Origin: Leptolyngbyaceae cyanobacterium JSC-12
GTDB taxonomy: Bacteria > Cyanobacteriota > Cyanobacteriia > Leptolyngbyales > Leptolyngbyaceae
Reading direction: 5' to 3'
Assembly: GCA_000309945.1 (NCBI GenBank)
Contig: CM001633.1
Coordinates: forward strand, 1,956,292 to 2,020,291
Length of the DNA: 64,000 bases
Both the position numbers and the translations under genes were made by a program. The notes beneath the pieces are model-generated. The model worked only from the letters and a program-made list of their open reading frames with translations. It ran no database searches and was not told the origin of the DNA. Below, one piece after another: positions 1 through 64,000 of this stretch (positions are counted from its first letter, which is position 1; every line of letters starts with the position of its first letter).

Positions 1-1
1 A

Positions 2-562
2 CCAGTTGCCAACAACGATTTTTACAGTGCGTTTAGTGGCATTCCTCGATCAGTCGCTTTCCCTGGTGTGCTGGCGAACGATACGGATGTGAATGGGGAT
101 TCCCTCTCTGTTAGCGTGGTCACAAATCCAGCCAATGGCGTGCTAACTCTCAACCCCAATGGTTCGTTTGTTTATACAGCAAACTCTAACTTCCAGGGAG
201 TGGATACCTTTACCTATCGGGCTTTTGATGGGATAGATAGTTCAACAGCAACCGTTTCTATATCTGTCACCGTGAATCTGCCGCCAGTTGGGCAACCAGA
301 TATATACACAATCCCTACTGGACAAACGCTAACAGTCGGCGCGCCTGGAGTTTTGGCGAATGATACTGATCCAGAAGGTTCGCCTCTCACTGCCCTCGCA
401 GTAAGACTTCCGCAGAATGGTACGTTGGATCAGTTTAATAGTAACGGCTCATTTGTCTACAAACCTGCACCTGGCTTTGTTGGAGTCGATAGTTTTACCT
501 ATCGAGTTCGAGACAATGTGTTGCTGCAGTCAACCGTGACGGTGACAATTAACGTAGTGTAG
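2..562 (+). CDS. Ig-like/cadherin-like repeat protein, C-terminal part
   Basis: The frame is open from the left edge, so this is only the C-terminus (about 186 codons) of a larger protein. Two copies of a roughly 95-residue repeat are visible. Each carries an L-A-N-D-T-D motif, a Gly/Asn-rich G-x-L stretch, then G-S-F-x-Y, and ends G-V-D-S/T-F-T-Y-R. This is the signature of bacterial Ig-like (Big_9/VCBS-type cadherin-like) modules found in long secreted or surface proteins. The acidic N-D-T-D residues suggest calcium-bound linkers (family knowledge). The chain ends directly after the last repeat, without an anchor or sorting motif. Size, secretion signal and true function lie outside the window. 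Confidence 0.85.
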   Translation, partial: PVANNDFYSAFSGIPRSVAFPGVLANDTDVNGDSLSVSVVTNPANGVLTLNPNGSFVYTANSNFQGVDTFTYRAFDGIDSSTATVSISVTVNLPPVGQPDIYTIPTGQTLTVGAPGVLANDTDPEGSPLTALAVRLPQNGTLDQFNSNGSFVYKPAPGFVGVDSFTYRVRDNVLLQSTVTVTINVV

Positions 563-569
563 CTGGTTG

Positions 570-974
570 TTACGACTGGATCAGATGCACGTTCTGCTCC
601 CAGTTCACCCCGTCAAAGGGTACGATCCGAAATTGGGAGCGGATATCTTCATCTAGGCAGCGTAGATTTACATTGATCGCGTCAGGGTGCGATCGCGGAC
701 GATAAAACGCATGGATACCACAGACTTTACAAAACAGGTGTTTTGCTACGCCCGTATTAAATGTGTATAGAGTCAACGCTTCTTCGCCTTTTAACAAGGT
801 GAACCGTTCTACAGGCACAATCAAATGCAAGAAGCCCTTCTTGCGACAAATGGAGCAATTACAATCTGAAATTTCATCTTGCTGCGGATCTGCCTGCACT
901 CGAAACCGCACTGCCCCGCAATGACAGCCACCCTCGTAAGGTTGCATTGTTTGTGTTGAATAAGGCTCCGCCAT
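570..974 (-). CDS. GFA-family (CENP-V/GFA fold) zinc protein
   Basis: A 134-residue protein of the glutathione-dependent formaldehyde-activating (GFA) family. The zinc-binding cysteines are visible: G-G-C-H-C-G-A-V near the N-terminus, C-N-C-S-I-C in the middle, and F-C-K-V-C-G-I-H followed by the family's Y-R-P-R-S-H-P and V-N-L-R-C-L-D motifs. I chose ATG 974 because a GGGAG ribosome site lies 7 bases upstream; an upstream ATG at 1004 is possible. Members bind zinc and some bind glutathione or other small thiols, but most are uncharacterised, so a formaldehyde role should not be assumed. The gene is convergent with the Ig-repeat gene, only 7 bases from its stop. Confidence 0.85.
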   Translation of the reverse strand: MAEPYSTQTMQPYEGGCHCGAVRFRVQADPQQDEISDCNCSICRKKGFLHLIVPVERFTLLKGEEALTLYTFNTGVAKHLFCKVCGIHAFYRPRSHPDAINVNLRCLDEDIRSQFRIVPFDGVNWEQNVHLIQS

Positions 975-1221
975 CAATTGCTCCCGTTGCATTATTTTTT
1001 GCATATCTTTTGCACATCTAAAGGCAATTATCCTGAGAAAAGTGTGGAGCGTTGAGATCGGATAAGGTAATTCGCACCGTAAAAGTACTGATTTTTTCAG
1101 AAAGCCCCTGCGATCGCCCCCAGATTGGTTAAAACAGTTCGATGATAGGGAACTCTGGTATCAGAAGCAACAGAGGTCGCGTCTCTGTTTCGTGCAACGT
1201 TAGCGCTTAGGGGATAGAGTT

Positions 1222-2190
1222 GTGCAAGCGACGAAGCAGCAGCAAATCATGGGATTTTTCATCGAGGAAGCAAAAGAGCACCTCGATACCATCGAGCAAG
1301 GATTGTTGGATTTACAATCCACCATGTCAGATGCCGAGCAACTAAATGAGTTATTTCGGGCTGCTCACTCGGTAAAAGGGGGAGCCGCAATGCTGGGATT
1401 CGATAGCATCCAGCGAGTCGCCCACCATTTAGAAGACTATTTCAAAATCCTAAAAGAAAATCCAATTAAACCAGATCGGCAACTCGAAGACTTATTTCTC
1501 AAAGGTTTCGATACTCTCAAAGAGTTGGTTGAAGCCATTCAATCTCCCTATGGGTTTCAAGAATCGCAAGGTCAGCAAATGGTTCAGGAAGCCCAACCCA
1601 TCTTCTCTGAACTGCAAACCTATCTGAATCAACTGCTGAAGAGTGGGACAGCACCAGTTGTCAAAACGAACCCAGATGCTGCAGCGCTGGTGAATGCTGC
1701 GCTTAAAAAGATGTTGCAGCTCTTTAAGCAAGGCGATTCTCCTACTAGCCGTCAGCAACTGGGAACGCTCTGCAACCGCATGGGGCAATTAAGCACCAGT
1801 TCGGAATGGCGAGGTCTTTTGCGCATTGCCCAGGCTGCTCTCTCCAATTCCCAGAATTCCTACTCAACCCTTGCTCCCATTCTGATTAAGGAACTTAAGC
1901 AAGCGGGTGATTACCTGGTTGCAGGCAGAATCAGTCAAATTATGCCAAGCCAAACTCTGCAAAAACTGGCAGGAACTGTTCCCCCTGTGCCCCCATCTGC
2001 TCCTGCGCCTATTGCATCTCCCAACGCTCCCAAACCTTCTGTTGCCGCAGAATCATCTACTCTAACAGCTCGAACTCAGCAATTGGTTGTCCCACTTGAA
2101 CCTCGCGCTGCCGCCAGAGTTTTGTTGGAGGCGTTCAACAAGGAGCAACTGATTGAACTGGCTGAGTTTTTGATGAAAGCGATTCAGTAA
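1222..2190 (+). CDS. HPt-domain phosphotransfer protein
   Basis: A 322-residue protein starting at GTG with an AGGGGA site about 9 bases upstream. Residues 1-110 form a histidine phosphotransfer (HPt) domain: the motif F-R-A-A-H-S-V-K-G-G-A places the phospho-accepting histidine at residue 49, with A-A-M-L-G-F after it as in CheA P1 domains. No kinase or receiver domain follows. Residues 110-250 are mostly helical, 255-290 are Pro/Ala/Ser-rich linker, and the last 40 residues form a short helical cap. It probably relays phosphate between a hybrid kinase and a response regulator, as such proteins do in cyanobacterial motility systems, but no partner gene is nearby. Confidence 0.85.
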   Translation: MQATKQQQIMGFFIEEAKEHLDTIEQGLLDLQSTMSDAEQLNELFRAAHSVKGGAAMLGFDSIQRVAHHLEDYFKILKENPIKPDRQLEDLFLKGFDTLKELVEAIQSPYGFQESQGQQMVQEAQPIFSELQTYLNQLLKSGTAPVVKTNPDAAALVNAALKKMLQLFKQGDSPTSRQQLGTLCNRMGQLSTSSEWRGLLRIAQAALSNSQNSYSTLAPILIKELKQAGDYLVAGRISQIMPSQTLQKLAGTVPPVPPSAPAPIASPNAPKPSVAAESSTLTARTQQLVVPLEPRAAARVLLEAFNKEQLIELAEFLMKAIQ

Positions 2191-2219
2191 CAAAAGAGAA
2201 CAAGACCAAACAAGACCAA

Positions 2220-2245
2220 AAAGAGGGGGCAGTTGCTCCCTCTTT
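2220..2245. terminator. Bidirectional terminator between HPt gene and psaC
   Basis: An 8-bp perfect stem (AAAGAGGG at 2220-2227 with CCCTCTTT at 2238-2245) has a 10-base loop. Read on the minus strand, the right arm runs into a T tract, as expected for a Rho-independent terminator of psaC. The gene on the plus strand ends 30 bases before it, so it can serve both. Confidence 0.7.
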
Positions 2246-2291
2246 AAGCTTGGACCGACATTAGAAAAAAAAGCGATCGCTAAACCACTTT

Positions 2292-2591
<300 letters not shown>

Positions 2592-2792
2592 TTAACAGCG
2601 GTTTTGCCGTCAAACCTTTGGTTCATGGCTAGTTTACCCTACCGCCTGAGACACCCCTTGCGAAAGGCTGCAAAAGTTTAAAGAACGTAATAGAGAACAG
2701 ATTCTTAAAGCCTTACGTCAACCTGAAGAATCTGAGATCCCCAATAGACGCTTGATATTATTGTGACGTTCAAACGAGTGGACATTCTGACT

Positions 2793-3176
2793 ATGGCGAC
2801 TGCAACAGTTCTCAAGTTCATGCAGAAAACCGCGGAAGATGAAGCTCTGCGTCAGCAGCTTGAAAAGTTGTTAGGGGTTGGAGATGGAAACATTAGCAGT
2901 GAGGCAGACTTAGATCCAGCCGAGTCTGAAGCGCTGAAAGGAGAACGCGCACCTGTGGTAGCAGAGTTCGCGGCAATGAATGGCTACGATTTCTCGGTAG
3001 ATGAATTGGTAACAGTTGTGGATGCGTTTCAGAAGCATCAATCAGGTGAACTAACCGATGATGCATTTGCTGCCTTACTGGGAATTCCTGCAACTGTTGG
3101 CGCGGGTGGGCAGGATGTTGCTGGTATTAAGAAGTTGAAAAACTGGTTCCTCAAAACCTATCTGGGAGTTCAGTAA
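2793..3176 (+). CDS. Nif11-like domain protein
   Basis: A 127-residue protein from ATG 2793; an in-frame GTG at 2763 would add 10 residues. The pattern F-M-x-K-x-A-E-D-E-x-L-R-x-x-L at residues 8-25 and M-N-G-Y-D-F-S-V-D-E-L at 65-75 matches the Nif11 family, widespread in cyanobacteria. Some Nif11 proteins are leader peptides for ribosomal natural products. This one has no double-glycine cleavage site followed by a Cys/Ser/Thr core and contains no cysteine at all, so a RiPP precursor role is unlikely. The C-terminal 30 residues are rich in Gly and Lys/aromatics. Function unknown. Confidence 0.7.
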   Translation: MATATVLKFMQKTAEDEALRQQLEKLLGVGDGNISSEADLDPAESEALKGERAPVVAEFAAMNGYDFSVDELVTVVDAFQKHQSGELTDDAFAALLGIPATVGAGGQDVAGIKKLKNWFLKTYLGVQ

Positions 3177-3203
3177 GAACTTCTGAGCATGGAAAAAGCA
3201 GGG

Positions 3204-3306
3204 GCATCCCCGGTTTGCAAATTGGTTGTTTACCCATAGGGCGAATGTCTTACCTGCAGGTAAGATGTCTGCACTGATATTTCTAAAGGTTACAAACCGG
3301 GGATGC
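3204..3306. repeat. Nested inverted repeat with central 16-bp palindrome
   Basis: A 14-bp perfect inverted repeat (GCATCCCCGGTTTG at 3204-3217, its complement at 3293-3306) brackets a perfect 16-bp palindrome, CTTACCTG/CAGGTAAG, at 3249-3264. It fills the gap between two convergent genes. The form fits a small palindromic mobile repeat or an extruded RNA structure better than a normal terminator, because neither side has a T tract. Confidence 0.6.
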
Positions 3307-3348
3307 ACTATTGGTTAAATGGCTAAATTTGTGACTGCTTATAGAGCT

Positions 3349-4254
3349 TTAGTAGCCTAACCTTTCTAGAACTGGGCGAGTAGATACAACATGGCGATCT
3401 AAACCCAGTTTCTTTGGAGAAATCCCTAGCGCTAGCGAGATCAGTTGAGGCAAGTGCAGAATCGGTAACCCTAGCTTTTGCCCAATCACTGCTTCAACTT
3501 CAGGTTGGCGCGAATCCAGGTTCAAATGGCATAGGGGGCAGGGGGTAACGATGCAATCAGCTCCAGCCGCGATCGCTGCTTGAATGTGCATCCCAGCCAT
3601 CTTAAATGCCTGGTCTGTGGCATAGCTGGAAAGAGGCCAACCACAGCATTGCGTACGTCCCCGATAGTAAATAGGTGTGGCTCCAACGACTCGAAATACA
3701 TTCTCCATTGATTGGGGATTGTACGGATCATCAAAGGGGATATGGTCTTGGGCACGGAGTAAATAGCAGCCATAAAACGCCGCACACTTCAGCCCTACTA
3801 ATTTGCGGTTAACCTTTTCCTGGAGAGCTTCCAGTCCATAATCTGCAATCAATGCCCAGAGAATGTGCTTAACCTCGGTAGAGCCTTTGTATGGGGAACA
3901 GCCTTCCTGGCATAGTAGATTATTCACTTGCTCAAAATAAGCAGGATTATGAGTCTGCGCGTGCTTCAAGCGTTCATCTACGTGACCAATCACCCCCTGG
4001 CAGGTACTGCAATGAGTCAACAATGGTAAGTTGAGTGCCTCAGCCAGCGCAATGTTACGGGCATTCACCGTATCTTCTAGCAACTGAGAATCTTCCTTGA
4101 AGGTGCCAGACCCACAACAAGAAGCTTTTTTCAGTTCAATCAACTCAATTCCCAGCGCCTGACTCAAGGCTTGAGTACTTTGATGCAGTTCCCGACACGC
4201 TCCTTGAGCTACGCATCCAGGATAGTAGGCATATTTTAGTGATGAATTTGACAT
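3349..4254 (-). CDS. HdrB-like CCG-domain iron-sulfur protein
   Basis: A 301-residue protein with two CCG (cysteine-rich) domains, as in heterodisulfide reductase subunit B and the SdhE-type anchor of some succinate dehydrogenases. Visible motifs are Y-Y-P-G-C near the start, S-C-C-G-S-G-T-F, T-H-C-S-T-C-Q, then F-Y-G-C-Y, T-Q-C-C-G-W-P and T-P-C-P-L-C-H, which ligate Fe-S clusters. Cyanobacterial homologues are often annotated as CoB-CoM heterodisulfide reductase B, although cyanobacteria make neither coenzyme. A thiol/disulfide or quinone-linked electron-transfer role is more likely. ATG 4254 matches the usual N-terminus; upstream in-frame starts exist up to 4311. Confidence 0.8.
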   Translation of the reverse strand: MSNSSLKYAYYPGCVAQGACRELHQSTQALSQALGIELIELKKASCCGSGTFKEDSQLLEDTVNARNIALAEALNLPLLTHCSTCQGVIGHVDERLKHAQTHNPAYFEQVNNLLCQEGCSPYKGSTEVKHILWALIADYGLEALQEKVNRKLVGLKCAAFYGCYLLRAQDHIPFDDPYNPQSMENVFRVVGATPIYYRGRTQCCGWPLSSYATDQAFKMAGMHIQAAIAAGADCIVTPCPLCHLNLDSRQPEVEAVIGQKLGLPILHLPQLISLALGISPKKLGLDRHVVSTRPVLERLGY

Positions 4255-4531
4255 AGACTCAAGGGAACAGCCATTCGCCTTTTGTAGTTCACCCTTCATC
4301 ATGCCTACCAAACCCTTACAATCTGCAATTTTTTTAGGATTCCTTTCGAGGTCACTCTTGAAAGCGGCTACTTCCGCTCAGAGCGATCGCGCTTTCCGAT
4401 AATATGAAAAAATGCTCGAAATCGGTATCTCTAAAGTTGAGTACAGGTAAAGTACTCAAGTAAAGTGCTACCGGGGCATTTCGTACACTACCTGGCATGA
4501 GTCTATTGCCGCTGCATCCAACGAGGGAGCT

Positions 4532-4783
4532 ATGAGCGAAAAAGAAATTTTGGATAAAGTTCAGAAAATTGTGGCTGAACAACTAGGAGTCGATGCAAGT
4601 GAGGTGACTCCGCAAGCCAGCTTTGCCAATGATCTGGGAGCAGATTCCCTGGATACGGTTGAACTTGTAATGGCGCTGGAAGAGGAATTTGATATCGAAA
4701 TTCCAGACGAAGCAGCAGAAGAAATTGCCACAGTGCAAGCCGCCGTTGACTACATCAGCAACAAGGTAACTGCCTCTGCTTAG
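4532..4783 (+). CDS. acpP: Acyl carrier protein
   Basis: An 83-residue acidic four-helix carrier of growing acyl chains in type II fatty acid synthesis. The phosphopantetheine attachment site D-S-L lies at residues 38-40 (Ser39) within [17 protein letters not shown] ribosome site sits 5-6 bases before the ATG. fabF follows 110 bases downstream on the same strand, the classic acpP-fabF pair, so co-transcription is likely. Confidence 0.97.
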
Positions 4784-4893
4784 TTGAGAGATCAGTGGGT
4801 TAGAGTTTTGGGTTAGTCTTTCACACTGGCTCAAAACTCCACTGCTACGGCTGATTGTTTTTTATGTTGAGTGATTAACTCTCTGTTGAAATC

Positions 4894-6147
4894 ATGGCAA
4901 ACGTTGAACGTAAGCGGGTCGTTGTCACCGGACTAGGCGCGATCACACCCATTGGAAATACCCCAGTAGACTACTGGGACGGATTAATAAGTGGGCGAAA
5001 TGGGATTGGTCCGATTACCTTGTTTGATGCCTCTCGTCACGACTGCCGCTTTGCTGGTGAAGTCAAGGGGTTTGATCCGTTGCTTTACGTTGATCGCAAA
5101 GAGGCAAAACGCATGGATCGCTTTGCTCAATTTGCAGTTGCAGCCAGTAAGCAAGCCATTGCTGACGCTCAGTTTGTCATCAATGATCTGAATGCAGAAC
5201 AAGTTGGCGTGTTGATCGGTACAGGAATCGGCGGGTTGAAAGTGCTGGAAGACCAGCAGGAAATTTACCTCACTAAAGGGCCTGATCGCTGTAGCCCCTT
5301 TATGATCCCCATGATGATTGCCAACATGGCAGCGGGCTTGACTGCCATCCACCTGGGAGCAAAAGGTCCCAATTCCTGTTCGGTGACTGCCTGTGCGGCT
5401 GGCTCCAATGCGATTGGGGATGCATTTCGTCTGGTTCAGAACGGCTACGCCCAAGCCATGATTTGTGGCGGTACAGAAGCTGCTGTTACACCATTGTCCA
5501 TTGCTGGGTTTGCTGCCTGCAAGGCATTGTCTACCCGCAATGACGACCCAATTCACGCGAGTCGTCCGTTCGATAAGGATCGAGATGGCTTCGTCCTGGG
5601 CGAAGGTTCAGGCATTTTGGTGCTTGAAGAACTAGAACATGCCCTGGCAAGAGGGGCACGGATTTATGCCGAAATTGTTGGCTATGGCATGACCTGCGAT
5701 GCCTATCACATCACAGGGCAAACTCCAGGTGGAGTAGATGCAGCTAGAGCAATGTCTCTGGCTCTCAAGGACGCCGGAATTGCCCCTGAACAGGTGAGCT
5801 ATATCAACGCTCATGGCACCAGTACGCCCATTAATGACCCGACTGAAACGGCTGCGATTAAAAAAGCGTTGGGAGACCATGCCTATAAGGTTGCAGTCAG
5901 TTCTACCAAGTCGATGACAGGTCACTTACTGGGAGGTGCTGGCGGGATTGAAGCGGTTGCGACAGTAATGGCAATTGTAAATAATCGTGTGCCGCCTACT
6001 ATCAATCTGGAAACACCCGATTCAGAATGCGATCTCGACTATGTGCCACATCAAAGTCGCGAGTTGAACGTACAGGTTGCACTTTCCAATTCATTTGGAT
6101 TTGGTGGGCACAACGTTACTTTGGCGTTCAAGAAATTTGTGCAGTAG
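4894..6147 (+). CDS. fabF: 3-oxoacyl-[acyl carrier protein] synthase II
   Basis: A 417-residue condensing enzyme that elongates acyl-ACP with malonyl-ACP in fatty acid synthesis. The Cys-His-His triad is intact: Cys167 in V-T-A-C-A-A-G-S, His307 in N-A-H-G-T-S-T and His344 in K-S-M-T-G-H-L-L-G. The conserved C-terminal N-S-F-G-F-G-G-H-N is present. Length equals the family norm. It lies directly behind acpP, whose product is its substrate carrier. Confidence 0.97.
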
Positions 6148-6157
6148 CTAAGGAGCA

Positions 6158-6186
6158 GTTCAGGGCGGTTCCTAATCTCCCTGAAC
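6158..6186 (+). terminator. Possible fabF terminator hairpin
   Basis: An 8-bp perfect stem (GTTCAGGG at 6158-6165, CCCTGAAC at 6179-6186) starts 11 bases after the fabF stop. No strong T tract follows, so it may be a weak or factor-assisted terminator. Confidence 0.4.
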
Positions 6187-6397
6187 CATATCTATTGACT
6201 CTTTAATCTAAGAATGTATTCAGTTAATTCGCTTTGATTAGTTTTTTCAATAGGGATTATTGCCTATCGTCCCCAGTTGATGGGATGATTACGTCTATCT
6301 AGCTAGATATAGCTGGATGCAGGTGACTTGTCTTACCTAGCTTTTTAATTCGTTTCACGCTAAACCCATCACAGACCCACCACTGAGTAGAGAGATC

Positions 6398-8410
6398 ATG
6401 GCTGTTGCAACTCAAACCCTTCAAGACCTTTGCATTAACTCGATCCGTTTTCTTGCAATTGATGCTGTAGAAAAGGCGAAGTCTGGTCACCCAGGACTCC
6501 CGATGGGTGCTGCTCCAATGGCATTTGTCCTATGGGATCAGTTTATGCGATTTAATCCCAAAAATCCGAAGTGGTACAACCGCGATCGCTTCGTGCTGTC
6601 GGCTGGTCATGGCTGTATGTTGCAATATGCCCTGATGTATCTCACAGGCTATGACAGTGTGACATTGGATGATATCAAACAGTTCCGCCAATGGGGATCG
6701 AAAACCCCTGGACACCCTGAAAACTTTGAGACGGCTGGTGTTGAAGTCACCACAGGACCTCTAGGGCAGGGTATCGCCAATGCCGTAGGGTTAGCAATGG
6801 CCGAGGCACATATGGCAGCTACTTTCAACAAGCCCGATGTTACCCTGGTTGATCACTACACTTACGTCATCCTGGGCGATGGTTGCAATATGGAAGGGGT
6901 TTCCGGTGAAGCCTGTTCGCTGGCAGGGCACTTGGGACTGGGCAAACTGATTGCGCTCTATGACGATAACCACATTTCCATCGATGGTTCTACGGATATT
7001 GCCTTTACAGAAGATGTTGCCAAGCGCTTTGAAGCCTATGGTTGGCACGTTCAGCATGTTCCCGATGGTAATACTGATCTAGAAGCAATTGCGAAAGCGA
7101 TCGCAGAAGCAAAAGCCGTCACCAATAAACCCTCTTTAATTAAGATCACCACCACGATTGGTTATGGTTCTCCTAACAAAGCCAACACTGCAGGGGTGCA
7201 CGGTGCCGCTTTAGGCGAGGATGAAATCAAACTCACCCGTGAAAACTTAGGCTGGCAGTACGCCCCCTTCACAATTCCTGATGATGCACTGAACCATATG
7301 CGCAAAGCCGTAGAGCGAGGTGCCAGCCTGGAAGCAGAGTGGCAAGAAACCTGGGCACAATACAAAACCAAGTACACCAAAGAAGCGGCTGAATTTGAGC
7401 GGTTGATCAATGGCAAGTTGCCGGATGGATGGGATAAGGTTCTCCCTACCTATACCCCCGCAGACAAAGCAGTTGCTAGCCGTAAGCATTCCGAAATTTG
7501 CCTCAATGCGCTAGCACCAGTTCTGCCTGAACTGTTTGGTGGATCCGCTGACCTGACTCACTCTAATCTGACTGAATTGAAAGGCTTCGGTGATTTTCAG
7601 GCTGGACACTATCAAAATCGCAACGTTCGGTTCGGTGTGCGGGAACATGGCATGGGAGCGATTTGTAATGGGATTGCCCTGCATGGCTCCGGGTTAATTC
7701 CCTACGGTGCAACCTTCCTGGTCTTTACCGATTACATGCGCGGTGCAATTCGCCTGTCTGCACTGGCTCAATGTGGTGTCATCTGGGTGATGACTCACGA
7801 CTCGATTGCTCTAGGCGAAGATGGACCCACGCACCAGCCCGTAGAAACCATCGCATCTCTGCGAGCAATCCCCAATTTAACGGTGTTGCGTCCGGCAGAT
7901 GGCACAGAAACCTCCGGTGCTTACAAAGTTGCGATTTTGAATGCAAAGGAAAATCGTCCAACCCTGCTGGCACTCTCGCGCCAAAACTTGCCAAACCTGT
8001 CAGGTAGCTCCATCGATGGCGTGGCAAAAGGTGCTTATGCGGTGATTGACTGCGACGGCACACCTGACCTGATCCTGATTGGCACAGGGTCGGAAGTAGG
8101 GCTGTGCGTCAAAGCTGCTGAACAACTGACTGGCGAAGGCAAGAAAGTCCGCGTGGTTTCCATGCCATCCTGGGAATTGTTTGAAGCTCAGGATACTGCT
8201 TACAAGGAATCTGTTCTGCCTAAAGCTGTGAAGAAGCGGCTGGCAGTAGAGGCTGGTATCAGCATGGGTTGGTGCAAATTTGTTGGCGAGGAAGGAGATG
8301 TTGTCTCCATTGATCGCTTTGGGGCATCGGCTCCGGGTGGCACCTGTCTGGAAAAGTTTGGCTTCACGGTTGATAACGTGGTTACCAAAGCTAAAGCACT
8401 GCTTGGTTAA
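6398..8410 (+). CDS. tktA: Transketolase
   Basis: A 670-residue thiamine-diphosphate enzyme that moves two-carbon units between sugar phosphates in the Calvin-Benson and pentose phosphate cycles. Visible features: S-G-H-P-G-L-P-M-G around residue 30, the ThDP-binding G-D-G-C-N-M-E-G motif at 160-167, the pyrimidine-domain stretch [10 protein letters not shown], and the C-terminal transketolase domain with G-T-G-S-E-V. Full family length, no damage. A 250-base leader separates it from fabF and contains a 14-bp perfect palindrome at 6296-6309. In a cyanobacterium this single enzyme serves both photosynthetic and oxidative carbon metabolism. Confidence 0.97.
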
Positions 8411-8450
8411 TTTGGCAGTTTCAGGCTAGTATCAGTTTCATTGTGAATGG

Positions 8451-8472
8451 AGGGCACATTTTCATGTGCCCT
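8451..8472 (+). terminator. Rho-independent terminator of transketolase gene
   Basis: A perfect stem (GGGCACAT at 8452-8459, ATGTGCCC at 8464-8471, extended by one A-T pair) closes on a 4-base TTTC loop. A moderately T-rich stretch follows, 41 bases after the tkt stop. Confidence 0.75.
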
Positions 8473-8543
8473 TCGTTATTTAAGTATCCAAACAGGGGGT
8501 GCTTGCCTGATAGGATACGGTTCAGTTAGGTGGCAAACTCTCC

Positions 8544-9704
8544 ATGTCCGACGCTTTTTCCCTGTCAAACCTCCTATCTCCTGGTTATATCGTTAGCCTG
8601 ATTATTTTCACAGCGACCTATGCCCTGTTTAGTCTGGGACTGAACCTACAGTGGGGATTTACTGGCTTGCTCAACTTTGGGCACGTCGCGTTTATGACCG
8701 TAGGAGCCTACACGACAGTTTTGTTGAGTCTTCAAGGAGTTCCACTTTGGATCGCCACGTTGATAGGGGCAGTCCTGGCCGCATTGCTGGGGTTGACATT
8801 GGGAGCCACAACTTTGCGGTTGCGAGAAGATTATTTGGCAATTGTTACCATTGGGGCATCTGAAGTAATTCGGCTGATTGCTTTGAACGAAGAATGGCTA
8901 ACCCGAGGAGCCTTGGGCGTTCCCATCTCCAATCAATATTTGCCATTAGGAGCTTTAACCCGACCCAATTTGTTGAGCCGCATTGGCATGGTGCTCTGGT
9001 GGACAGGCTTGTTTGCTCTGGCGGGGTGGCAACTCTGGAAGTGGATACAACGACGCAGCGATCGCTCCAATCAAGGCTTTGAAAAGCCAGCTATTCCAAC
9101 AAATAAATTGATCTGGGGAAGTGTGACGGCTGCACTTGGGGCTTTTTTGTATGTTATCGGAGCGATCGCGATTTTGGATTATGCCCAGTATGGCTACAAA
9201 GTGGGCTTGATGTTGCTGCTTGTTACAGTGCTAACATTTGTTTACTGGCGTCTGGAAGTCGCAGTCAATGCGCCCTGGGGACGGGTGCTAAAGTCCATCC
9301 GAGAAGACGAAGAAGTCGCAAGAGCACTGGGCAAAAACGTCTTCTGGTACAAGCTGCAATCATTGATGCTGGGTGGTGCGATCGCGGGTATTGCAGGTGC
9401 CTTTTATGCCTGGAACCTGACCTTTATCAATCCTGACGGGTTTATCCCACTGATTACCTTCCAAGCCTGGATTATTGTCGTGCTGGGTGGTTCCGGCAAC
9501 AATGCGGGGACATTGCTAGGAGCCATGATTTACTGGATGTATTTCACTGTGACTCGGTTTGCCTTGCCAGCGATCGTCCCACTGGATGATGCCCGTCTCG
9601 GTGCATTACGAATTATGGTCATTGGCTTGCTGCTAATAATTCTGATGATGGCTCGTCCACAAGGCATCTTAGGCAAAAAGGAGGAACTGACTCTTGGTCG
9701 ATGA
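8544..9704 (+). CDS. natC: LivM-type neutral amino acid ABC permease NatC
   Basis: A 386-residue integral membrane protein of the branched-chain/neutral amino acid permease family (LivM side). About nine hydrophobic segments are visible. The family motif G-x-x-G-L-L-N-F-G-H-V-A-F-M sits near residue 40, and the cytoplasmic coupling loop is R-V-L-K-S-I-R-E-D-E-x-x-A. The last residues R-P-Q-G-I-L-G-K are the usual LivM ending. Residues 165-185 form a charged cytoplasmic insert. The next gene, an ATPase, overlaps it by 11 bases. In cyanobacteria this pair belongs to the N-I (NatABCDE) system; natB, natD and natE are not in this window. Confidence 0.85.
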   Translation: MSDAFSLSNLLSPGYIVSLIIFTATYALFSLGLNLQWGFTGLLNFGHVAFMTVGAYTTVLLSLQGVPLWIATLIGAVLAALLGLTLGATTLRLREDYLAIVTIGASEVIRLIALNEEWLTRGALGVPISNQYLPLGALTRPNLLSRIGMVLWWTGLFALAGWQLWKWIQRRSDRSNQGFEKPAIPTNKLIWGSVTAALGAFLYVIGAIAILDYAQYGYKVGLMLLLVTVLTFVYWRLEVAVNAPWGRVLKSIREDEEVARALGKNVFWYKLQSLMLGGAIAGIAGAFYAWNLTFINPDGFIPLITFQAWIIVVLGGSGNNAGTLLGAMIYWMYFTVTRFALPAIVPLDDARLGALRIMVIGLLLIILMMARPQGILGKKEELTLGR

Positions 9705-10572
9705 ACCGTTAAACTCCCCTGACTTTTCGGCAGAAAAACTTGAAGCCATGCAGCCATCCAACCTGGAGGAAGTACTAGTAGAGGTTGAAGATGTTGCGCC
9801 TTCTCCATCATTGGAGTTGCCCCTGCTTGCCGCTACTAACCTAGTGAAAAATTTTGGCGGAATTAAGGCAGTTGACAATGCTTCGATTGAAGTAGCAAAG
9901 GGCAGCATTACTGGTCTAGTGGGACCCAATGGAGCTGGAAAAACCACACTATTTAATCTATTGTCAAATTTTATTCGTCCGGATAGTGGACGTGTATTGT
10001 TTGATGGAGAACCTGTGCATCACTTGCAACCCCATGTCATCGCCAGAATGGGAATGGTCAGAACTTTTCAAGTAGCACGGGCATTGTCTCGCTTGTCAGT
10101 CATAGAGAACTTGCTGCTGGCTGCGCAAAAGCAAACTGGCGAAAAATTTTGGAATACCTGGATTCGTCATAGGGAGATTGCCACCGAAGAAAAGCAAAAT
10201 CGGGAAAAGGCGATTGCCATTCTAGAATCTGTTGGGCTGGCACACATGGCACATGAGTATGCCGGAGCTTTATCGGGAGGGCAGCGCAAACTGTTAGAAA
10301 TGGGGCGTGCCCTGATGACTGATCCCAAACTGATCTTGCTGGATGAACCTGCTGCTGGAGTGAATCCAACGCTGATTAACCAAATTTGCGATCGTGTTCA
10401 GCAATGGAATCGTAATGGTATGACCTTTTTGATCATTGAGCACAACATGGACGTGATTATGTCCTTGTGCGATCGCGTCTGGGTTTTAGCAGAAGGTCGC
10501 AACCTTGCCGTTGGCACTCCCGCTGAAATCCAAGCTAATCCAGACGTGCTAGAAGCGTATTTGGGACAGTAA
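9694..10572 (+). CDS. natA: LivG-type ABC ATPase NatA
   Basis: A 292-residue ATP-binding subunit. Walker A is G-P-N-G-A-G-K-T at 77-84, the signature L-S-G-G-Q at 193-197 and Walker B L-I-L-L-D-E-P at 213-219. The start is a TTG inside the natC coding end, supported by a perfect AAGGAGG site at 9678-9684, so translation is probably coupled. The first 45 residues form an acidic extension not usual in LivG. It should power uptake of neutral amino acids through NatC and a missing NatD. Confidence 0.9.
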   Translation: MVDEPLNSPDFSAEKLEAMQPSNLEEVLVEVEDVAPSPSLELPLLAATNLVKNFGGIKAVDNASIEVAKGSITGLVGPNGAGKTTLFNLLSNFIRPDSGRVLFDGEPVHHLQPHVIARMGMVRTFQVARALSRLSVIENLLLAAQKQTGEKFWNTWIRHREIATEEKQNREKAIAILESVGLAHMAHEYAGALSGGQRKLLEMGRALMTDPKLILLDEPAAGVNPTLINQICDRVQQWNRNGMTFLIIEHNMDVIMSLCDRVWVLAEGRNLAVGTPAEIQANPDVLEAYLGQ

Positions 10573-10605
10573 TTGATATGTAAAGGAGTCAGCAGTCAGA
10601 ATCAT

Positions 10606-10643
10606 AGAAGCCAGGAAAAAGCCTGATACTTTTTCCTGACTTC
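10606..10643. terminator. Strong bidirectional terminator
   Basis: A 10-bp perfect stem (CAGGAAAAAG at 10612-10621, CTTTTTCCTG at 10629-10638) with a 7-base loop, extended by GAAG/CTTC after one mismatch. It lies between the convergent natA and the secreted-protein gene and can stop transcription from both sides. Confidence 0.75.
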
Positions 10644-10662
10644 TTCTCCTCTCTTTTGTCTT

Positions 10663-11202
10663 CTACTTCGCTGCTTTCGCATGTCCTTGCAAATCTGCCT
10701 TGCAGGTGTTCAACATGCGTTGGTCGTTTTCAGTAACCGTTGCTAGCTTGTGGAAACCTTGCAGACCCACCTTCAGAGTTGGATCATTGCTGGATGCAAC
10801 CGTTGCATTGCGATCAAGGGCAATTTCAAATGGATTGGTCGCGCGATCATAACTATTGGTCACAGTCAATGCAAGTTGATTATCCTTAAACGCACCTTCT
10901 GCACAGTCGAAAGAGGAATGCGGCATATATAACGCACCAACAACCTGACCACGTTTGGACTCAAATACAAAATATCCTTTACCAATCTCATCAGGCTTAG
11001 TGGATTGCCCATACAGATACACACCATCAGGCAGGCTAAGAGTATTGGACGATTGAGAAGATGGCTTCTGAGGCTCCGCCTGGGCAGGTAGCATATTCAT
11101 CGCCACAGCGCTCATTGCGAATGCAACACTCATAACTGAAAGGTTAATCCGATTTGCAAATTTAGACCAGTTAGAACGGGGCTGATTCTTTCGGTTTTGC
11201 AT
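10663..11202 (-). CDS. Secreted hypothetical protein
   Basis: A 179-residue protein from ATG 11202, chosen for its GGAGAAG site; an in-frame start at 11271 would place 23 odd residues before the signal. A basic N-terminus (N-R-K-N-Q-P-R) leads into a hydrophobic segment ending in A-Q-A, a typical signal peptidase I site near residue 43. The mature part begins with a Ser-rich linker, then a compact domain with L-P-D-G-V-Y-L-Y-G-Q-S and G-Y-F-V-F-E-x-K-R-G-Q-V-V-G-A-L-Y-M-P. Two cysteines could form a disulfide. I do not recognise a named family; similar short secreted proteins are frequent in cyanobacteria. Confidence 0.7.
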   Translation of the reverse strand: MQNRKNQPRSNWSKFANRINLSVMSVAFAMSAVAMNMLPAQAEPQKPSSQSSNTLSLPDGVYLYGQSTKPDEIGKGYFVFESKRGQVVGALYMPHSSFDCAEGAFKDNQLALTVTNSYDRATNPFEIALDRNATVASSNDPTLKVGLQGFHKLATVTENDQRMLNTCKADLQGHAKAAK

Positions 11203-11746
11203 CGTTACTTCTCCAACCACCCGGAATAAATAAATTTCAACTTGTAACAAGCTCTGTAAAGCTATCGGCAAAAAGCGTAAAAGCTATGCGATCGCTTCAA
11301 AATTTTCAATCAACTTACTCTACGTTTCACCGTGTAGTGAGTGCCTCGTCCATTCGACTCACCCTATCGGAGGATAGGGTCTGACTGAAGGCTAAAGTTA
11401 TTTAGGACAACAGGGATACACGGTGAACCATGTTGGAGGGGAACCAGAACACTATTTCTACTCTGATCAAAACATTTCTAATTACCTGACGCTATTACAT
11501 TTGGTGACAGTTATGTTGCTGACCACTTCACAACTACAGATGCGTCACAAGGGATTTCGGAAATCCCTTAAATATTTTTAATTAAGCGATTTTTTGCATA
11601 AAACCTGCAAAACCAGCCGAAGCATCTCTAGACAAATCCATGCAGGTGCAGGTCGTTCTTGCCAGCATCTTGTTATGCGATAGTCCAACCTCAACTTTGA
11701 TCAATGTTGTTTATTCAGATAGTCCAACTTTACAGACAGTCCAACA
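11203..11746. other. Divergent intergenic region with two hairpins
   Basis: About 540 bases without a supported gene between two divergent secreted-protein genes. It holds two compact hairpins: ACCCTATC/GATAGGGT at 11361-11380 (8-bp stem, 4-base loop) and AAGGGATTT/AAATCCCTT at 11549-11569 (9-bp stem, 3-base loop, followed by an A/T-rich run). A HIP1-type GCGATCGC lies near 11288. The hairpins could end a small RNA or act as regulatory sites; nothing more can be said from sequence. Confidence 0.5.
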
Positions 11747-12382
11747 ATGAAACGCAGTCATGCTCTCTTAACATTTTTGCTGGGTACCGTACTAATTACC
11801 TCCACTGGATGCATTGGGTCGCAAACCAACGAAGGATGGATGGAAAAAGCCGCAGCCCAAACCGCGTTCGCCCCCAGAGGCTGGAAATCGCAGCAGGTTG
11901 CCAGACTTTCGCTCCAAACCCCCACCGCATTTGTGCAGGCAAATCAACGCCTGGATGTGGGGCTGCGAGAATTGCCTGAGGACATTCGTGCCAAAATTGT
12001 CTCCTACGAATCCTGGGATGCTGATGCTGATGCGGGTGCCTGGAAAGTTGTAGTAAACCGTATTACCTACACGAAAGGACTTGAACTGAATTTGGATGAA
12101 GCTACTAAAGGAACAGTTGAAGACATTACCAGTGGCTTGGAAAATGCCTGCAAACCTCACTATCAGATCACCCCGCAACTAGTTGTTGGGCTGCCAGGGC
12201 GCTATCTGTCATTGAGCTGCGACCTGCCTAACGAGGGTCCTGTTTACGTAGAAGCGGTAATCTTCAGCGATAACGAAACGCTCTGGCAGGTGCAAGTGGT
12301 ATTTGCAGACAAAGCAAAACTGGCAGAGGCGAAAGAGGTGTTGCAATCCGTTAGACTCAACCAGATTAGTCAGAATTTTTAG
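11747..12382 (+). CDS. Putative lipoprotein, unknown function
   Basis: A 211-residue protein with a signal peptide (basic M-K-R, hydrophobic 7-17) and a cysteine at residue 22 in T-S-T-G-C. The lipobox lacks the usual Leu at -3, so lipidation is likely but not certain. The mature part starts with a segment resembling photosystem-associated lipoprotein folds (A-P-R-G-W-K-S then R-L-S-L-Q-T-P) and is followed by a mixed alpha/beta domain with two further cysteines. No named family recognised. It lies 73 bases upstream of chlI on the same strand and could be co-transcribed with it. Confidence 0.65.
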   Translation: MKRSHALLTFLLGTVLITSTGCIGSQTNEGWMEKAAAQTAFAPRGWKSQQVARLSLQTPTAFVQANQRLDVGLRELPEDIRAKIVSYESWDADADAGAWKVVVNRITYTKGLELNLDEATKGTVEDITSGLENACKPHYQITPQLVVGLPGRYLSLSCDLPNEGPVYVEAVIFSDNETLWQVQVVFADKAKLAEAKEVLQSVRLNQISQNF

Positions 12383-12454
12383 GCTGGAGGGGGCAGCAGA
12401 TGAGGCACAATGAAGAATAGTCGTTAAAAAACAGTTAATTCTTCAGGTAAGCCC

Positions 12455-13555
12455 GTGACTTTCACTGCAAACGCACCCACTACTGAAAACGGTCGATCTG
12501 TCCAGTCTGCTGCCCGTCGTCGCCCTGTATTTCCGTTTACGGCAATTGTGGGGCAAGACGAGATGAAACTGGCGTTGTTGTTGAACGTGATTGATCCTAA
12601 GATCGGCGGTGTGATGATCATGGGCGATCGCGGCACTGGCAAAACCACCACGATTCGCGCTTTGGCTGATCTGCTGCCCGAAATTGAAGTAGTCAGCGAC
12701 GATCCCTTCAACAGTTCTCCCACCGATCCTGAATTGATGGGAGATGACGTGCGCCAGCGAGTAGAGCAAGGATTAGACTTGCCCGTGACGCTAAAAAAAG
12801 TGCAGATGGTCGATCTACCCCTTGGTGCGACTGAAGATCGAGTTTGCGGCACAATTGACATCGAACGCGCTTTGTCTGAAGGGGTGAAAGCCTTTGAACC
12901 TGGATTGTTGGCAAAAGCCAATCGCGGCATTCTATATGTCGATGAAGTCAACCTGCTGGATGATCACCTGGTTGATGTGCTGCTGGACTCTGCCGCATCT
13001 GGCTGGAACACCGTAGAACGGGAAGGTATTTCCATTCGTCACCCGGCTCGGTTTGTCCTCGTAGGGTCCGGCAATCCGGAGGAAGGTGAACTGCGTCCTC
13101 AGTTGCTTGATCGCTTTGGGATGCATGCCGAAATTCACACGGTTAAAGACCCTGCCCTGCGGGTACAAATCGTAGAACAGCGGACTGAGTTTGATCAAAA
13201 TCCTCAAGCCTTTTTGGAAAAGTATCAATCTCAGCAAGACGAACTTCGGCAAAAGCTGGTAGATGCTCAAGCACGCCTCAAGGCAGTGCAGATTGATTAT
13301 GACCTGCGTGTGAAAATTTCCCAGGTTTGCTCAGAACTGGATGTAGATGGGCTGCGGGGTGATATTGTTACGAACCGGGCTGCCAAAGCGCTGGCTGCTT
13401 TTGAGGGGCGCACGGAAGCAACCGTTGAGGACATTCGACGAGTGGTTACCCTCTGCTTACGCCACCGTCTCCGCAAGGATCCACTAGAATCAATCGATTC
13501 TGGCTATAAGGTAGAGAAGACGGTTAATCAAATTTTTGGTGAAGTTGCTAGTTAG
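12455..13555 (+). CDS. chlI: Magnesium chelatase ATPase subunit I
   Basis: A 366-residue AAA+ ATPase of magnesium chelatase, which together with ChlD and ChlH inserts Mg2+ into protoporphyrin IX, the first committed step of chlorophyll synthesis. Seen: F-P-F-T-A-I-V-G-Q near the start, Walker A G-D-R-G-T-G-K-T at 57-64, Walker [12 protein letters not shown], sensor region [14 protein letters not shown], and the C-terminal helical domain. The start is GTG. Length matches cyanobacterial ChlI. Confidence 0.97.
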
Positions 13556-13589
13556 ACGATCGCAGGATTGACCCAAGTGAGTAGTAACG

Positions 13590-14510
13590 GTGAGGATTGC
13601 TTCTGTCTGGCAGAATATGCGGTTTTGGCGATTTGCTGGACAAGCGATCGCTGTTGTCCTAGTGATCTCTCTGCTTGCCTTTCTAGGGTTCAACCTCAAC
13701 CGTAATTTAGCTAAGCTTGGTATTCGCTTTGGGTTTAGTTTTCTGCAGTCGCAGGCAGGGTTTGCTATCGGGGAAACACTCATCCCTTACCAATCATCCG
13801 ATTCCTATGGGCGTGCACTTCTGGTAGGGCTACTCAATTCACTTCTAGTGATTGCAACCGGAATTGGTCTGGCAACAATTGTGGGAGTGACTGCTGGAAT
13901 CGCTCGGTTGTCTAACAACTGGTTAGTGCGGCACATCGCACTTGTATACGTGGAGTTGCTGCGAAACACGCCGCTCCTGCTGCAACTATTTTTCTGGTAT
14001 TTTGCCATCTTTCTCAGCCTGCCGAAATCTGACAATCCAGTGCGCTGGCTGGGATTTCGCTTCAGCAATGGCGGCATCACCTTTCCGGGAGGACTGCATC
14101 TTTCCCCCGAATTTTCGTCGCTGGTGTTGGGGCTTTCCATTTACACCGCAACCTTTATTGCTGAAATTGTGCGTGGTGGGATTCAATCCGTTCCTAAAGG
14201 GCAATGGGAAGCGGCAAAATCTCTGGGTCTCAAACCCGCTCAGGTGATGCGAATGGTCATCTTTCCGCAAGCACTGCGGGCGATTGTGCCACCGTTAGGT
14301 AATCAGTATCTCAATCTGGCAAAAAACTCCAGTTTGGCGATCGCGGTAGGGTTCCCAGATTTATATGCTGTTGCATCTACCACGTTTAACCAAACTGGGC
14401 GTGCGGTGGAAATTATGATGTTGATCAGTCTTACCTATCTCAGCATCAGTTTGGTCATCTCCCTGCTGCTGAACCTGTATAACCGGAGTGTGCAACTGGT
14501 AGAACGATGA
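13590..14510 (+). CDS. natG: Amino acid ABC permease NatG-like
   Basis: A 306-residue permease of the polar amino acid (HisMQ/AapQ) family, starting at GTG. The cytoplasmic coupling loop is complete: E-I-V-R-G-G-I-Q-S-V-P-K-G-Q-W-E-A-A-K-S-L-G-L. The upstream V-E-L-L-R-N-T-P-L-L-L-Q motif is also there. Five to six membrane segments are visible and residues 40-70 form a periplasmic loop. It overlaps the next gene by ATGA. By family and pairing it fits NatG of the cyanobacterial N-II system for acidic and neutral polar amino acids. The binding protein NatF and ATPase BgtA are not adjacent. Confidence 0.8.
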   Translation: MRIASVWQNMRFWRFAGQAIAVVLVISLLAFLGFNLNRNLAKLGIRFGFSFLQSQAGFAIGETLIPYQSSDSYGRALLVGLLNSLLVIATGIGLATIVGVTAGIARLSNNWLVRHIALVYVELLRNTPLLLQLFFWYFAIFLSLPKSDNPVRWLGFRFSNGGITFPGGLHLSPEFSSLVLGLSIYTATFIAEIVRGGIQSVPKGQWEAAKSLGLKPAQVMRMVIFPQALRAIVPPLGNQYLNLAKNSSLAIAVGFPDLYAVASTTFNQTGRAVEIMMLISLTYLSISLVISLLLNLYNRSVQLVER

Positions 14511-15595
14511 CTCCAAAACCCGCTCCTTTAACTCAATCTGCAACTTCAGCCCAGAGGCAAATTCAGCACTGGCTCAAACGCAATTTGTTTAACGGTTGGT
14601 TCAATAGTCTGCTTACCTTAGTTTGTTTGGTTGCTATTGCCTGGAGTACTTTCTATGTTCTTCGCTGGGTGACAACCCAAGCCCAGTGGGCAGTTATCTC
14701 AGCCAACTTACGGTTATTCTTCGTTGGGCGCTACCCTGTTGAGCAGATATGGAGAGTATGGACAGCTTTGGCGATCGTGCTAGCAATGGTGGCACTGTGG
14801 TGGCAAGCAGGGACGTGGACGCAAAAAACTGTCCAAACGCCTACTGCTGACTCTTCCTTACCTTCCTTTCCCTCCTTATCTTCCCTATCCTTATTCCTTA
14901 TCCTCCCACCGATCGCGTTTTTCCTGATCCTCTGGCTGTTGGCAGGGGGTTTGAGGTTACCCCAGGTGGGTACCAATTTGTGGGGCGGTTTACTGCTGAC
15001 ACTTGTCGTTGCAATTATCAGCATTGTGCTGGCATTTCCATTAGGCGTTCTGCTAGCGCTGGGACGAAAAAGTTCATTGCCAATTTTGCAAGGTTTCTGC
15101 ACGGTTTATATCGAGCTAATTCGGGGGTTGCCCCTGATCGGCGTTTTGTTCATGGCGCAGGTGATGTTGCCATTAGTGCTACCTGGACAACCGAATATTG
15201 ATCGAGTCGTGCGGGCGATCGCAGGGTTCATTCTCTTCAATGCTGCTTATCTGGCAGAAAACGTGCGGGGTGGGTTGCAATCTGTTCCTCGTGGGCAAAC
15301 AGAAGCGGCAAAGGCATTAGGATTCAATCCCTTTTTGACGTTGCGCCTGGTAGTGTTGCCGCAAGCTCTGCAAATTGCCATTCCAGGTATTGTGGGTCAA
15401 TTTATTTCCCTGTTTAAGGATACTTCCCTGCTGGCTCTGTTTGCGCTGTTGGAACTGACAGGTATTGGGCGATCGATCCTGGCGCAGCCGGAGTTTCTAG
15501 GACGTTATGCAGAAGTGTATTTATTTATTGGGTTGATTTATTGGGTGTTTTGTTTCACCATGTCACGAGTCAGCCAACGGTTAGAACAACGGTAG
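14507..15595 (+). CDS. natH: Amino acid ABC permease NatH-like
   Basis: A 362-residue partner of the preceding permease, starting within its stop codon (ATGA overlap), so translation is coupled. It has a longer N-terminal part with two membrane segments and a Ser/Pro-rich loop near residues 110-125. The HisMQ core follows: Y-I-E-L-I-R-G-L-P-L-I, then E-N-V-R-G-G-L-Q-S-V-P-R-G-Q-T-E-A-A-K-A-L-G and the conserved S-L-F-K-D-T-S-L-L-A. With NatG it would form the heterodimeric channel of the N-II system. Confidence 0.8.
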   Translation: MTPKPAPLTQSATSAQRQIQHWLKRNLFNGWFNSLLTLVCLVAIAWSTFYVLRWVTTQAQWAVISANLRLFFVGRYPVEQIWRVWTALAIVLAMVALWWQAGTWTQKTVQTPTADSSLPSFPSLSSLSLFLILPPIAFFLILWLLAGGLRLPQVGTNLWGGLLLTLVVAIISIVLAFPLGVLLALGRKSSLPILQGFCTVYIELIRGLPLIGVLFMAQVMLPLVLPGQPNIDRVVRAIAGFILFNAAYLAENVRGGLQSVPRGQTEAAKALGFNPFLTLRLVVLPQALQIAIPGIVGQFISLFKDTSLLALFALLELTGIGRSILAQPEFLGRYAEVYLFIGLIYWVFCFTMSRVSQRLEQR

Positions 15596-15625
15596 GACAA
15601 ACCCTTGTGGTTAACCCTGATCGAC

Positions 15626-15663
15626 CCTGATCGATTGAGGCGACACCCAAAAAATCGATCAGG
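15626..15663. terminator. Bidirectional terminator after natH
   Basis: An 11-bp perfect stem (CCTGATCGATT at 15626-15636, AATCGATCAGG at 15653-15663) with a 16-base loop, flanked by A tracts on the right and preceded by a direct repeat CCCTGATCGA. It separates convergent natH and the hydrolase gene. Confidence 0.6.
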
Positions 15664-15677
15664 AAAAAACACCAGAA

Positions 15678-16415
15678 TTATTTGACCAGGCGGTAAATGA
15701 TGCTGGAACCACCATAGTACCCATCAAAGTCGGTGTCAGATTCCCAGCGAAAACGAGCGCGGGATGAAGAGTTGGAGAGAACAGTGACGCAGCCATCGTC
15801 CAACCCAATGCCGATGTGGGCTTCGCCGCAGGCAATGACCAAGTCTCCAGCCCTGGCATGAGCGCGATCAACCCGTTGACCACGCCCATTTTGCAATGCT
15901 TCCAAGAGGGATGGCACATAATTCGGATTTTCACCAAGGAGCGGAATCCCTGCCTTTTGCAACACCTGATTGACCGACCAAGCGCAAGCATTATTACCGT
16001 CATCTGGTCCATCAGCAGTGCACATATCCAGCAAACTTTTAGCAGCAGCGGCGATCGCGGCATTCAAGTCGCCAGTAGTTTCCTGACTGGGCTGTGCATC
16101 CTCCATAATTTCGCGGAAGTACACGTCTGCCGTTTGCGGTCCAATCACCCCCTGATATTGCCCACAATTGCCTAAACGATGCTCTGTCTTAAAAGCATTC
16201 ACGCCTGCTTCCGTCAGGTCAATGCCTTGGCTTTTACACAGTTGCTCAAAGGTCGCCAGCGTTTGCGGTCCAACAACGCCTAGATTGCCCAGTTTCATTC
16301 GTTGTTTTAGAGTATTGACCTGTTCAATCGACAGGTTTTGCAGAATGTCGAGTGCGTATTTGCTTTCGATTGAGAGTGTACTGGCATCAATCGCTTGAAT
16401 CGTGGCGGCTGGCAT
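15678..16415 (-). CDS. NlpC/P60-like cysteine hydrolase with peptidoglycan-binding-like N-terminus
   Basis: A 245-residue protein from ATG 16415, which has a GAGGGA site 7 bases upstream; a TTG two codons earlier is less likely. Two short repeats in the N-terminal half carry G-V-V/I-G-P-Q-T (L-G-N-L-G-V-V-G-P-Q-T and Y-Q-G-V-I-G-P-Q-T), typical of peptidoglycan-binding modules that read V-G-P-x-T. The C-terminal half has D-G-N-N-A-C-A-W-S-V-N, placing a catalytic-type cysteine at a helix start, and A-G-D-L-V-I-A-C-G-E-A-H-I-G-I with the partner histidine, as in NlpC/P60 and CHAP enzymes. No signal peptide is seen, so it may act in the cytoplasm or be exported another way. Confidence 0.7.
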   Translation of the reverse strand: MPAATIQAIDASTLSIESKYALDILQNLSIEQVNTLKQRMKLGNLGVVGPQTLATFEQLCKSQGIDLTEAGVNAFKTEHRLGNCGQYQGVIGPQTADVYFREIMEDAQPSQETTGDLNAAIAAAAKSLLDMCTADGPDDGNNACAWSVNQVLQKAGIPLLGENPNYVPSLLEALQNGRGQRVDRAHARAGDLVIACGEAHIGIGLDDGCVTVLSNSSSRARFRWESDTDFDGYYGGSSIIYRLVK

Positions 16416-16540
16416 ATGCAATCCCTCATGAAGTGAATACCTTCCCAGAATTGTGACTGGAGAGTATTTCCCTCAGCAACGGAAAGTTAGAAATATTTGG
16501 AATAGGGAATGGGAATTGAGGCATGGGAAAGAGAGAGAAG

Positions 16541-18034
16541 TCAAATATTCACGGGCACTGGTTGAATCGGGTCGTCAAAACGTCCGCCGATCATTTGTCC
16601 CAGCTTTTCAACAGTCAAATCTGCCACATGGATGGGATCAGAGACGCGACCACTGCTGAACACAATGACGCGATCGCTGTACTGCATGATCTCATCTAAG
16701 TCAGAGGACATGAACAAAATGGCAGTTCCGCCTTCGCAGCGGGCGATGAGCTGTTGCCATACCCACAGGGTGGATTCAATGTCCAGACCGCGAGTGGGAT
16801 GTTCCATCAACAAGAGATGGAGTGGCACAGGTAACAGGGCGAGTTGGGTGCGCTGCTGGTTGCCGCCGGAGAGTTGTTCTACTTTGGTGGTAGCTTTCCC
16901 CCGAATGTTAAAAAGGGCGATCGCTTGCTGAGTGCGCTGCAATACATCTCGCCAATCGATAAACAGCCCACGTGGTGGCGTTCGGAGAGCAACATGTTCT
17001 TGAATTGTCAGTCCGGGTACCAGCCCATCTTTGAGGCGATCAGCAGGAGAGTAACCGATTCCAGCTTTCAAGAAGGCTGCATAGGGCTGGTGAGTCATGT
17101 CTGCCCCGCCAATTTCCAGGCTGCCCTGGGAAAGTTTGAGCAATCCGGCACACGCTAGCAGCAATAACTGTTGACCACTGCCTTCTAACCCTGCCAGTCC
17201 AATGACTTCACCCTGATGGACGGTAAGTTCGTCAATCTTCAGAGTCAGGTGATCATTTGTCATTTCAGCATTTCGCAGGGTCAGAGCTAGGCGCGATCGC
17301 TGGGTTTGAGGTTTAGTAGGTTGAGCCAGTTCTCGCCCAAACATCAGGTCAATTAAAACGCGATCCGGGCAGGGAATGGGTCGATTGCCCACTACCTTAC
17401 CCTGGCGCATTACCGTCACTTCGTTGCACAATACCTCTACATCTTCTAACTTGTGCGAGACAAAGATGACCGATTTGCCTGCTGCTGCCAGTTGCCTTGC
17501 TGCTGCGAACAGGGCAGCTTTTTGAGAAGCTGAAATCCCAGTGGTGGGTTCATCCAAAATCAAGGTTCGCACACCCAATGACAGGAGCCGCAAAATCTCT
17601 AGCTGCTGCCGTTCTCCCACAGTGAGGTCGCTGACTTTGCAGTGAATATCCAGAGCAAAGTTAAACTGGGCAGACAACTTTTCAAATTGCTGGATTGCCT
17701 GTCGCCGATTGATAAAAAACTCCCCCAATTTTCCTGCCATGAAGTTGTCCAACACTGATAGGGGAGAGAAATCCAGCGGATCTTGATGGAGCATTCCCAC
17801 ACCAACCCGAATAGCGTCGGCGGGCGATCTCACCTCCACTGGAACTCCATCCAGTAAAATCTGACCGTGATCGCGGGAAATGAACCCGCTCAACACCTTT
17901 ACTAGCGTGCTTTTACCTGCACCGTTTTCGCCCAGTAGCCCATGAATCGTACCTGCATGAACCACAAGCGACACGTCATCGTTTGCCAGCACTGCACCAA
18001 ATCGCTTAGTGATGTTGAGCAGTTCTACTTTCAT
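16541..18034 (-). CDS. Double ABC ATPase of nucleoside/sugar uptake type
   Basis: A 497-residue protein with two fused ABC domains, the architecture of RbsA/XylG and of BMP-linked nucleoside importers (YufO/NupO type). Domain 1 has Walker A G-E-N-G-A-G-K-S at 35-42, signature L-T-V-G-E-R-Q and L-I-L-D-E-P-T. In domain 2 the Walker A is degenerate (G-L-E-G-S-G-Q, no Lys), as normal for this family, with signature L-S-G-G-N-Q-Q and M-E-H-P-T-R-G-L-D. It lies 48 bases downstream of the BMP-type binding protein on the same strand, so the two form an operon. No permease genes follow. Confidence 0.85.
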   Translation of the reverse strand: MKVELLNITKRFGAVLANDDVSLVVHAGTIHGLLGENGAGKSTLVKVLSGFISRDHGQILLDGVPVEVRSPADAIRVGVGMLHQDPLDFSPLSVLDNFMAGKLGEFFINRRQAIQQFEKLSAQFNFALDIHCKVSDLTVGERQQLEILRLLSLGVRTLILDEPTTGISASQKAALFAAARQLAAAGKSVIFVSHKLEDVEVLCNEVTVMRQGKVVGNRPIPCPDRVLIDLMFGRELAQPTKPQTQRSRLALTLRNAEMTNDHLTLKIDELTVHQGEVIGLAGLEGSGQQLLLLACAGLLKLSQGSLEIGGADMTHQPYAAFLKAGIGYSPADRLKDGLVPGLTIQEHVALRTPPRGLFIDWRDVLQRTQQAIALFNIRGKATTKVEQLSGGNQQRTQLALLPVPLHLLLMEHPTRGLDIESTLWVWQQLIARCEGGTAILFMSSDLDEIMQYSDRVIVFSSGRVSDPIHVADLTVEKLGQMIGGRFDDPIQPVPVNI

Positions 18035-18082
18035 AGGTCGAGGAGGTGTTTTCTATATGCTGCTATCAGGCGCGATCGCTGC

Positions 18083-19309
18083 TTATTTACTGGGTCCAGT
18101 CATACCAGCTAGAAGTTGAGGCAGATACCAGATTTGCTGATCTGTTGCAGTTTCTCCTGCCTTGACGTAAGTCGTACCATCTTGCAGATTGATGGGTCCC
18201 TTAAACAGATTAATGCTGCCATCTGCCATCCCCTTGATGAACTCATCCATAAATTTCTCGTTCTCACCCAACGCTTTCCCTTTGAGGAAGCCAATCATAT
18301 CTGTTTGAGGGTCGCTAATGTTGGCAAAATCAGGACCTGACCAAACAAAGCCATTGGGCATTTTGCCATCCATCGCAGTTTTCACCGCATCACCATAGGT
18401 TAATGCCCAGTTATAGAACGGCACACCTAAGCAAATGTCAGGAGCCAAATCACAACCTTTCTGGTAGTCATAGTGGACAAACTTGACTTTCTTGCCAGCT
18501 TCTGCAGCCTTTTTGCCTTGAATGGCTGCTTCGGGGGTATCAATCCCCGACATCACTACATCGTAGCCGCCGTTATAAAAATCATCCGCAACCTTTGTGG
18601 GATCAAGAGTTTTACCAGGAATATTGAACCAGAAGCCAATCCAGGTGACTTTAAATTCCAGGTCTTTGGGGTCTTTCTTGCGGTAGGTTTCCCAGCAATG
18701 TTTTGCACCTAAGTAGGCGGATGAAGCATAGCGTCGGGTTTCATCATTAATCAGTGCACCAAGGTAACCAATTTTGCCCGTTTCAGAACCCAAGGCAGCA
18801 GCGCATCCTGCCATCATTTTGCCGTATTCCATCTTGCCCATAATATTGCCGAGGTTGGGCTGATTCTTGTAATTTTTGCCCTCTTTCCAGGCGTAATCTC
18901 CAGAAGCGTGAATAACTGCAACTTCAGGATGTTTCTTGGCAGTTGCCAGTGCATCGTCCTTGAAGTCATCAGAGTTGAAGATGACCAGTTTGGCACCTTT
19001 GGCAATTAATTCATCAGCAACCTGAGCACCGGTGACGTTGGGACGATCGCCTGGATTCACCTTGTCAGCATATTCCAGCTTAATGCCCATATCTTTTGAA
19101 ACTTTTTCAATGCCTTCAAAGTGTGCCTGGTTCCAGCCTGCATCATTTTTAGGACCGACGAGAACCATACCAACTGTAAAGTTTTTAGTGGCAGCACCGG
19201 GAGATGGCGACTCTCCTGTTCCCGGCGAGGCTTGAGGAGTCGGGCTGCTACAGGCTCCTAGAAGAGTTGCCAGGGTTGCCAGTTGCCAGAAGCGTTTCAT
19301 GTTCATCAT
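18083..19309 (-). CDS. BMP-family substrate-binding lipoprotein
   Basis: A 408-residue PnrA/Med-like (basic membrane protein) binding protein. The start region offers three Met codons (19309, 19306, 19300). A signal peptide ends in the lipobox L-L-G-A-C followed by a Ser/Pro-rich linker to about residue 40. The periplasmic core shows G-M-V-L-V-G-P-K-N-D-A-G-W-N-Q-A-H and G-x-D-T-P-E-A-A, typical of BMP proteins, which in other bacteria bind purine nucleosides or related ligands. The downstream ATPase is its partner. The ligand cannot be read from sequence; nucleosides, sugars or urea-like compounds are all possible. Confidence 0.85.
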   Translation of the reverse strand: MMNMKRFWQLATLATLLGACSSPTPQASPGTGESPSPGAATKNFTVGMVLVGPKNDAGWNQAHFEGIEKVSKDMGIKLEYADKVNPGDRPNVTGAQVADELIAKGAKLVIFNSDDFKDDALATAKKHPEVAVIHASGDYAWKEGKNYKNQPNLGNIMGKMEYGKMMAGCAAALGSETGKIGYLGALINDETRRYASSAYLGAKHCWETYRKKDPKDLEFKVTWIGFWFNIPGKTLDPTKVADDFYNGGYDVVMSGIDTPEAAIQGKKAAEAGKKVKFVHYDYQKGCDLAPDICLGVPFYNWALTYGDAVKTAMDGKMPNGFVWSGPDFANISDPQTDMIGFLKGKALGENEKFMDEFIKGMADGSINLFKGPINLQDGTTYVKAGETATDQQIWYLPQLLAGMTGPSK

Positions 19310-19608
19310 TCACTCTTTCACACACGGTTTGGAAATCTGTTTTCAATTAAGGCGATCGCACTGCCGAGAAATGTATCACAACTGACAAATCCTTCCCTAT
19401 CCCCTATCTCCCCTCTCCGATTCCTAATCTGCAATTCCTTCCCCGTTCCCCTACGCGATACTGGAGAAAGAATGCCGTATTCTAGAAGTCGTTTTTGTGT
19501 AGGGTATCAAATTCAACTACAAGTAGAACTGGCTAGAGGTACGCTATCCTTTTGACGCTATTTGAACAAATACACAAGCTTTCCTACTACGTTTTTAGAG
19601 ACTGAACC

Positions 19609-22218
19609 ATGCTTGAATCTTATCGTCAACACGTTGCTGAACGCGCTGCATTGGGGATTCCACCTCTGCCGTTGAGCGCTCAACAAATGTCTGATTTGGG
19701 CGAGTTATTGAAGAATCCACCCGCTGGCGAAGAGGCATTTTTGCTGGAACTGTTGCGCGATCGCGTTCCTCCTGGTGTGGATCAGGCAGCATACGTGAAG
19801 GCAGGATTTTTGACGGCGATCGCGAAAGGCGATGTTACTAGCCCCCTAATTTCTCCCAAAGAAGCTGTGGAATTGTTGGGCACGATGATGGGCGGGTACA
19901 ACGTGCATTCATTGATTGAAATGCTGTCTGCAACCGATACTGAACTGGCAGAAACCGCAGTTGCCGCACTCAGCAAAACTCTGCTAGTCTACGACGCGTT
20001 TCACGATATTGAAGAACTAGTAAACGGAGGCAATGCCTACGCCACACAGGTGATGAAATCCTGGGCAAATGCTGAGTGGTTCACCAGTCGCCCCGAACTG
20101 CCCAAAGCAATTACCGTTACCGTGTTCAAAGTACCGGGGGAAACCAACACCGATGACCTCTCGCCCGCGCCCCACGCCACTACTCGCCCCGATATTCCAC
20201 TCCATGCAACGGTGATGCTGGAAACTCGGATGCCAGGTGGATTGCAAACAATCCAGGAACTCAAGCAAAAAGGTTATCCTATTGCCTATGTGGGCGATGT
20301 AGTGGGAACGGGTTCCTCGCGAAAATCTGCTATCAATTCGGTGCTGTGGCACATTGGCGAGGATATTCCATTCGTGCCGAATAAGCGATCCGGTGGGTTC
20401 ATTTTGGGCGGCAAAATTGCACCAATCTTCTTCAACACCGCTGAAGACTCTGGTGCCCTGCCAATTGAGTGCGATGTCACCCACCTGAACACAGGTGATG
20501 TCATCACTATCCATCCCTATAAAGGCGAGATTACCAACGAAGCAGGTGAGGTGATCTCCACCTTCACCCTCAAGCCCGACACGATTCTGGATGAAGTGCG
20601 AGCAGGTGGACGGATTCCTCTCTTAATTGGACGAACTCTGACGGATAAAACTCGTTCTGTGATGGGGCTTGGACCTAGCCCTGTGTTTGCCCGCCCCACA
20701 CTACCCGCCGATACTGGAAAAGGCTTTACTCTGGCGCAAAAAATGGTAGGGAAAGCCTGTGGATTGCCTGGTGTCCGCCCAGGTACTTACTGCGAACCTG
20801 TGATGACCACAGTGGGTTCCCAAGACACCACCGGACCGATGACTCGCGACGAATTGAAAGAACTGGCTTGCCTCGGTTTTGGTGCTGACTTGGTGATGCA
20901 GAGCTTTTGCCATACGGCTGCCTATCCCAAGCCTGTAGACATCAAAACCCATCACGAATTGCCCGACTTTATTACCTCACGGGGTGGAGTCTCTCTGCGT
21001 CCAGGCGATGGCATTATCCACTCCTGGTTAAATCGGATGCTATTGCCGGACACCGTGGGAACAGGGGGTGACTCGCATACCCGCTTCCCACTAGGGATTT
21101 CTTTCCCAGCAGGATCGGGACTGGTAGCGTTTGCGGCGGCGCTGGGCGTGATGCCGCTGGATATGCCGGAGTCGGTGCTGGTACGGTTTAAGGGGAGTTT
21201 GCAACCGGGCGTGACTCTGCGGGATATTGTTAATGCCATTCCCTATGTTGCGATTCAGGAAGGCAAGCTGACGGTAGAGAAACAGAATAAGAAGAATGTG
21301 TTTTCGGGTCGGATTATGGAAATGGAAGGACTGCCTGACCTGAAACTGGAGCAGGCGTTCGAACTGACTGATGCCACAGCTGAGCGATCGTGTGCAGGTT
21401 GCACGATCAAGCTGGGGACGGAAACGGTGGCAGAATATCTGCGATCAAACGTTGCTCTATTGAAAAATATGGTGGCACGGGGCTATGGTGATGCCCGGAC
21501 AATCTTGCGTCGGGTTACCAAGATGGAGCAATGGCTAGCAAATCCTACGCTGATGTCGGCTGACTCCGATGCGGAGTATAGCGATGTAATTGAAGTGGAT
21601 CTAGATCAGATTAAGGAACCGATTGTTGCTGCTCCCAACGATCCAGACAATATTAAACTCATGTCTGAGTGTGCTGGAGATCCGATCCATGAAGTCTTTA
21701 TTGGCTCTTGCATGACCAACATTGGACATTACCGCGCTGCTGCGAAAGTCTTGGAGGGAGCGGGTTCAGTGAAGGTACGTTTGTGGATTTGCCCACCCAC
21801 TCGCATGGATGAGAAGCAATTGCGGGAAGAAGGCTATTACGGGATTTTCGCTGCATCGGGAGCGAGGACTGAAATGCCTGGCTGTTCCCTTTGTATGGGC
21901 AACCAAGCACGAGTGGCGGACGGGGTCACTGTGTTCTCTACTTCAACTCGTAACTTCAATAATCGTATGGGCAAGGATGCGAAAGTATATCTGGGTTCGG
22001 CAGAACTGGCGGCGGTCTGTGCCTTATTGGGACGCATCCCCACAGTGGATGAGTATATGGAGATCGTTACTAAGAAAATTGATCCGTTTGCAGGTGATCT
22101 CTATCGGTACCTCAACTTTGACCAGATTGCTGGCTTTGAAGATGAGGGGCGGGTGATTCCGCTGGAGCAGATGCCCCGCATTGAAGACATTCTGGGAATG
22201 CCAACGGTTGCTGGATGA
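19609..22218 (+). CDS. acnB: Aconitate hydratase B
   Basis: An 869-residue bifunctional aconitate hydratase 2/2-methylisocitrate dehydratase that interconverts citrate and isocitrate. The N-terminal HEAT-like domain (1-160), the swivel domain (about 165-380) and the catalytic domains follow in AcnB order. Cluster-ligating cysteines are visible in [10 protein letters not shown] and [15 protein letters not shown] is intact. It is the citrate-to-2-oxoglutarate entry enzyme for nitrogen assimilation in cyanobacteria. It is divergent from the BMP gene by 300 bases. Confidence 0.97.
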
Positions 22219-22341
22219 TAAGTTCTTTCAACCTTTGAATGCCTCCGAAGTTGTGGAAATTTTGGAGGCTAAGGCGATCGCGTTCCTTGCGATAATATTC
22301 CTGAATTATGAAAACGATTTTGCACTTGATTTTGCACTCGT

Positions 22342-23301
22342 ATGACTGCGACTGTTCTCGCTTCAACTTTTTCCTCTCGTGTAGTTAATGGCATTCTTGC
22401 TATTAAGCCACTAGCCAAGCTGGCAAAAAATCGAGCACGTCAGATGATGATCAAACGGGCAGACTCAATTGGAGTACCCTGGCTGGCAGAGGTTGCTGCC
22501 TTAAAAACACGGAGTTGGAGTGAAGATCTGGCAGCGGTAGAAAATCCCAACCTGACCTACCCAGACTATTACCTAACTTCGTTTCACGCCTACGAGGAAG
22601 GGAATTTGGGCTGGGAACCCGCGCTAGAAGTGGAAGTGGCAGCTCATGCAGTGCATGCTCGTATCTGGCAAGATGCGGGAGCAAACGGAGATTTGCAACT
22701 GCGGCAAAGCTACCACGCCTGCCTCAAGCCACAACTCGTGATTGAGCCTCATGATATTGTGGATTTGGGGTGTAGCGTGGGTATGAGCACCTTTGCTCTG
22801 CAAGCAACCTTTCCTAACGCCAATCTGACCGGAGTGGATTTATCACCCTACTTTTTGGCAGTCGCGAAATACCGCACGGACATGCGGGCGACAGGAAACG
22901 GCACCCGGCTGCAAGGAACTGATGCTACTGCTTCTACACCAAGTTGGGTTCATGCAGCCGCTGAAGCAACTGGATTGCCCAATGCCTCTTATGATCTGGT
23001 ATCTGCCTGTTTGCTGTTTCATGAATTACCTCAAGCTGCCGCGATCGCCGTTTTTCAAGAAGCTCGACGGTTACTGCGTCCGGGAGGCTACTTTGCCTTT
23101 ATGGATATGAACCCGCAGTCGGAAGTTTACGCCAAGATGCCGCCCTACATCTTGACCTTACTGAAAAGTACAGAGCCGTATTTAGATCAGTACTTCGCGC
23201 TGGATGTGGAGCAGGCGTTGATGGAGGCAGGCTTTGAGCGTCCTACTATCACACCCAACAGTCCCCGCCATCGCACGGTGGTTGCCAGAATCAAAGACTA
23301 G
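22342..23301 (+). CDS. Class I SAM-dependent methyltransferase
   Basis: A 319-residue protein. Motif I V-D-L-G-C-S-V-G-M-S-T at about 140-150 binds S-adenosylmethionine, with the acidic residue of motif II in L-T-G-V-D-L-S-P. Motif III-like R-L-L-R-P-G-G-Y-F-A-F-M-D-M-N follows. The N-terminal 130 residues form a helical extension with P-D-Y-Y-L-T-S-F-H-A-Y-x-E-G-N-L-G-W, seen in a cyanobacterial/plant subgroup. The substrate is unknown; small-molecule or lipid methylation is the usual guess. It starts 123 bases after acnB. Confidence 0.85.
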   Translation: MTATVLASTFSSRVVNGILAIKPLAKLAKNRARQMMIKRADSIGVPWLAEVAALKTRSWSEDLAAVENPNLTYPDYYLTSFHAYEEGNLGWEPALEVEVAAHAVHARIWQDAGANGDLQLRQSYHACLKPQLVIEPHDIVDLGCSVGMSTFALQATFPNANLTGVDLSPYFLAVAKYRTDMRATGNGTRLQGTDATASTPSWVHAAAEATGLPNASYDLVSACLLFHELPQAAAIAVFQEARRLLRPGGYFAFMDMNPQSEVYAKMPPYILTLLKSTEPYLDQYFALDVEQALMEAGFERPTITPNSPRHRTVVARIKD

Positions 23302-23405
23302 AAAGACTAAGGAATGTGAAAGGATTCAGGAGCCGGGAGCCAGGCAAGTGATGCTAGTAGGTGGTTTCGTGACAGCATTGATTGCCCCTTAGCAACCTGA
23401 ATCCT

Positions 23406-25547
23406 ATGCCATTTCTCAGAGTTACCCAAACCACAAAGTTTAAAGTCAGCACGGCGGACTCCTCCACATTGCCCCCTACTCAAGTCATCGAAGTTCCAGT
23501 TGGGACGAGTTTTAACCTCAAAAGCTATGCTGATGCTGGGTCAAATCATTACCGGGTACAGCTTGCGGGTAAGTTGGGCGATCGCGATACCTGGCACGTT
23601 TATCAACTCCATGTACAAATCATTTCCGATGGCGCGATTGACTCCAGCCAATCTGGACCTGCCTCTGCGGTTTCACTACGAAAATTTCTTTCAACCGTTG
23701 GTGATTTATCGTTGAGCGATCGCCAACTACTGGTTGAACAGGCACTCATCCTAATGGAACGCCTCTATGTTCATCTGCCGCTCAAAAAAGCCATGCATGG
23801 CATTGATCCCATTCAGCGCTTGAGACTACTCCAGGCGAGGTTAGCAGAAACCTTAGAAAATCAAATGCCCAGCGAACTTCAGTTCCACAACGAGATGACC
23901 GCCATCTTCACCTCTGTTCGCGACCTGCACACCAATTATTTGCTACCAGATCCATTTAGCGAAGCGATCGCTTTTCTGCCATTCCAGGTAGAAGAATACT
24001 TTGAGAACAAACAGCCCAAATACCTCGTTTCTAAAATCTTTGCTGGGCTTAACCACCCCACCTTTAAACCTGGCATAGAAGTACTGTATTGGAATGGCAC
24101 CCCAATTCAGCGAGAAGTTGAACTCAATGCTGATCGTCAAGCTGGTAGCAACATGGCTGCCCGGCTTGCCCGCGGATTGGAAGCCCTGACCATCCGCCCC
24201 TTGCTCATCTCCCTGCCGCCCTCTGAAGAATGGGTGATCGTAGGCTACCGCACCCCCGATGGTCAAGAACAGGAGCTTCGCCTATACTGGCAAATCTTTA
24301 CCCCGCAAGCCTCCGCCAGCACAGTTGATCCGAATGTACTCACCCTCCAGGCAACAGCGTTGGGAATGGATATTCAAGCCGATGCTACTCAACAGGCACG
24401 CAAAGCCCTCTTCGCTCCTAACATTGTTGCGGCAGAACAACGTTTTGCCCAGGCAGCTCGCCCAACCGATGTGCCAGTGCAGGGGCTGGAAAGCCGAATG
24501 CCAGGAATTTTTCGTGCTCAAAAGGTGAATACCCCCAGCGGCAGTTTTGGCTATATCCGCATCTTTAGTTTTAACGAAAATGATGTGGACGGATTCGTGG
24601 CAGAATTCATTCGCCTGATCGAACTATTGCCCCAAAATGGATTAATCATTGATGTGCGTGGTAACGGTGGCGGCGTTATTCTTAACGGGGAACGTATCTT
24701 ACAAGTGCTAACGCCTCGCTTCATTGAACCAGAGCGGACAGAGTTTATTAACACCCCTCTGACATTAGAAATGGTGCGGCTGCATTCTGGTGATTCCCGT
24801 CCCTACGAGGATTTCGATCTGACGCCGTGGTTTGCGTCCATGAATCAGGCTGTGAAAACAGGTGCGGTGTATTCCAGTGGTTATCCCATTACGGCAGTGG
24901 AATCTGCGAACAACATTGGGCAGAAGTACTGCGGTCCCGTTGTACTAATCATTGATGCTCTCTGCTATAGCACTACGGATATTTTTGCGGCGGGATTCCA
25001 GGATCATAAGATTGGGCCAATTCTGGGTGCCAGCGATAACACGGGTGCAGGAGGTGCGAACGTCTGGACGCATGAGCTATTTCAGGCAGTCCTGGAAACT
25101 TCTTCCAATTCACCGTTGAAGCCATTGCCTAACGGTGCCAACATGCGGGCTTCGGTGCGCCGAACCACGCGGGTTGGGGAGTTAGCCGGAACACCCGTGG
25201 AAGACCTGGGTGTTATTCCCAATGAGCGGCATTACATGACCAGAGATGACTTGCTGAAAGGCAATGTGGACTTAATTAATCGGGCAGCTAGTATGCTTGC
25301 AAAGTTGCCAGTTTACATGATTTCAATCAAGGTAAATTCCAAGTCTGGAAATGCGCTTAATGCTACGGTGACTACGAAGAACCTGTCGCGGTTGGATGTG
25401 TATGTGAACGATCGCCCACAGCGATCGCTGGATGTGCAAGACGGCAACACCGAGTTACAATTACCACTTCCAACTGGAGCATCCACCCTGGAACTGCAAG
25501 GGTTTGCCGAAAACAAATTGGTAGCTTCTCGTCAGGTCAATTTGTAA
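23406..25547 (+). CDS. S41-family peptidase-like protein
   Basis: A 713-residue protein from ATG 23406 (an in-frame TTG lies at 23382). Residues 1-75 form an SH3-like module (T-K-F-K-V-S-T-A-D-S-S then S-N-H-Y-R-V-Q-L-A) shared with cyanobacterial cell-wall hydrolases. The middle carries an S41/C-terminal-processing-protease core: G-S-F-G-Y-I-R-I-F-S-F, then L-I-I-D-V-R-G-N-G-G-G and A-L-C-Y-S-T-T-D-I-F-A-A-G, where the serine is the expected nucleophile. The last 100 residues form a beta-rich domain. No signal peptide is seen, unusual for CtpA-like enzymes, so export is uncertain. Confidence 0.8.
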   Translation: MPFLRVTQTTKFKVSTADSSTLPPTQVIEVPVGTSFNLKSYADAGSNHYRVQLAGKLGDRDTWHVYQLHVQIISDGAIDSSQSGPASAVSLRKFLSTVGDLSLSDRQLLVEQALILMERLYVHLPLKKAMHGIDPIQRLRLLQARLAETLENQMPSELQFHNEMTAIFTSVRDLHTNYLLPDPFSEAIAFLPFQVEEYFENKQPKYLVSKIFAGLNHPTFKPGIEVLYWNGTPIQREVELNADRQAGSNMAARLARGLEALTIRPLLISLPPSEEWVIVGYRTPDGQEQELRLYWQIFTPQASASTVDPNVLTLQATALGMDIQADATQQARKALFAPNIVAAEQRFAQAARPTDVPVQGLESRMPGIFRAQKVNTPSGSFGYIRIFSFNENDVDGFVAEFIRLIELLPQNGLIIDVRGNGGGVILNGERILQVLTPRFIEPERTEFINTPLTLEMVRLHSGDSRPYEDFDLTPWFASMNQAVKTGAVYSSGYPITAVESANNIGQKYCGPVVLIIDALCYSTTDIFAAGFQDHKIGPILGASDNTGAGGANVWTHELFQAVLETSSNSPLKPLPNGANMRASVRRTTRVGELAGTPVEDLGVIPNERHYMTRDDLLKGNVDLINRAASMLAKLPVYMISIKVNSKSGNALNATVTTKNLSRLDVYVNDRPQRSLDVQDGNTELQLPLPTGASTLELQGFAENKLVASRQVNL

Positions 25548-25575
25548 AATTCGTAAAAAAATTGAGTCTGAGTCA

Positions 25576-25596
25576 GGGCGCGCATAGCGTGCGCCC
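25576..25596. terminator. Hairpin between convergent genes
   Basis: GGGCGCGC (25576-25583) pairs with GTGCGCCC (25589-25596) over 8 positions including one G-U, with a 5-base loop. It sits between the convergent peptidase and GDSL genes. The next 50 bases hold a 14-bp direct repeat (ATTGCATCTTTGAC at 25609 and 25630), a local duplication of the GDSL gene's 3' end. Confidence 0.55.
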
Positions 25597-25627
25597 CAGC
25601 TCATTGTCATTGCATCTTTGACGACTG

Positions 25628-26692
25628 TTATTGCATCTTTGACTGAGTGGGATCGAACGCGATCGCCTTCCGCCGTTTGCGTTTGAATACCATGAGGCTC
25701 GTCATCATTGCTCCAAATATAATCATGCCAGCCGTTGCGGGTGGTTCAGGAATCGCAGACGCGCTGAGAGTTTGAAATGCGGCTTCTCCTACGATGGCGT
25801 GGGCAGTCGTTGAAGGATGTAAACTATCCCAGAACAGATACTGATTGGGGTTTGGACACACTGCAATCGGTTCAGGACGACCTCCAGTGTTGGGAAACAG
25901 AATCGGTGAAGGAAATAGGCAAGCGTTACTTGTATTCGTTAATCCAAACTGCGCCGGATTCGCGATCGCCTGATTAAAGACAGTATTCACATCAAACGGA
26001 ATCAGGTTCACACTAATGGGTGCAAGCTGATTTCCCAGAATCGCCAGCGTTTGTGCCAACAAAGCATTGTGCCCATTGCTCAAAGCCGTTGCTCCCTGAC
26101 TCACCACCGGACCGCGATCGCGCACGAGGGGCACTTGTCCCAGGTCTGGCAAATTTGCCACTAAGAAATTCTTTGCACCAACCCCTGCCAGTGATTGAAT
26201 CGCATCCGCCAAATTTGCCACGGGGATTGCTGGGTTGGTCTGTTGTCCACCCAAATAATCATTGGCTCCTGCCCAGAGAACATAAAGCGCATCAGGGTCT
26301 GCCTGCGGAGTGATTTGAGTAAAATTACTGATTTGCTGCTGTAACCCAGGCAAGACACCCGGAATAGTAGTATTTGTGGTGCCAGTGGTTGACCCTGGAA
26401 AAGCGAAATTGGTTCTAACATTAGAGGTCAACCCTAGGTTAGGCGCAAGATAGTCAACCCAAACAGGACCATTAGAGAACCGTCCGTTGAAATAGCCAAG
26501 CTGGGAAGGTGGAAGCTGGTTGTTGGTAAAGGTGTAGAAGTTGCCGATGTCAGAAAGACTGTCGCCAAATACATAAAGCCCTGTTAATTGAAAGGCTTCA
26601 GCGGTTGAGGGAGTCAGGGCAACTAGAGCAAGTGGTAAAGCACCCATCGCAATTTGGTTGCGAATGGCAGAAAGCGTTTTCGAGTGAGTCAT
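25628..26692 (-). CDS. GDSL/SGNH lipase-esterase with PEP-CTERM tail
   Basis: A 354-residue secreted hydrolase from ATG 26692. A signal peptide of about 33 residues ends in S-T-A-E-A. The SGNH blocks are intact: F-G-D-S-L-S-D (Ser nucleophile, block I), W-A-G-A-N-D-Y (block III) and W-D-S-L-H-P-S (Asp-His, block V), as in thermolabile-hemolysin-type esterases. The C-terminus reads I-P-E-P, then a hydrophobic helix and K-R-K-R-R-K, a PEP-CTERM sorting signal that holds the protein in the envelope until an exosortase cuts it. Homologues act on lipids or esters; the true substrate is unknown. Confidence 0.88.
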   Translation of the reverse strand: MTHSKTLSAIRNQIAMGALPLALVALTPSTAEAFQLTGLYVFGDSLSDIGNFYTFTNNQLPPSQLGYFNGRFSNGPVWVDYLAPNLGLTSNVRTNFAFPGSTTGTTNTTIPGVLPGLQQQISNFTQITPQADPDALYVLWAGANDYLGGQQTNPAIPVANLADAIQSLAGVGAKNFLVANLPDLGQVPLVRDRGPVVSQGATALSNGHNALLAQTLAILGNQLAPISVNLIPFDVNTVFNQAIANPAQFGLTNTSNACLFPSPILFPNTGGRPEPIAVCPNPNQYLFWDSLHPSTTAHAIVGEAAFQTLSASAIPEPPATAGMIIFGAMMTSLMVFKRKRRKAIAFDPTQSKMQ

Positions 26693-26896
26693 TATATCCA
26701 AAGTTTGAAACAGTTTGAGCAAATAAAGCCACATGTATCTTGAGGCAAAATACCGAGGCTGCACAACTTTCAGGAATCATTTGTTGCATAATTGCAACAT
26801 CAAGCTACAAGCATTCCAAGCTTATGAATTTTTTATAGGTTTGTCCGTAGAAGTGCGTAAAGATCCTATGAAGTTGTAGTGAATTTCATGAACTGT

Positions 26897-27187
26897 TCAA
26901 TTCAGTAACTTGTGAATTAGCTCAATTACCCCCGTACCGCGATCGCCTTTCGTCACCCAATCCACCTGTTGCTTAACGGTTGGGAGTGCATTGTTCACGG
27001 CTACGGCATAGCCACACTGGGTTAAAAAGACGAGATCATTTTCCGCATCACCAACCCCAACAATTTGCTCAATCAGCCTGCGCCCAGCTTCGCACCAGCG
27101 TTCCAGAGCAGCAAGAGTCTCTTCTGTGACTTGCCCATCTGTTGCCAGAGTGCCGTCATAATCTGTCGCCAGGGTGGAATAAGACAT
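26897..27187 (-). pseudogene. HAD-family phosphatase with internal in-frame deletion
   Basis: A 96-residue frame. The N-terminal 38 residues match the start of Cof-type HAD phosphatases (L-A-T-D-Y-D-G-T-L, motif I with the nucleophile Asp). They then jump inside R-R-L-I straight to E-Q-I-V-G-V-G-D-A-E-N-D, which is motif IV near the C-terminus. Normal members are 230-280 residues, so roughly 130-150 codons carrying motif II (Thr/Ser), motif III (Lys) and the cap are gone without breaking the frame. The product is unlikely to be an active phosphatase. It follows nurA on the same strand by 55 bases. Confidence 0.75.
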
Positions 27188-27242
27188 TGGAGAACCTTAC
27201 AAATCGCTTTGAGAAGTTGAATATATTTTCTTGAATATATTT

Positions 27243-28415
27243 TCAGCGGCGGCGGGTTTTGCTGACCATTTTGCGGGAGAGGCGGAGGTTGAGTTCTTCG
27301 GAATCTGCCCATTCTTGCAACAGGCGAAAGAAGGCTTGGCGATCTTCTGCTTTGAGCACAGCAGTTTGGTCTGCTGTTTCAATCACATAAGGATAACCAC
27401 CGCCAATAATAATTTCACCCCGCACCCAGTCTAGAACCTGATCAGTCATACCTGCTTCATAAACCCACCGTGGCAACTCTACTCGAACAGGGAACCCATC
27501 GTGGGCTTTGAGATAAGCAAACAGAATTTGATCGGCAATTTTTTCAGGGTACTGGTGCAAAATGCCGAAGCGACGACAACGGAATAAGGGTGTGCGATCG
27601 CCCCACTGCATGAACCGACTCAACAATGGCGCATCGTGCAGAGAAGGGGCTTCCGGCAGGGTGAACAAGCGTTGCAGCATCACTGTCAGGTCACGGGCAT
27701 AAGTTGTGTCAATATAGCCGATCAGTGGCACCCGATAATGTTCACTTGCCTGTAATAAGCGCACCACACATTTAACGTAAAAGTTGCGCGTGTCTTCATC
27801 AAATGCTTCAGCAAAGGTTACGACTAGGGAGCCATCCAAAAATGCCAGACACTCACTACAGCCTGCCCGATCTTCCATGTATTGAATCAGCCGTTCGGTT
27901 TCCATCTGGAAGCGTCGCATATTCACTCGTCGATCCACTGGATCACCACTGTTGGTAGCTTTGAGGTCTGCCGGAGTCATCACATCCACGGCGATATCTT
28001 TCTCATAACGACCATCGGCACAATGCAAGTTTTCAAACCAGCCGATTTGCACCAGCGCGATCGGAATTGATAAATCCTTACCTGGATAAATCTGAGAACC
28101 ATCCACGGCAAAAGTGGAAATATCCATGAGGCGATCGCGCACCCACATCAAACTCTCTTCTCGGTTCTGCCACACCAACCCCGCAGGCATTACCCAATTG
28201 GCAAACTCCGCACACGGTTCCAGGGGTTCCGCACCGCGATCAAGCAACCCAAACGCACCTAACTGCTGCTGCAGCGTTTTTTCTGATTCCTGCGAAGCCT
28301 CTGCCAGTGCCTTACGATAAAGCTGCAACGCCTGAAGCGCCGATTTATCAAATGTGTCAAAATCTGCCCGTTTAGCTTTGAGCAAATTCAAAATCTGAGA
28401 AGGTTTGAGTGGCAT
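27243..28415 (-). CDS. nurA: NurA-domain nuclease
   Basis: A 390-residue protein with the NurA fold. The metal-binding acidic residues lie in F-A-V-D-G-S-Q-I-Y-P (Asp105), F-L-D-G-S-L-V-V (Asp194) and G-Y-I-D-T-T-Y-A-R-D-L (Asp236). Archaeal NurA works with the HerA ATPase in 5' end resection of double-strand breaks; bacterial versions pair with HerA/DUF87 ATPases. No HerA gene is adjacent. The C-terminus is basic (R-K-M-V-S-K-T-R-R-R). The start codon lies only 112 bases from the target duplication of the 11.4-kb mobile element, so its promoter region was probably altered by that insertion. Confidence 0.85.
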   Translation of the reverse strand: MPLKPSQILNLLKAKRADFDTFDKSALQALQLYRKALAEASQESEKTLQQQLGAFGLLDRGAEPLEPCAEFANWVMPAGLVWQNREESLMWVRDRLMDISTFAVDGSQIYPGKDLSIPIALVQIGWFENLHCADGRYEKDIAVDVMTPADLKATNSGDPVDRRVNMRRFQMETERLIQYMEDRAGCSECLAFLDGSLVVTFAEAFDEDTRNFYVKCVVRLLQASEHYRVPLIGYIDTTYARDLTVMLQRLFTLPEAPSLHDAPLLSRFMQWGDRTPLFRCRRFGILHQYPEKIADQILFAYLKAHDGFPVRVELPRWVYEAGMTDQVLDWVRGEIIIGGGYPYVIETADQTAVLKAEDRQAFFRLLQEWADSEELNLRLSRKMVSKTRRR

Positions 28416-28527
28416 GGGATGAAAAATTCAGCGTGAACAGTAAGAACATTTAATACCTTAGTACTATTTCCTGCCAACGCTGCTGTGTCGCACAAAGTGT
28501 AAACGTCCAAATATTATGTCTTTCAAG

Positions 28528-28532
28528 CATGA
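28528..28532. repeat. Target-site duplication, left copy (CATGA)
   Basis: Five bases CATGA immediately before the left terminal repeat; an identical copy follows the right terminal repeat at 39962-39966. A 5-bp duplication is diagnostic of Tn7/Tn5053/Mu-like transposition. Confidence 0.85.
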
Positions 28533-28562
28533 TGTACGGAAACATTAAAGTTGGAAACTGAA
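28533..28562 (+). repeat. Left terminal inverted repeat
   Basis: Thirty bases matching the reverse complement of 39932-39961 at 29 positions; starts TGTACGG and ends with GGAAACTGAA. Confidence 0.88.
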
Positions 28563-28613
28563 CGAGGCTGAAACCCTGATTCTTCCGTCGTCGCCTTACA
28601 GTACTTAACAAGC

Positions 28614-28629
28614 TAAAGTTGGAAACTGA
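28614..28629 (+). repeat. Internal end repeat L2
   Basis: TAAAGTTGGAAACTGA, identical to the inner part of the left terminal repeat (28546-28561), 68 bases further in. Likely a transposase-binding site. Confidence 0.75.
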
Positions 28630-28667
28630 ATATGAGGTTATTTCTACAAGTGCAGGAATAGAAACAA

Positions 28668-28691
28668 TAAAGTTGGAAACTGTCACACTGT
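28668..28691 (+). repeat. Internal end repeat L3 with shared 14-mer
   Basis: A third TAAAGTTGGAAACTG copy (28668-28682) overlaps AACTGTCACACTGT (28678-28691), which recurs inverted at 39901-39914 near the right end. Confidence 0.75.
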
Positions 28692-28956
28692 AAGAAATAC
28701 TCATTGGTATGAATTATCAGAATTGCTTCTTAAAGGTTTACAAAAGAGGGCTTGACTAATTAACTATCTTAAGATGCAAATAATTGACGGTGGAAGGCTT
28801 TAGCACTAAGTCTTAGATTGAGACTAGCATGGCAGCCCTAACTAGAGATAATTAATCAGCAGTTTATAAGCAGTTCTTATAAAAGCCTGAGATGCAGTGC
28901 TTCCATGACGTCAGGCAACGGCATGGATAGCAAAGTTCTCTGTTTGACTGACAAAA
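28692..28956. other. Gene-free left flank of element
   Basis: No gene supported in about 265 bases. A small hairpin AGTCT-(7 bases)-AGACT lies at 28809-28825; a closely similar hairpin occurs near the right end at 39758-39774 (16 of 20 bases alike across the core). Confidence 0.45.
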
Positions 28957-29300
28957 CTAAGAAGCCGGAATACGGTTGAGGACAATGAATTCACGCTTGA
29001 AGGAGTCATCGAGTTGTCGCTTAGAAGCAATGGCAGGTTGCGCATCAGGAGCACTCGATAGAAACCGAATACACTGAATGTTCGATTGCTGAGTGATAGC
29101 AAAACGAATCCAATTCCAACCCAGTTTGAGATAACTCATACCTCGATTCCAGTGAGGGTCAACCAGACGACGTTTACCTGATGTCACGACTTGCAGTCCT
29201 TGCAGCACCAGAAACAGCATCGTCAAGGCAATGATGCCAATTAACTGAGTTGAGGTGCATGGCTTGGGAAGCCCATCACTGCGATCGCAGCTAGCAGGTT
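28957..29300 (-). pseudogene. IS4-family transposase remnant (C-terminus)
   Basis: A minus-strand frame whose last 110 residues look like the end of cyanobacterial IS4-type transposases: a hydrophobic helix, then L-V-L-Q-G-L-Q-V-V, R-R-L-V-D-P-H-W-N-R-G-M-S-Y-L-K-L-G-W-N-W-I. The catalytic DDE region is missing. Its upstream limit is a breakpoint near 29300 against the ATPase fragment on the other strand. No terminal repeat was found, so it is a dead remnant. Confidence 0.55.
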
Positions 29301-29312
29301 GGAGTAGTGAGG

Positions 29313-29677
29313 GGTTACGCTGCCCCAATGTTGAGATTAAATTAATGACTGACGACAGGATTGCCCCTGTATCACTGATCCAGATGCCCAACGGCATGGG
29401 CAAAACCACAACTCTGACGATGATTCGAGCCGCGATGAGTGGTGAAGCTCAGGGGTGGACTGCTGGGAAAATTAAAAGCTTACGTCGTCCAGGTGAATCA
29501 CGTTCAGAGGGTAGATTTATTCTGAATTTGAGAGTTGATGACCAACCCTTGACAATCCCTTACTTGCTATCTGCTCAATTGTTAGGTAGAGATTTATCAC
29601 GCCTAGCAATCCACACAAAAAATCAGTTCGAGATTTGGAAGCACTCGTCTACTATGCCAGGAAATTTGAGCGGTTAA
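29313..29677 (+). pseudogene. P-loop (SMC/Dnd-like) ATPase fragment, N-terminal
   Basis: About 100 recognisable residues: L-R-C-P-N-V-E-I-K-L, then a Walker A in Q-M-P-N-G-M-G-K-T-T-T-L-T-M-I-R-A, followed by a beta-rich stretch (G-R-F-I-L-N-L-R-V-D-D-Q-P-L-T-I). This is the start of an ABC/SMC-type ATPase. The coiled coil, signature and Walker B are absent, and the 5' end is cut near 29313. It does not read like the usual DndD N-terminus, so I treat it as a separate gene's remnant. It runs into the next pseudogene near 29600-29635. Confidence 0.5.
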
Positions 29678-30221
29678 GGGTCGATCGCGCTCATGGCATT
29701 GCACCTCACAAACCAATATTGCTCCTGTCAGTCATTAAACTCATCCAGCAAGGGGAGATCGCGCAGAATCAAATTTACCTGTCGGACGAACTGATTACTA
29801 CTTTTAAGACGGTTTGGAGTTATCTAGGGTCAGAGAACCATTACCCGGATATTTCCAGACCTTTTTTTGTTTACGTGGCGATAAGTTCTGGCATCTCGTC
29901 CCCAATCGGGGTTATCGAAAAATTATTACTTCTAAAGTTAAGCTAAAAATCTTTACGGAAGTTAAACAAGCTGTTAAATATGCTCATATTGATGATGCTT
30001 TGCTTGAATTGCTTCAAGATCCACTGTCAAGAGCCAGTTTAACGACTATCCTAGTACAGAAATGGTTTAGTTCTAAGCTGGATCAGTACAAACAGTATTT
30101 AGAAACAACTCCACTGAAGGGAACCCAAGATCTTTCTGGTCAGGACACTGAACAGTACAGGTTAAATGAAAAAAGACCTGAACTATTACATCAAACAGTT
30201 TACGCAACTTCGGATCGATAG
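29635..30221 (+). pseudogene. Sulfur-binding-domain protein, frameshifted, no HNH
   Basis: A paralogue of the next gene's N-terminal half. F-E-R-L-R-V-D-R-A-H-G-I-A-P-H-K-P-I-L-L-L is the hallmark of the phosphorothioate (sulfur)-binding domain. The frame breaks in a run of seven T at about 29863-29869: adding one T restores continuity into L-R-G-D-K-F-W-H-L-V-P, which aligns with S-Q-A-F-W-H-L-V-P of the intact copy. The rest continues to 30221, overlapping the next start by 56 bases, without an HNH domain. The start is unclear (TTG 29635), since upstream DNA belongs to another broken gene. Confidence 0.7.
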
Positions 30222-31131
30222 AGCGCATGGACAAGCTCCCTATCAACCGCTTTTGCTGTTGTCCTTGATAGATCTGATTGAACAGGGAACAATCACGGCG
30301 AACAATTTTCCGATTACACCAGAACTCATTTCTACGTTTATCAAATATCGCGATCGCTTGAGTTCTACCTTACATCAGGCGAATCCAGCACAGCCTTTCT
30401 ACCACATGAGCCGACCCAGCCAAGCATTTTGGCACTTAGTTCCAATACCCGGACATGAACAGGTTCTTCTTTCTGGTGGAAAACTGAATACCCTCAAGAA
30501 GCTGAGAGACAATGTTTTGTATGGCTATTTTGATGATGAGTTATTCCAGATTCTTCTAAACCCTCAAGAAAGAAGGAGTCTGATTAATGAACTCATTAAC
30601 AAATGGTTTCCTGATAAATTCGCACAAATACAGCAACTCTTACAGATTAATTCTTTTCAAGAATTTCGTTACTCTTTGCATGAGAAAGGTGGAGCAGTCT
30701 ACACCGTTGAGGAACTGAAAAAAGAAGATGAAGTAGAAACCTTTAGAAGAGATGCGACATTTCGCAAAGAAGTTCTCTCGCTCTATGATCAACGCTGTGC
30801 CTTCTGTCGCTTAAGAGTTATTAGTCAGGATAGTGAGAACATTGTCGATGGAGCGCATATTCTACCATTCTCTACATTTCGTGATGATCGATTTGATAAC
30901 GGTTTATCACTCTGTAAAAATCATCATTGGGCGTTTGATCATGGTTGGTTTGGCATTAGTGATGACTATAAAATTATTCTGCCTGAGAATCGTATCCATG
31001 AAGAGCCACCGATTGATACTAAACCCATGATTGCATTTCATGGAGAAACACTGTTTCTACCAAATCAGCAAGAGTTTCATCCCCGATCTGAAGCAATTCA
31101 ATGGCATCGTGAACGCTGGAACATTGCTTGA
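30166..31131 (+). CDS. Phosphorothioation-dependent HNH restriction endonuclease (SBD-HNH)
   Basis: A 321-residue type IV restriction enzyme. Residues 5-170 form the sulfur-binding domain (Y-I-K-Q-F-T-Q-L-R-I-D-R-A-H-G-Q-A-P-Y-Q-P-L-L-L-L, later F-W-H-L-V-P), as in ScoMcrA/SprMcrA-type enzymes that recognise phosphorothioated DNA. Residues 200-300 hold a zinc-associated HNH nuclease: C-A-F-C-R-L, then V-D-G-A-H-I-L-P-F-S, D-N-G-L-S-L-C-K-N-H-H-W-A-F-D-H-G. All catalytic features look intact. It normally cuts DNA bearing Dnd modification. Here it lies beside broken dnd genes, so it would protect against incoming Dnd-modified DNA without self-damage (inference). Confidence 0.85.
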   Translation: MKKDLNYYIKQFTQLRIDRAHGQAPYQPLLLLSLIDLIEQGTITANNFPITPELISTFIKYRDRLSSTLHQANPAQPFYHMSRPSQAFWHLVPIPGHEQVLLSGGKLNTLKKLRDNVLYGYFDDELFQILLNPQERRSLINELINKWFPDKFAQIQQLLQINSFQEFRYSLHEKGGAVYTVEELKKEDEVETFRRDATFRKEVLSLYDQRCAFCRLRVISQDSENIVDGAHILPFSTFRDDRFDNGLSLCKNHHWAFDHGWFGISDDYKIILPENRIHEEPPIDTKPMIAFHGETLFLPNQQEFHPRSEAIQWHRERWNIA

Positions 31132-31163
31132 GGCTTTATGAATTCAAAAGCGTCACAGCGTAT

Positions 31164-31358
31164 TTAAACTTGATTGCGACGTTCCTTAATCTGCATTACC
31201 AAGTCTGCTACTGTTAGCTCATCTTGCCATTGGTGTCGCTCTTTTGTGTAGTCACCATTTCCTCCATCAAACTGGTGCAGAAAGCGCACCATGTCAACGT
31301 AGCCCAGTTCCTTACGCAACGCTGCCAAACCTTGTCGTCTAAGCTCCATTGGGGTCAT
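31164..31358 (-). CDS. Small antitoxin-like protein paired with PIN toxin
   Basis: A 64-residue protein (start M-T-P-M-E-L-R-R-Q-G at 31358) whose gene overlaps the end of the PIN-domain gene by 20 bases on the same strand. Acidic/helical composition and pairing suggest an antitoxin or accessory protein in a toxin-first operon. No family motif is certain; the call rests mainly on context. Confidence 0.5.
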   Translation of the reverse strand: MTPMELRRQGLAALRKELGYVDMVRFLHQFDGGNGDYTKERHQWQDELTVADLVMQIKERRNQV

Positions 31359-31818
31359 TATCAAAGTCTCCTGTTTGAAGTATTGCAATCAGCCATACAG
31401 CAGGGTTATCGACAGATACAGTAAGTGAGTTACGGTATCGAGCCGCCCTTCTCAATAATCGATCATCTGTTGATAAAAAAACATCTACTTGACCAATTTC
31501 AACACAGGCGAGATGGAGTGCATCAAATCCTTGAAACCCCAAATTCTGTAGCTCCTCACCGCGCTGTGCTGCCATGTCATCGACTATTAAACGCGATCGT
31601 GCCATTAGCATCGCCTCCTCAATTCTTTGCCGCCGATCCGGATCTGCAATTTGAGCGACTTCGATTTCAACCACCTCGCTAATAGTCAGTTCCCATTCAC
31701 CCGTCTCGCACCGCTCCAAAATAGCTAAAACAGCCTCAGTTTCTACCCGAATACGAGCTTGGCTCTGGTCATCAAAGGGACGATTCAAACAACAAACATC
31801 GAGATAGATACGCAGCAT
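31339..31818 (-). CDS. PIN-domain (VapC-like) ribonuclease
   Basis: A 159-residue PIN-domain protein. The acidic active site is visible: I-Y-L-D-V-C-C-L-N-R-P-F-D-D at the N-terminus, conserved Glu in the middle, F-D-A-L-H-L-A-C-V-E and F-L-S-T-D-D-R-L-L at the C-terminus. ATG 31818 follows a GTG one codon earlier. VapC toxins cleave tRNA or rRNA when freed from their antitoxin. Its stop overlaps the small downstream gene, giving a compact toxin-antitoxin-like unit on the minus strand inside the element. Confidence 0.75.
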   Translation of the reverse strand: MLRIYLDVCCLNRPFDDQSQARIRVETEAVLAILERCETGEWELTISEVVEIEVAQIADPDRRQRIEEAMLMARSRLIVDDMAAQRGEELQNLGFQGFDALHLACVEIGQVDVFLSTDDRLLRRAARYRNSLTVSVDNPAVWLIAILQTGDFDNDPNGA

Positions 31819-31824
31819 CACTGG

Positions 31825-32165
31825 TTAGAAGTTATCGAATAGTAATGGTTGAATACTGCCATCGGGAAGGATCTCAGGAAGCCACTCATCCCCTCGATGT
31901 TCCGTCCCATCCCATTTTTCTGGATAGGTGTTTGCAGCAATCAGTTCCTTAATTCGCGCCAGTTCTTCATCATTGATCAGGCTAATTTCTGGTTTGCCAA
32001 GTCGTTGCGCTGCTGTATTCACCTCTGATTGAATGGCTAAAACTTGCTCTAGCATCCAACGTCGAGCATCTAGAGTCAATGGTCCCAAACGATTCTGTTT
32101 GGCTGAGAGAGAGCCATCCTTGTTGACCTCTCCATGCTTACGATGGCGATATTGCGGCTTTTTAA
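31825..32165 (-). pseudogene. dndC: DndC-like sulfurtransferase, C-terminal fragment
   Basis: About 110 C-terminal residues of a PAPS-reductase-like protein resembling DndC: K-P-Q-Y-R-H-R-K-H-G-E, then Q-N-R-L-G-P-L-T-L-D-A-R-R-W-M-L-E-Q-V-L-A-I-Q and N-D-E-E-L-A-R-I-K-E-L-I. The ATP-pyrophosphatase core is missing. The gene faces away from dndD, whereas dndC and dndD normally run in tandem, and the breakpoint against dndD lies near 32165-32190. The frame stays open to 32349 only as an antisense shadow of dndD. Its DndC identity rests on motif memory and context. Confidence 0.55.
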
Positions 32166-33363
32166 TTTCCCAATACAAAGGTCTGAGCTTTTGCAGCGGT
32201 CGCAGCAACACCAACAGGCAAGGAACAAAGCCGACGACCATCGCGCTGCCTTGCGAGAGGTTGCAGCGGGGGTCTTGCCTCTGGCATTGATTCAGCCTTT
32301 GCTTGAAGAGGCTCAAGTTCAAGCCCAGCAGGAGATCCGGCAACAACAATTAGAGTCCGCTGGTGAGTTGTTAAAGGAACGGAACCAGGACTTGCTTCAG
32401 TTTGTTAAATCACTAGACTTAGAAACGCAACAACTTGAGCAAATTCGTTCGTTTCTTGCAAAACAAGAAAAGGAAGTCTCAAAGGATATAGGGGAGACTT
32501 GGTTAGGTGCGGACGTAGACACCCTTCATCAACTAACGAACATATTGCAATATTCTCTGCCTCATCAGCGCCAGGTAGCAGCAGACCACTTAAAGCAGCT
32601 TCAAACTTATCAGGAGGAGATCGAAACCATTGAACGCTACCTTGCAACGGCTGCTTCCCCGGAGATGTATGACAAGTTAGTGCAGCATGTGCGTCAGGCA
32701 CAGGCAGAAGTCGTGAGCCTCAAAGCCGATCGCGAACACAGTCAACGGCTGCTTGAGCAAGCAGAACAAACCCTTGCCCGCACCAGGCAAGAACTAATGG
32801 ACTATGGCAAGCGGGTGATCGACCGCAAAAATGATGAGCATACACTAGCAGCGATCGCTAAAGTCCAAGACACCCTCAAAGTGTTCAAGCAAAAGCTGAA
32901 ACTCCGTAAGCTCAATCAGCTTGAAACCCTGGTGACCGAGTGCTTCCTCTACTTGCTGCACAAGTCGAACCTGGTGCATCGGGTTCAAATTGACACCGAA
33001 ACCTTCAGCCTCTCTCTGTTTGACTACGAAGGACAGCCTGTCCCCAAACATCGGCTGTCTGCGGGTGAGAAGCAGCTACTAGCGATTTCCCTGTTGTGGG
33101 GATTAGCCCGTGCCTCTGGGCGGCAACTCCCCGTGGCGATCGACACCCCCTTGGGTCGGCTGGATTCCTCCCATCGTGCCAACCTGGTTGATCGCTACTT
33201 CCCGCAAGCCAGCCACCAGGTGCTGCTGCTCTCGACGGACACCGAGATTGGCAAGACAGAGGTGAAACGGTTGCGGGAGAATGGGGCGATCGCCCGTGAG
33301 TATCTGCTGCGGTATGACTCAGCCCTCCAGCAAACTAAAGTAAAATCGGGATACTTCTGCTGA
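32134..33363 (+). pseudogene. dndD: DndD ATPase, 5'-truncated
   Basis: A 409-codon open frame holding the C-terminal part of DndD, the SMC-like ATPase of DNA phosphorothioation. A long coiled coil (about 20-270) leads to the head: H-R-L-S-A-G-E-K-Q-L-L-A-I-S-L-L-W-G (signature) and P-V-A-I-D-T-P-L-G-R-L-D (Walker B), then L-V-D-R-Y-F-P-Q-A-S-H-Q-V-L-L-L-S-T-D. The N-terminal Walker A is absent; normal DndD is about 650-700 residues. The first 15-20 codons are antisense to the dndC fragment. An ATG at 32134 could still express the stump, but it should not hydrolyse ATP alone. Confidence 0.75.
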
Positions 33364-33395
33364 TCGAGTTGACTTACAGAAGTAAGGGGAAAGCG

Positions 33396-34016
33396 ATGTC
33401 TTATAAAGATTTCACTCTAGAGCAAATCAATCAAAAGTTTGCGGTTGCAATTCAAAGCAATCTAGATGTTTTCTCAACTTACAAACAGCCCGTTCAAATC
33501 AATCCAGCCTTTGCTAGCCAACTGGAATATAGCACAACCTTAGCCCTTGCCATTAATACCGAAAAAGCCCGTTCGGAAATGATCATTGCCCCTATTTTAA
33601 TTGAGCTAAAACGGCTAACAGGCGATCGCATCAGCCTGTTTTCTGGGAGCGAATTTAATGTTGACGTGGCGCAAGGGCTGAATGGATTTTGTGACTTTAT
33701 CATTAGCCTTTCCAACCAGCAGCTTTACATTGAAGCCCCCGTTGCTATTATCGTTGAAGCCAAAAACGAAAACATTAAAGGTGGGTTAGCCCAATGTTTG
33801 GCAACCATGATTGCAGCACAACTGTTTAATCAACAAAAAGGGAATGGGCTTGATACGCTCTATGGTGCAGTGACCACAGGCAATCAATGGAAGTTTCTCA
33901 AACTCCATAGAGATACGGCAGCGATCGACAGCAAAGATTACTACATCGATCAGCTCTCCGACATCATGGGCATCTTGCTGACCATGGTAGAAAGCCATGC
34001 TTCGCTAGTAGCTTAG
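33396..34016 (+). CDS. Hypothetical protein, possible PD-(D/E)XK nuclease-like fold
   Basis: A 206-residue protein with ATG 33396 behind an AAGGGG site. The sequence contains I-A-P-I-L-I-E-L-K-R-L-T, C-D-F-I-I-S, then A-I-I-V-E-A-K-N-E-N-I-K-G-G-L-A-Q-C-L-A-T-M-I-A-A. This D...E-x-K plus Q pattern fits the restriction-endonuclease-like (PD-(D/E)XK) fold also used in type I restriction subunits. It lies between dndD and dndE and may be a cargo nuclease or accessory protein. The family name is not known to me. Confidence 0.55.
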   Translation: MSYKDFTLEQINQKFAVAIQSNLDVFSTYKQPVQINPAFASQLEYSTTLALAINTEKARSEMIIAPILIELKRLTGDRISLFSGSEFNVDVAQGLNGFCDFIISLSNQQLYIEAPVAIIVEAKNENIKGGLAQCLATMIAAQLFNQQKGNGLDTLYGAVTTGNQWKFLKLHRDTAAIDSKDYYIDQLSDIMGILLTMVESHASLVA

Positions 34017-34027
34017 ACAATAAATTC

Positions 34028-34089
34028 TGCAACGTTTGTAGTCACGACTGAAGTCGTGTCTGGCTAAAGCCAGCACTACAAACATTGCA
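34028..34089. repeat. Three-way-junction palindromic repeat (REP/MITE-like)
   Basis: An outer stem (TGCAA/TTGCA plus GTTTGTAGT/ACTACAAAC) encloses two perfect hairpins, CACGAC-TGAA-GTCGTG (34043-34058) and CTGGCT-AA-AGCCAG (34060-34073). All 62 bases are used in pairing or tight loops. Such elements occur in many copies in bacterial genomes; here it sits between the nuclease-like gene and dndE. Confidence 0.7.
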
Positions 34090-34134
34090 AAACTTTCAAT
34101 TCACTATACTAGCCACCGTTTCTTAGAGCCAATC

Positions 34135-34536
34135 ATGCTAGAGCCTCCCCTCGATCGCGTCCGCATTTCCCAAGCCGCTAAGGATCAATTGATCAAACTC
34201 AAGCGCGTTACTAAGATTGACCAGTGGAACATTCTCTGTCGCTGGGCTTTGTGCCGCTCCTTAGCAGAACCCACGCCCCCTTCGCCTGTCGCAATTCCAG
34301 CCGATAGCAATGTGGAGATGACCTGGCAGGTGTTTGGAGGGGCGATCGCAGATTTACTCACTATTGCACTCAAACAACGCTGTTGCAACGATGGCTTACC
34401 AACAGATAGAGAAACCCTCGCGATCCAGTTTCGGTTACACCTGCATCGAGGCATTGGTTATTTAGCAGGCGATTCAACCATTAAGACGATTGATCATCTG
34501 ATTGAGAAAGCTGTTGAATTAACCCCTCAGGTGTGA
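34135..34536 (+). CDS. dndE: DNA sulfur modification protein DndE
   Basis: A 133-residue protein with the DndE pattern: R-I-S-Q-A-A-K-D-Q-L-I-K-L-K-R-V-T-K-I, W-N-I-L-C-R-W-A-L-C-R-S-L-A-E-P, D-S-N-V-E-M-T-W-x-V-F-G-G and F-R-L-H-L-H-R-G-I-G-Y-L-A. DndE is a small helical protein that binds nicked DNA and assists the DndCD complex in exchanging a backbone oxygen for sulfur. It looks intact, but its partners here are truncated (dndD), fragmentary (dndC-like) or absent (dndA, dndB), so modification is not expected from this locus. The 3' end overlaps a PIN fragment on the other strand. Confidence 0.88.
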   Translation: MLEPPLDRVRISQAAKDQLIKLKRVTKIDQWNILCRWALCRSLAEPTPPSPVAIPADSNVEMTWQVFGGAIADLLTIALKQRCCNDGLPTDRETLAIQFRLHLHRGIGYLAGDSTIKTIDHLIEKAVELTPQV

Positions 34537-34695
34537 GTATTTGCAGTGCATCGGTTACAAAGTCCTGGGGATTGCGCGTCACAATGACTTCCAATTGATT
34601 AGCGATAGCAGTTTCATACTGCACCGCATCTTCAAGATCCCCAAAATTGTCTGAAAGTGCATTTACAATGACGCTTTGATCGACTGTAGCAATAC
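34481..34695 (-). pseudogene. PIN-domain toxin C-terminal fragment
   Basis: About 70 codons in an open minus-strand frame read A-L-S-D-N-F-G-D-L-E-D-A-V-Q-Y and then I-V-T-R-N-P-Q-D-F, the C-terminal active-site half of VapC-like PIN proteins. The N-terminal half and any antitoxin are missing; the 5' side is cut near 34695. Confidence 0.6.
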
Positions 34696-34696
34696 G

Positions 34697-34929
34697 GCAA
34701 AAATACCAAAGTACGATCGCTCAAAGATGCCACACCCGAAGAAGCCCTGGCGATGATCAACAAAATCATGCGGACCCGCTGGCAGGATCATCAACTGGTG
34801 AACGCTGGACTGACTCGCGCTGAAATGTCTCAGATTGCCGAAATTTTTGTGCAGGTCTGGCAACAGTTCAACCATCAACGGATTGCCTATCCCAAGTTGC
34901 CTCCAGTGCCACCCACCTTGGTCAAGTGA
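34697..34929 (+). pseudogene. Orphan gene fragment, C-terminal
   Basis: A 77-codon plus-strand frame without a start, reading K-D-A-T-P-E-E-A-L-A-M-I-N-K-I-M-R-T-R-W then A-G-L-T-R-A-E-M-S-Q-I and ending P-P-V-P-P-T-L-V-K. It is clearly coding-like (amphipathic helices) but I do not recognise the parent. It abuts the PIN fragment at about 34695, another breakpoint in the island. Confidence 0.4.
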
Positions 34930-35112
34930 AACACCCTAACGAGGCAGATTGGCAAGGCGATCGATAGATTCGCAATCAGTAATGATAACAACTCACTATT
35001 ATTTCAAGAATTGCTCTGCACGGATCTATGAGGCTTAGCGGCACTTGATTGCATTTTTACATAGCTGCATGCTCGTTGGATTGGCAATTCCTGCCCATTC
35101 GCCATATCTTTC

Positions 35113-35149
35113 CAGATCTGGGATTTCTTGAAGAAATCGCAGATCTGGA
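35113..35149. promoter_or_regulatory. 37-bp near-perfect palindrome upstream of pentapeptide gene
   Basis: CCAGATCTG and CAGATCTGG form the outer arms, GATTTCTT and AAGAAATC the inner arms, with single unpaired G positions between and in the centre. A TATAAT box follows at 35157-35162 and the ATG is at 35200, so the palindrome covers the expected -35 region. It could be an operator for a dimeric regulator or a stable cruciform. Confidence 0.6.
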
Positions 35150-35156
35150 GGCGGCT

Positions 35157-35162
35157 ATAATC
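35157..35162 (+). promoter_or_regulatory. Consensus -10 box
   Basis: TATAAT 38 bases before the pentapeptide gene's ATG. No good -35 lies at 17 bases; a TTGAAG is 22 bases upstream inside the palindrome, so activation or repression at that site is plausible. Confidence 0.5.
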
Positions 35163-35199
35163 GAGAAAAATTCTTCCCCCACATTTTCTCCCTGCCCCT

Positions 35200-37101
35200 A
35201 TGAAAGCCAGCGAAGTATTGCGCCGCTATGCCGCCGGAGACCGAGACTTCCGCCGCACGAGCCTGCGAGGGCAACATTTCAAAGGACAGGATCTCTCTGG
35301 TGCCGACTTCAGCGAAGCCGACATTCGCGGCACCAACTTCACTCATGCCAACTTAAAGGGGACGAACTTTACTAACGCCAAAGCCGGATTACAAAAACGG
35401 TGGGTGCTCATCCAATTGCTGTTGGTGTTTTTGCTCGCGGCCTTAGCCGGAGTTTTGCAGGGGTACTTTAGTTGGTGGATTTCTGGCAGCATTGTGACCA
35501 TCTGGGAGTACTTTCACCTACCCACCGAAGCTGAATATCAAGTTAGTTTAGCCATCTTAATCGATAACATTATCTATCTGACAATCTACCTCATTGTCAT
35601 TGTCACAACTATTGCGATGTTCACTCGTCAGGGTTTCACCAGCAAAGCGTTCGCTAGCGTCGCTGGCGCTGGCGCTGGCGCTGGCGCTAGCGTGCTGCTC
35701 GGCTTCTATTATAGTCGGCAGGCGCTCAAAGGCGACGAAAAATTTGCCCTGCTGCGGGCTTTTGGCATTGCCGTTGCCGCTCTGGGGGGCACCTCCTTTT
35801 GTGGCGCAAACTTGACCGATGCAAATTTCACAAACGCGATGCTGAGAAGCACAAACTTTCAGGCGACCCGGCAGCAAACCACCCTTCTGAACGGAGTCTA
35901 CTGGCACAATGCCAACCAGTTAGACCGTGCCCGTCTGGGGGATTCTATCCTCTCAAACTCCGCCGTCCGTGAACTTCTGGTGACTCGCAACGGCTACAAA
36001 AAATCCTACATTGATGCCAATCTGCGCGGCGCCAACCTGAATGGAGTTAACCTCGAAGCCGCCAACCTCACCTGGGCCGACTTGAGCCAGGCGACGTTGC
36101 ATCAGGCAAACCTCAAAGATGCCAACCTGCGGGAAGTGCTGGCCATTGGCACAGATTTTACAGCGGCTTATCTCACCGGAGCCTGCCTGGAAGGCTGGAA
36201 CATTGACCACACCACCACCCTGAAAGCAGTGGATTGTCAGTACATCTTTTTGTTAGAACACCCGAATCAACTGGGCAACCGCGAACGTCGTCCGCACGAG
36301 CCGGATCAGGTCTTCGCGCCCGGCGATTTTGCCAAGCTCTACACCAAGATGATCAATGTCGTTCAGGTTTTGCTCCGTAATGGTATGAACCGAACAGCAT
36401 TTGCGGCAGCATTTCAGCAGTTAATGAGCGAGAATCCTGACATCACCTACGACTCGATCCAAGCTGTGGAACGCCAAGGTGATGATGCCCTGGTCACGTT
36501 ATCTGTGTCTGAAACGGCAAACAAAGCCGAAATTTCCCGCACTCTGCGCGAATCTTACGAAAACCAGGTGCGGCAACTGGAAGCCAAAGTCGAAGAACTG
36601 CATCAACTCCGGGCTGCTGATCTCAAAGAGGTTGCCTTGGCCCAGAAATCTCAAATTTTTAACCAACTTGTGGGAGGAAACGCCATGAACGAAAGCATTG
36701 ATCGCAGTCAAAATATTAATGTGGACGGCAACTTTACCATCACTGCCACTAACTCTGTCGTGAACCTAGGCGAAATTAGCGGCACTGTCAGTAACGCAAT
36801 TCATCAACTTCAGCAGTCTAGCCAACCCGAAACGGTGCAATTAGCCGCCTGGTTAGACGAGTTGCAAGGGTTGATTGAAGCCGAACCGAATCTCAAAGAC
36901 GATGACAAAGTGGAAGCCCTGGAACAAGTCGGTACGCTGGCAAAAGCGGGCGAAAATCCCCAGGATAGCACCTTGAAAAAGCTATCGAATACGGCAGTCA
37001 AGATTCTGAAAGGGACGATCGCGGCTCTCCCCGACACCGCTAAACTCGCTGAAGCCTGTAGCAAACTCTTACCCCTCATCTCTGGTGCATTGGGTCTCTA
37101 G
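35200..37101 (+). CDS. Transmembrane pentapeptide-repeat protein
   Basis: A 633-residue protein. Residues 15-62 and 196-335 contain A(D/N)LxX pentapeptide repeats that form a right-handed quadrilateral beta helix. Between them are about three to four membrane segments (68-90, 118-140, 150-170, 180-197), the third containing an A-G-A-G-A-G-A-G-A run. Next comes a D-C-Q-Y-I-F-L-L-E-H block, a domain at 375-445, a coiled coil (about 445-480) and a C-terminal domain with N-I-N-V-D-G-N-F-T-I and helical ends. Similar multi-domain proteins are common in cyanobacteria without known function; a membrane sensor or defence role is only a guess. An IS5 element is inserted exactly at its stop codon. Confidence 0.75.
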   Translation: MKASEVLRRYAAGDRDFRRTSLRGQHFKGQDLSGADFSEADIRGTNFTHANLKGTNFTNAKAGLQKRWVLIQLLLVFLLAALAGVLQGYFSWWISGSIVTIWEYFHLPTEAEYQVSLAILIDNIIYLTIYLIVIVTTIAMFTRQGFTSKAFASVAGAGAGAGASVLLGFYYSRQALKGDEKFALLRAFGIAVAALGGTSFCGANLTDANFTNAMLRSTNFQATRQQTTLLNGVYWHNANQLDRARLGDSILSNSAVRELLVTRNGYKKSYIDANLRGANLNGVNLEAANLTWADLSQATLHQANLKDANLREVLAIGTDFTAAYLTGACLEGWNIDHTTTLKAVDCQYIFLLEHPNQLGNRERRPHEPDQVFAPGDFAKLYTKMINVVQVLLRNGMNRTAFAAAFQQLMSENPDITYDSIQAVERQGDDALVTLSVSETANKAEISRTLRESYENQVRQLEAKVEELHQLRAADLKEVALAQKSQIFNQLVGGNAMNESIDRSQNINVDGNFTITATNSVVNLGEISGTVSNAIHQLQQSSQPETVQLAAWLDELQGLIEAEPNLKDDDKVEALEQVGTLAKAGENPQDSTLKKLSNTAVKILKGTIAALPDTAKLAEACSKLLPLISGALGL

Positions 37102-38088
37102 GGCGTATCTGCAAAGTCTAAATGTAAGGTAGTGGCTCAATTGAGCCAAATCAGAATCGCAGCAATCGTCAGCATTGCAAGATAGTTCTCTGCCCGTTTT
37201 TCATACCGTGTTGCGACCCGTCGAGCTTGCTTCAGTCGATTGATGAGACGCTCAATCCGGTTGCGTTCTCGGTACAGTCCACGATTGAATCGGGGTTTCC
37301 GCTTGGCGTTTTTGCGCTTGGGAATCACTGGAGTCGTGTGCTGGCGGCGAAGGGTACGGCGAATCGAGCCCGCATCGTAACCTTTGTCGCCGCCAAGATA
37401 ACGCGGTCGTTGCTTCGGTCTGCCTTGTCCTTTGCGCTTGATGCGAGGTGCGGCTTGGTTCAGCTTGCCAACCCCTTTGACATCATTGCTCTGTCCAGGC
37501 AGGATGACAACCTGCATCGGTTTGCCCAATCCTTCCGCTTGAATCTGCATCTTGGTGCTAAAACCGCCTTTGGATCGTCCCAGTGCTTCCTGTTGCTGCA
37601 ATTTCTCGGTCGTTAGCCGTGGCTCTGGGGATGATTGTCCCCCCTTTTTGCGCCTGCTGCGTGTTGATGAGCGCGAACGATGGTGCTATCGATGAAAGGC
37701 ACTTCCCAATCCATCTGCTGCTGGGCATCTCCTTGCTGGTGCAATTGGTCGAGAATTGCCTGCCACACTCCTTGGGCACGCCAACGGTAGAAGCGACTCG
37801 ACACTGTACCACGGGAGCCGTAGCGCTCTGGCAAGTCTGACCAGGGTGCACCAGTTCGGTGGATCCACAAGATGCCATTGAGAACCTGACGATGCTCCTG
37901 GGCGGGTCTTCCCGTGGCAGCGGGCTTCGGCAGTAACGGTTGCAGTTTCTGCCATTGTGCGTCACTTAAATCGCCTCGATGCTGTGCCATGGTTGTGCTT
38001 TCCATCTGTTTCCAGATGTTAGAGTGCCCAGCACCGCTCGAAGATGCACCCTAGATTTAGGGTCGGTTCAGTGTTTGCAGATACGCCC
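37101..38088 (-). mobile_element. IS5-family insertion sequence (IS427-like)
   Basis: A complete 988-bp element. Terminal inverted repeats GGGCGTATCTGCAAA / TTTGCAGATACGCCC are perfect. The flanks read CTA...TAG, consistent with a TA (or CTAG) target duplication. The transposase is encoded in two frames. The insertion uses the pentapeptide gene's TAG stop, which is regenerated on both sides, so that gene is not shortened. Confidence 0.9.
37137..38005 (-). CDS. IS5-family transposase, two frames joined by -1 frameshift
   Basis: Frame A (37613-38005, 130 residues) has D-A-Q-W-Q-K-L-Q-P-L-L-P, G-I-L-W-I-H-R-T-G-A-P-W and W-E-V-P-F-I-D-S-T-I-V-R-A-H, carrying the first catalytic Asp. Frame B (37137 upward) has G-R-S-K-G-G-F-S-T-K, L-G-G-D-K-G-Y-D (second Asp) and R-E-R-N-R-I-E-R-L-I-N-R-L-K (Glu). 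At A5G6 near the end of frame A, a -1 slip gives K-K-G-G-Q-S-S-P-E and leads into frame B. This is the programmed frameshift of the group, so the transposase may be active. Confidence 0.85.
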
Positions 38089-38100
38089 TAGTTCAATTAT

Positions 38101-38359
38101 TTGGCTGCTTTTATCCAATTTTCAATCCCTTTCTTTGTAGGCACTCCTCCGTCTGTGAATGTCCAAATATTCTGTCTTTGCTGAGGAGCATAACTGATGT
38201 GGATAGGTCGATCGCTCCCATAGTAATACAGCGAATCAAACGCAACCGCTGTTCCAGAATACACTCCACGAGGCGCGCGCTATGCGTTACCCGCAAGGGG
38301 TCGCTCTCTAACCCTACAATCCAAAAATCACAGGCAGCACCGAGGCGACGAGTTTTCAT
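38101..38359 (-). pseudogene. Partial duplicate of the metallopeptidase-like pseudogene
   Basis: A degraded copy of the last 85 or so codons of the gene at 38970-39621. It starts R-R-L-G-A-A-C-D-F-W-I-V-G and carries the same in-frame 28-bp repeat insertion (38277-38304). It then needs a frameshift after C-I-L-E-Q-R-L to continue F-D-S-L-Y-Y-Y, S-Y-A-P-Q-Q-R-Q-N-I-W-T-F and finish G-I-E-N-W-I-K-A-A-K. Because the repeat insertion is shared, the duplication came after it. Confidence 0.65.
38277..38304 (+). repeat. 28-bp dispersed repeat, copy 1
   Basis: GCGCTATGCGTTACCC then GCAAGGGGTCGC; identical to copy 2 and one base different from copy 3. Lies inside the duplicated pseudogene tail. Confidence 0.8.
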
Positions 38360-38676
38360 GACTCACCATCCAAAATGCTGTTGATATCTTGCGTTGCATA
38401 TAGAATTCGTACAACTTCGATCGCATCATCCCATTCAAAGTAAAAAATCAGGTACTTCTTGAAATCCTTCACTGTCCATTTCCGTAGTCCCTGCAAGCGA
38501 GAATTTTTGACTGGGTAAAGGCTACCCATTCCTAGCATTCTGGCAAGTTAGGCGATCGTTGAGCGCGCTAAATCGAAAAACTTCAGGGCTGCCTCAAAAT
38601 TATTCTCAGCAATGTAGGCAAAGTGGTCGTCTAAATCCTGGCTTGCCTTCGGTCTGACAATAATTCGCCTGGTCAT
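38356..38676 (-). pseudogene. ParE/RelE-type toxin with nonsense codon
   Basis: Reading from ATG 38676: M-T-R-R-I-I-V-R-P-K-A-S-Q-D-L-D-D-H-F-A-Y-I-A-E, a typical ParE start. A TAA at 38548-38550 then follows F-D-L-A-R-S-T-I-A. In the same frame the protein resumes L-A-R-M-L-G-M-G-S-L-Y-P-V and L-R-K-W-T-V-K-D-F-K-K-Y-L-I-F-Y. The TAA most simply replaces CAA (Gln) by one base. Total 106 codons, the normal toxin length. The ATGA overlap with the antitoxin gene is preserved. Confidence 0.75.
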
Positions 38677-38927
38677 GCGTCTGACTGTTGAAAGCGTTTA
38701 ACCAGTTGAGAGCGCTTTTCTTCCCACCAACCATCCGTTGCCTCCAATGGTTCCCCGCTCTCCAGACCCTCTAGCAACAGAGATTCGATTCGCTCTTGCT
38801 GAGCAACTCGCTCCCGCTCCCGCAAAATCAGATGATAGACGTACTCATTGGCGGAGTTAAAGCCCGCTGCGATCGCTTGCTCTTCTACAAATGTTTGAAC
38901 CTGATCTGGAAGAGAGATATTCAGCAT
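38673..38927 (-). CDS. ParD/CopG-type antitoxin
   Basis: An 84-residue protein whose N-terminus M-L-N-I-S-L-P-D-Q-V-Q-T-F-V-E-E-Q is the ribbon-helix-helix DNA-binding start of ParD-like antitoxins. It is followed by N-E-Y-V-Y-H-L-I-L-R-E-R-E-R and an acidic, Trp-containing toxin-binding tail. It overlaps the toxin start by ATGA. With the toxin broken it may persist as an orphan antitoxin or autorepressor. Confidence 0.75.
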   Translation of the reverse strand: MLNISLPDQVQTFVEEQAIAAGFNSANEYVYHLILRERERVAQQERIESLLLEGLESGEPLEATDGWWEEKRSQLVKRFQQSDA

Positions 38928-39184
38928 TCGCTCCAGCCTTAAATCATTGCATTTCTGCTTCTAGGATAGCTAAAAACTTGGTTCAACTCGCTCAAGCCAT
39001 TGCTCAATCCCCTTTCTCGTGGGCGCTCTTGCTTCTGTAAAGGTCCAAATATTCTGCCTTTGCTGAGGAGCGTAACTGATGTGGATGGGTCGTTCACGAA
39101 GTGTCTCGGAACGAGAATCGCTCCCAATAATAGTAAAGTGAGTCAAATGGCAATCGCTGTTCCAGAATACACTCCACGACGCGC

Positions 39185-39212
39185 GCGCTATGCGTTACCC
39201 GCAAGGGGTCGC
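39185..39212 (+). repeat. 28-bp dispersed repeat, copy 2
   Basis: Identical to copy 1, at the equivalent position in the longer pseudogene. Confidence 0.8.
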
Positions 39213-39256
39213 TCGCCAACCCTACAATCCGAAAATCACAGGCAGCACCGAGGCGG

Positions 39257-39284
39257 GCGCTTTGCGTTACCCGCAAGGGGTCGC
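39257..39284 (+). repeat. 28-bp dispersed repeat, copy 3
   Basis: Same repeat with one change (GCGCTTTGCG), at a second site in the longer pseudogene, also in frame. Confidence 0.8.
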
Positions 39285-39621
39285 AGTAATACTTGCCATT
39301 CCGGTTCTTCTCATGCGCCATGTGCTGGTCGCGGCTCGGATCAACCCGCCCATTCTTAATCCCTGTCTCTGGGTCTTTCTGAGCCAGAAATCGCTTCAGA
39401 TCCTTTGAACAGAACCCATAGGTCAACTGAAACTGCTCCCTACCGAAGTGAGCAATCACAGGGTCAAGGATGTGATGACACAGAGCCTCTAACGCTGGAA
39501 TCGTCTCTTCCAAGTTTTCAGGATACGGGTCAATCTGATCTGCATACTTTTGGTAGGTTTGCGTACAGGTGCAAAACTCTTTCAGCGTCAGGTATTGACC
39601 GATCTGCATCACTAATCCCAT

Positions 39622-39900
39622 GCTGCAAGCCTGCTACTCCACTATGGCGAGATTATATAAACTTTTCCTATATAGATTCTTGCTTAATGATTAAAATCAT
39701 CTCTAAGCAAGGCAAATAATGGTTTTAGGGACTTTATAGCTAGAGAAGTTCGGAGCTAGTCTTACAGTGAGACTCGGTAGCTAGAAAGTTTTTGTTGCAA
39801 GTAAAAACTTGGGATCTAGTTCCTAAAACATGTCCAGACTGCAAACATTCTTAACATTTTTCTCATCTAAGGCTTTAATAGCTTAGTTAGTAGCCCAGAA
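39622..39900. other. Gene-free right flank with structured segment
   Basis: No gene supported. Bases 39722-39829 can fold as a branched structure: an 11-pair closing stem (GTTTTAGGGAC with GTTCCTAAAAC, one G-U), an inner hairpin AGTCT/AGACT extended by AGCT/AGCT (39754-39782), and a hairpin AAGTTTTT/AAAAACTT (39786-39810). It lies just inside the right transposon end. Confidence 0.5.
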
Positions 39901-39909
39901 ACAGTGTGA

Positions 39910-39928
39910 CAGTTAGTTTCCATGTTTA
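39910..39928 (-). repeat. Internal end repeat R2
   Basis: On the minus strand TAAACATGGAAACTAACTG, a diverged copy of the end motif, adjoining the 14-mer AACTGTCACACTGT (39901-39914) shared with the left end. Confidence 0.65.
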
Positions 39929-39931
39929 CAT

Positions 39932-39961
39932 TTCAGTTTCCACCTTTAATGTTTCCGTACA
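39932..39961 (-). repeat. Right terminal inverted repeat
   Basis: Reverse complement matches 28533-28562 at 29 of 30 positions and ends the element in ...CCGTACA. Confidence 0.88.
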
Positions 39962-39966
39962 CATGA
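39962..39966. repeat. Target-site duplication, right copy (CATGA)
   Basis: CATGA directly after the right terminal repeat, identical to 28528-28532. Confidence 0.85.
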
Positions 39967-39980
39967 CTTTATAAAACCTT

Positions 39981-41642
39981 CTACCTCAAACGCCCCGACC
40001 GCAAGATGCTGACGATGAGCCAGAGACCGAGTAGACTGGCTGATACGAAAAGAGTGCTACTGAGCCAAAAGAGGCGACCAGTGCGATCGTTTGCCAGGAT
40101 GAGAGCCGCACCCATGATGAGTGAACCGACGACAATACTAAACGACAGGCGATTGGCAGAATCATCAATGCTGCGTCGAAGCAAATCAAGATCCCGCAAA
40201 TTGATTTTCCACTGCAAGGTTTCTGAGGTCAGCCGTTCCAGCAACACTTCAACTTGGCGTGGTGATTGCAGTCCTAAACTTTTCAAGTCGAGTGCTGTTC
40301 TAAGTAGAGCTTGCAACGGTGCTTCTCCCACTAACTGCCGCTGAAACAGATCGGTCATCAGGGGCTTAATCTGCTCAGGCAGGTTGAAATTGGGGTCTAG
40401 CTTACGAGCAACACCTTCCAAATTCGCCAGGGTTTTGGCATACAGCCCCATGTTGCCCGGAACACGCAGATTATTAGCTCTAGCTTTTTGCAACACTTCG
40501 TAAAACAATTGGCTGAAGTTGATTTGAGCCAGACTCAGGCTGTAGTAGCGTCTTAACAGGCGATCGTACTCTGCTTCCAACCGAGACATATTCACTGGCT
40601 CGATTGGTTCTGCCAGTTGCAGTGTGAGTTGAGCACATCGTTGAGCATCCAAATTGACGATCGCCAGCAGCATTTCAGTTAAAACTTGCTGAGTCCGAGG
40701 ATCAAGGCGTCCAATCATGCCGCAGTCAAGTAAGGCAATCCGCCCATCATTCAGGTAAAACAAGTTACCAGGATGGGGGTCGGCATGAAAAAAACCGTCA
40801 ATATAAATTTGCTGAAAAAAGGCACGAATCAGCAAACTAACCGTTTCCTGGCGATTAATTTGATTGGTTTGCCCGTCTGCTTCATGCCCATTACTAGGGA
40901 AAGTCGCCAGGAGGAGCGGCACCCCATTGAGCCATTCCATCACCAACAACTTTTCAGTCGTGTATTCCCAATAAATTTCAGGCACAACCAGTCGTTCAGG
41001 ACGAAACCAACGACTACCCGATAAGTTGCGCCGTAGTTGGTCGGTATACTCTGCTTCTCGTGAAAAGTTAAGTTCTGCTCGGAGGGCATTAGCAAACTCT
41101 TCCGCAAGCGCTTTTAAGTCATAATACTGTCCAACTTTAGTTAAGGAAACCAAATCTGCCAGGCTACGAATTAAGCCAATGTCTTGTTCAATGGTGATTT
41201 CAATTCCAGGTCGTTGAACTTTTAATGCCACTTCTCGCCCATCTTTTAGAGTAGCACGGTGGGTTTGAGCGATCGAGCCAGCAGCAACAGGTTGGGGATT
41301 GATAGTTGCAAATACGTCTTCTATTGGGCGACGGATTTGCTGGCGAATTACGACTTCTACTTCTTCCCAGGGAACTGGGGGCACTTCTGCCTGCAAAGCA
41401 GTGAGTTCGTTGATGTATTCTGGGGGCAATAAGTCCGGTCGGGTACTGAGTACTTGCCCTAGTTTGACGTAGACGGGTCCTAAATCCACCAGGATGTTGC
41501 GTAGAACGGCAGGGGGTGGCAGTTGGGGTTCTTCGGCGCGAGTTCCAGTTAATAGTCGGCGCATGTAGCCCCATCCATTACGAAGCACGACTTCAGCAAT
41601 CTCGCGCTGGCGGGAACTAGCTTGGGCAAGGCGTGAAAACAT
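39981..41642 (-). CDS. ABC1/UbiB-family kinase-like protein
   Basis: A 553-residue AarF/ABC1-domain protein. Family motifs are seen: the N-terminal K-x-G-Q-type helix in G-P-V-Y-V-K-L-G-Q-V-L-S-T-R-P-D-L-L-P, the Ala-rich loop P-V-A-A-G-S-I-A-Q-T-H, the lysine in V-A-L-K-V-Q-R-P-G, F-H-A-D-P-H-P-G-N and the metal-binding D in A-L-L-D-C-G-M-I-G. Two membrane helices close the C-terminus (about 495-550). Relatives support quinone biosynthesis; chloroplast ABC1K proteins regulate prenyl-lipid metabolism. The mobile element ends 14 bases beyond its stop codon. Confidence 0.92.
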   Translation of the reverse strand: MFSRLAQASSRQREIAEVVLRNGWGYMRRLLTGTRAEEPQLPPPAVLRNILVDLGPVYVKLGQVLSTRPDLLPPEYINELTALQAEVPPVPWEEVEVVIRQQIRRPIEDVFATINPQPVAAGSIAQTHRATLKDGREVALKVQRPGIEITIEQDIGLIRSLADLVSLTKVGQYYDLKALAEEFANALRAELNFSREAEYTDQLRRNLSGSRWFRPERLVVPEIYWEYTTEKLLVMEWLNGVPLLLATFPSNGHEADGQTNQINRQETVSLLIRAFFQQIYIDGFFHADPHPGNLFYLNDGRIALLDCGMIGRLDPRTQQVLTEMLLAIVNLDAQRCAQLTLQLAEPIEPVNMSRLEAEYDRLLRRYYSLSLAQINFSQLFYEVLQKARANNLRVPGNMGLYAKTLANLEGVARKLDPNFNLPEQIKPLMTDLFQRQLVGEAPLQALLRTALDLKSLGLQSPRQVEVLLERLTSETLQWKINLRDLDLLRRSIDDSANRLSFSIVVGSLIMGAALILANDRTGRLFWLSSTLFVSASLLGLWLIVSILRSGRLR

Positions 41643-41760
41643 GGGAGAAACAGGATAAAAGGAGCGAAGAAGTGAAGTTTGCAGATTTACCTTTGCGGCA
41701 ATCCCCTAAACACTAGCAATATTTCAGCAACCTTGGATGGAGAAGACGATCGCCCCCCAG

Positions 41761-42579
41761 TTAATACAGCGCCGTCATCAAACGCTTGCGATAAGTGGTA
41801 ACCAGAGGATGATCACCTAACAGGTTAAAGACTTCCACCATAGCTTTACGAGCACCATCGTTGCGGTATGTGCGATCGCGCATCACAATATCTAGCAAAC
41901 TTTCCAATGCCGATTGATAGTCCTGATTCAGCACCTGCTGCGCTGCTTGCTGAAAGTTGGTATCCAAATCACTTGCTACAGTTGTCTCTGCCGCTATTTG
42001 TTTGAAAAATAGAATGGCTCGCAGGGTGTTGACATGAGCCATGTACTCTTTTTCATGGGGCTGAATTTGGTTTAAGAGTTGTTTTGCTCTTTCTGGCTGG
42101 TTAGTTTCAATGAAGAAATTGGCAGCTTCTAGCCATAATTCACGACGATCTGGATAACGTTCTAACAACTGTTCTAAGGAAGCCTGAGCAGACTCCACAT
42201 TGCCGATCGCAGCTTTGTCATAAAGTTCCTCCAGGGCTGATTCCAGTTCTGATTTCAAATTAAGTTGAGCCATTAACTGACGCAGTTGGGGTTCTGGCAA
42301 TACACCCACAAACCCTTCGTTGACCACACCATCCATCACAATCCGAACATCTGGTACACCCTGAACACCGTAGGTTTGGGCCAGTTCAGGGTTCTCATCG
42401 ATATCCACCTTGGCTAAAACCACGTCATACTCTTGCACAAGCGCTTCCAGCATTGGTTTCAGCATCTTGCAAGGACCACACCAAGTAGCAAAAAAATCGA
42501 CCAGAACAGGTTTTTGATGAGATTTTTCCAGAACCTCAACAGCGAAATTGGTTTGGTCAACCGTAATTGAAGAACCCAT
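41761..42579 (-). CDS. Thioredoxin-TPR protein (CnoX/YbbN-like)
   Basis: A 272-residue protein from ATG 42579. Residues 1-110 form a thioredoxin domain with the active W-C-G-P-C site and V-D-I-D-E-N-P-E-L-A. Residues 115-272 are helical repeats of TPR type (A-L-E-E-L-Y-D-K-A, L-L-E-R-Y-P-D-R-R-E-L-W-L, A-L-E-S-L-L-D-I-V-M-R-D-R). This matches the CnoX (YbbN) chaperedoxins that shield proteins from oxidation and hand them to GroEL or DnaK. The intact C-x-x-C suggests real disulfide chemistry, unlike E. coli YbbN (S-x-x-C). Confidence 0.85.
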   Translation of the reverse strand: MGSSITVDQTNFAVEVLEKSHQKPVLVDFFATWCGPCKMLKPMLEALVQEYDVVLAKVDIDENPELAQTYGVQGVPDVRIVMDGVVNEGFVGVLPEPQLRQLMAQLNLKSELESALEELYDKAAIGNVESAQASLEQLLERYPDRRELWLEAANFFIETNQPERAKQLLNQIQPHEKEYMAHVNTLRAILFFKQIAAETTVASDLDTNFQQAAQQVLNQDYQSALESLLDIVMRDRTYRNDGARKAMVEVFNLLGDHPLVTTYRKRLMTALY

Positions 42580-42664
42580 GTTTATCAATCGTCAGATGAC
42601 GTTTAAAGCAACAAAAGTTAAAGAGCAAGAGTCAAGGAATTGAACCGCTTTCATGTCCTCCCCC

Positions 42665-42697
42665 GGAGTTTCTCTGAGGGAAAACTCCCGGTTGGAC
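42665..42697. repeat. Palindromic segment A (related to 45525-45560)
   Basis: Contains stem GGAGTTT (42665-42671) / AAACTCC (42682-42688) and ends CGGTTGGAC. Aligns well with segment B downstream of csaB, sharing GGAG, TTTCTCT, AGG, AAAAC and TTGGAC blocks. Confidence 0.5.
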
Positions 42698-42741
42698 GTT
42701 GTTTAGAAAAACAGTCTAATTCCTGACTCTAAAGTATAAAA

Positions 42742-42769
42742 AAGCCTTGGAGAAAACTAACAAAGGCTT
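42742..42769 (-). terminator. Rho-independent terminator of dps
   Basis: On the minus strand AAGCCTT (overlapping the stop codon) pairs with AAGGCTT, followed directly by a T run (complement of 42736-42741). Confidence 0.7.
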
Positions 42770-43394
42770 ACTTTGCTTTTGTTTTTGCCTTCTTTGCAGT
42801 TGCTTTTGCCGTGGTCTTCGTCGTAGAAGTTTTGGCAGCCGTTCGGCTGGAAGACGATTTTGCTGACTTAGAGGACTTCGTTGCACCGTTTGAACTGTTG
42901 ACAACGCCTTCAGTTTGTAAGTGTGCTTCCAGGAACCAAAGTCTCATATCAATACTCCTGGAGATTTCGGTGTAAAGGTCAGCCGTATCTGCATCACCCA
43001 GATCATCGGTTTTTTCAATGCCATCTCGCAGCAATTTGGCATAGATAGCGTAGCGATCAGCAAGGGCAACGATGTGGTCTTTCCCATCAGTAATATCGTA
43101 GGGATACTCTGGCAGTTGGGAAACCTCTGCTGCAATTCGGGCGGTACCCATTGCAGTGCCAGCCAACGTTGTAACACGCTCAGCTAATAGATCGATGTAT
43201 TCTTCCAGTTCCCCTGCTAACTCATCAAAGAGTTCATGGAGTTGATAAAAGTCCATGCCTTTAACGTTCCAATGTGCTTGTTTAACCTGCGTTTTGAGAT
43301 CAAGCGTGTAGGCAAGTGATTCGTTTAGCAGATCAATAATTTGGGCGCGCACATCGGCGGGAAGATCAATCCGGGTCGGGTACATCATACTCAT
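42768..43394 (-). CDS. dps: Dps-family ferritin with lysine-rich tail
   Basis: A 208-residue DNA-protection ferritin. The inter-subunit ferroxidase site is complete: His41 in A-H-W-N-V-K-G, His53, Asp57, Asp68 and Glu72, spaced as in E. coli Dps. It oxidises Fe2+ with peroxide and stores iron, protecting DNA. Residues 165-208 form an unusual tail of Ser, Thr, Ala and Lys (A-K-A-T-A-K-K-A-K-T-K-A-K), like histone H1 or HU-type tails. Such C-terminal tails are known to bind DNA in some Dps proteins. Confidence 0.93.
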   Translation of the reverse strand: MSMMYPTRIDLPADVRAQIIDLLNESLAYTLDLKTQVKQAHWNVKGMDFYQLHELFDELAGELEEYIDLLAERVTTLAGTAMGTARIAAEVSQLPEYPYDITDGKDHIVALADRYAIYAKLLRDGIEKTDDLGDADTADLYTEISRSIDMRLWFLEAHLQTEGVVNSSNGATKSSKSAKSSSSRTAAKTSTTKTTAKATAKKAKTKAK

Positions 43395-43534
43395 GTGGCT
43401 GGCTCCTCTAAGTAAACAGGTGGGAAACGGTCTATACGAGCACCAGTGTATGAAGAAGTTCTCAAAATGGATTGATTAAATCGTTGCCTTTATTTTGCGC
43501 GATTTCCTGCATGTCGCAAAGGGAAATCTCAAGA

Positions 43535-43843
43535 TTACTGGATTCTGGTTGTTTGATGAGTTGCTTTGTAGGCTGAGATCGCCTGCCGAAACCCCAATAC
43601 CACCAAAATATTCGATAGCGTTAGAAAGGACTCAGCACTACCGTGCAGCCAATCCACATTCGCCAGTTGTTCACCATAGACAACCCTCGCATAAATGCCA
43701 GCAGGAATAGTCACGGCGACGAACACCAGTGTCATATAGAAGCCAATGAGTGCTAATCGAGGAGCCTGCTTAGAACGAGTCAGGAACCAGAGAAACCCCA
43801 GATAGGGAAAGAGGGAAAGAGCAAAAAGAGTATCTTTAGACAT
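43535..43843 (-). CDS. DUF3593 membrane protein
   Basis: A 102-residue protein with three hydrophobic segments, starting M-S-K-D-T-L-F-A-L-S-L-F-P-Y-L-G-F-L-W-F-L-T. It overlaps the preceding DUF2499 gene by 8 bases on the same strand, a pairing conserved in cyanobacteria and, as nuclear genes, in plants. Function unknown; a thylakoid location is likely from its distribution. Confidence 0.82.
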   Translation of the reverse strand: MSKDTLFALSLFPYLGFLWFLTRSKQAPRLALIGFYMTLVFVAVTIPAGIYARVVYGEQLANVDWLHGSAESFLTLSNILVVLGFRQAISAYKATHQTTRIQ

Positions 43844-44135
43844 TTGCTGTTTGCTTCCAAATCCACCAGCCAGCCATCATCAAAGTGACATTGCCGACGA
43901 CGGTCATTGCCGCTTGCAATGTCACAAGCCAATCGAGAGAGGCAGGATTATCAAAAAAATGCCAGGTGCAGGCACACATTGCACTGACCAGTGCAGGCAG
44001 CATCGCGAAGGAAAGCGCCCACCAATAGCGCTGGTTTGTAATTTCGCCGTAAATCCAGATCAACCAGATAGCAGCAATCCATTCAATGACGCTGGAAACG
44101 TGAATAATCCAGTTGGGAATTGAAAGCGCATTCAT
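43836..44135 (-). CDS. DUF2499 membrane protein
   Basis: A 99-residue protein with three membrane helices (I-H-V-S-S-V-I-E-W, Y-W-W-A-L-S-F-A-M-L-P-A-L, M-T-V-V-G-N-V-T-L-M-M). The start M-N-A-L-S-I-P-N-W-I-I-H is typical of DUF2499, restricted to oxygenic phototrophs. It is translationally coupled to DUF3593; the two probably act together. Confidence 0.85.
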   Translation of the reverse strand: MNALSIPNWIIHVSSVIEWIAAIWLIWIYGEITNQRYWWALSFAMLPALVSAMCACTWHFFDNPASLDWLVTLQAAMTVVGNVTLMMAGWWIWKQTANV

Positions 44136-44337
44136 GAATTGAAGAATTTTAGATTACTGATTTTAGATTGTGGACGAATCTGCCTCAGCTATCAACTACA
44201 GCGTATTCAGATCAATTTAGCTCAATCAGCCAAGGCCTTATGAATTCAGGTATAGGGTACAGGGAATGGGGCGTAGGGGATGCAAATTCAATTTACAATC
44301 GCTAAAAGTTTCGCAATCTGCAATCTGTAATCTCATC

Positions 44338-45384
44338 ATGGTTTCGACTCAGGCGGTTTTATGCGGCTATTACGGTATGGGAAACGGGGGGGATGAAGCC
44401 TTGCTGGCATCGTTACTGCAAATGTTGCCCAGGCATGTGTCGCCGTTGGTACTTTCTGGCAATCCAGCGCAAACCCGCGATCGCTACCAGGTTCCAGCTA
44501 TCAACCGCAAAGATCCGCTTGCTGTCCTGCAAGCCATACGCCAATCGGAAGTATTTATCTGGGGCGGCGGCAGTTTGATTCAAGATGCTACGAGTGCCCT
44601 GAGTCCGTTTTACTACCTGGGACTGATGCAGTTGGCACAACGGCTGGGCTTAACGACGATCGCCTGGGCACAGGGAATTGGTCCTTTACAGCGATCGCAA
44701 ACACGCTGGCTGTCCCGCCAAACCTTTGCTCGTTGCACCACTATCAGCGTACGAGATAGTGGCTCGGCTGCCCTGCTGGCAGACTGGGGCATTCCCTTCA
44801 CGTTGTCGCCTGACCCAGTGTGGGCAATGACATCTCAACCAGTTGAACACTTGTGGGATCTCCCTGCACCTAGAGTGGCAATTAATCTCCGCAGCCACCC
44901 GAAGCTCACAGCCGCACACATCACTCGATTAACCCAGGCTCTGGTTGCCTTTCAGAAAGCAACTGATACCTGCATTCTGTTAGTACCGTTCCAAAAATCG
45001 CAAGATCTGGCGATCGCAGAAGTAATTCAGCCCCAACTACCTGGAGTTAGCAAAATTTTGATACTGGAAGACCCCATGCAATTAAAAGGGGTGTTTCGCG
45101 GCGTGGAGATGGCGATTGCCATGCGTCTTCATGGATTGATCATGGCAGCCGCCGAAGAGTGCCGTTGCTTTGCCCTCAGCTACGATCCCAAAGTTAGCCG
45201 CTTAATGAGCGACCTCTCCATGCCTGGCTGGGAGTTAGACCAGATTCCTGACAACCCCAACACAATTTGTCAGGTCTGGCTTGATCACTACGCCAATGGT
45301 GATCCGCTTTCTCCTGACCAAATCCGTTTCCTAGTAGATCGAGCACTGATTCATCAGGAAGTATTGCATAAGACATTGAGTTGA
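44338..45384 (+). CDS. csaB: Polysaccharide pyruvyl transferase CsaB
   Basis: A 348-residue protein from ATG 44338 (an upstream in-frame ATG at 44266 is less likely). Seen: G-Y-Y-G-M-G-N-G-G-D-E-A-L-L at the N-terminus, W-G-G-G-S-L-I-Q-D, A-W-A-Q-G-I-G-P-L and M-R-L-H-G-L-I-M-A-A with the conserved Arg-His. CsaB adds pyruvate ketals to cell-wall polysaccharide, which anchors SLH-domain outer-layer proteins. In cyanobacteria it is thought to support attachment of SLH porins. Confidence 0.92.
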   Translation: MVSTQAVLCGYYGMGNGGDEALLASLLQMLPRHVSPLVLSGNPAQTRDRYQVPAINRKDPLAVLQAIRQSEVFIWGGGSLIQDATSALSPFYYLGLMQLAQRLGLTTIAWAQGIGPLQRSQTRWLSRQTFARCTTISVRDSGSAALLADWGIPFTLSPDPVWAMTSQPVEHLWDLPAPRVAINLRSHPKLTAAHITRLTQALVAFQKATDTCILLVPFQKSQDLAIAEVIQPQLPGVSKILILEDPMQLKGVFRGVEMAIAMRLHGLIMAAAEECRCFALSYDPKVSRLMSDLSMPGWELDQIPDNPNTICQVWLDHYANGDPLSPDQIRFLVDRALIHQEVLHKTLS

Positions 45385-45524
45385 ATTTTGTATCGTTACT
45401 CCCGGTAAATTTATTAAATCTGCTTTTTTGTGTTGTCTGATTAGGGAAGTTGTAGGGATGCTAAATCTTTAGGAACAATACTGATTCGTGAAATAGAATT
45501 CTAACTACGCCCAACTCGAACACT

Positions 45525-45560
45525 GGAGATTTCTCTAAGGAAAAACCTACGGGTTTGGAC
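45525..45560. repeat. Palindromic segment B (related to 42665-42697)
   Basis: GGAGATTTCTCTAAGG, then AAAAACCTACGGGTTTGGAC. Similar in order and spacing to segment A. The rest of the 45385-45663 gap shows nothing else supported. Confidence 0.45.
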
Positions 45561-45663
45561 TTAGACAAGAAAAATCCAACGCTCAGTTTTGAAAACTGGG
45601 TATATCATAAGCATCGCATTGACCAGTGTGCCTTAGAGAGCCGACTTTCAGGATTCAAGTGCT

Positions 45664-47445
45664 ATGAGTGTAACTGTTAACCCTAATATGACTCCAGACC
45701 CTTCCCAACCTGATGATGCCAGTCCAGCCAAGCAGTTGAGTGAACCTGAAAGTGTTCCTGTTAGCACTGCCCCATCCGAACCCGATGAAGGCTGGCAAAC
45801 GGTCGATTTTCCTGGAGCCATCAGTGTTGACAGTATTCCACTGGAGATTCCACCCGTTGCCGAACATACGCCAGCCTCTAGCACGGTCTTCAATCTGCCT
45901 CATTCTGAAGCGATCGCAACTAACAATTCTGCCGATTTAATAACCCAACTTCAGCAAGAAAACTCAGCCCTGCGTACTCAGGTTGCTCAGCTTGAAGCAG
46001 ACCTGTCTCAAGTGCAGATTGAGCTCCAGCTTGAAGTTGCCCGCTTCTACTGCAAAGAAGCTGAAAAAGAAGAGGCTGAAAAAGAGCCGAAAGAAACCGC
46101 TTCGAGGGAGAGCGATCGCACTGTAGAAGACCAAGCAACGCTCCAGGAACAACTTCTTCATCTGACCCAAGAACTTACCACATCTCAACAAACAGTTCAG
46201 CAACAACAAAGCCTGATCGATACCCTCAGCACCCAACTAGAAATCAGCCAGCAGCGTATTGCCCAACTAGAACGAGACTGTGCCCTGAGCCAGCAGCGTT
46301 ACAACGAGCAATTACAGTTAGTTTCCCAGGCTGAAAATACCTGCCGTGATTTGCGAATGCGCCTGCATCGCCAGCAGCAGCAAACCTTGCAATTTAAAGC
46401 AGCTTTGGAAAAAAGTATTGAGTTGCATTCAACGGTTGAGGCAGCGCAATCTGAGCCTGCTCTGGTTGAAAACTCCTCCCCCGCCACAGGAACAACCGCT
46501 TTTATTCCCAAAGCCCAACCCGTGCGCCCCTGGTCAACACCTCCAGCCAACCCCACGCCCCATCTCTATTCCATCGCTCGGCAACCATCGACCGGGCTAC
46601 CAAACCTGTTATTAAAGTTGGTGAAGCAAGAAGCAGGAGAAGCAACCGCTGTCTCAACTGAAACCACAGAGTCAGCATCTGGTTCACAAGCCAACCATCA
46701 ACCCAATCCTCCAGCTAACCCAGAGTTAGAGGATTTGTTTCCAACTCCAGTTCAGCCCGCTCCAGCGATCGCCGATCCCCAGCCACCCCAGGAATCTGTA
46801 TTTGACTTGAGTCCATTCATTGAAGCGGGCGAACTGGATGCCAATAGGGTGGCAGTAATGAATCAGGATTTGGCACATGAAGCTGTGCTGCATCCGACTA
46901 AAACCAATTCTGAGGCTAACAATCCTTCTGGTGATACGCTGTGGAACGATCTTGCACGTCTGATTGAACCGGAACTATCCGCAGAACTCAGTGCACTGGC
47001 AGAATCCTCCGCTGAGGCGATCGCATCAGAACTATCCCAAACCGCACCAGAGTCAACTGCGCCAGAAATTCCAGTCTCCCCCTTGAAAGAACCAGATATT
47101 TCAGCCTTTGCCTCTGCTGTAACCACGTCATCCCATCTTTCCTTCTCCATCTCTGAACAGAAGCCCAGCCACTCTGCTGCATCCACAAAGGTACCAGCCG
47201 CGATTCCACAGAACCCTTTTCCTTCCTTCACACTGCGCCCCTCTGAGGAACAGGCAGCCACGCAAACAGCAGAAGCAGACAGCAGCAACCCAGCAGGCAC
47301 AGCGGATTCTGCCACCCTGCCCATCACCGAGCCTGACTCTCCCCTGCCTCCAAATTGGCCTTCACCCATCCTGTATCCATTCCGGCAACCCAAAAAATTG
47401 AAATCTATGGCAGCCGTTGACTTGCCGAGCTTTCCACGGGGATGA
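45664..47445 (+). CDS. Coiled-coil, Pro/Ser/Glu-rich hypothetical protein
   Basis: A 593-residue acidic protein. Residues 1-85 are disordered (Pro, Ser, Glu). Residues 88-260 form a long coiled coil rich in Gln (Q-Q-E-N-S-A-L-R-T-Q-V-A-Q-L-E-A, L-E-I-S-Q-Q-R-I-A-Q-L). Residues 265-560 are low-complexity Pro/Ala/Ser/Glu, and the end carries a short basic segment (R-Q-P-K-K-L-K-S). No enzyme motif or membrane segment. A scaffolding or cell-structure role is possible; comparable proteins are cyanobacterium-specific. It is convergent with cruP, 8 bases apart. Confidence 0.7.
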   Translation: MSVTVNPNMTPDPSQPDDASPAKQLSEPESVPVSTAPSEPDEGWQTVDFPGAISVDSIPLEIPPVAEHTPASSTVFNLPHSEAIATNNSADLITQLQQENSALRTQVAQLEADLSQVQIELQLEVARFYCKEAEKEEAEKEPKETASRESDRTVEDQATLQEQLLHLTQELTTSQQTVQQQQSLIDTLSTQLEISQQRIAQLERDCALSQQRYNEQLQLVSQAENTCRDLRMRLHRQQQQTLQFKAALEKSIELHSTVEAAQSEPALVENSSPATGTTAFIPKAQPVRPWSTPPANPTPHLYSIARQPSTGLPNLLLKLVKQEAGEATAVSTETTESASGSQANHQPNPPANPELEDLFPTPVQPAPAIADPQPPQESVFDLSPFIEAGELDANRVAVMNQDLAHEAVLHPTKTNSEANNPSGDTLWNDLARLIEPELSAELSALAESSAEAIASELSQTAPESTAPEIPVSPLKEPDISAFASAVTTSSHLSFSISEQKPSHSAASTKVPAAIPQNPFPSFTLRPSEEQAATQTAEADSSNPAGTADSATLPITEPDSPLPPNWPSPILYPFRQPKKLKSMAAVDLPSFPRG

Positions 47446-47453
47446 AGCCTAAT

Positions 47454-49622
47454 TTAGCTGGACGGAGTGGTTGATTCCGGAATCCCTGGTTGGCTGAGAT
47501 CAGCCTGGGCAGAGTTCGCAATTGCTGAGAAGGATCGCCGCACTGTTTGGGGAAAGCCCATCCCATCCGTCAAAGCATAAGATTGCACCAGTAACCAAAA
47601 CCACACTGTTGGAAACCTTGGTTCCAACCAGGGCTGAATTTGTTGCACCCATTCAGGAAACCAACCCCTCAAGAAAGTGCTGACAAACGCTCTGAAAGTA
47701 AAGTCGAGATAACTGCCCACCCACCGCAATAGATCCTTGGGTCCTGCCAACTGCCAAATCCACCAGAGCAGGGATGGATTTTGCCACGCAGCTTTCAACG
47801 CCATGCGGTTAAACGTCAGCCAGCCAACCCGGTCTTTAATGAAAGCTTCGGCAACGGCAGGAGGTTCTGCGGCGAGGATACCAAAAAAGGTATTTAGCAT
47901 AGCGTTAATCCGCTCAGGTGGGATGAATTTCCCCGTGGGAACCATCATGCCTTTGGAGAACAACCAGGTGACTGCAATATTGCTCTGGAAAGCTCGAATG
48001 TTGTTCAGCGTCTGGGCGTCCAGCAAATTATGTTTGAGGGCGATGTCCAGCAAATGGGTAAGGCGTGGAAGGTTGCGGACGAGAGAACCAAAGCCTGTAA
48101 ACACGAGCGGCGATTGCAAAGAAGCTGCATCGCCGATCGCGATCAGGCGGTCGAATGCCACACGGCGATCGCTGCTACCGACACTGAAATAACCTGGAAT
48201 GTAGCCAAACGTCGGTTTCTTCCAAACCAACTCATCCATGTTGCAACGACGATATTCTGGCAAGATGGTGAAAAAGTCTTCATACATCTCCAGCAACGAA
48301 CCAGGATTCTCAGGATGCACCTGATGGTAGTGGAACAGGTAAACCGTCAACTCCTCCTTTTCTGCTGGAAATAACTCCCAAATCAGTTGGCGTCCCCGTG
48401 AAATATCCCCGTGACTGTTTAGCACATCTCCATAGCGGGCATCCCAAACCCCCGGTGCAAATCCATTAGAAATCACGGCACCCACTGTTGGGCACACACT
48501 GTCAAACGTGCGTCCACCATTCAACTGCCATGCGATCGGTGACGCTGTTCCCATCGCATCTACTAACAAGCGTCCTACAGCTTCGCGAGTAACCTGTTCT
48601 GGCAAATGCTGACATTGAACAGTTACCCACGAGTTATCCACATCCGCCCGTACAAACTCTGTTTCATCCCAAATCTCACCGCCCCACTGCCGCAACTTTT
48701 CTCCACACAACCGCAAAAGCTTTTCCGCATCCAAGGCCACATTCAGCACTGTTGGCGTATGCAAGACTGGGGCCTTGGCTTGAGGCGGATTGTTGGCATC
48801 AAAAAACTTGTGAAACCCATCAATGTATTCCCTGGCAATCAGGCTTTCAAATTCATCGGAGGTAAATAATCCCAAATCAATCACACTCTGAAATTCACTG
48901 CGCGAAATATTCCATTCCCGGTTCATCTTGCCAAAAGGCAACCGCTCAATCAGCAAAACTCGGTAGCCCAACCGTGCCATTGCTGCTGCATGAATTACCC
49001 CCAGCGCACCGCCCAGATAGATTAGGTCGTAGGAGCAGGAGGAGGGAGGAGAAGCGGGGGTAGGGACGTGATGGTGTGATGAGGCTGACTCCTGACTCCT
49101 AAAAATCACTTGCCTTGGTTGTTGAGGATTTCGCACACTGTCGCGCCAGCGTTGCTCCCACCAGTAGACTCGTGCCAAGTCATACTCGCCGTTGGGCATT
49201 TTGCGGAAATATTTAACAGTTAGAGGATATCGATCCGCTAGGGCATCAAAAATTGAGGTTTGGCTGAGGTCTATTTCGGGTGGAATTGGATAGTTATTCG
49301 GAAATTGTTGCCGAATGGCATGGATCAGGTATCGTAGAGTGTCTTTTTCGTTGGGAAGGGGTCGCTCTGCCCAACGGAAGGCTTTGAGATAAGTGGTGCG
49401 CTGAACTGACCACACGAAAATGGAAAGTTCATCATCCAGATGTAATGGATTCGAGGTTGAAGAATGGGTGCTTTTGGTTGCGATCGCGGTAGAAAACCTG
49501 AAGCGAGTCCCCTCTGGGGTGATGATTTTTTCTCCAAACTCAGGATTGAATACATCATGCAGCCAACGCTTGACTGCATCCGTATCTGGAGTTGGGACTT
49601 CAATATACAGGATCTCCTTCAT
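47454..49622 (-). CDS. cruP: CruP, lycopene-cyclase-like flavoprotein
   Basis: A 722-residue flavoprotein from ATG 49622. The first 200 residues are specific to CruA/CruP. An FAD-binding fold follows with Y-L-G-G-A-L-G-V-I-H-A-A-A-M-A-R-L-G-Y-R and L-L-I-E-R, and later A-I-G-D-A-A-S-L-Q-S-P-L-V-F-T-G-F-G, the second flavin motif. CruP is the paralogue of the lycopene cyclase CruA and is conserved in oxygenic phototrophs; plant CruP has been linked to limiting oxidative stress. CruA versus CruP cannot be proven without a tree, but the N-terminus favours CruP. Confidence 0.8.
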   Translation of the reverse strand: MKEILYIEVPTPDTDAVKRWLHDVFNPEFGEKIITPEGTRFRFSTAIATKSTHSSTSNPLHLDDELSIFVWSVQRTTYLKAFRWAERPLPNEKDTLRYLIHAIRQQFPNNYPIPPEIDLSQTSIFDALADRYPLTVKYFRKMPNGEYDLARVYWWEQRWRDSVRNPQQPRQVIFRSQESASSHHHVPTPASPPSSCSYDLIYLGGALGVIHAAAMARLGYRVLLIERLPFGKMNREWNISRSEFQSVIDLGLFTSDEFESLIAREYIDGFHKFFDANNPPQAKAPVLHTPTVLNVALDAEKLLRLCGEKLRQWGGEIWDETEFVRADVDNSWVTVQCQHLPEQVTREAVGRLLVDAMGTASPIAWQLNGGRTFDSVCPTVGAVISNGFAPGVWDARYGDVLNSHGDISRGRQLIWELFPAEKEELTVYLFHYHQVHPENPGSLLEMYEDFFTILPEYRRCNMDELVWKKPTFGYIPGYFSVGSSDRRVAFDRLIAIGDAASLQSPLVFTGFGSLVRNLPRLTHLLDIALKHNLLDAQTLNNIRAFQSNIAVTWLFSKGMMVPTGKFIPPERINAMLNTFFGILAAEPPAVAEAFIKDRVGWLTFNRMALKAAWQNPSLLWWIWQLAGPKDLLRWVGSYLDFTFRAFVSTFLRGWFPEWVQQIQPWLEPRFPTVWFWLLVQSYALTDGMGFPQTVRRSFSAIANSAQADLSQPGIPESTTPSS

Positions 49623-49763
49623 TAGGCTTCTGAAAACTCCATAGTTAACCACACAAAACTGAGATTAAGAAGTGCTTAAACTGCGTTAGACTTCATTAGC
49701 AATATGCTAAAAAACTTTACACCTTCTCATATTCTTACTGAGTTCGCTCCCACAGATTGCGCC

Positions 49764-49997
49764 ATGAACTATCCTATTCCAGCAAATCCCCAAGAAGTTG
49801 TTGCACTTCGACAAAAAACTATTAACGAAGAATTGATTGCCTCTGCGATCGCCGGAGTAATCCAGGTTGCCCGTTCCACAGGGCAATCGTTAGAAGACCT
49901 AATGGCAGAAATTATGGCAGATGATGCATTGCTCGATGCCCAACAACGCCGTTGGCTGAGCGAAGTCGTTGCTGTTGCCTGGGAAAAACTGCCTTAA
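49764..49997 (+). CDS. Small conserved cyanobacterial protein
   Basis: A 77-residue acidic helical protein from ATG 49764 (an ATG at 49704 would add 20 residues). Pattern N-P-Q-E-V-V-A-L-R-Q-K-T-I-N-E-E-L-I-A-S-A-I-A-G-V-I, then L-E-D-L-M-A-E-I and Q-Q-R-R-W-L-S-E-V-V-A-V-A-W. It resembles unnamed short proteins of other cyanobacteria. No motif gives a function. The next gene starts 97 bases downstream on the same strand. Confidence 0.65.
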   Translation: MNYPIPANPQEVVALRQKTINEELIASAIAGVIQVARSTGQSLEDLMAEIMADDALLDAQQRRWLSEVVAVAWEKLP

Positions 49998-50093
49998 GTC
50001 AGGAACGCGTGGCAAACGGGAAACGGGAATTAAGCGAATGTCCTATGATCGATCAGCAACTAAATTCAGTATTCAAGGGGCTGAGACAGAGCG

Positions 50094-51248
50094 ATGGACA
50101 ACAAATTGATGTTGATGATTCCTGGACCTACGCCAGTGCCAGAGAAAGTCTTACTGGCAATGGCAAAGCATCCAATGGGGCATCGCAGCGGTGATTTTTC
50201 CGAAATCATGGCAGAGGTCACACAAAACTTGAAGTGGCTTCATCAGACCCAGAATGATTTGCTGATTCTGACTGCCAGTGGCACGGGTGCAATGGAAGCT
50301 GGCATTATTAATTTTCTGAGTCCGGGCGATCGCGTATTGGTAGGCTGTAACGGGAAGTTTGGCGAGCGCTGGGGCGAAGTTTGCGACGCTTATGGACTGC
50401 AAACTGAACGGATTACAGCAGAATGGGGCAAAGCCCTTGATCCAGAGCAGTTTCGTGAAAAACTAGAAGCAGATCAAGAAAAATCCATCAAAGCAGTAAT
50501 CATTACCCATAGTGAAACCTCGACGGGCGTTCTGAATGATCTGGAAACGATCAACCGTCATGTCAAAGCCCACGGTGAAGCTTTGATCATTGTAGATACA
50601 GTCACCAGTTTAGGAGCGGTGAGTGTGCCTGTAGATGAGTGGGGTCTGGATGTCGTGGCATCGGGTTCGCAGAAAGGCTATATGATCCCTCCAGGGTTGG
50701 GGTTTGTTGCTGTGAGCGCCAAAGCCTGGGAAGCCTACAAAACGGCGAAATTACCCAGATACTATCTAGATCTGGGTAAGTATAAAAAGGATGCAGCGAA
50801 AAACACCACGCCATTCACACCACCTGTCAACATGTTTTTTGGCTTGCAAGTGGCACTGCAAATGATGCAAGCTGAAGGATTGGAAAATATCTTTGCACGC
50901 CATCAACGGCTCACAGCAGCCAGCCGTGCCGCAGTTAAAGCCTTGGGGTTACCTCTCTTTGCCCCTGACGATGCCGCCAGCCCAGCTATCACCGCTGTGA
51001 TTCCGGATGGGGTAGATGCAGAAAAAGTTCGTTCTGTTATGAAGAAGCGGTTCGATATTGCCCTAGCAGGCGGACAAGATCATTTGAAAGGCAAGATCTT
51101 CCGGATTGGGCATTTAGGGTTCGTGAGCGATCGCGATATTCTTGCAGCAATTAGTGCCCTGGAAGCAACCTTATTAGAACTTGGCTACGAAGGATTTGCT
51201 CCTGGTTCAGGGGTCACGGCGGCGGCTAAAGCGCTTTCAGGCTTGTAA
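50094..51248 (+). CDS. Class V aminotransferase (alanine/serine-glyoxylate type)
   Basis: A 384-residue PLP enzyme. The start M-L-M-I-P-G-P-T-P-V-P, G-H-R-S-G-D-F, the Lys194 Schiff-base site in A-S-G-S-Q-K-G-Y-M-I-P-P-G and the D in I-V-D-T-V-T-S are all present. Homologues transfer amino groups from serine or alanine to glyoxylate, part of photorespiratory glycolate metabolism. In older cyanobacterial annotation the same family was called soluble hydrogenase 42-kDa subunit, which is probably a misnomer. Confidence 0.9.
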   Translation: MDNKLMLMIPGPTPVPEKVLLAMAKHPMGHRSGDFSEIMAEVTQNLKWLHQTQNDLLILTASGTGAMEAGIINFLSPGDRVLVGCNGKFGERWGEVCDAYGLQTERITAEWGKALDPEQFREKLEADQEKSIKAVIITHSETSTGVLNDLETINRHVKAHGEALIIVDTVTSLGAVSVPVDEWGLDVVASGSQKGYMIPPGLGFVAVSAKAWEAYKTAKLPRYYLDLGKYKKDAAKNTTPFTPPVNMFFGLQVALQMMQAEGLENIFARHQRLTAASRAAVKALGLPLFAPDDAASPAITAVIPDGVDAEKVRSVMKKRFDIALAGGQDHLKGKIFRIGHLGFVSDRDILAAISALEATLLELGYEGFAPGSGVTAAAKALSGL

Positions 51249-51483
51249 CCCATCCAAGTCGGCATTGCTCTACTGTTCCCAGGCTGGAAAAACCTCTAGC
51301 CAGAAAACCGTATGGCTTACAAAAGCAAAGAGCGGGCTGCTCACCAGTTCCGCTCTTTATGCTCGATTCGCAGGGTTGAATTAACTTGGCAGAGAACACA
51401 TTCTGAGACTGAATCACCACCTAAATGAGATGGTGCCATAGCTTTTCCTCCTGGATACGTCAATAACAACAGGCAGCATCACG

Positions 51484-51675
51484 TCAGGCATTTTCGAGCC
51501 AATCATAAATTCGATCCAGTTGTTCCAAGGTAATCAGTCCGTATTGCCAAAGAATCATCGGCAATGGACCAGGGTCTTGCTCAGAATGACGCAGTGCGAT
51601 CGCAATTGAGGATGCGGAAATCGCTAGATCTTCTTGCAAAAAGCGAATCAATCGAGCATAAGTCGAGGGTCCCAT
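51484..51675 (-). CDS. DUF2949 protein
   Basis: A 63-residue protein. ATG 51675 has a strong GGAGGTGA site 8 bases upstream; the longer frame to 51753 lacks one. The sequence R-L-I-R-F-L-Q-E-D-L-A-I-S-A-S-S-I, then L-P-M-I-L-W-Q-Y-G-L-I-T-L-E-Q-L-D and D-W-L-E is the DUF2949 pattern, found in cyanobacteria. Function unknown. Confidence 0.85.
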   Translation of the reverse strand: MGPSTYARLIRFLQEDLAISASSIAIALRHSEQDPGPLPMILWQYGLITLEQLDRIYDWLENA

Positions 51676-52282
51676 GAATTGTTTCACCTCCTTCAGGACT
51701 CTATAAAAATATCGATTGAATAAGTCGTAGGAACAGAGATTCGTGTTCCGCAAAGAAAACTGAACTCTCAGATTGCTATAAGGCAGGTAGAAACTATGAG
51801 CAAAGGTAATGCTACTAAAGCAAGAAAATGATTCTTGCTACATCTGCATATTTACAGACTCAAAAAAGGCTGTTCAGGATTTCATCAACTTGTCTACGTA
51901 AGAGCGCTTAAACTAAATTGCAAAGTCCAAATATCCTTCAAGACCAAAGACCCAAGCTAAACCTGTAACCTCACACCAGCAAACGTATGATCCAGTTTGG
52001 AGACTAACAAAACTTGAGACAGTGAGAAAAAGCTTACGCTCAGGCGTTGTCCCCCAATCAGGCAGATCAAAAGCTAAAAGATAGCCAAAAGATAACCAAC
52101 CAAACCAGACAGTATCCAACAAACAAAGTTAGAGAAACAAAGTTAGAGAAACTTACAAACGTAAGACTCCATCTCACGAAAGATTACCGTATATTCCAAG
52201 ACAAACATTAAAGGGTTCTTAAAGATATGTGAAACTGAGATAAACTCTTTTAGACCCGGTTCATATCAACAAAATTTGCCAC
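51676..52282. other. Gene-poor region
   Basis: About 600 bases with no convincing gene. A minus-strand frame at 51913-52122 (69 codons, Trp-rich) begins with TTG and has no ribosome site. A 13-14 bp motif (AAAGTTAGAGAAAC) is repeated in tandem near 52126-52151. The rest is A/T-rich, consistent with the promoter of the DUF2949 gene. Confidence 0.5.
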
Positions 52283-52846
52283 CTAAAGCAACTGGATACT
52301 CAAGCGATCGCCCCGTTTCAGTCCCAGTTCTTTCGCCCGCCCACCCCGCAGCTCAATCACTTGGTCAACGGGTGAGGGGGGACCGTAAACCGGGCAAGGC
52401 TCAGCCTTACAGGGCGGGACATTGCTGGCAATATCAACCACTGTTCCATCCCGCAAAAACACCATATCCAGAGCAATCACAACATTCTTCATCCAGAAAC
52501 TAACTGGACGAGCAGGCTTAAACGGAAACAACATACCTCGGTTATCGTCTAGCCTGGGACGAAACATCAACCCCATTGCCTGCTCTTCAGGCGATCGCGC
52601 CACTTCTAGCTGAATCACCTGATCTGCAATCTTCACTTGAGCGGAAACTGGTAAGGACTGTCCAGCACTTGCTGCGTTCACTGGCGATGCAGATACTTCA
52701 GGAGAGAAAGTCCCTTCATTTTGGGGAACTGCCGGGACAGAGGATGAGCAGCCCACTAACAACATCGTAAGCAAGGCACATCCTCCCCTGAGTCCGATGT
52801 AACACAGCATTGATCGCCCACATTCAAATAACCAGTTCACAGCCAT
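52283..52846 (-). CDS. DUF192 lipoprotein
   Basis: A 187-residue protein with a hydrophobic N-terminus and lipobox L-L-V-G-C at about residue 33, a Ser/Pro-rich linker to about 70, and a DUF192 domain: L-E-V-A-R-S-P-E-E-Q-A-M-G-L-M-F-R, M-L-F-P-F, V-S-F-W-M-K-N-V, D-M-V-F-L and G-R-A-K-E-L-G-L-K-x-G-D. The family is widespread and uncharacterised. The true start could be an internal Met (residue 13), still keeping the signal peptide. Confidence 0.85.
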   Translation of the reverse strand: MAVNWLFECGRSMLCYIGLRGGCALLTMLLVGCSSSVPAVPQNEGTFSPEVSASPVNAASAGQSLPVSAQVKIADQVIQLEVARSPEEQAMGLMFRPRLDDNRGMLFPFKPARPVSFWMKNVVIALDMVFLRDGTVVDIASNVPPCKAEPCPVYGPPSPVDQVIELRGGRAKELGLKRGDRLSIQLL

Positions 52847-52889
52847 TCACTTTCAACTCTCAGTTAACCAAGATAGCCTTTCCGACAGG

Positions 52890-53582
52890 TTAGGCTTCTC
52901 TTAGAACATAGCCAACCCCTCTCACAGTTTGAATCAGGCGCTTCTCACCCTCATCTTCAATCTTGAGCCGTAAGTAGCGAATATACACCTCAATCACATT
53001 AGATTCGCCAACAAAATCGTATCCCCAAACATTTTCCAAAATTTGCTCACGAGTCAACACCTCACGGGGATGCTCCATTAGATATTTGATTAGCTCAAAT
53101 TCTTTCATCGTCAGGTCAATCGTGCGCCCATTCCGAATTGCTCGCCGAGTCGCTAAATCCAGCACTAGGTCAGCAAAGCGAAGTTTTTCTGAATTTTGGC
53201 TACCCGGTTGCAGATACAGTTTAACCAACTTCAAAAAGTCATCTGTGCGGTAGGGTTTTAAGAAATAGTCATCGGCTCCTGCTTCCAGGCACGCTACCCG
53301 ATCTTCCACCGCATCCCGCGCCATCAACATCAGCACAGGAACTCGTGCCCCCAATGCTCTCAACTTAGTGCAAAACCAAAGCCCCGATTCACCCGACAAC
53401 ATTCGATCAACGACAACCAGTAGAGGCTCTAGCTCAGTTACCTGGCGCAACCCGCTCACTGCATCCTGAGCGATCACTGCCTCGTATCCAGACTCCTTTA
53501 AATCTGCACTGACGTTACCAGCCAGCAATTCATCTGTTTCGACGACCAGAATACAAGCACTATCGGAAAGAGCAGTAGACAT
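52890..53582 (-). CDS. nblR: NblR-type response regulator
   Basis: A 230-residue OmpR/PhoB-class regulator: receiver domain (9-120) and winged-helix domain (130-230) with T-M-K-E-F-E-L-I-K-Y-L-M-E-H-P and L-I-Q-T-V-R-G-V-G-Y-V-L. The receiver acid pocket reads E-T-D-E rather than the canonical D-D pair; Asp59 in V-V-V-D-R-M-L is the phospho site equivalent. The sequence fits NblR, which controls phycobilisome degradation and stress survival and is known to work without canonical phosphorylation. RpaA/RpaB-like alternatives fit less well. Confidence 0.72.
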   Translation of the reverse strand: MSTALSDSACILVVETDELLAGNVSADLKESGYEAVIAQDAVSGLRQVTELEPLLVVVDRMLSGESGLWFCTKLRALGARVPVLMLMARDAVEDRVACLEAGADDYFLKPYRTDDFLKLVKLYLQPGSQNSEKLRFADLVLDLATRRAIRNGRTIDLTMKEFELIKYLMEHPREVLTREQILENVWGYDFVGESNVIEVYIRYLRLKIEDEGEKRLIQTVRGVGYVLREA

Positions 53583-53672
53583 AGGTAGAGAGAAAGATGG
53601 AATGAATCAAGAGTAGGTATTAATAACCAGGAATAGGTTTCCTCCCTGTTCTAGCATGTTTATTCACATTTG

Positions 53673-54623
53673 TTACGGCAACTCGACTGAAGTTGGTTTT
53701 GCAACATGAGGTAAACCCCAGCCTAGCTTCTCTCGCAAAACGTGGAAAAATTCGGGAGATTGTAAACGAATAAAGCGAGCATTGTAGCGAGATCGCTGAA
53801 TAATCACGCGATCGTCTGGCAAGACGTAACATCCCCCATTGCCATCGACGACCATCACAAGCTGAGTCGGATGAGCTGGATAGACCGCAACAGGTTCCGT
53901 ATCAGCAAATACCAGCGCTCGTGATGCTAAAGAATGCGGACAAATAGGCACCAGTTGCATCACCGGGACAGTGGGAGTAATTACTGGTCCCCCTGCTGAT
54001 AACGAATAGGCCGTAGAGCCAGTAGGTGTGGAAATAATTACCCCATCGGCAGCAATATCAACTGGGGCATGGCGACCAATTTCCACTTCAAAGTGGCACA
54101 TACTGGTCAATGGTTCCCGGTGAATTACCACTTCATTCAAACAGAGCGCTTCCCAGAGTAGCCAATCATCTCGAAAAAGCTGGACTGAGAGCATTGCCCG
54201 CTCTTCAATGTCATAGGTTTCGGACAAAACCACCTCAAGCGCCTGAGGCAGATGATTCAAGTAGGTTTCCGTTAGAAACCCCATGTGCCCCGTATTGACT
54301 GCTAAAAGTGGAATGTTATGAGGAGCAAGTTGACGACAGGCAGATAACACTGTGCCATCACCACCCAGCACGATCGTAAATGCCATATCAGCATCAAAGC
54401 CAGGAGGATTCAAGCGATCAATGGGTGTATGGCACACAGGGCTATGAGGGCTGGAGTAGCCCAAAATGCCACCCACGCCCGTCGCCATAAAAACTTCCAT
54501 GCTGCTAGCCGTTAGCTTGTCTTTAATTTCGTGGGCAATACGACAAGCAACGGGTTTGGTATCGTTGTAAATAATGCCAGCTTTAGGCACGTCAAGCGTT
54601 AGATTGAACGGCAGGTTAATCAA
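53673..54623 (-). CDS. nadK: NAD kinase
   Basis: A 316-residue NAD+ kinase making NADP+. The G-G-D-G-T motif is at 87-91, followed by N-T-G-H-M-G-F-L, the substrate-binding L-N-E-V-V-I-H-R, and the Gly-rich [15 protein letters not shown]. Cyanobacteria usually carry two NAD kinases; this one belongs to one of these groups, which cannot be decided here. It lies directly upstream of nblR on the same strand, 90 bases apart. Confidence 0.93.
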
Positions 54624-54714
54624 GTATTAGGGACTATACCATTCCAAGCGGTTCCAATGAGCGATCGCTCGAATTGGTTTTTGCCCCTATCCAGTTTGCG
54701 CTATCAGAGGGTAA

Positions 54715-55689
54715 CTAAAATCGGGGATAGCGCTTCTTCTCGGATTTTTTCTTTTTCTGCTTCTCATAATCCAATTCGCGTAGTTTTTTCATAATTCGCT
54801 CAAAGTATTCTTGCAGGTACGCTTCCAGAGTTGTCATATCCTTTGGGTCAAGCCCAAACACTGGATATACCTCATCCATTGAGGCGGTCAGGGGCTTTCC
54901 CGTAGTCACCACTTCAGCAAATGCTAGACGGTCTGAGATATTCCACGTCCATTGGAAAAACTGAGTCACATTCCGAGCAAACCGCAGCAATCCAACTGGC
55001 ACACGGGTAATTCTGGCTTCTCGCCCTGAAAATTTTTCACACAGTTGGATAATTTCATCTGCACTCCAGGCACGAGACCCAGCCACTGGAAAAGTTTTGC
55101 GTTCCGTTGCAGGCAATTTCAAACTTTGAACTGCAAATTTAGCAATGTCTTGTGTATCCATGTAAGCGATCGGCGAAGTATTTCCCATCACCCAAATCGC
55201 CTGATTTTCCAGGATAGGAATGGCATATTGCCCAATCAACCCTTGTAAGAAGCCGCAGGGGCGCAGAATGGTGTAATTCAACCCAGATTCTGCCAGATAT
55301 AACTCCACACAGCGCTTGATTTCCATCAAAGGCACATGCGGATATTTTTCAGCATCCATCAAAGAAAAGAAAATGAACCGTTCAACCCCAGCCGCTTTGG
55401 TCGCTTGAATCAAATTGACATTTCCTTGCCAATCGACCTGCTTAACACTGAGAGAATCTGTTGCACGAGCAGTGGCAGCATCAATCACCGCCGCCACCCC
55501 TTCCAGGGCAGAGGGCAATGTTTCAGGTTGGCATAAATCCCCTGAAACCAACTCTGCCCCCCACTCTTTCAAAAATCCTGCCTTTCTCTGGCTTCGTACC
55601 AAGCAGCGAACCTCGTATCCCTCATCCAGAGCACGACGAGCAATTTGCCTTCCTAAAGTGCCGGTAGCACCAACCAAAAGAATTTTCAT
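54715..55689 (-). CDS. ycf39: Ycf39-type atypical short-chain dehydrogenase
   Basis: A 324-residue NAD(P)-binding protein. N-terminal Rossmann motif V-G-A-T-G-T-L-G-R-Q-I-A-R at 7-19, D-A-A-T-A-R, F-F-S-L-M-D-A and Y-L-A-E-S-G-L-N-Y-T-I-L-R-P match Ycf39/HCF244. This family helps D1 synthesis and early photosystem II assembly, together with high-light-inducible proteins. The tail is very basic (K-Q-K-K-K-K-S-E-K-K-R), longer than in many homologues. Confidence 0.9.
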   Translation of the reverse strand: MKILLVGATGTLGRQIARRALDEGYEVRCLVRSQRKAGFLKEWGAELVSGDLCQPETLPSALEGVAAVIDAATARATDSLSVKQVDWQGNVNLIQATKAAGVERFIFFSLMDAEKYPHVPLMEIKRCVELYLAESGLNYTILRPCGFLQGLIGQYAIPILENQAIWVMGNTSPIAYMDTQDIAKFAVQSLKLPATERKTFPVAGSRAWSADEIIQLCEKFSGREARITRVPVGLLRFARNVTQFFQWTWNISDRLAFAEVVTTGKPLTASMDEVYPVFGLDPKDMTTLEAYLQEYFERIMKKLRELDYEKQKKKKSEKKRYPRF

Positions 55690-55873
55690 GAGGGATTGAG
55701 TAGCGAAATTTTAACTTTTTATAAGAGTCTATCAGAATTGCCGATCGCTTCCGGGCATCGCTGGACAGAATTTTTCATAAAAGCACCTGAATAGGCTGAA
55801 ACAACGCTAGGCTGGAAGGAGTTATAACTACAAAAGCGATCGACTACTGCACCCCCAAGTGCTTATACTACCT

Positions 55874-56296
55874 ATGCCAAAAGTTAAGACTGTGCCTGCT
55901 GAAATCTCCGCCAGTCAAAATGTTGACCAGGAGAATGCGCTCAACTGTACCATTCAGCATCCAGTTGACTTGAGCCATGTCCGTCAGCTTCATAAAGCAA
56001 TTCTGAGTGAGGAAAAATCTCAGCGCATGGCGGAGTTCTTTAGCTTATTAGGCGATCCTAACCGCTTAAGAATTCTGTCCGCCCTGGCTGTAAATGAGTT
56101 GTGCGTTTGTGACTTAGCGGCGGCTGTCAAAATGAGCGAATCAGCAGTATCGCATCAACTTCGTACCTTGCGCTCTATGCGTCTGGTGGGCTACCGTCGG
56201 CAAGGGCGAAATGTTTTTTATTACCTCAAAGATAGTCACGTCCTTAATCTTTATCGAGAGGTTGCGGAACACCTGGATGAGCCAGAGGATTTATAA
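55874..56296 (+). CDS. ArsR/SmtB-family metal-sensing repressor
   Basis: A 140-residue winged-helix repressor from ATG 55874. The alpha-3 motif E-L-C-V-C-D-L is the metal site of ArsR/CadC/ZiaR-type sensors. [14 protein letters not shown] is the recognition helix, and the C-terminal D-S-H-V-L-N-L-Y-x-E-V-A-E-H-L-D-E carries alpha-5 zinc ligands, as in SmtB/ZiaR. A cysteine near residue 27 could belong to the N-terminal site. Zinc is the most likely effector. No exporter or metallothionein gene follows; the nearest metal exporter is the CDF gene at 59613. Confidence 0.85.
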
Positions 56297-56467
56297 AACT
56301 TTATTAGAATAATTTTCGATTTAAGATAAAGAAATCTGGGCGGCAGGGTGGGGTTCCAGACTACTGAACCTAGGATGAGTGAATAGTTTGTGTGAGGTAG
56401 AGACGTTTCATAAAACGCCTCTACTAGGTACTATTTACACGGTTAGAGTGTATCCTACTTGCCCGGG

Positions 56468-56569
56468 TTATTCTTCGCCGCCCTGCAACTTGAGCATCAG
56501 AAACCCTAATGCCATTCCAACTAGTACCAACGTAAACGCCAGAAATGCGGTTGTAAAAATTTCTCCCAT
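56468..56569 (-). CDS. petM: Cytochrome b6f subunit VII PetM
   Basis: A 33-residue single-span membrane protein, below usual gene-calling thresholds. M-G-E-I-F-T-T-A-F leads into one hydrophobic helix (8-26), then L-K-L-Q-G-G-E-E, the characteristic PetM ending (compare L-K-I-Q-G-A-E in other cyanobacteria). The start has an AAGGAGC site 6-7 bases upstream. PetM is a small peripheral helix of the cytochrome b6f complex in thylakoid electron transport. It lies convergent with the SmtB-like gene and divergent from pdxA. Confidence 0.9.
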   Translation of the reverse strand: MGEIFTTAFLAFTLVLVGMALGFLMLKLQGGEE

Positions 56570-56792
56570 GGTCTGCTCCTTAATGCGATCGCGCCCTTTA
56601 GCGCCTTTGTAAGTAGAAGGGTCGTCATCAAACTCGTCACCTGAATAGTTAAAGCACTACTGTAGTTTCTGAGTCTGCATAAAGAATTCTAAACCAGATT
56701 GATTCCACTTCCGGCATTCTGAGGAATGCTAATACCAGGATGCAGGCTCATCTTGTTTGTCCTTCAGATTTAAGATTACAAACACGCTTGAT

Positions 56793-57887
56793 ATGAACCG
56801 TCCACATCTTGCAATCACATTTGGTGATCCGGCAGGGATCGGCTGCGAAGTTATCCTCAAAGCATTAGTAGACCCCGCGATCGCCCAAGCTTGTGACATC
56901 ACCCTTGTGGGAAGCGAGTATCTGTTGGAAAAGACTTACCACCAACTCGTCCGTGAAACGGATGCTCCACTGGCACATCCAAGTCAACTGTCTGTGTTGG
57001 ATGTAGGGCTGGATGAGCAAACAGAAACCCAGATTGTTTTAGGAATAGAAAATTCGGTAAGTGGAGCCGCGAGCTTTGAGTATCTAGAAACCGCGATCGC
57101 ACATACGCTCGTGGGAGATTTTCAGGGAATTGTTACAGGTCCGATTTCGAAAGCTGCCTGGAAAGCCGCTGGGTATGACTACCCTGGCCAAACTGAACTG
57201 TTGGCAGAACGGTCAAATGCTCAGCGAGTTGGGATGTTGTTTGTAGCGCGATCGCCCTATACCGGATGGATGCTCCGAACACTGCTAGCAACCACTCACA
57301 TTCCCCTTTGTGATGTTCCCAATCAACTCACACCAGCCCTCATGACCCAAAAGCTGGAGCTTTTAGTAGAGTGTCTGATTCAGGATTTTGGTGTCACCAC
57401 ACCTCGAATTGCGATCGCAGGGCTAAATCCTCATAGTGGTGAACAAGGCAAACTAGGCACCGAAGAACAGCGCTGGCTGATTCCCTGGATTAAGCAAATG
57501 CGCGATCGCTTATCACATGTTCAACTTGAGGGTCCCATTCCTCCCGATACAATGTGGTTGAAACCAGGGCAAGCCTGGTTTGGCAATCTGAACTCCGAGA
57601 CTCCCGCTGCAATCGCAAATCTTAAGTTTCCCCAATCAAATGCTGCCGATGCCTATCTCGCTCTCTATCATGACCAGGGATTGATACCCATTAAGCTTAT
57701 GGCGTTTGATCGAGCTGTTAACACCTCCATCGGGTTGCCCTTCATTCGAACTTCGCCGGATCATGGAACCGCCTTCGATATTGCTGGGAAGGGGATTGCC
57801 AATGCAACTAGTATGAAAGCAGCCATCCAACTGGCAATTGAGTTATGCGATCGCAAACACAAGGTCTTAATGTCATCCATGCATTAA
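56793..57887 (+). CDS. pdxA: 4-hydroxythreonine-4-phosphate dehydrogenase
   Basis: A 364-residue enzyme of vitamin B6 synthesis from ATG 56793 (the frame opens at 56757). Start motif [16 protein letters not shown], the metal/substrate residues in G-L-N-P-H-S-G-E and [10 protein letters not shown], and [11 protein letters not shown] are all present. It oxidises 4-phosphohydroxy-threonine with NAD(P)+ for condensation by PdxJ. Confidence 0.95.
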
Positions 57888-58265
57888 TTTCCCCGACAAC
57901 TTCTCGTACACATCATTTCAAGCAAATACAACGATGAGTTTGCATTCATGCCTCTCTCATTCACCTTAATCAGTAGCTAACACAACCTTAAAGAAAGGCT
58001 GATCTAAAAAGGACCAAAGCTTAATCTCAGACTCGTCAAGGTTTAGTGACTTTCGTAAAGGTTCTTAATATAATCAAAAGGTGTTTAGCGTGAAAATACG
58101 AAAAGATCAGTATATGGGATTACATATTTACTGACTGATCCACTCTGAGAACATGTTCTAACTTTTCCTTGTCTCTCCTTTCCCTGTGCAGTGTCCAAAA
58201 TTGACCTGTTTGGCGTTATTTCTACTCGCTACACATTTACTCGCTAGGAAGCTAAAAGGGTGATT
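57888..58265. other. Intergenic region
   Basis: About 380 bases between pdxA and the DUF4327 gene. No open frame, tRNA or clear hairpin seen; A/T-rich tracts near 58050-58100 may hold the promoter of the downstream gene. Confidence 0.5.
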
Positions 58266-58487
58266 ATGCTTCAATCCATGCAATATTCTCTGGATCTCAT
58301 CCAGGATGAGGCTCGTCAATTAGTTCAAAAAGGGCTGGTCAGCCGCCAGCAGCCGATTTATATCTTGTGCCAGTTCATTCCTGCACGGGAGTGGGCATCT
58401 ATTGAATGCGAACTAGAACGGTGTGACTTCCTGCTAAGAGATCGAATTGGAGATCTCATGGGGCGGGAAGACTGGGACAACGACTAG
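58266..58487 (+). CDS. DUF4327-like small protein
   Basis: A 73-residue acidic protein from ATG 58266 with AGGGTGA 5 bases upstream (a GTG at 58260 is also in frame). Pattern Y-S-L-D-L-I-Q-D-E-A-R-Q-L-V-Q-K-G-L-V-S-R-Q-Q-P-I-Y, R-E-W-A-S-I-E-C-E-L-E and L-R-D-R-I-G-D-L-M-G-R-E-x-W-D fits DUF4327, a cyanobacterial family of unknown function. Confidence 0.75.
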   Translation: MLQSMQYSLDLIQDEARQLVQKGLVSRQQPIYILCQFIPAREWASIECELERCDFLLRDRIGDLMGREDWDND

Positions 58488-58645
58488 TCAGAGCGTCGAT
58501 ACTTAATTAGTCAGGCTTTAAACAGCAACAGTTTCATCTGTTTTCACTTTTGAATAAAAATGAACGCTCTGGGTGGGAGCCAGAATTGGAATCATGAACT
58601 GTCCAATTCCTGGCTCCTAAGTTTTCTTCTATTCAACACCTGCCT

Positions 58646-59023
58646 CTACTGTTCGGGATTTCTCATTTTTTCTAGCTCTGCCCGAATGGCTGCAATCTGG
58701 GCAGTGAGTTCCTGCAATTCCACTTGCACATCAGGAGATGTAGTAAGAGGTGTTGTGACTGTTGCAGTTGACCCGCTGGATGGACTTGATGCAGAGGATG
58801 TCCGCTGGTGCAGAAGATTGTTAACAAAGTTACGAGCTTCTTGCTCAGTTGATTCACCTTTCATCTCCCATTCTTCAGAGAGCTTGCTCCATTCCTGTCT
58901 GAGTTTAGTCAGGTTTTCTTCCCGTTTTGCAGGATCTTGTAAAACCTCAATCAATGAGGCAGTTGCTCCAAGCGTAACTCGAACACTACTTTGTAGTAAT
59001 TGCACTAAAGAATCGGAGTTCAT
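58646..59023 (-). CDS. Helical hypothetical protein, phasin-like
   Basis: A 125-residue protein: helix 1-45 (V-R-V-T-L-G-A-T-A-S-L-I-E-V-L-Q-D-P), W-S-K-L-S-E-E-W, then Q-E-A-R-N-F-V-N-N-L-L, a Ser/Thr/Pro linker (74-98) and a C-terminal coiled coil (Q-E-L-T-A-Q-I-A-A-I-R-A-E-L-E-K). The layout recalls phasin or PhaF-type helical proteins, but no diagnostic motif is present. Found as an unnamed family in cyanobacteria, I believe. Confidence 0.6.
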   Translation of the reverse strand: MNSDSLVQLLQSSVRVTLGATASLIEVLQDPAKREENLTKLRQEWSKLSEEWEMKGESTEQEARNFVNNLLHQRTSSASSPSSGSTATVTTPLTTSPDVQVELQELTAQIAAIRAELEKMRNPEQ

Positions 59024-59142
59024 TGTTCTATAGCCTCCTCTAATGCCAAACAGTTAGATACATGGGTTGGATAGTACTAGGGCTATGTCTAGCCAGTTGC
59101 CTCGATTCTACTGCAACCGTCTTACTTGCCTCATTCGATGCA

Positions 59143-59493
59143 TTACCCAACTTGCTCAAGGTATTGATTGACATCTTCTACGATGCGGCTAAGTTCGGCT
59201 TCTGTACTTAAGCGAATGCGATCGTCCCTTAGTGTAATCAACGCTTTTGCAGCAAACGGGGATGGCCAAATATTAGGGTTACAAAAAATTTCGAGAAATA
59301 CTTCACCTACATATTGATACTCCATTGGCGTTTTGGGAGTTTTTTGGGATGATGTTTCAGTTTTGGTGACGGTGGCTTTCAAGCTTTCCATTAATTGAGC
59401 GAGCGATGCCTGCAACTCTTTAGCAGCTTCGGGGGAGAATTGAAAGGAAACCGAGCCTTCTCCTAGATTTAAGGTGAGGTGAGGAGTGGACAT
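59143..59493 (-). CDS. Hypothetical protein
   Basis: A 116-residue protein. The N-terminal half is a beta strand plus helix (S-F-Q-F-S-P-E-A-A-K-E-L-Q-A-S-L), then a Thr/Lys linker. A compact C-terminal part has F-C-N-P-N-I-W-P-S-P-F-A-A-K-A-L-I-T-L-R-D-D-R-I. The unrelated gene 120 bases upstream on the same strand direction does not suggest a function. Not recognised. Confidence 0.55.
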   Translation of the reverse strand: MSTPHLTLNLGEGSVSFQFSPEAAKELQASLAQLMESLKATVTKTETSSQKTPKTPMEYQYVGEVFLEIFCNPNIWPSPFAAKALITLRDDRIRLSTEAELSRIVEDVNQYLEQVG

Positions 59494-59612
59494 GCTCCAA
59501 CTTATCCTGAGATGAGTATTTCCATGCTACAGGGTGACGGGGACGGGGCGATCGCGCCTGTAATTTTCGTTGACATGTAGTGTACGCTGTAGGAGCAGTT
59601 AGGAACTCTGCA

Positions 59613-60557
59613 ATGACTAAGACTGTACTGGCTGACAATCGGGGGGTGGTCAATCGGGTACTAACCATCACGTTGGGACTTAACCTGGTGGTGATGGGAC
59701 TGAAAGTTATCGTTGGATTGGCGACAGGCTCCCTCAGTTTGCTGGCAGATGCCCTCCATAGCGTGACCGATAGCGCCAATAATGTGTTAGGCATTTTTGC
59801 CAGTCGGCTATCATCGCCAGCACCAGATCGCGATCATCCTTACGGTCACCAAAAATATGAAGCAGTGGGAGCACTAGGTATTGCGGCATTTCTGGGGATA
59901 GCTTTTTTTGAGATTGTGCAATCTGCTATTTCGCGGATTGTGAACCCAGCAGCAACAGGAGTTGAGGTTTCGGCAACTGAGTTGTGGATTTTGTTGATCG
60001 TGCTGGGGATTAATATTTTTGTGGCATTTTATGAGCGACGGGTGGGCTATCGAGTGGGCAGCCCTATCCTGATCGCAGATGCTCAACACACGATGAGTGA
60101 TATTTGGGTCACGATCAGCGTACTAGGTGGGCTAATTGGTATCTGGCTTTGGGATTTTCAGTGGTTGGATGTGGTGCTTGCGTTTCCTGTTGCGATTCTG
60201 GTGTTTTGGAGTGGATGGTCAGTGTTGAGAGCAAACTTGCCCTGGTTGGTGGATGAAATGGCGATCGCGCCGGAATCCATCCATTCCCTGGTGATGCAGG
60301 TTCCTGGCGTAACTAACTGCCACAGCATTGCCTCACGCGGAGTCGTGGGACGCCAGACTTTCATTGAAATGCATTTAATTGTGGATGCCGCTGATGTAGA
60401 AGTGGCGCATCGCATTACAGAAGACGTAGAAGCCCGATTAGAAGAGCAATATGGACCTGTACGGGTGACGATTCATGTAGAGCCACCGGCCTACCATTCT
60501 AACCAGATTAGCTATGAGGCAGAGAGAGACTCATCAACTACTGAAAATCAAGGGTGA
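59613..60557 (+). CDS. Cation diffusion facilitator (zinc/iron efflux)
   Basis: A 314-residue CDF transporter from ATG 59613. Six membrane helices. The transport-site motifs are D-A-L-H-S-V-T-D in helix 2 and D-A-Q-H-T-M-S-D in helix 5, i.e. the HxxxD pattern of zinc- or iron/manganese-type members. H-P-Y-G-H-Q-K-Y-E follows helix 2. The cytoplasmic C-terminal domain has V-T-N-C-H-S-I and a His-containing V-D-A-A-D-V-E-V-A-H-R. It exports divalent metals in exchange for protons. Metal specificity is open; the downstream gene is not related. Confidence 0.88.
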   Translation: MTKTVLADNRGVVNRVLTITLGLNLVVMGLKVIVGLATGSLSLLADALHSVTDSANNVLGIFASRLSSPAPDRDHPYGHQKYEAVGALGIAAFLGIAFFEIVQSAISRIVNPAATGVEVSATELWILLIVLGINIFVAFYERRVGYRVGSPILIADAQHTMSDIWVTISVLGGLIGIWLWDFQWLDVVLAFPVAILVFWSGWSVLRANLPWLVDEMAIAPESIHSLVMQVPGVTNCHSIASRGVVGRQTFIEMHLIVDAADVEVAHRITEDVEARLEEQYGPVRVTIHVEPPAYHSNQISYEAERDSSTTENQG

Positions 60558-60578
60558 CCAAGTAGGGAGCAAACCAGC

Positions 60579-62141
60579 ATGATGCAATTTGTAGTGGAAC
60601 CTGCGATCGCCACCATTATTGAGAAAATGTCAGAACGAGTTCGGTGGCGTCATCAGTCCATTCTGCAACGCGGCATCGACCAAACTCGCCTCGTTTTAGA
60701 GGACGGCAAAGCGGATGACCCCACTTTTTCGTTTCTTGTGATTGGCGATAGTGGCTCTGGTTACCATCGTGGACATAATCCCCAACGTCAGATTGCTGAG
60801 CAAATGCTTTCTCACCGGGATGGTTGTCGCTTTGTGCTGCATACTGGCGATGTTATTTACCTGGTTGGTTCGAGAGAGTATTATCCAAAGAACTTCATTG
60901 GACCGTATCGAGAGTTTTTAGTAAACGGGGAAAATCTTCGCCATGTTTCCTACGATCGCATGGTGTTTAATTTCCCCTTCTTCCTGGTTCCTGGGAACCA
61001 TGATTACTACGACCTGCCGCTGATTTATGGATTAGCGGTTCAGGCAATGCTGCCTTTTCGGTGTTTGTTACGCAACCAGCTCGATTTTGATATAGGTCTG
61101 TATGGCTCAGAACAGGGGAACGCATACGCCAAAGCCTTTTTAGACTACCTTCAATGCCTCAATCAACCAGAACTTGAGCAACATCTTGATCGCCATTACA
61201 CTGCTCAAACATCCACCGGGCGATGCATCTGCTACCAACCTGGAACCTTCACCCGACTCCCCAACCGCTACTACACCTTTCGGACAGGCGGGATTGATTT
61301 CTTCGCATTAGACTCCAACACTTTCAACGCTCCGATTCCTCTACCTGAAACGCCGGAAGGAGAAAACTTTCGGATGGAACTCAGGCAACAACGCGCCAAG
61401 CTGGAAAAAGAACAACGAGAGATTTTCATTGAAACATCCCGGTTGAACCCTGCAATCCCGGATGAAGCAGAACAATTAGATGACTTCCACGCCAAGCAAG
61501 AACAATTAAATGAAATCATTCGTGACATTGATAAGCATCTGGCAGCAAATGAAACAACAACAACAGATATTGCACAGTTGGAATGGTTGCAAAATCAATT
61601 GATTGAGTCCTGGCAAACTGCAGCAGTCCGAGGACGAGTACTATTTTTTCATCATCCACCTTATGTCACGGAAGCTACCAAATGGCATCAAGCCCAAACA
61701 ATAGCAGTGCGATCGCAACTGCGACGAGTCTTGGATGCCGTAGCAGAGACAGTCGGTGATTTAACTCAGGGTCGTCCGATCGTCGATCTGGTGCTTAATG
61801 GCCATGCCCACTGCCTGGAATATTTGCGTACCGGGGACACGGGACATGGAGATGCCTTCACGAATTGGATTGTGTGTGGTGGTAGCGGCTTTAGTTTACG
61901 CCGCCAGCGCCTAGAGGGACCCGATTTAACAGAACTGGATGGTAACCAGGAACGATTAGTGGCAAAGTCTGAATTGTTCCTGGGTCGCTCCGGGCATGGA
62001 ACTCAAAAGCGCCGCCCCTATTCTGGCATCCGCATTGATGTAAAAGACGGTCGCCCACCTAAGTTTGTGGTACGACCGTTTGTCTCAGAATGGTTTCAAC
62101 GCAAGTGGGAAACCTATGAGATTGAACCTTTCGTGATCTAA
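60579..62141 (+). CDS. Metallophosphoesterase
   Basis: A 520-residue calcineurin-like phosphoesterase. Metal-binding blocks: V-I-G-D-S-G-S-G, L-H-T-G-D-V-I-Y, V-P-G-N-H-D-Y-Y, F-F-H-H-P-P and N-G-H-A-H-C. A long coiled-coil insert (about 265-330, R-Q-Q-R-A-K-L-E-K-E-Q-R-E-I) splits the domain. The first Met codons are adjacent (60579, 60582). The substrate is unknown; similar proteins act on nucleotides, phospholipids or phosphoproteins. It starts 21 bases after the CDF gene, so the two may form an operon. Confidence 0.82.
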   Translation: MMQFVVEPAIATIIEKMSERVRWRHQSILQRGIDQTRLVLEDGKADDPTFSFLVIGDSGSGYHRGHNPQRQIAEQMLSHRDGCRFVLHTGDVIYLVGSREYYPKNFIGPYREFLVNGENLRHVSYDRMVFNFPFFLVPGNHDYYDLPLIYGLAVQAMLPFRCLLRNQLDFDIGLYGSEQGNAYAKAFLDYLQCLNQPELEQHLDRHYTAQTSTGRCICYQPGTFTRLPNRYYTFRTGGIDFFALDSNTFNAPIPLPETPEGENFRMELRQQRAKLEKEQREIFIETSRLNPAIPDEAEQLDDFHAKQEQLNEIIRDIDKHLAANETTTTDIAQLEWLQNQLIESWQTAAVRGRVLFFHHPPYVTEATKWHQAQTIAVRSQLRRVLDAVAETVGDLTQGRPIVDLVLNGHAHCLEYLRTGDTGHGDAFTNWIVCGGSGFSLRRQRLEGPDLTELDGNQERLVAKSELFLGRSGHGTQKRRPYSGIRIDVKDGRPPKFVVRPFVSEWFQRKWETYEIEPFVI

Positions 62142-62185
62142 GTCCCGTCCGGCTCAAGACTCAAAGTTTTCTCCTCAAGTGGGGG

Positions 62186-63025
62186 TTATCGCATTTGTTG
62201 TTCCAGTTCTAGCAGGCGCTGAATGCGGGCTTCTGTGGAAGGATGGGTGGCAAACAGATTGGCAAAGGCTTGCCCAGTTAGGGGTTCAATAATCAGCAGG
62301 GGCGAGAACGCAGGATTGCTGTTCATCGGAATTTGGCGAGCACCCATCTCCAGTCGTTGCAGAGCATTTGCCAGAGCACGAGGATTACGAGTCAGTTCTG
62401 CAGAACCCGCATCAGCAGCGAATTCACGGGTGCGGGAAATTGCCATTTGCACAATTGTGGCTGCGATCGGAGCCAGGATTGTTAGCATCAAGAGGGCAAT
62501 TGGATTGGGGCGATCTTCATCGTTAGAAAAAGCACCGAACCACATGGCCATTTGTGCCAGGTAAGAAATGGCTCCGCCAATGGTGGCAGCAACTGCTTGG
62601 GTGAGTGTGTCGCGATTCATAATATGGCTCAGTTCATGAGCAATCACCGCTTCCAACTCATCCGCAGGCATCAGTTGCAAAATTCCCTCAGTAACAGCGA
62701 CTGCGGCATGTTGTGGACTGCGACCTGTGGCAAAGGCGTTGACTGCTGGAGTCGGAATCACGTATACAGCTGGAGTTGGAATGCCTGCTCGCTGACTGAG
62801 ATTTTCCACCATTTTATAAAGCTCAGGTGCTTGAGCAGGGCTAACGGGTTGAGCACCATAAGCTGCTAGAGCGATTTTGTCTGAGAAGAACCAGGAACCC
62901 AAGTTCATCACGGCTGCCATGATCAAGCCCATAAACATTCCGGTTTGACCACCCATCACGCCGCCAATCCAAACCAATAGTCCGGTTAGTAGTGCCAGTA
63001 AGGCAACGGTCTTGATTTGATTCAT
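62186..63025 (-). CDS. htpX: Membrane zinc metalloprotease HtpX
   Basis: A 279-residue inner-membrane M48 protease. The zinc site is H-E-L-S-H at 130-134 with the third ligand in E-F-A-A-D. N-terminal membrane helices (5-45) and a central pair (148-195) are visible. HtpX removes misfolded membrane proteins together with FtsH. Normal length, no damage. Confidence 0.95.
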   Translation of the reverse strand: MNQIKTVALLALLTGLLVWIGGVMGGQTGMFMGLIMAAVMNLGSWFFSDKIALAAYGAQPVSPAQAPELYKMVENLSQRAGIPTPAVYVIPTPAVNAFATGRSPQHAAVAVTEGILQLMPADELEAVIAHELSHIMNRDTLTQAVAATIGGAISYLAQMAMWFGAFSNDEDRPNPIALLMLTILAPIAATIVQMAISRTREFAADAGSAELTRNPRALANALQRLEMGARQIPMNSNPAFSPLLIIEPLTGQAFANLFATHPSTEARIQRLLELEQQMR

Positions 63026-63226
63026 CGTCTTCTCCTTGTCGCCAGTTGGGATATCGTTGCCAATTGGCTTTCATATTTCTTTCATTATTATGCGATCGCC
63101 TCTTCCTGATCTGAAATCAGGAAAACTCTACCGAACCAGTACGGTTTTAAGAATTTTGCAAAGTCAAAGGAATTAGCATCAGCGGGAGTGTTATCAACTG
63201 ACGGTTGTCCATACTGAGAGGGCGGA

Positions 63227-63625
63227 ATGTCGTTTCGTTACATGAAATCTTCAACAGTCAAAGCAAATTGGGGCTGGTGGTTCCTGGCTATCCTATTCAC
63301 CATTATTTTTATTGCAATTTTGATTGGTGCTTATACAGGCAACCTCCCACCAGCACTGACCCAAAACGATAAACCAGCCCACCTAATCTTGTACGCGATC
63401 GCCACTTTTTTGGGACACCGAGCTTTTAATCGTCGCCGCATGAGGTTGCTAAATTTTTCCCTAGCTCTATTCCCCACCCTGTTCACCCTCTTCACCGTTG
63501 TTGAAGAAGCCCTCCAATCCCTCTCTCCCAATCGTCGTTTGGACGCGCTTGATCTGCTAATGAGCTTAGTGGGAGTTGCAATCGGGTATGGGCTGGCAGA
63601 ATGGGGCAAGAAAAGCAGGGAATAG
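63227..63625 (+). CDS. VanZ-family membrane protein
   Basis: A 132-residue protein with about four helices. D-K-P-A-H-L-I-L-Y-A after the first loop and V-V-E-E-A-L-Q-S-L-S-P-N-R-R-x-D-A-L-D-L-L-M-S-L-V-G are VanZ-family hallmarks (acidic E-x-x-Q and D-x-x-x-N-x-x-G type positions). Cellular role unknown; the name derives from a teicoplanin-resistance accessory protein. ATG 63227 follows a GAGGGCGGA site; 63242 is an alternative. Confidence 0.78.
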   Translation: MSFRYMKSSTVKANWGWWFLAILFTIIFIAILIGAYTGNLPPALTQNDKPAHLILYAIATFLGHRAFNRRRMRLLNFSLALFPTLFTLFTVVEEALQSLSPNRRLDALDLLMSLVGVAIGYGLAEWGKKSRE

Positions 63626-63786
63626 GGCAGCCCAATCCTCTCTTCCTCCACGCTCCTTCATCCCCCTGCTCTTGAATCTCCTGATTCCCCGCACGGGTAG
63701 TTTATCCTCCGCACTCCGAAATCTGCAAAAAATCGAGTGAATTCAGCCAGTGGCACCCGATTTCTTTATCCTCAAGGCAAACCCCT

Positions 63787-64000
63787 ATGGTTTTCATCCA
63801 AACAAGCCCCCAAGATTTTTCTGATATGGATTTCACTGATTTACTGAGAGAAACGGAAGAACGATTTAGCGATCGCACGCCCATTCGTTTAGATAACTGC
63901 AACAAGCTGAATGCTGGGTTACTCCTCCAGGCAGACAGTCCAGAGCGGGTGGAAAAACGACTTAAACGCTTAGGCTTTGATACTCCAACAGCAAAATTGC
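63787..64000 (+). CDS. Unidentified gene, cut by right edge
   Basis: An open frame from ATG 63787 to the window end (71 codons seen). It begins M-V-F-I-Q-T-S-P-Q-D-F-S-D-M-D-F-T-D-L-L, followed by R-F-S-D-R-T-P-I-R-L-D-N-C-N-K-L-N-A-G-L-L-L and an Arg/Lys-rich helix (E-R-V-E-K-R-L-K-R-L-G-F). Composition is coding-like; no family recognised and the rest is missing. Confidence 0.55.
   Translation, partial: MVFIQTSPQDFSDMDFTDLLRETEERFSDRTPIRLDNCNKLNAGLLLQADSPERVEKRLKRLGFDTPTAKL

What the first reader, a model, noticed from the sequence alone, without database searches (positions are those of the whole stretch)
28546..28691. Asymmetric array of transposase-binding-like sites at the left and right ends
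The motif TAAAGTTGGAAACTG occurs three times at the left (28546, 28614, 28668; steps 68 and 54). Only a diverged second copy is at the right (39910-39928). A perfect 14-mer, AACTGTCACACTGT, is 145 bases inside the left end and 47 inside the right, inverted. Tn7-type ends are known to be unequal like this, which sets insertion orientation.
Basis: partly seen in the sequence, partly recalled or inferred. Interest (0 to 1): 0.6.

Follow-up and report, generated by a model that had tools for sequence, protein, structure and literature searches.

The report
Transposase-less Tn7-type element beside ABC1 gene
The repeats are the unequal ends of an 11.4-kb Tn7-type jumping element that carries remains of an anti-phage system but no transposition genes, and it sits a fixed 19 bases past the end of a conserved kinase gene, a spot that related cyanobacteria also use for Tn7-type insertions.

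Summary
The left end has three exact TAAAGTTGGAAACTG sites (steps 68 and 54). The right end has two inverted sites 20 bp apart. The tips share a perfect 18-bp inverted repeat (TGTACGGAAACATTAAAG) and are flanked by a 5-bp duplication (CATGA), giving an element of 28533-39961 (11,429 bp). Authentic Tn7 (plasmid R721) has the same layout: left sites 64/56 apart, right sites about 20 apart, near-identical motif. Autonomous tnsABCD elements in Calothrix (left 68/55, right 20/20) and Crocosphaera (at glmS) carry the same motif. The window element has no tns genes or remnants, and searches of its single-contig genome found no TnsB, TnsC or TniQ. It is therefore a non-autonomous Tn7-type element carrying a decayed phosphorothioation (Dnd) defence island. 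It lies exactly 19 bp past the stop codon of an ABC1-kinase gene, with the right end facing the gene. Two other genera have this end type at the same offset, and relatives carry other Tn7-type ends there. Trans-mobilisation is inferred: the tns-less right end is 89% identical between two genera whose ABC1 genes are 67% identical. I found no report of this attachment site in the papers searchable here.

The parts
28533..39961 (.). whole Tn7-type element, 11,429 bp, no transposition genes
   Evidence: terminal repeats and TSD; no tns homology inside
28528..28532 (+). left copy of 5-bp target-site duplication CATGA
39962..39966 (+). right copy of 5-bp target-site duplication CATGA
28533..28550 (+). 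left tip TGTACGGAAACATTAAAG (perfect 18-bp terminal inverted repeat)
39944..39961 (-). right tip TGTACGGAAACATTAAAG
28546..28560 (+). left TnsB-type site 1
   Evidence: exact 15-mer
28614..28628 (+). left TnsB-type site 2
   Evidence: exact 15-mer
28668..28682 (+). left TnsB-type site 3
   Evidence: exact 15-mer
39934..39948 (-). right TnsB-type site 1 (1 mismatch)
39914..39928 (-). right TnsB-type site 2 (3 mismatches), 20 bp from site 1
28678..28691 (+). AACTGTCACACTGT at the inner edge of the left end
39901..39914 (-). AACTGTCACACTGT at the inner edge of the right end
39962..39980 (-). 19-bp spacer between ABC1 stop codon and element (includes the TSD)
39981..41642 (-). ABC1-kinase-family gene whose 3' end is the proposed attachment site
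   Evidence: Pfam PF03109 E 7e-74
29255..29677 (+). cargo: fragment with weak DndD N-terminal similarity (P-loop region)
   Evidence: PADLOC DndD 0.0019; NCBIfam TIGR03185 0.0088
30166..31131 (+). cargo: HNH endonuclease resembling phosphorothioated-DNA restriction enzymes
   Evidence: PF13391; NF045808 E 5.4e-33, below its curated cut-off
31825..32349 (-). cargo: DndC C-terminal fragment
   Evidence: PADLOC DndC 9.4e-07; TIGR03183 0.00027
32134..33363 (+). cargo: DndD, C-terminal part only
   Evidence: TIGR03185 E 7e-106, profile 268-650
33369..34016 (+). cargo: PD-(D/E)xK nuclease-like protein
   Evidence: PADLOC PD_DExK 5.5e-53
34135..34536 (+). cargo: DndE, full-length match
   Evidence: PF08870 9.9e-44; TIGR03184 over cut-off
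39094..39621 (-). cargo: right-end-proximal ORF shared with the G032 element
   Evidence: no family hit; 84% nucleotide identity to G032 over 501 aligned bases

Best explanation
The arrays are the TnsB-binding ends of a non-autonomous Tn7-type cut-and-paste element. A TnsAB transposase supplied in trans would bind three spread sites on the left and packed sites on the right. TnsC plus a TnsD-type selector that recognises the 3' coding end of the ABC1-kinase gene would place the insertion at a fixed distance downstream, right end towards the gene. The element carries a now partly decayed Dnd defence island. Shown by sequence: end anatomy, terminal repeats, TSD, absence of tns genes, fixed 19-bp offset in three genera, same end sites on autonomous relatives, and a tns gene set at the ABC1 site in one relative. 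Inferred: TnsB binding, TnsD recognition of ABC1, and movement in trans.
For: Ends: 18-bp terminal repeat, TGT...ACA tips, TSD CATGA. Layout equals Tn7 on R721 and Calothrix autonomous elements. Left-end layout recurs in several other cyanobacteria, Herpetosiphon and Pseudoalteromonas. Insertion exactly 19 bp past the ABC1 stop codon in the window and in G032 and G026, in spacer sequences that do not resemble each other; Tn7 inserts about 20 bp past the glmS stop codon with no demand on the sequence at the insertion point (PMC2918618). In G017 a tnsABC set with two tnsD genes starts about 0.6 kb past the ABC1 stop, next to packed 19-20-bp-spaced repeats. No Tns in the element; no Mu-C, TniQ, TnsB or TnsC found in the single-contig genome, while the same Mu-C search rings in 24 of 42 relatives. 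Trans movement: the right end is 88.7% identical between window and G032, and both lack tnsA at the place where autonomous relatives have it, while the ABC1 genes are 66.7% identical.
Against: No autonomous element with exactly these tips (TGTACGG...) was found: 390 class genomes at <=1 mismatch gave only the window genome, G032 and a coding-region chance hit. The left end of the G032 element was not found, so that element is not fully delimited. The left end of the G017 element was not found either, so its tns genes are only probably part of the ABC1-site element. Tn7 has four right sites; the window has two recognisable ones. The single-contig genome may lack plasmids.
Confidence: 0.82

Rival explanations
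1. A once autonomous Tn7-like transposon inserted here with its own tnsABCD and lost these genes afterwards by deletion and IS insertion. It is an immobile relic, not a trans-mobilised element.
For: Cargo is visibly decayed: dndD and dndC are fragments and IS5-type transposase pieces are present. No transposase of this kind is left anywhere in the genome.
Against: G032 shares the same tns-less right end and adjacent ORF at the same site in another genus, at higher identity (88.7% and 84%) than the host gene (66.7%), so the tns-less configuration seems older than at least one of the insertions. No tns remnant is detectable.
Confidence: 0.35
2. The element was placed by an RNA-guided (CAST) system with a guide against the ABC1 gene, not by a TnsD protein.
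For: Cyanobacteria hold most CAST types, and V-K CASTs use guide RNAs for attachment sites (PMC11406308).
Against: PMC8649781 puts CAST insertions 50-60 bp from the protospacer and CyCAST homing is 30-33 nt past the tRNA (PMC10293859), versus 19 bp from the stop codon here. No TniQ was found in the genome. G017 has two TnsD genes of about 665 aa at the site.
Confidence: 0.06
3. The repeats are operator or promoter sites of a regulator, not transposon ends.
For: In Lyngbya (G038) a like array lies upstream of a helicase gene.
Against: Terminal repeats with TSD, inverted copies at both ends, same motif flanking tnsABCD in other genomes. The G038 array abuts another Tn7-type end.
Confidence: 0.02

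Closest known systems
Tn7 (E. coli plasmid R721, NC_002525.1)
   Same: three spread left sites starting 9 bp from the tip, about 20-bp-packed right sites, near-identical motif (ACAAAATAGTTGGGAACTGG versus ACATTAAAGTTGGAAACTGA), TGT tips, insertion about 20 bp past a conserved gene's stop codon
   Different: no tnsABCDE; target is an ABC1-kinase gene, not glmS; two instead of four recognisable right sites
glmS-site Tn7-like elements of cyanobacteria (G032:C20, G035:C36, G020; Crocosphaera MO_188.B44)
   Same: related end sites (GCAAATAAAGTTGGATACTAG or ACAATAAAGTTGGAAACT), tnsABCD order, insertion just past glmS
   Different: autonomous and at glmS
Calothrix PCC 7716 tnsABCD element (L122, L123)
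   Same: same sites and spacing: left 68/55, right 20/20
   Different: about 7 kb, all tns genes, no evident cargo; one copy lies past a GIY-YIG-like gene and the other past a short matching remnant of it
272-bp gene-less element in Plectonema LEGE 06105 (L091)
   Same: tns-less, both Tn7-type ends facing inward
   Different: miniature, no cargo, imperfect flanking duplication

Membership tests
Tn7-like transposons | unequal left/right arrays of TnsB-type sites | tested here: met
Tn7-like transposons | TGT...ACA tips with 5-bp target-site duplication | tested here: met
   CATGA both sides
Tn7-like transposons | encodes DDE transposase TnsB plus TnsC (and TnsA) | tested here: not met
   no match in the element or genome; hence filed as a non-autonomous element with Tn7-type ends, not as a Tn7-like transposon proper
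Tn7-like transposons | TniQ/TnsD target selector encoded | tested here: not met
Tn7-like transposons | insertion at a fixed short distance past a conserved gene | tested here: met
   19 bp past ABC1 stop in window, G032 and G026
Tn7-like transposons | TnsB binds the end sites; TnsABC mobilise the element | not testable with these tools
   needs biochemistry
CRISPR-associated transposons (CAST) | cas effector, TniQ and guide array in or with the element | tested here: inconclusive
   no TniQ in the genome and no cas effector hit among the element ORFs that were scanned; CRISPR arrays not searched

The most novel reading that the evidence does not exclude
The 3' end of the cyanobacterial ABC1-kinase gene is an attTn7-like hotspot used by at least three lineages of Tn7-type ends, and part of what sits there is a family of tns-less cargo elements that spread between genera in trans, as satellites of autonomous Tn7-like transposons.
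Probability: 0.5. Interest if true: 0.6.

Novelty: new variant of a known kind. Interest (0 to 1): 0.5.

Why it matters
Surveys of Tn7-like transposons start from the tns core genes (PMC8649781), so elements without tns genes are invisible to them. This case shows that they can be found by their end arrays alone and that they can carry defence islands. The ABC1 3' end is a candidate new safe insertion site with testable TnsD proteins (G017), useful for understanding how TnsD proteins change targets and possibly for site-specific integration in cyanobacteria.

Tried and rejected
A hit of the tip motif in G227 is inside a coding region and has no array: rejected. The 15-mer in G031 is a single copy within apparent coding sequence: rejected. 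The tip-like match elsewhere in the own genome (L003, 2 mismatches) has no array: rejected. A BLAST search of plasmids with the left end found nothing. Full text of Hsieh and Peters 2023 (PMC9881144), the most relevant cyanobacterial survey, is not held, so the ABC1 site may be listed there. Paper searches for Tn7 with ABC1 kinase, AarF or UbiB gave none. An empty-site comparison in the two congeners was not informative because gene order differs downstream of ABC1 (no NurA gene nearby).

Full report
Observation. The three exact TAAAGTTGGAAACTG copies (28546, 28614, 28668) are there and are the only 15-mer in the window with three copies within 200 bp. The right end has two inverted copies, 39934-39948 with one mismatch and 39914-39928 with three, 20 bp apart. 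The 14-mer AACTGTCACACTGT lies at the inner edge of both ends, at the distances stated. The outer tips share TGTACGGAAACATTAAAG perfectly (18 bp; 29 of the first 30 bases match) and are flanked by CATGA on both sides. This is a 5-bp target-site duplication that delimits an element of 28533-39961, 11,429 bp.

What the ends are. Plasmid R721 carries an authentic Tn7 with annotated tnsA-E. A matrix trained only on the cyanobacterial sites finds its left sites at 141, 205 and 261 (steps 64 and 56, the first 9 bp inside the tip) and right sites at 14108, 14128 and 14169 next to tnsA. The window has left steps 68 and 54, also starting 9 bp inside the tip, and a right step of 20. A scan of 85,000 species' genomes for two sites 30-60 bp apart recovered the same left-end layout (about 68/55) in Calothrix, Plectonema, Myxacorys, Anabaena, Xenococcus, Herpetosiphon and Pseudoalteromonas. 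In Calothrix PCC 7716 two copies of a roughly 7-kb element carry L end - tnsD - tnsC - tnsB - tnsA - R end, with left steps 68/55 and right steps 20/20 of ATAATAAAGTTGGAAACTG. In Crocosphaera the packed sites lie between glmS and tnsA. glmS-site elements of the window's own family use the cousin site AAATAAAGTTGGATACT. The arrays are therefore TnsB-type sites; binding itself is inferred.

No transposase. tblastn of TnsA, B, C and D from three lineages finds nothing significant in the element or window. The single-contig genome has no Mu-C match, no TniQ match, and no match to Calothrix TnsB or to G032 TnsC. The Mu-C search rings in 24 of 42 relatives, so it is sensitive; the single-genome TniQ, TnsB and TnsC searches had no positive control. 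The element is non-autonomous as it stands. Its cargo is a damaged phosphorothioation defence island: C-terminal DndD, a weak DndD N-terminal fragment, a DndC fragment, DndE with a full-length match, an HNH enzyme resembling phosphorothioate-dependent restriction endonucleases (below the curated cut-off), a PD-(D/E)xK protein, a pentapeptide-repeat protein, a ParD-like antitoxin (below cut-off) and IS5-type transposase pieces. Dnd cargo in Tn7-like elements, including cyanobacterial ones, is known (PMC8649781).

The attachment site. The right tip lies 19 bp past the stop codon of an ABC1-kinase gene. In G032, another genus, the same end type lies exactly 19 bp past the stop codon of the orthologous gene, and the two 19-bp spacers do not resemble each other. 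A third genus, G026, has a solo remnant end at 19 bp. G035 has a remnant at about 18 bp. Other end types occur at the same place: G034 at 19 bp with GAGAAATAGTGATCGCAC repeats, and G018 and G017 at 22 and 24 bp with AATAATTACCTGGACT repeats spaced 19-20 bp. G017 has tnsD-tnsC-tnsB-tnsA and a second tnsD starting about 0.6 kb past the ABC1 stop. Tn7 inserts about 20 bp past the glmS stop codon and needs only TnsD binding inside the coding end (PMC2918618). By analogy a TnsD-type protein reads the ABC1 3' coding end. This is inferred. Nucleotide conservation there is moderate (about 1.1-1.4 bits per position over the last 45 bases in 31 orthologues, no higher than further upstream), so conservation alone is not evidence for a binding site.

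Mobility. In autonomous relatives such as Calothrix tnsA lies next to the right end. The window and G032 elements instead share the same tns-less right end: 170-bp ends, 88.7% identity over 150 aligned bases, then a shared ORF at 84% over 501 aligned bases. Their ABC1 genes are only 66.7% identical. Non-coding transposon DNA more alike than a resident gene, with unrelated spacers, suggests that a tns-less element moved between genera, most simply with Tns proteins in trans. A 272-bp gene-less element with both end types in Plectonema shows that other tns-less forms exist. Loss of tns in place remains the main rival (about 0.35).

Verdict. What is added is the exact delimitation, the lack of any detected Tns protein in the genome, and the ABC1 attachment site, for which I found no report in the searchable papers; the most relevant survey, PMC9881144, is not held. 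It fails the coding part of Tn7-like membership, so I file it as a non-autonomous variant with Tn7-type ends.

Noticed in passing
L091 (Plectonema LEGE 06105) 867-1138: Gene-less 272-bp element with a three-site left end and a one-site right end of the same Tn7 type: a miniature Tn7-type element. Flanks ATATG/ATATA match 4 of 5.
   Followed up: partly
L015 (Lyngbya HA4199-MV5) 6885-7095: A window-type left end lies back to back with a different Tn7-type end (CAAGTGCGATCAC sites); the repeat type of the latter also occurs past ABC1 in G034. Two abutting elements, one with DndD-like and helicase genes.
   Followed up: partly
window 28678-28691, 39901-39914; L158 about 580-600; L171 about 555-570: ACTGTCACA follows the innermost site in Tn7-type ends of different site lineages. 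Its role is unexplained.
   Followed up: no
L160 (G017) 1089-9970: tnsABC with two tnsD genes of about 665 aa past ABC1, transcribed towards ABC1, opposite to the glmS-type order; the far end was not found.
   Followed up: partly
L122/L123 (Calothrix PCC 7716) near 11040-11240: Both tnsABCD copies lie just past a gene end reading WGQPFGK (GIY-YIG-like), apparently a further attachment site; in L122 only a short remnant of that gene end was seen.
   Followed up: partly
L089 (uncultured delta-proteobacterium) 2055-2230: Two left-type and two right-type sites face each other within about 180 bp, possibly another miniature element; no clear TSD.
   Followed up: partly
window 28957-29409 (-): ORF that looks to the eye like an IS4-type transposase C-terminus, close to the left end; no family hit.
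   Followed up: no

Follow-up and report, generated by a model that had tools for sequence, protein, structure and literature searches.

The stretch under study is almost certainly a pseudogene, and belongs to a real family of genes, here called SBD-only, that encode a sulfur-binding domain (SBD) without the HNH nuclease domain carried by the neighboring SBD-HNH gene. It lies in the 64,000-nucleotide region of Leptolyngbyaceae cyanobacterium JSC-12 that we analyzed as a whole and refer to as the window, and it is recently inactivated, in a dead phosphorothioation (PT) island, beside an intact and strongly conserved SBD-HNH. The SBD-only family has a single origin and has kept the canonical sulfur pocket. 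Judged by sequence, the family probably acts as a reader of PT-DNA without a nuclease, and the “reader, decoy or antagonist” proposed for it in the first-pass annotation remains the right class of idea.

Nucleases that depend on PT are generally seen as hostile to PT modification. In the cyanobacteria searched, 33 loci have SBD-HNH next to a long-type dndC, and a second island type has SBD-only before SBD-HNH; if SBD-only restrains or aims the nuclease, it would give a direct answer to how a cell writes a mark while carrying a nuclease that reads it. A survey found less than 3.6% of PT-dependent nucleases near a dnd cluster, and in the part of that paper used here their coexistence is only guessed at (PMC7461809). 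PT restriction systems are stated to be absent from Cyanobacteria in the part of PMC8569181 used here, contrary to the 33 loci.

A broken gene in a degraded PT island

Table 1. Features of the island, with positions in the window (G and L numbers refer to other genomes and loci).
Feature	Position	Strand	Evidence
49-bp scrap of pbeA-like (HKD/SF2 helicase) gene	29251..29299	+	96% identical to L163:5672-5720, within G530 helicase ORF 4455-6488
CxC-type (pbeC-like) ABC ATPase, truncated N-terminal fragment	29289..29640	+	87% aa identity to G530; PADLOC DndD E 0.0019
ACG at the position of the SBD-only ATG start in relatives	29599..29601	+	aligned start regions of G530 and G466
SBD-only 5′ part (frame 1)	29635..29868	+	TTG 29635; frame-1 ORF continues out of frame to stop 29946; 73% identity to G011 residues 3-80 (tblastn)
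T7 run; frame lost immediately 3′	29862..29868	+	sequence; FACHB-321 alignment
SBD-only 3′ part (frame 2)	29868..30221	+	ORF 29814-30221; 66% identity to FACHB-321; in register with intact homologues
SBD-HNH endonuclease, intact, 321 aa, pocket Y/Q/P	30166..31131	+	HNH_2 42.5 bits; SBDHga1 8h0l E 2e-15; dN/dS 0.066 vs G401
Short-type DndC, C-terminal 127 residues	31831..32211	-	genome's only DndC match
DndD C-terminal part, from profile position 268	32134..33363	+	TIGR03185 355 bits; genome's only match to G170 DndD
PD-(D/E)XK-like protein	33369..34016	+	69% homologue between dndE and dndD in G426
dndE, intact	34135..34536	+	PF08870 148.6 bits

Our analysis bears out the first-pass description of a single SBD gene lying in two frames, a paralogue of the N-terminus of SBD-HNH that lacks HNH and overlaps the next start. 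One SBD protein is matched by both frames (Table 1): the intact SBD-only protein of G011 continues from its 5′ match with residues 73-160, which align to window positions 29844-30107 at 40% identity (tblastn), and with both halves linked the match has an E value of 1.6e-45, far beyond chance. Each half aligns over its full length with intact homologues, with register kept across a break that falls exactly between “...SRPFF” and “(H)MR.GKFWH”; in the intact homologue alignment the 5′ half ends “..DISRPFF” and the 3′ half resumes before “..GDKFWH”. Compared with residues 5-113 of the adjoining SBD-HNH, the gene shows 41% identity (E 7e-16), and the SBD-HNH ATG at 30166 precedes the frame-2 stop at 30221. 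HNH_2 is present in the neighboring SBD-HNH, and three intact SBD-only proteins gave no Pfam match. We rejected a chance ORF or a recent truncated duplicate of the neighbor, since SBD-only forms one old clade that is nearer to other SBD-HNH than to this YQ-type neighbor.

Examination of the lesion demonstrated that one base is indeed missing, as first annotated, but that the T7 run itself is not shortened, because the nearest relative, Leptolyngbya sp. FACHB-321 (L032; 80% DNA identity), has the identical T7 with the frame open; the alignment gap between the two is one base, just 3′ of the run. The FACHB-321 gene is broken elsewhere, by a stop, and its locus carries transposase-like sequence after the first SBD-HNH codons. 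The window gene also has a second lesion that the first-pass annotation missed, i.e., ACG in place of the ATG start found in G530 and G466 (Table 1), leaving a TTG as a possible weak start.

A sequencing or assembly error at the run, a functional phase switch and programmed frameshifting are each less likely than a pseudogene. That the gene is intact in the cell and merely misread is quite improbable: a one-base loss beside a homopolymer is a typical error, and the gene is otherwise open over about 195 codons, but the genome (G000) is a single 5.53-Mb contig rated 100% complete, and the island also has an independent start-codon change and truncated dndC and dndD. Slippage in the T run, which the first-pass annotation had raised as a phase switch, or programmed frameshifting, either of which would take the sequence as correct and the gene as expressed part of the time, is more improbable still, given an open T7 in FACHB-321 rather than run lengths that differ between close relatives and switch the frame, 22 homologues in a single frame open through the site, a longest T run there of 2-6 in 100 of 110 copies read, no RNA structure after the run (z 0.47), and the loss of the window start codon and damage to both modification genes.

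The run does form T TTT TTT, which in the window is a correctly framed (zero-frame) -1 slippery heptamer, but with no structure following, this heptamer is all that speaks for programmed frameshifting as such. Three copies from different lineages (the window, the SBD-only of G445 and the SBD-HNH of G080) lack one base at the same codon pair, where three of the five in-domain frameshift candidates found fall. This shared position can be counted in favor of a switch; it is also what a mutational hot spot would give, and the G445 SBD-HNH carries a stop too, so that the G445 locus is simply decaying. The G080 copy (L043:9451-10625) is an SBD-HNH inside a dnd island.

The rest of the island is degraded as well. 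DndC and DndD are represented only by C-terminal fragments (the latter corresponding to residues 282-655 in the match to G170 DndD), the pbeA-like gene by a scrap and the CxC ATPase by a truncated N-terminus, with dndE intact, and PT modification in this strain is thus very unlikely. The dndC stump, here traced over 31831-32349 (-), and the dndD stump (+) lie head to head and overlap, with both N-terminal halves gone, as if one deletion took the divergent promoter region. The ATPase fragment is 45% identical to a Rhizobium protein located beside a “CxC ATPase DNA modification system associated small protein”. The same truncated fragment precedes SBD-only in G530, and window and G530 DNA are 80% identical over 763 aligned columns that begin in the ATPase fragment and extend into the SBD gene. 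This truncated N-terminus before SBD-only (L163:6682-7107; window 29255-29677) thus occurs in two cyanobacterial families. DNA identity between the two is high over the ATPase fragment and falls inside the SBD gene, which suggests that recombination may have occurred within the latter.

Between SBD-HNH and what is left of dndC, the minus strand has two short ORFs that overlap (74 and 160 aa; 31164-31821) and that on visual inspection resemble a PIN-type toxin-antitoxin pair; the 160-aa ORF matched no Pfam or NCBIfam family. Elsewhere in the genome (G000:C1:4400033-4400284), a second HNH protein with a 350-aa open frame matches SBD-HNH at 40%, in its HNH half only.

The SBD-only family and its sulfur pocket

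We searched overlapping sets of 386, 97, 42 and 388 genomes and retrieved the matching loci, counting G411 and FACHB-321, which share sequence, once. An intact SBD-only ORF, 167-213 codons long from stop to stop, is present in 22 other cyanobacterial genomes, and a damaged one in nine, i.e., the window and eight others. In 20 of the 22, the intact gene is directly upstream of a same-strand SBD ORF (an SBD-HNH where complete), whose start usually lies within a span from 25 bases before the SBD-only stop to 31 bases after it; the two exceptions are G396, which ends at a contig end, and G524, which has a different, convergent SBD-HNH. The first-pass annotation had proposed looking for just this arrangement in related islands, and the intact homologues found remove the objection that none might exist. 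The adjoining SBD-HNH reaches full length (at least 319 aa) in 15 of 22 genomes, interrupted by transposase-like sequence in G011 and G392, and short or deleted in G500, G503 and G611. SBD-only follows a pbeD-like gene (dnd_assoc_4) in eight genomes (G170, G011, G392, G481, G568, G573, G596 and G609).

Short stretches that match a pbeA-like helicase only in its first 70-82 residues lie just upstream of SBD-only at L171:3839-4111, L175:8397-8642, L176:10277-10510 and L177:584-796 (G524, G611, G520 and G491, respectively). The SBD-only copy of G491 runs up to contig ends, and either an insertion or the assembly may have split it.

SBD-only matched no Pfam or PADLOC family. We rejected a phage origin, or a phage-borne antagonist, since 50,697 phage records contained no match and a short-peptide scan of IMG/VR, which covers close relatives only, confirmed no relative. 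Among plasmids, 14 records matched, with features there named HNH endonuclease or hypothetical protein, and all six of these that we inspected around the SBD matches have a long gene of SBD-HNH length.

A tree of 104 SBD domains over 145 columns placed the 26 SBD-only rows in one clade against 78 SBD-HNH rows, with support of 100/98 and in 100% of 200 bootstrap trees, although with so few columns many other forks are unresolved. The tree omits G080, the C-terminal piece of G392 and the G611 SBD-HNH (short), G111 (cut by a contig end), and the SBD-only remnants of G401, G612, G607, G570 and G491 (too short or decayed). An earlier tree of 59 rows, with three outgroups from outside the cyanobacteria, gave the same result (nine SBD-only rows, 100/98). 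The SBD-only clade partners two deeply separate SBD-HNH types, with YQ and HK pockets, and four changes of partner are needed on the SBD-only tree, three of them forced by starred branches.

We mapped the pocket through shared motifs from that published for the ScoMcrA SBD (PDB 5ZMO), which consists of H116, R117 (K in most homologues) and P165 with Y164 as the lid (the part of PMC6224610 used here); positions were transferred by motif and the 8h0l alignment, the SBD-only profile having no direct ScoMcrA match. Equivalents of H116, K117 and P165 are present in 26 of 26 SBD-only rows, including the window. The lid position 164 is basic in 24 of 26 SBD-only rows (R in 20, K in 4, L and S in one each), and is L, Y or Q in all 79 readable SBD-HNH rows, with R or K in 0 of 79. 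Positions 116/117 vary in SBD-HNH, being HK in 39, YK in 17, YQ in 7, NK in 6, NQ in 4, HQ in 3 and HE in 1 of 77 readable rows. All seven YQ-type SBD-HNH are in loci with SBD-only (7 of 23 versus 0 of 54). We considered whether the YQ pocket of the window SBD-HNH is dead and replaced by SBD-only, and dropped this idea because SprMcrA binds PT-DNA via Y31/Q32, a working pocket in its structure as described in the part of PMC7470945 used here. The statistical link between the YQ type and SBD-only stands, without meaning a loss of sulfur binding.

Selection and the link to short-type dndC

Comparison of the window with G401 shows a strongly constrained nuclease gene beside a decaying partner. 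The two SBD-HNH proteins are 91% identical, with 27, 14 and 98 changes of 322 at each codon position in turn, and the overall dN/dS (Table 1) divides into 0.070 for the SBD part and 0.063 for the HNH part. Between the window gene and the SBD-only remnant of G401, which carries indels and stops, changes are even (26, 17 and 24 of about 90 per codon position). Against FACHB-321, dN/dS of SBD-only is 0.23 and 0.41 in its two parts, both copies now being broken. Synonymous sites are mostly saturated between intact SBD-only genes, and dN/dS is 0.09-0.17 in the 3 of 15 pairs where dS could be computed. These figures indicate that SBD-only was once constrained and is now decaying in the window, with the nuclease kept. 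SBD-HNH is full length in six of the nine loci with a broken SBD-only (the window, G401, G612, G607, G570 and G491).

Two types of DndC occur in these islands. The long type has open frames of about 515-585 aa (TIGR03183 685 bits in G193); the short type has about 400 aa and scores 137 bits against a TIGR03183 cut-off of 290, so that its PT-writing role is putative. None of the 33 loci with long-type dndC close to SBD-HNH contains SBD-only. We tested 94 SBD-positive genomes (51 + 43), in some of which SBD-only absence is read from the search listing alone: SBD-only or a remnant is present in 18 of 23 with short-type DndC of any length versus 13 of 71 without (p 3e-7, with no correction for phylogeny). 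Intactness follows the same direction: 12 of the 22 genomes whose SBD-only is intact have an intact short-type dndC, versus 0 of the 9 in which SBD-only is damaged (p 0.005, uncorrected; p 0.17 in an earlier 10-genome version); corrected on the tree, there are six independent pairs, one or two concordant and none discordant, and the sign test is not significant. In nine of these 12 genomes the adjacent SBD-HNH is full length as well, so that writer, cutter and SBD-only occur together.

Among genomes with damaged SBD-only, the short dndC has an internal stop in G607, which also has the long type, and lies in two frames in G491. The dndC types are not exclusive: the SBD-only genomes G474 and G481 also have the long type, and G596 a fragment of it. 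Ten of the 22 genomes with intact SBD-only, some of them incomplete drafts, have no detected intact short-type dndC, and four genomes (G562, G496, G606 and G580) have SBD-HNH, an intact short dndC and also a long dndC, and lack SBD-only.

Candidate roles and known systems

We propose that an intact SBD-only protein would bind PT-DNA without being able to cut it, and would be made together with SBD-HNH, presumably by co-translation. By occupying the cell's own PT sites, or by pairing with the nuclease, it would lessen self-cleavage in hosts that make PT with short-type DndC. In the window, deletion of the PT writer would have made the reader dispensable and allowed SBD-only to decay, and SBD-HNH may survive as a solitary PT-dependent (type IV) nuclease.

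That SBD-only is a restraint on, or shield against, SBD-HNH rather than a targeting subunit falls slightly short of an even chance, because in ten genomes SBD-only is intact yet an intact short dndC was not detected, and because long-type islands do without SBD-only. We favor it over an obligate targeting subunit since SBD-HNH is kept at full length in most loci without a working SBD-only, since intact short-type dndC was never seen with damaged SBD-only, and since SBD-only comes first in order and often overlaps SBD-HNH. The antidote gene also comes first in antidote-nuclease pairs. Gene order and spacing fit such a pair; the loss pattern fits as well, though it is non-significant after tree correction. 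The narrower proposal that SBD-only is the dedicated antidote of a PT-dependent HNH nuclease, sitting on the cell's own PT sites, is tentative, and we consider it rather unlikely. If true, one island could hold both a PT writer and a PT-DNA cutter in an antidote-nuclease arrangement based on sulfur in the DNA backbone, and loss of the writer would make the antidote dispensable, as in the window.

It is likewise doubtful, though credible, that SBD-only is a targeting subunit, i.e., that it forms a heteromer with SBD-HNH and either provides PT recognition or broadens it, leading the nuclease to cut DNA that is PT-marked or hemimodified, with its basic lid perhaps reading another PT motif. The tight spacing suggests co-translation; the pocket is strict in SBD-only and HK in just about half of the readable SBD-HNH; linkage was kept through at least three forced changes of partner between the YQ and HK types; and the YQ type is confined to SBD-only loci. 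Against this, the YQ pocket is not lost, to judge from SprMcrA, the nuclease gene stays full length beside broken SBD-only genes and strongly constrained between the window and G401, and the 33 SBD-HNH beside long-type dndC have no SBD-only.

A PT-responsive regulator, by which SBD-only would sense PT sites and regulate the island in the manner of other small control proteins found upstream in R-M systems, is improbable: SBD-only is a DNA-reader domain alone, is the first gene of the SBD pair and lies after the pbeD-like gene in the eight genomes named above, but its position is inside the operon and not before it.

The closest known systems differ from SBD-only in composition. SprMcrA and EcoWI, which are PT-dependent SBD-HNH enzymes (NF045808, PT-DNA_restrict), have a homologous SBD with the same pocket residues, whereas SBD-only has no HNH, has a basic lid residue, forms a separate clade and is a partner gene placed before SBD-HNH. 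An intact SBD-only protein matches NF045808 at 5.7e-7 over the SBD positions only, with 28.9 bits against a curated cut-off of 180, and the window SBD-HNH, at 114.3 bits, is also under that cut-off. The best structural relative by sequence is the solved SBD of SBDHga1 (PDB 8h0l), which the SBD-only profile matches over the whole domain (E 2.7e-26) with PHK...P shared, but L occupies the lid position in the solved chain. ScoMcrA, an SBD-SRA-HNH protein, has Y at 164 where SBD-only has R or K (PMC6224610, as above).

The SBD pair sits in islands of the DndCDEA-PbeABCD or CxC-ATPase Dnd kind, with a pbeA-like helicase, pbeC-like ATPase, dnd_assoc_4 and dndC/D/E; the parts of PMC6459918 and PMC10853773 used here describe such islands and mention no SBD-only gene. 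We equate dnd_assoc_4 (153 aa in G170) with pbeD (152 aa) by size and position. SBD-HNH enzymes and SBD-bearing HNH proteins in Dnd loci are already known, with wHTH(SBD)+SAD+HNH proteins reported in the part of PMC10853773 used here, where “standalone” is used of other proteins. SspE and DndI are also PT-sensing restriction factors beside PT writers, but these DUF262-HNH nucleases have an unrelated reader domain (DUF262) and combine reader and nuclease in a single chain (the part of PMC11662687 used here). In the open-access literature, with subscription papers and supplementary files outside our scope, we found no paper on a nuclease-free SBD partner gene, and the main text of PMC7461809 does not contain “SBD only”, “standalone” or “stand-alone”.

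Our survey also showed that in many cyanobacteria SBD-HNH has a fixed place between the pbeD-like gene and dndC, as seen in the 33 loci. In G548 and G532, two or three tandem copies of a 515-aa protein without an assigned function lie between SBD-HNH and dndC (L195:6830-9960 and L194:11343-16065, respectively).
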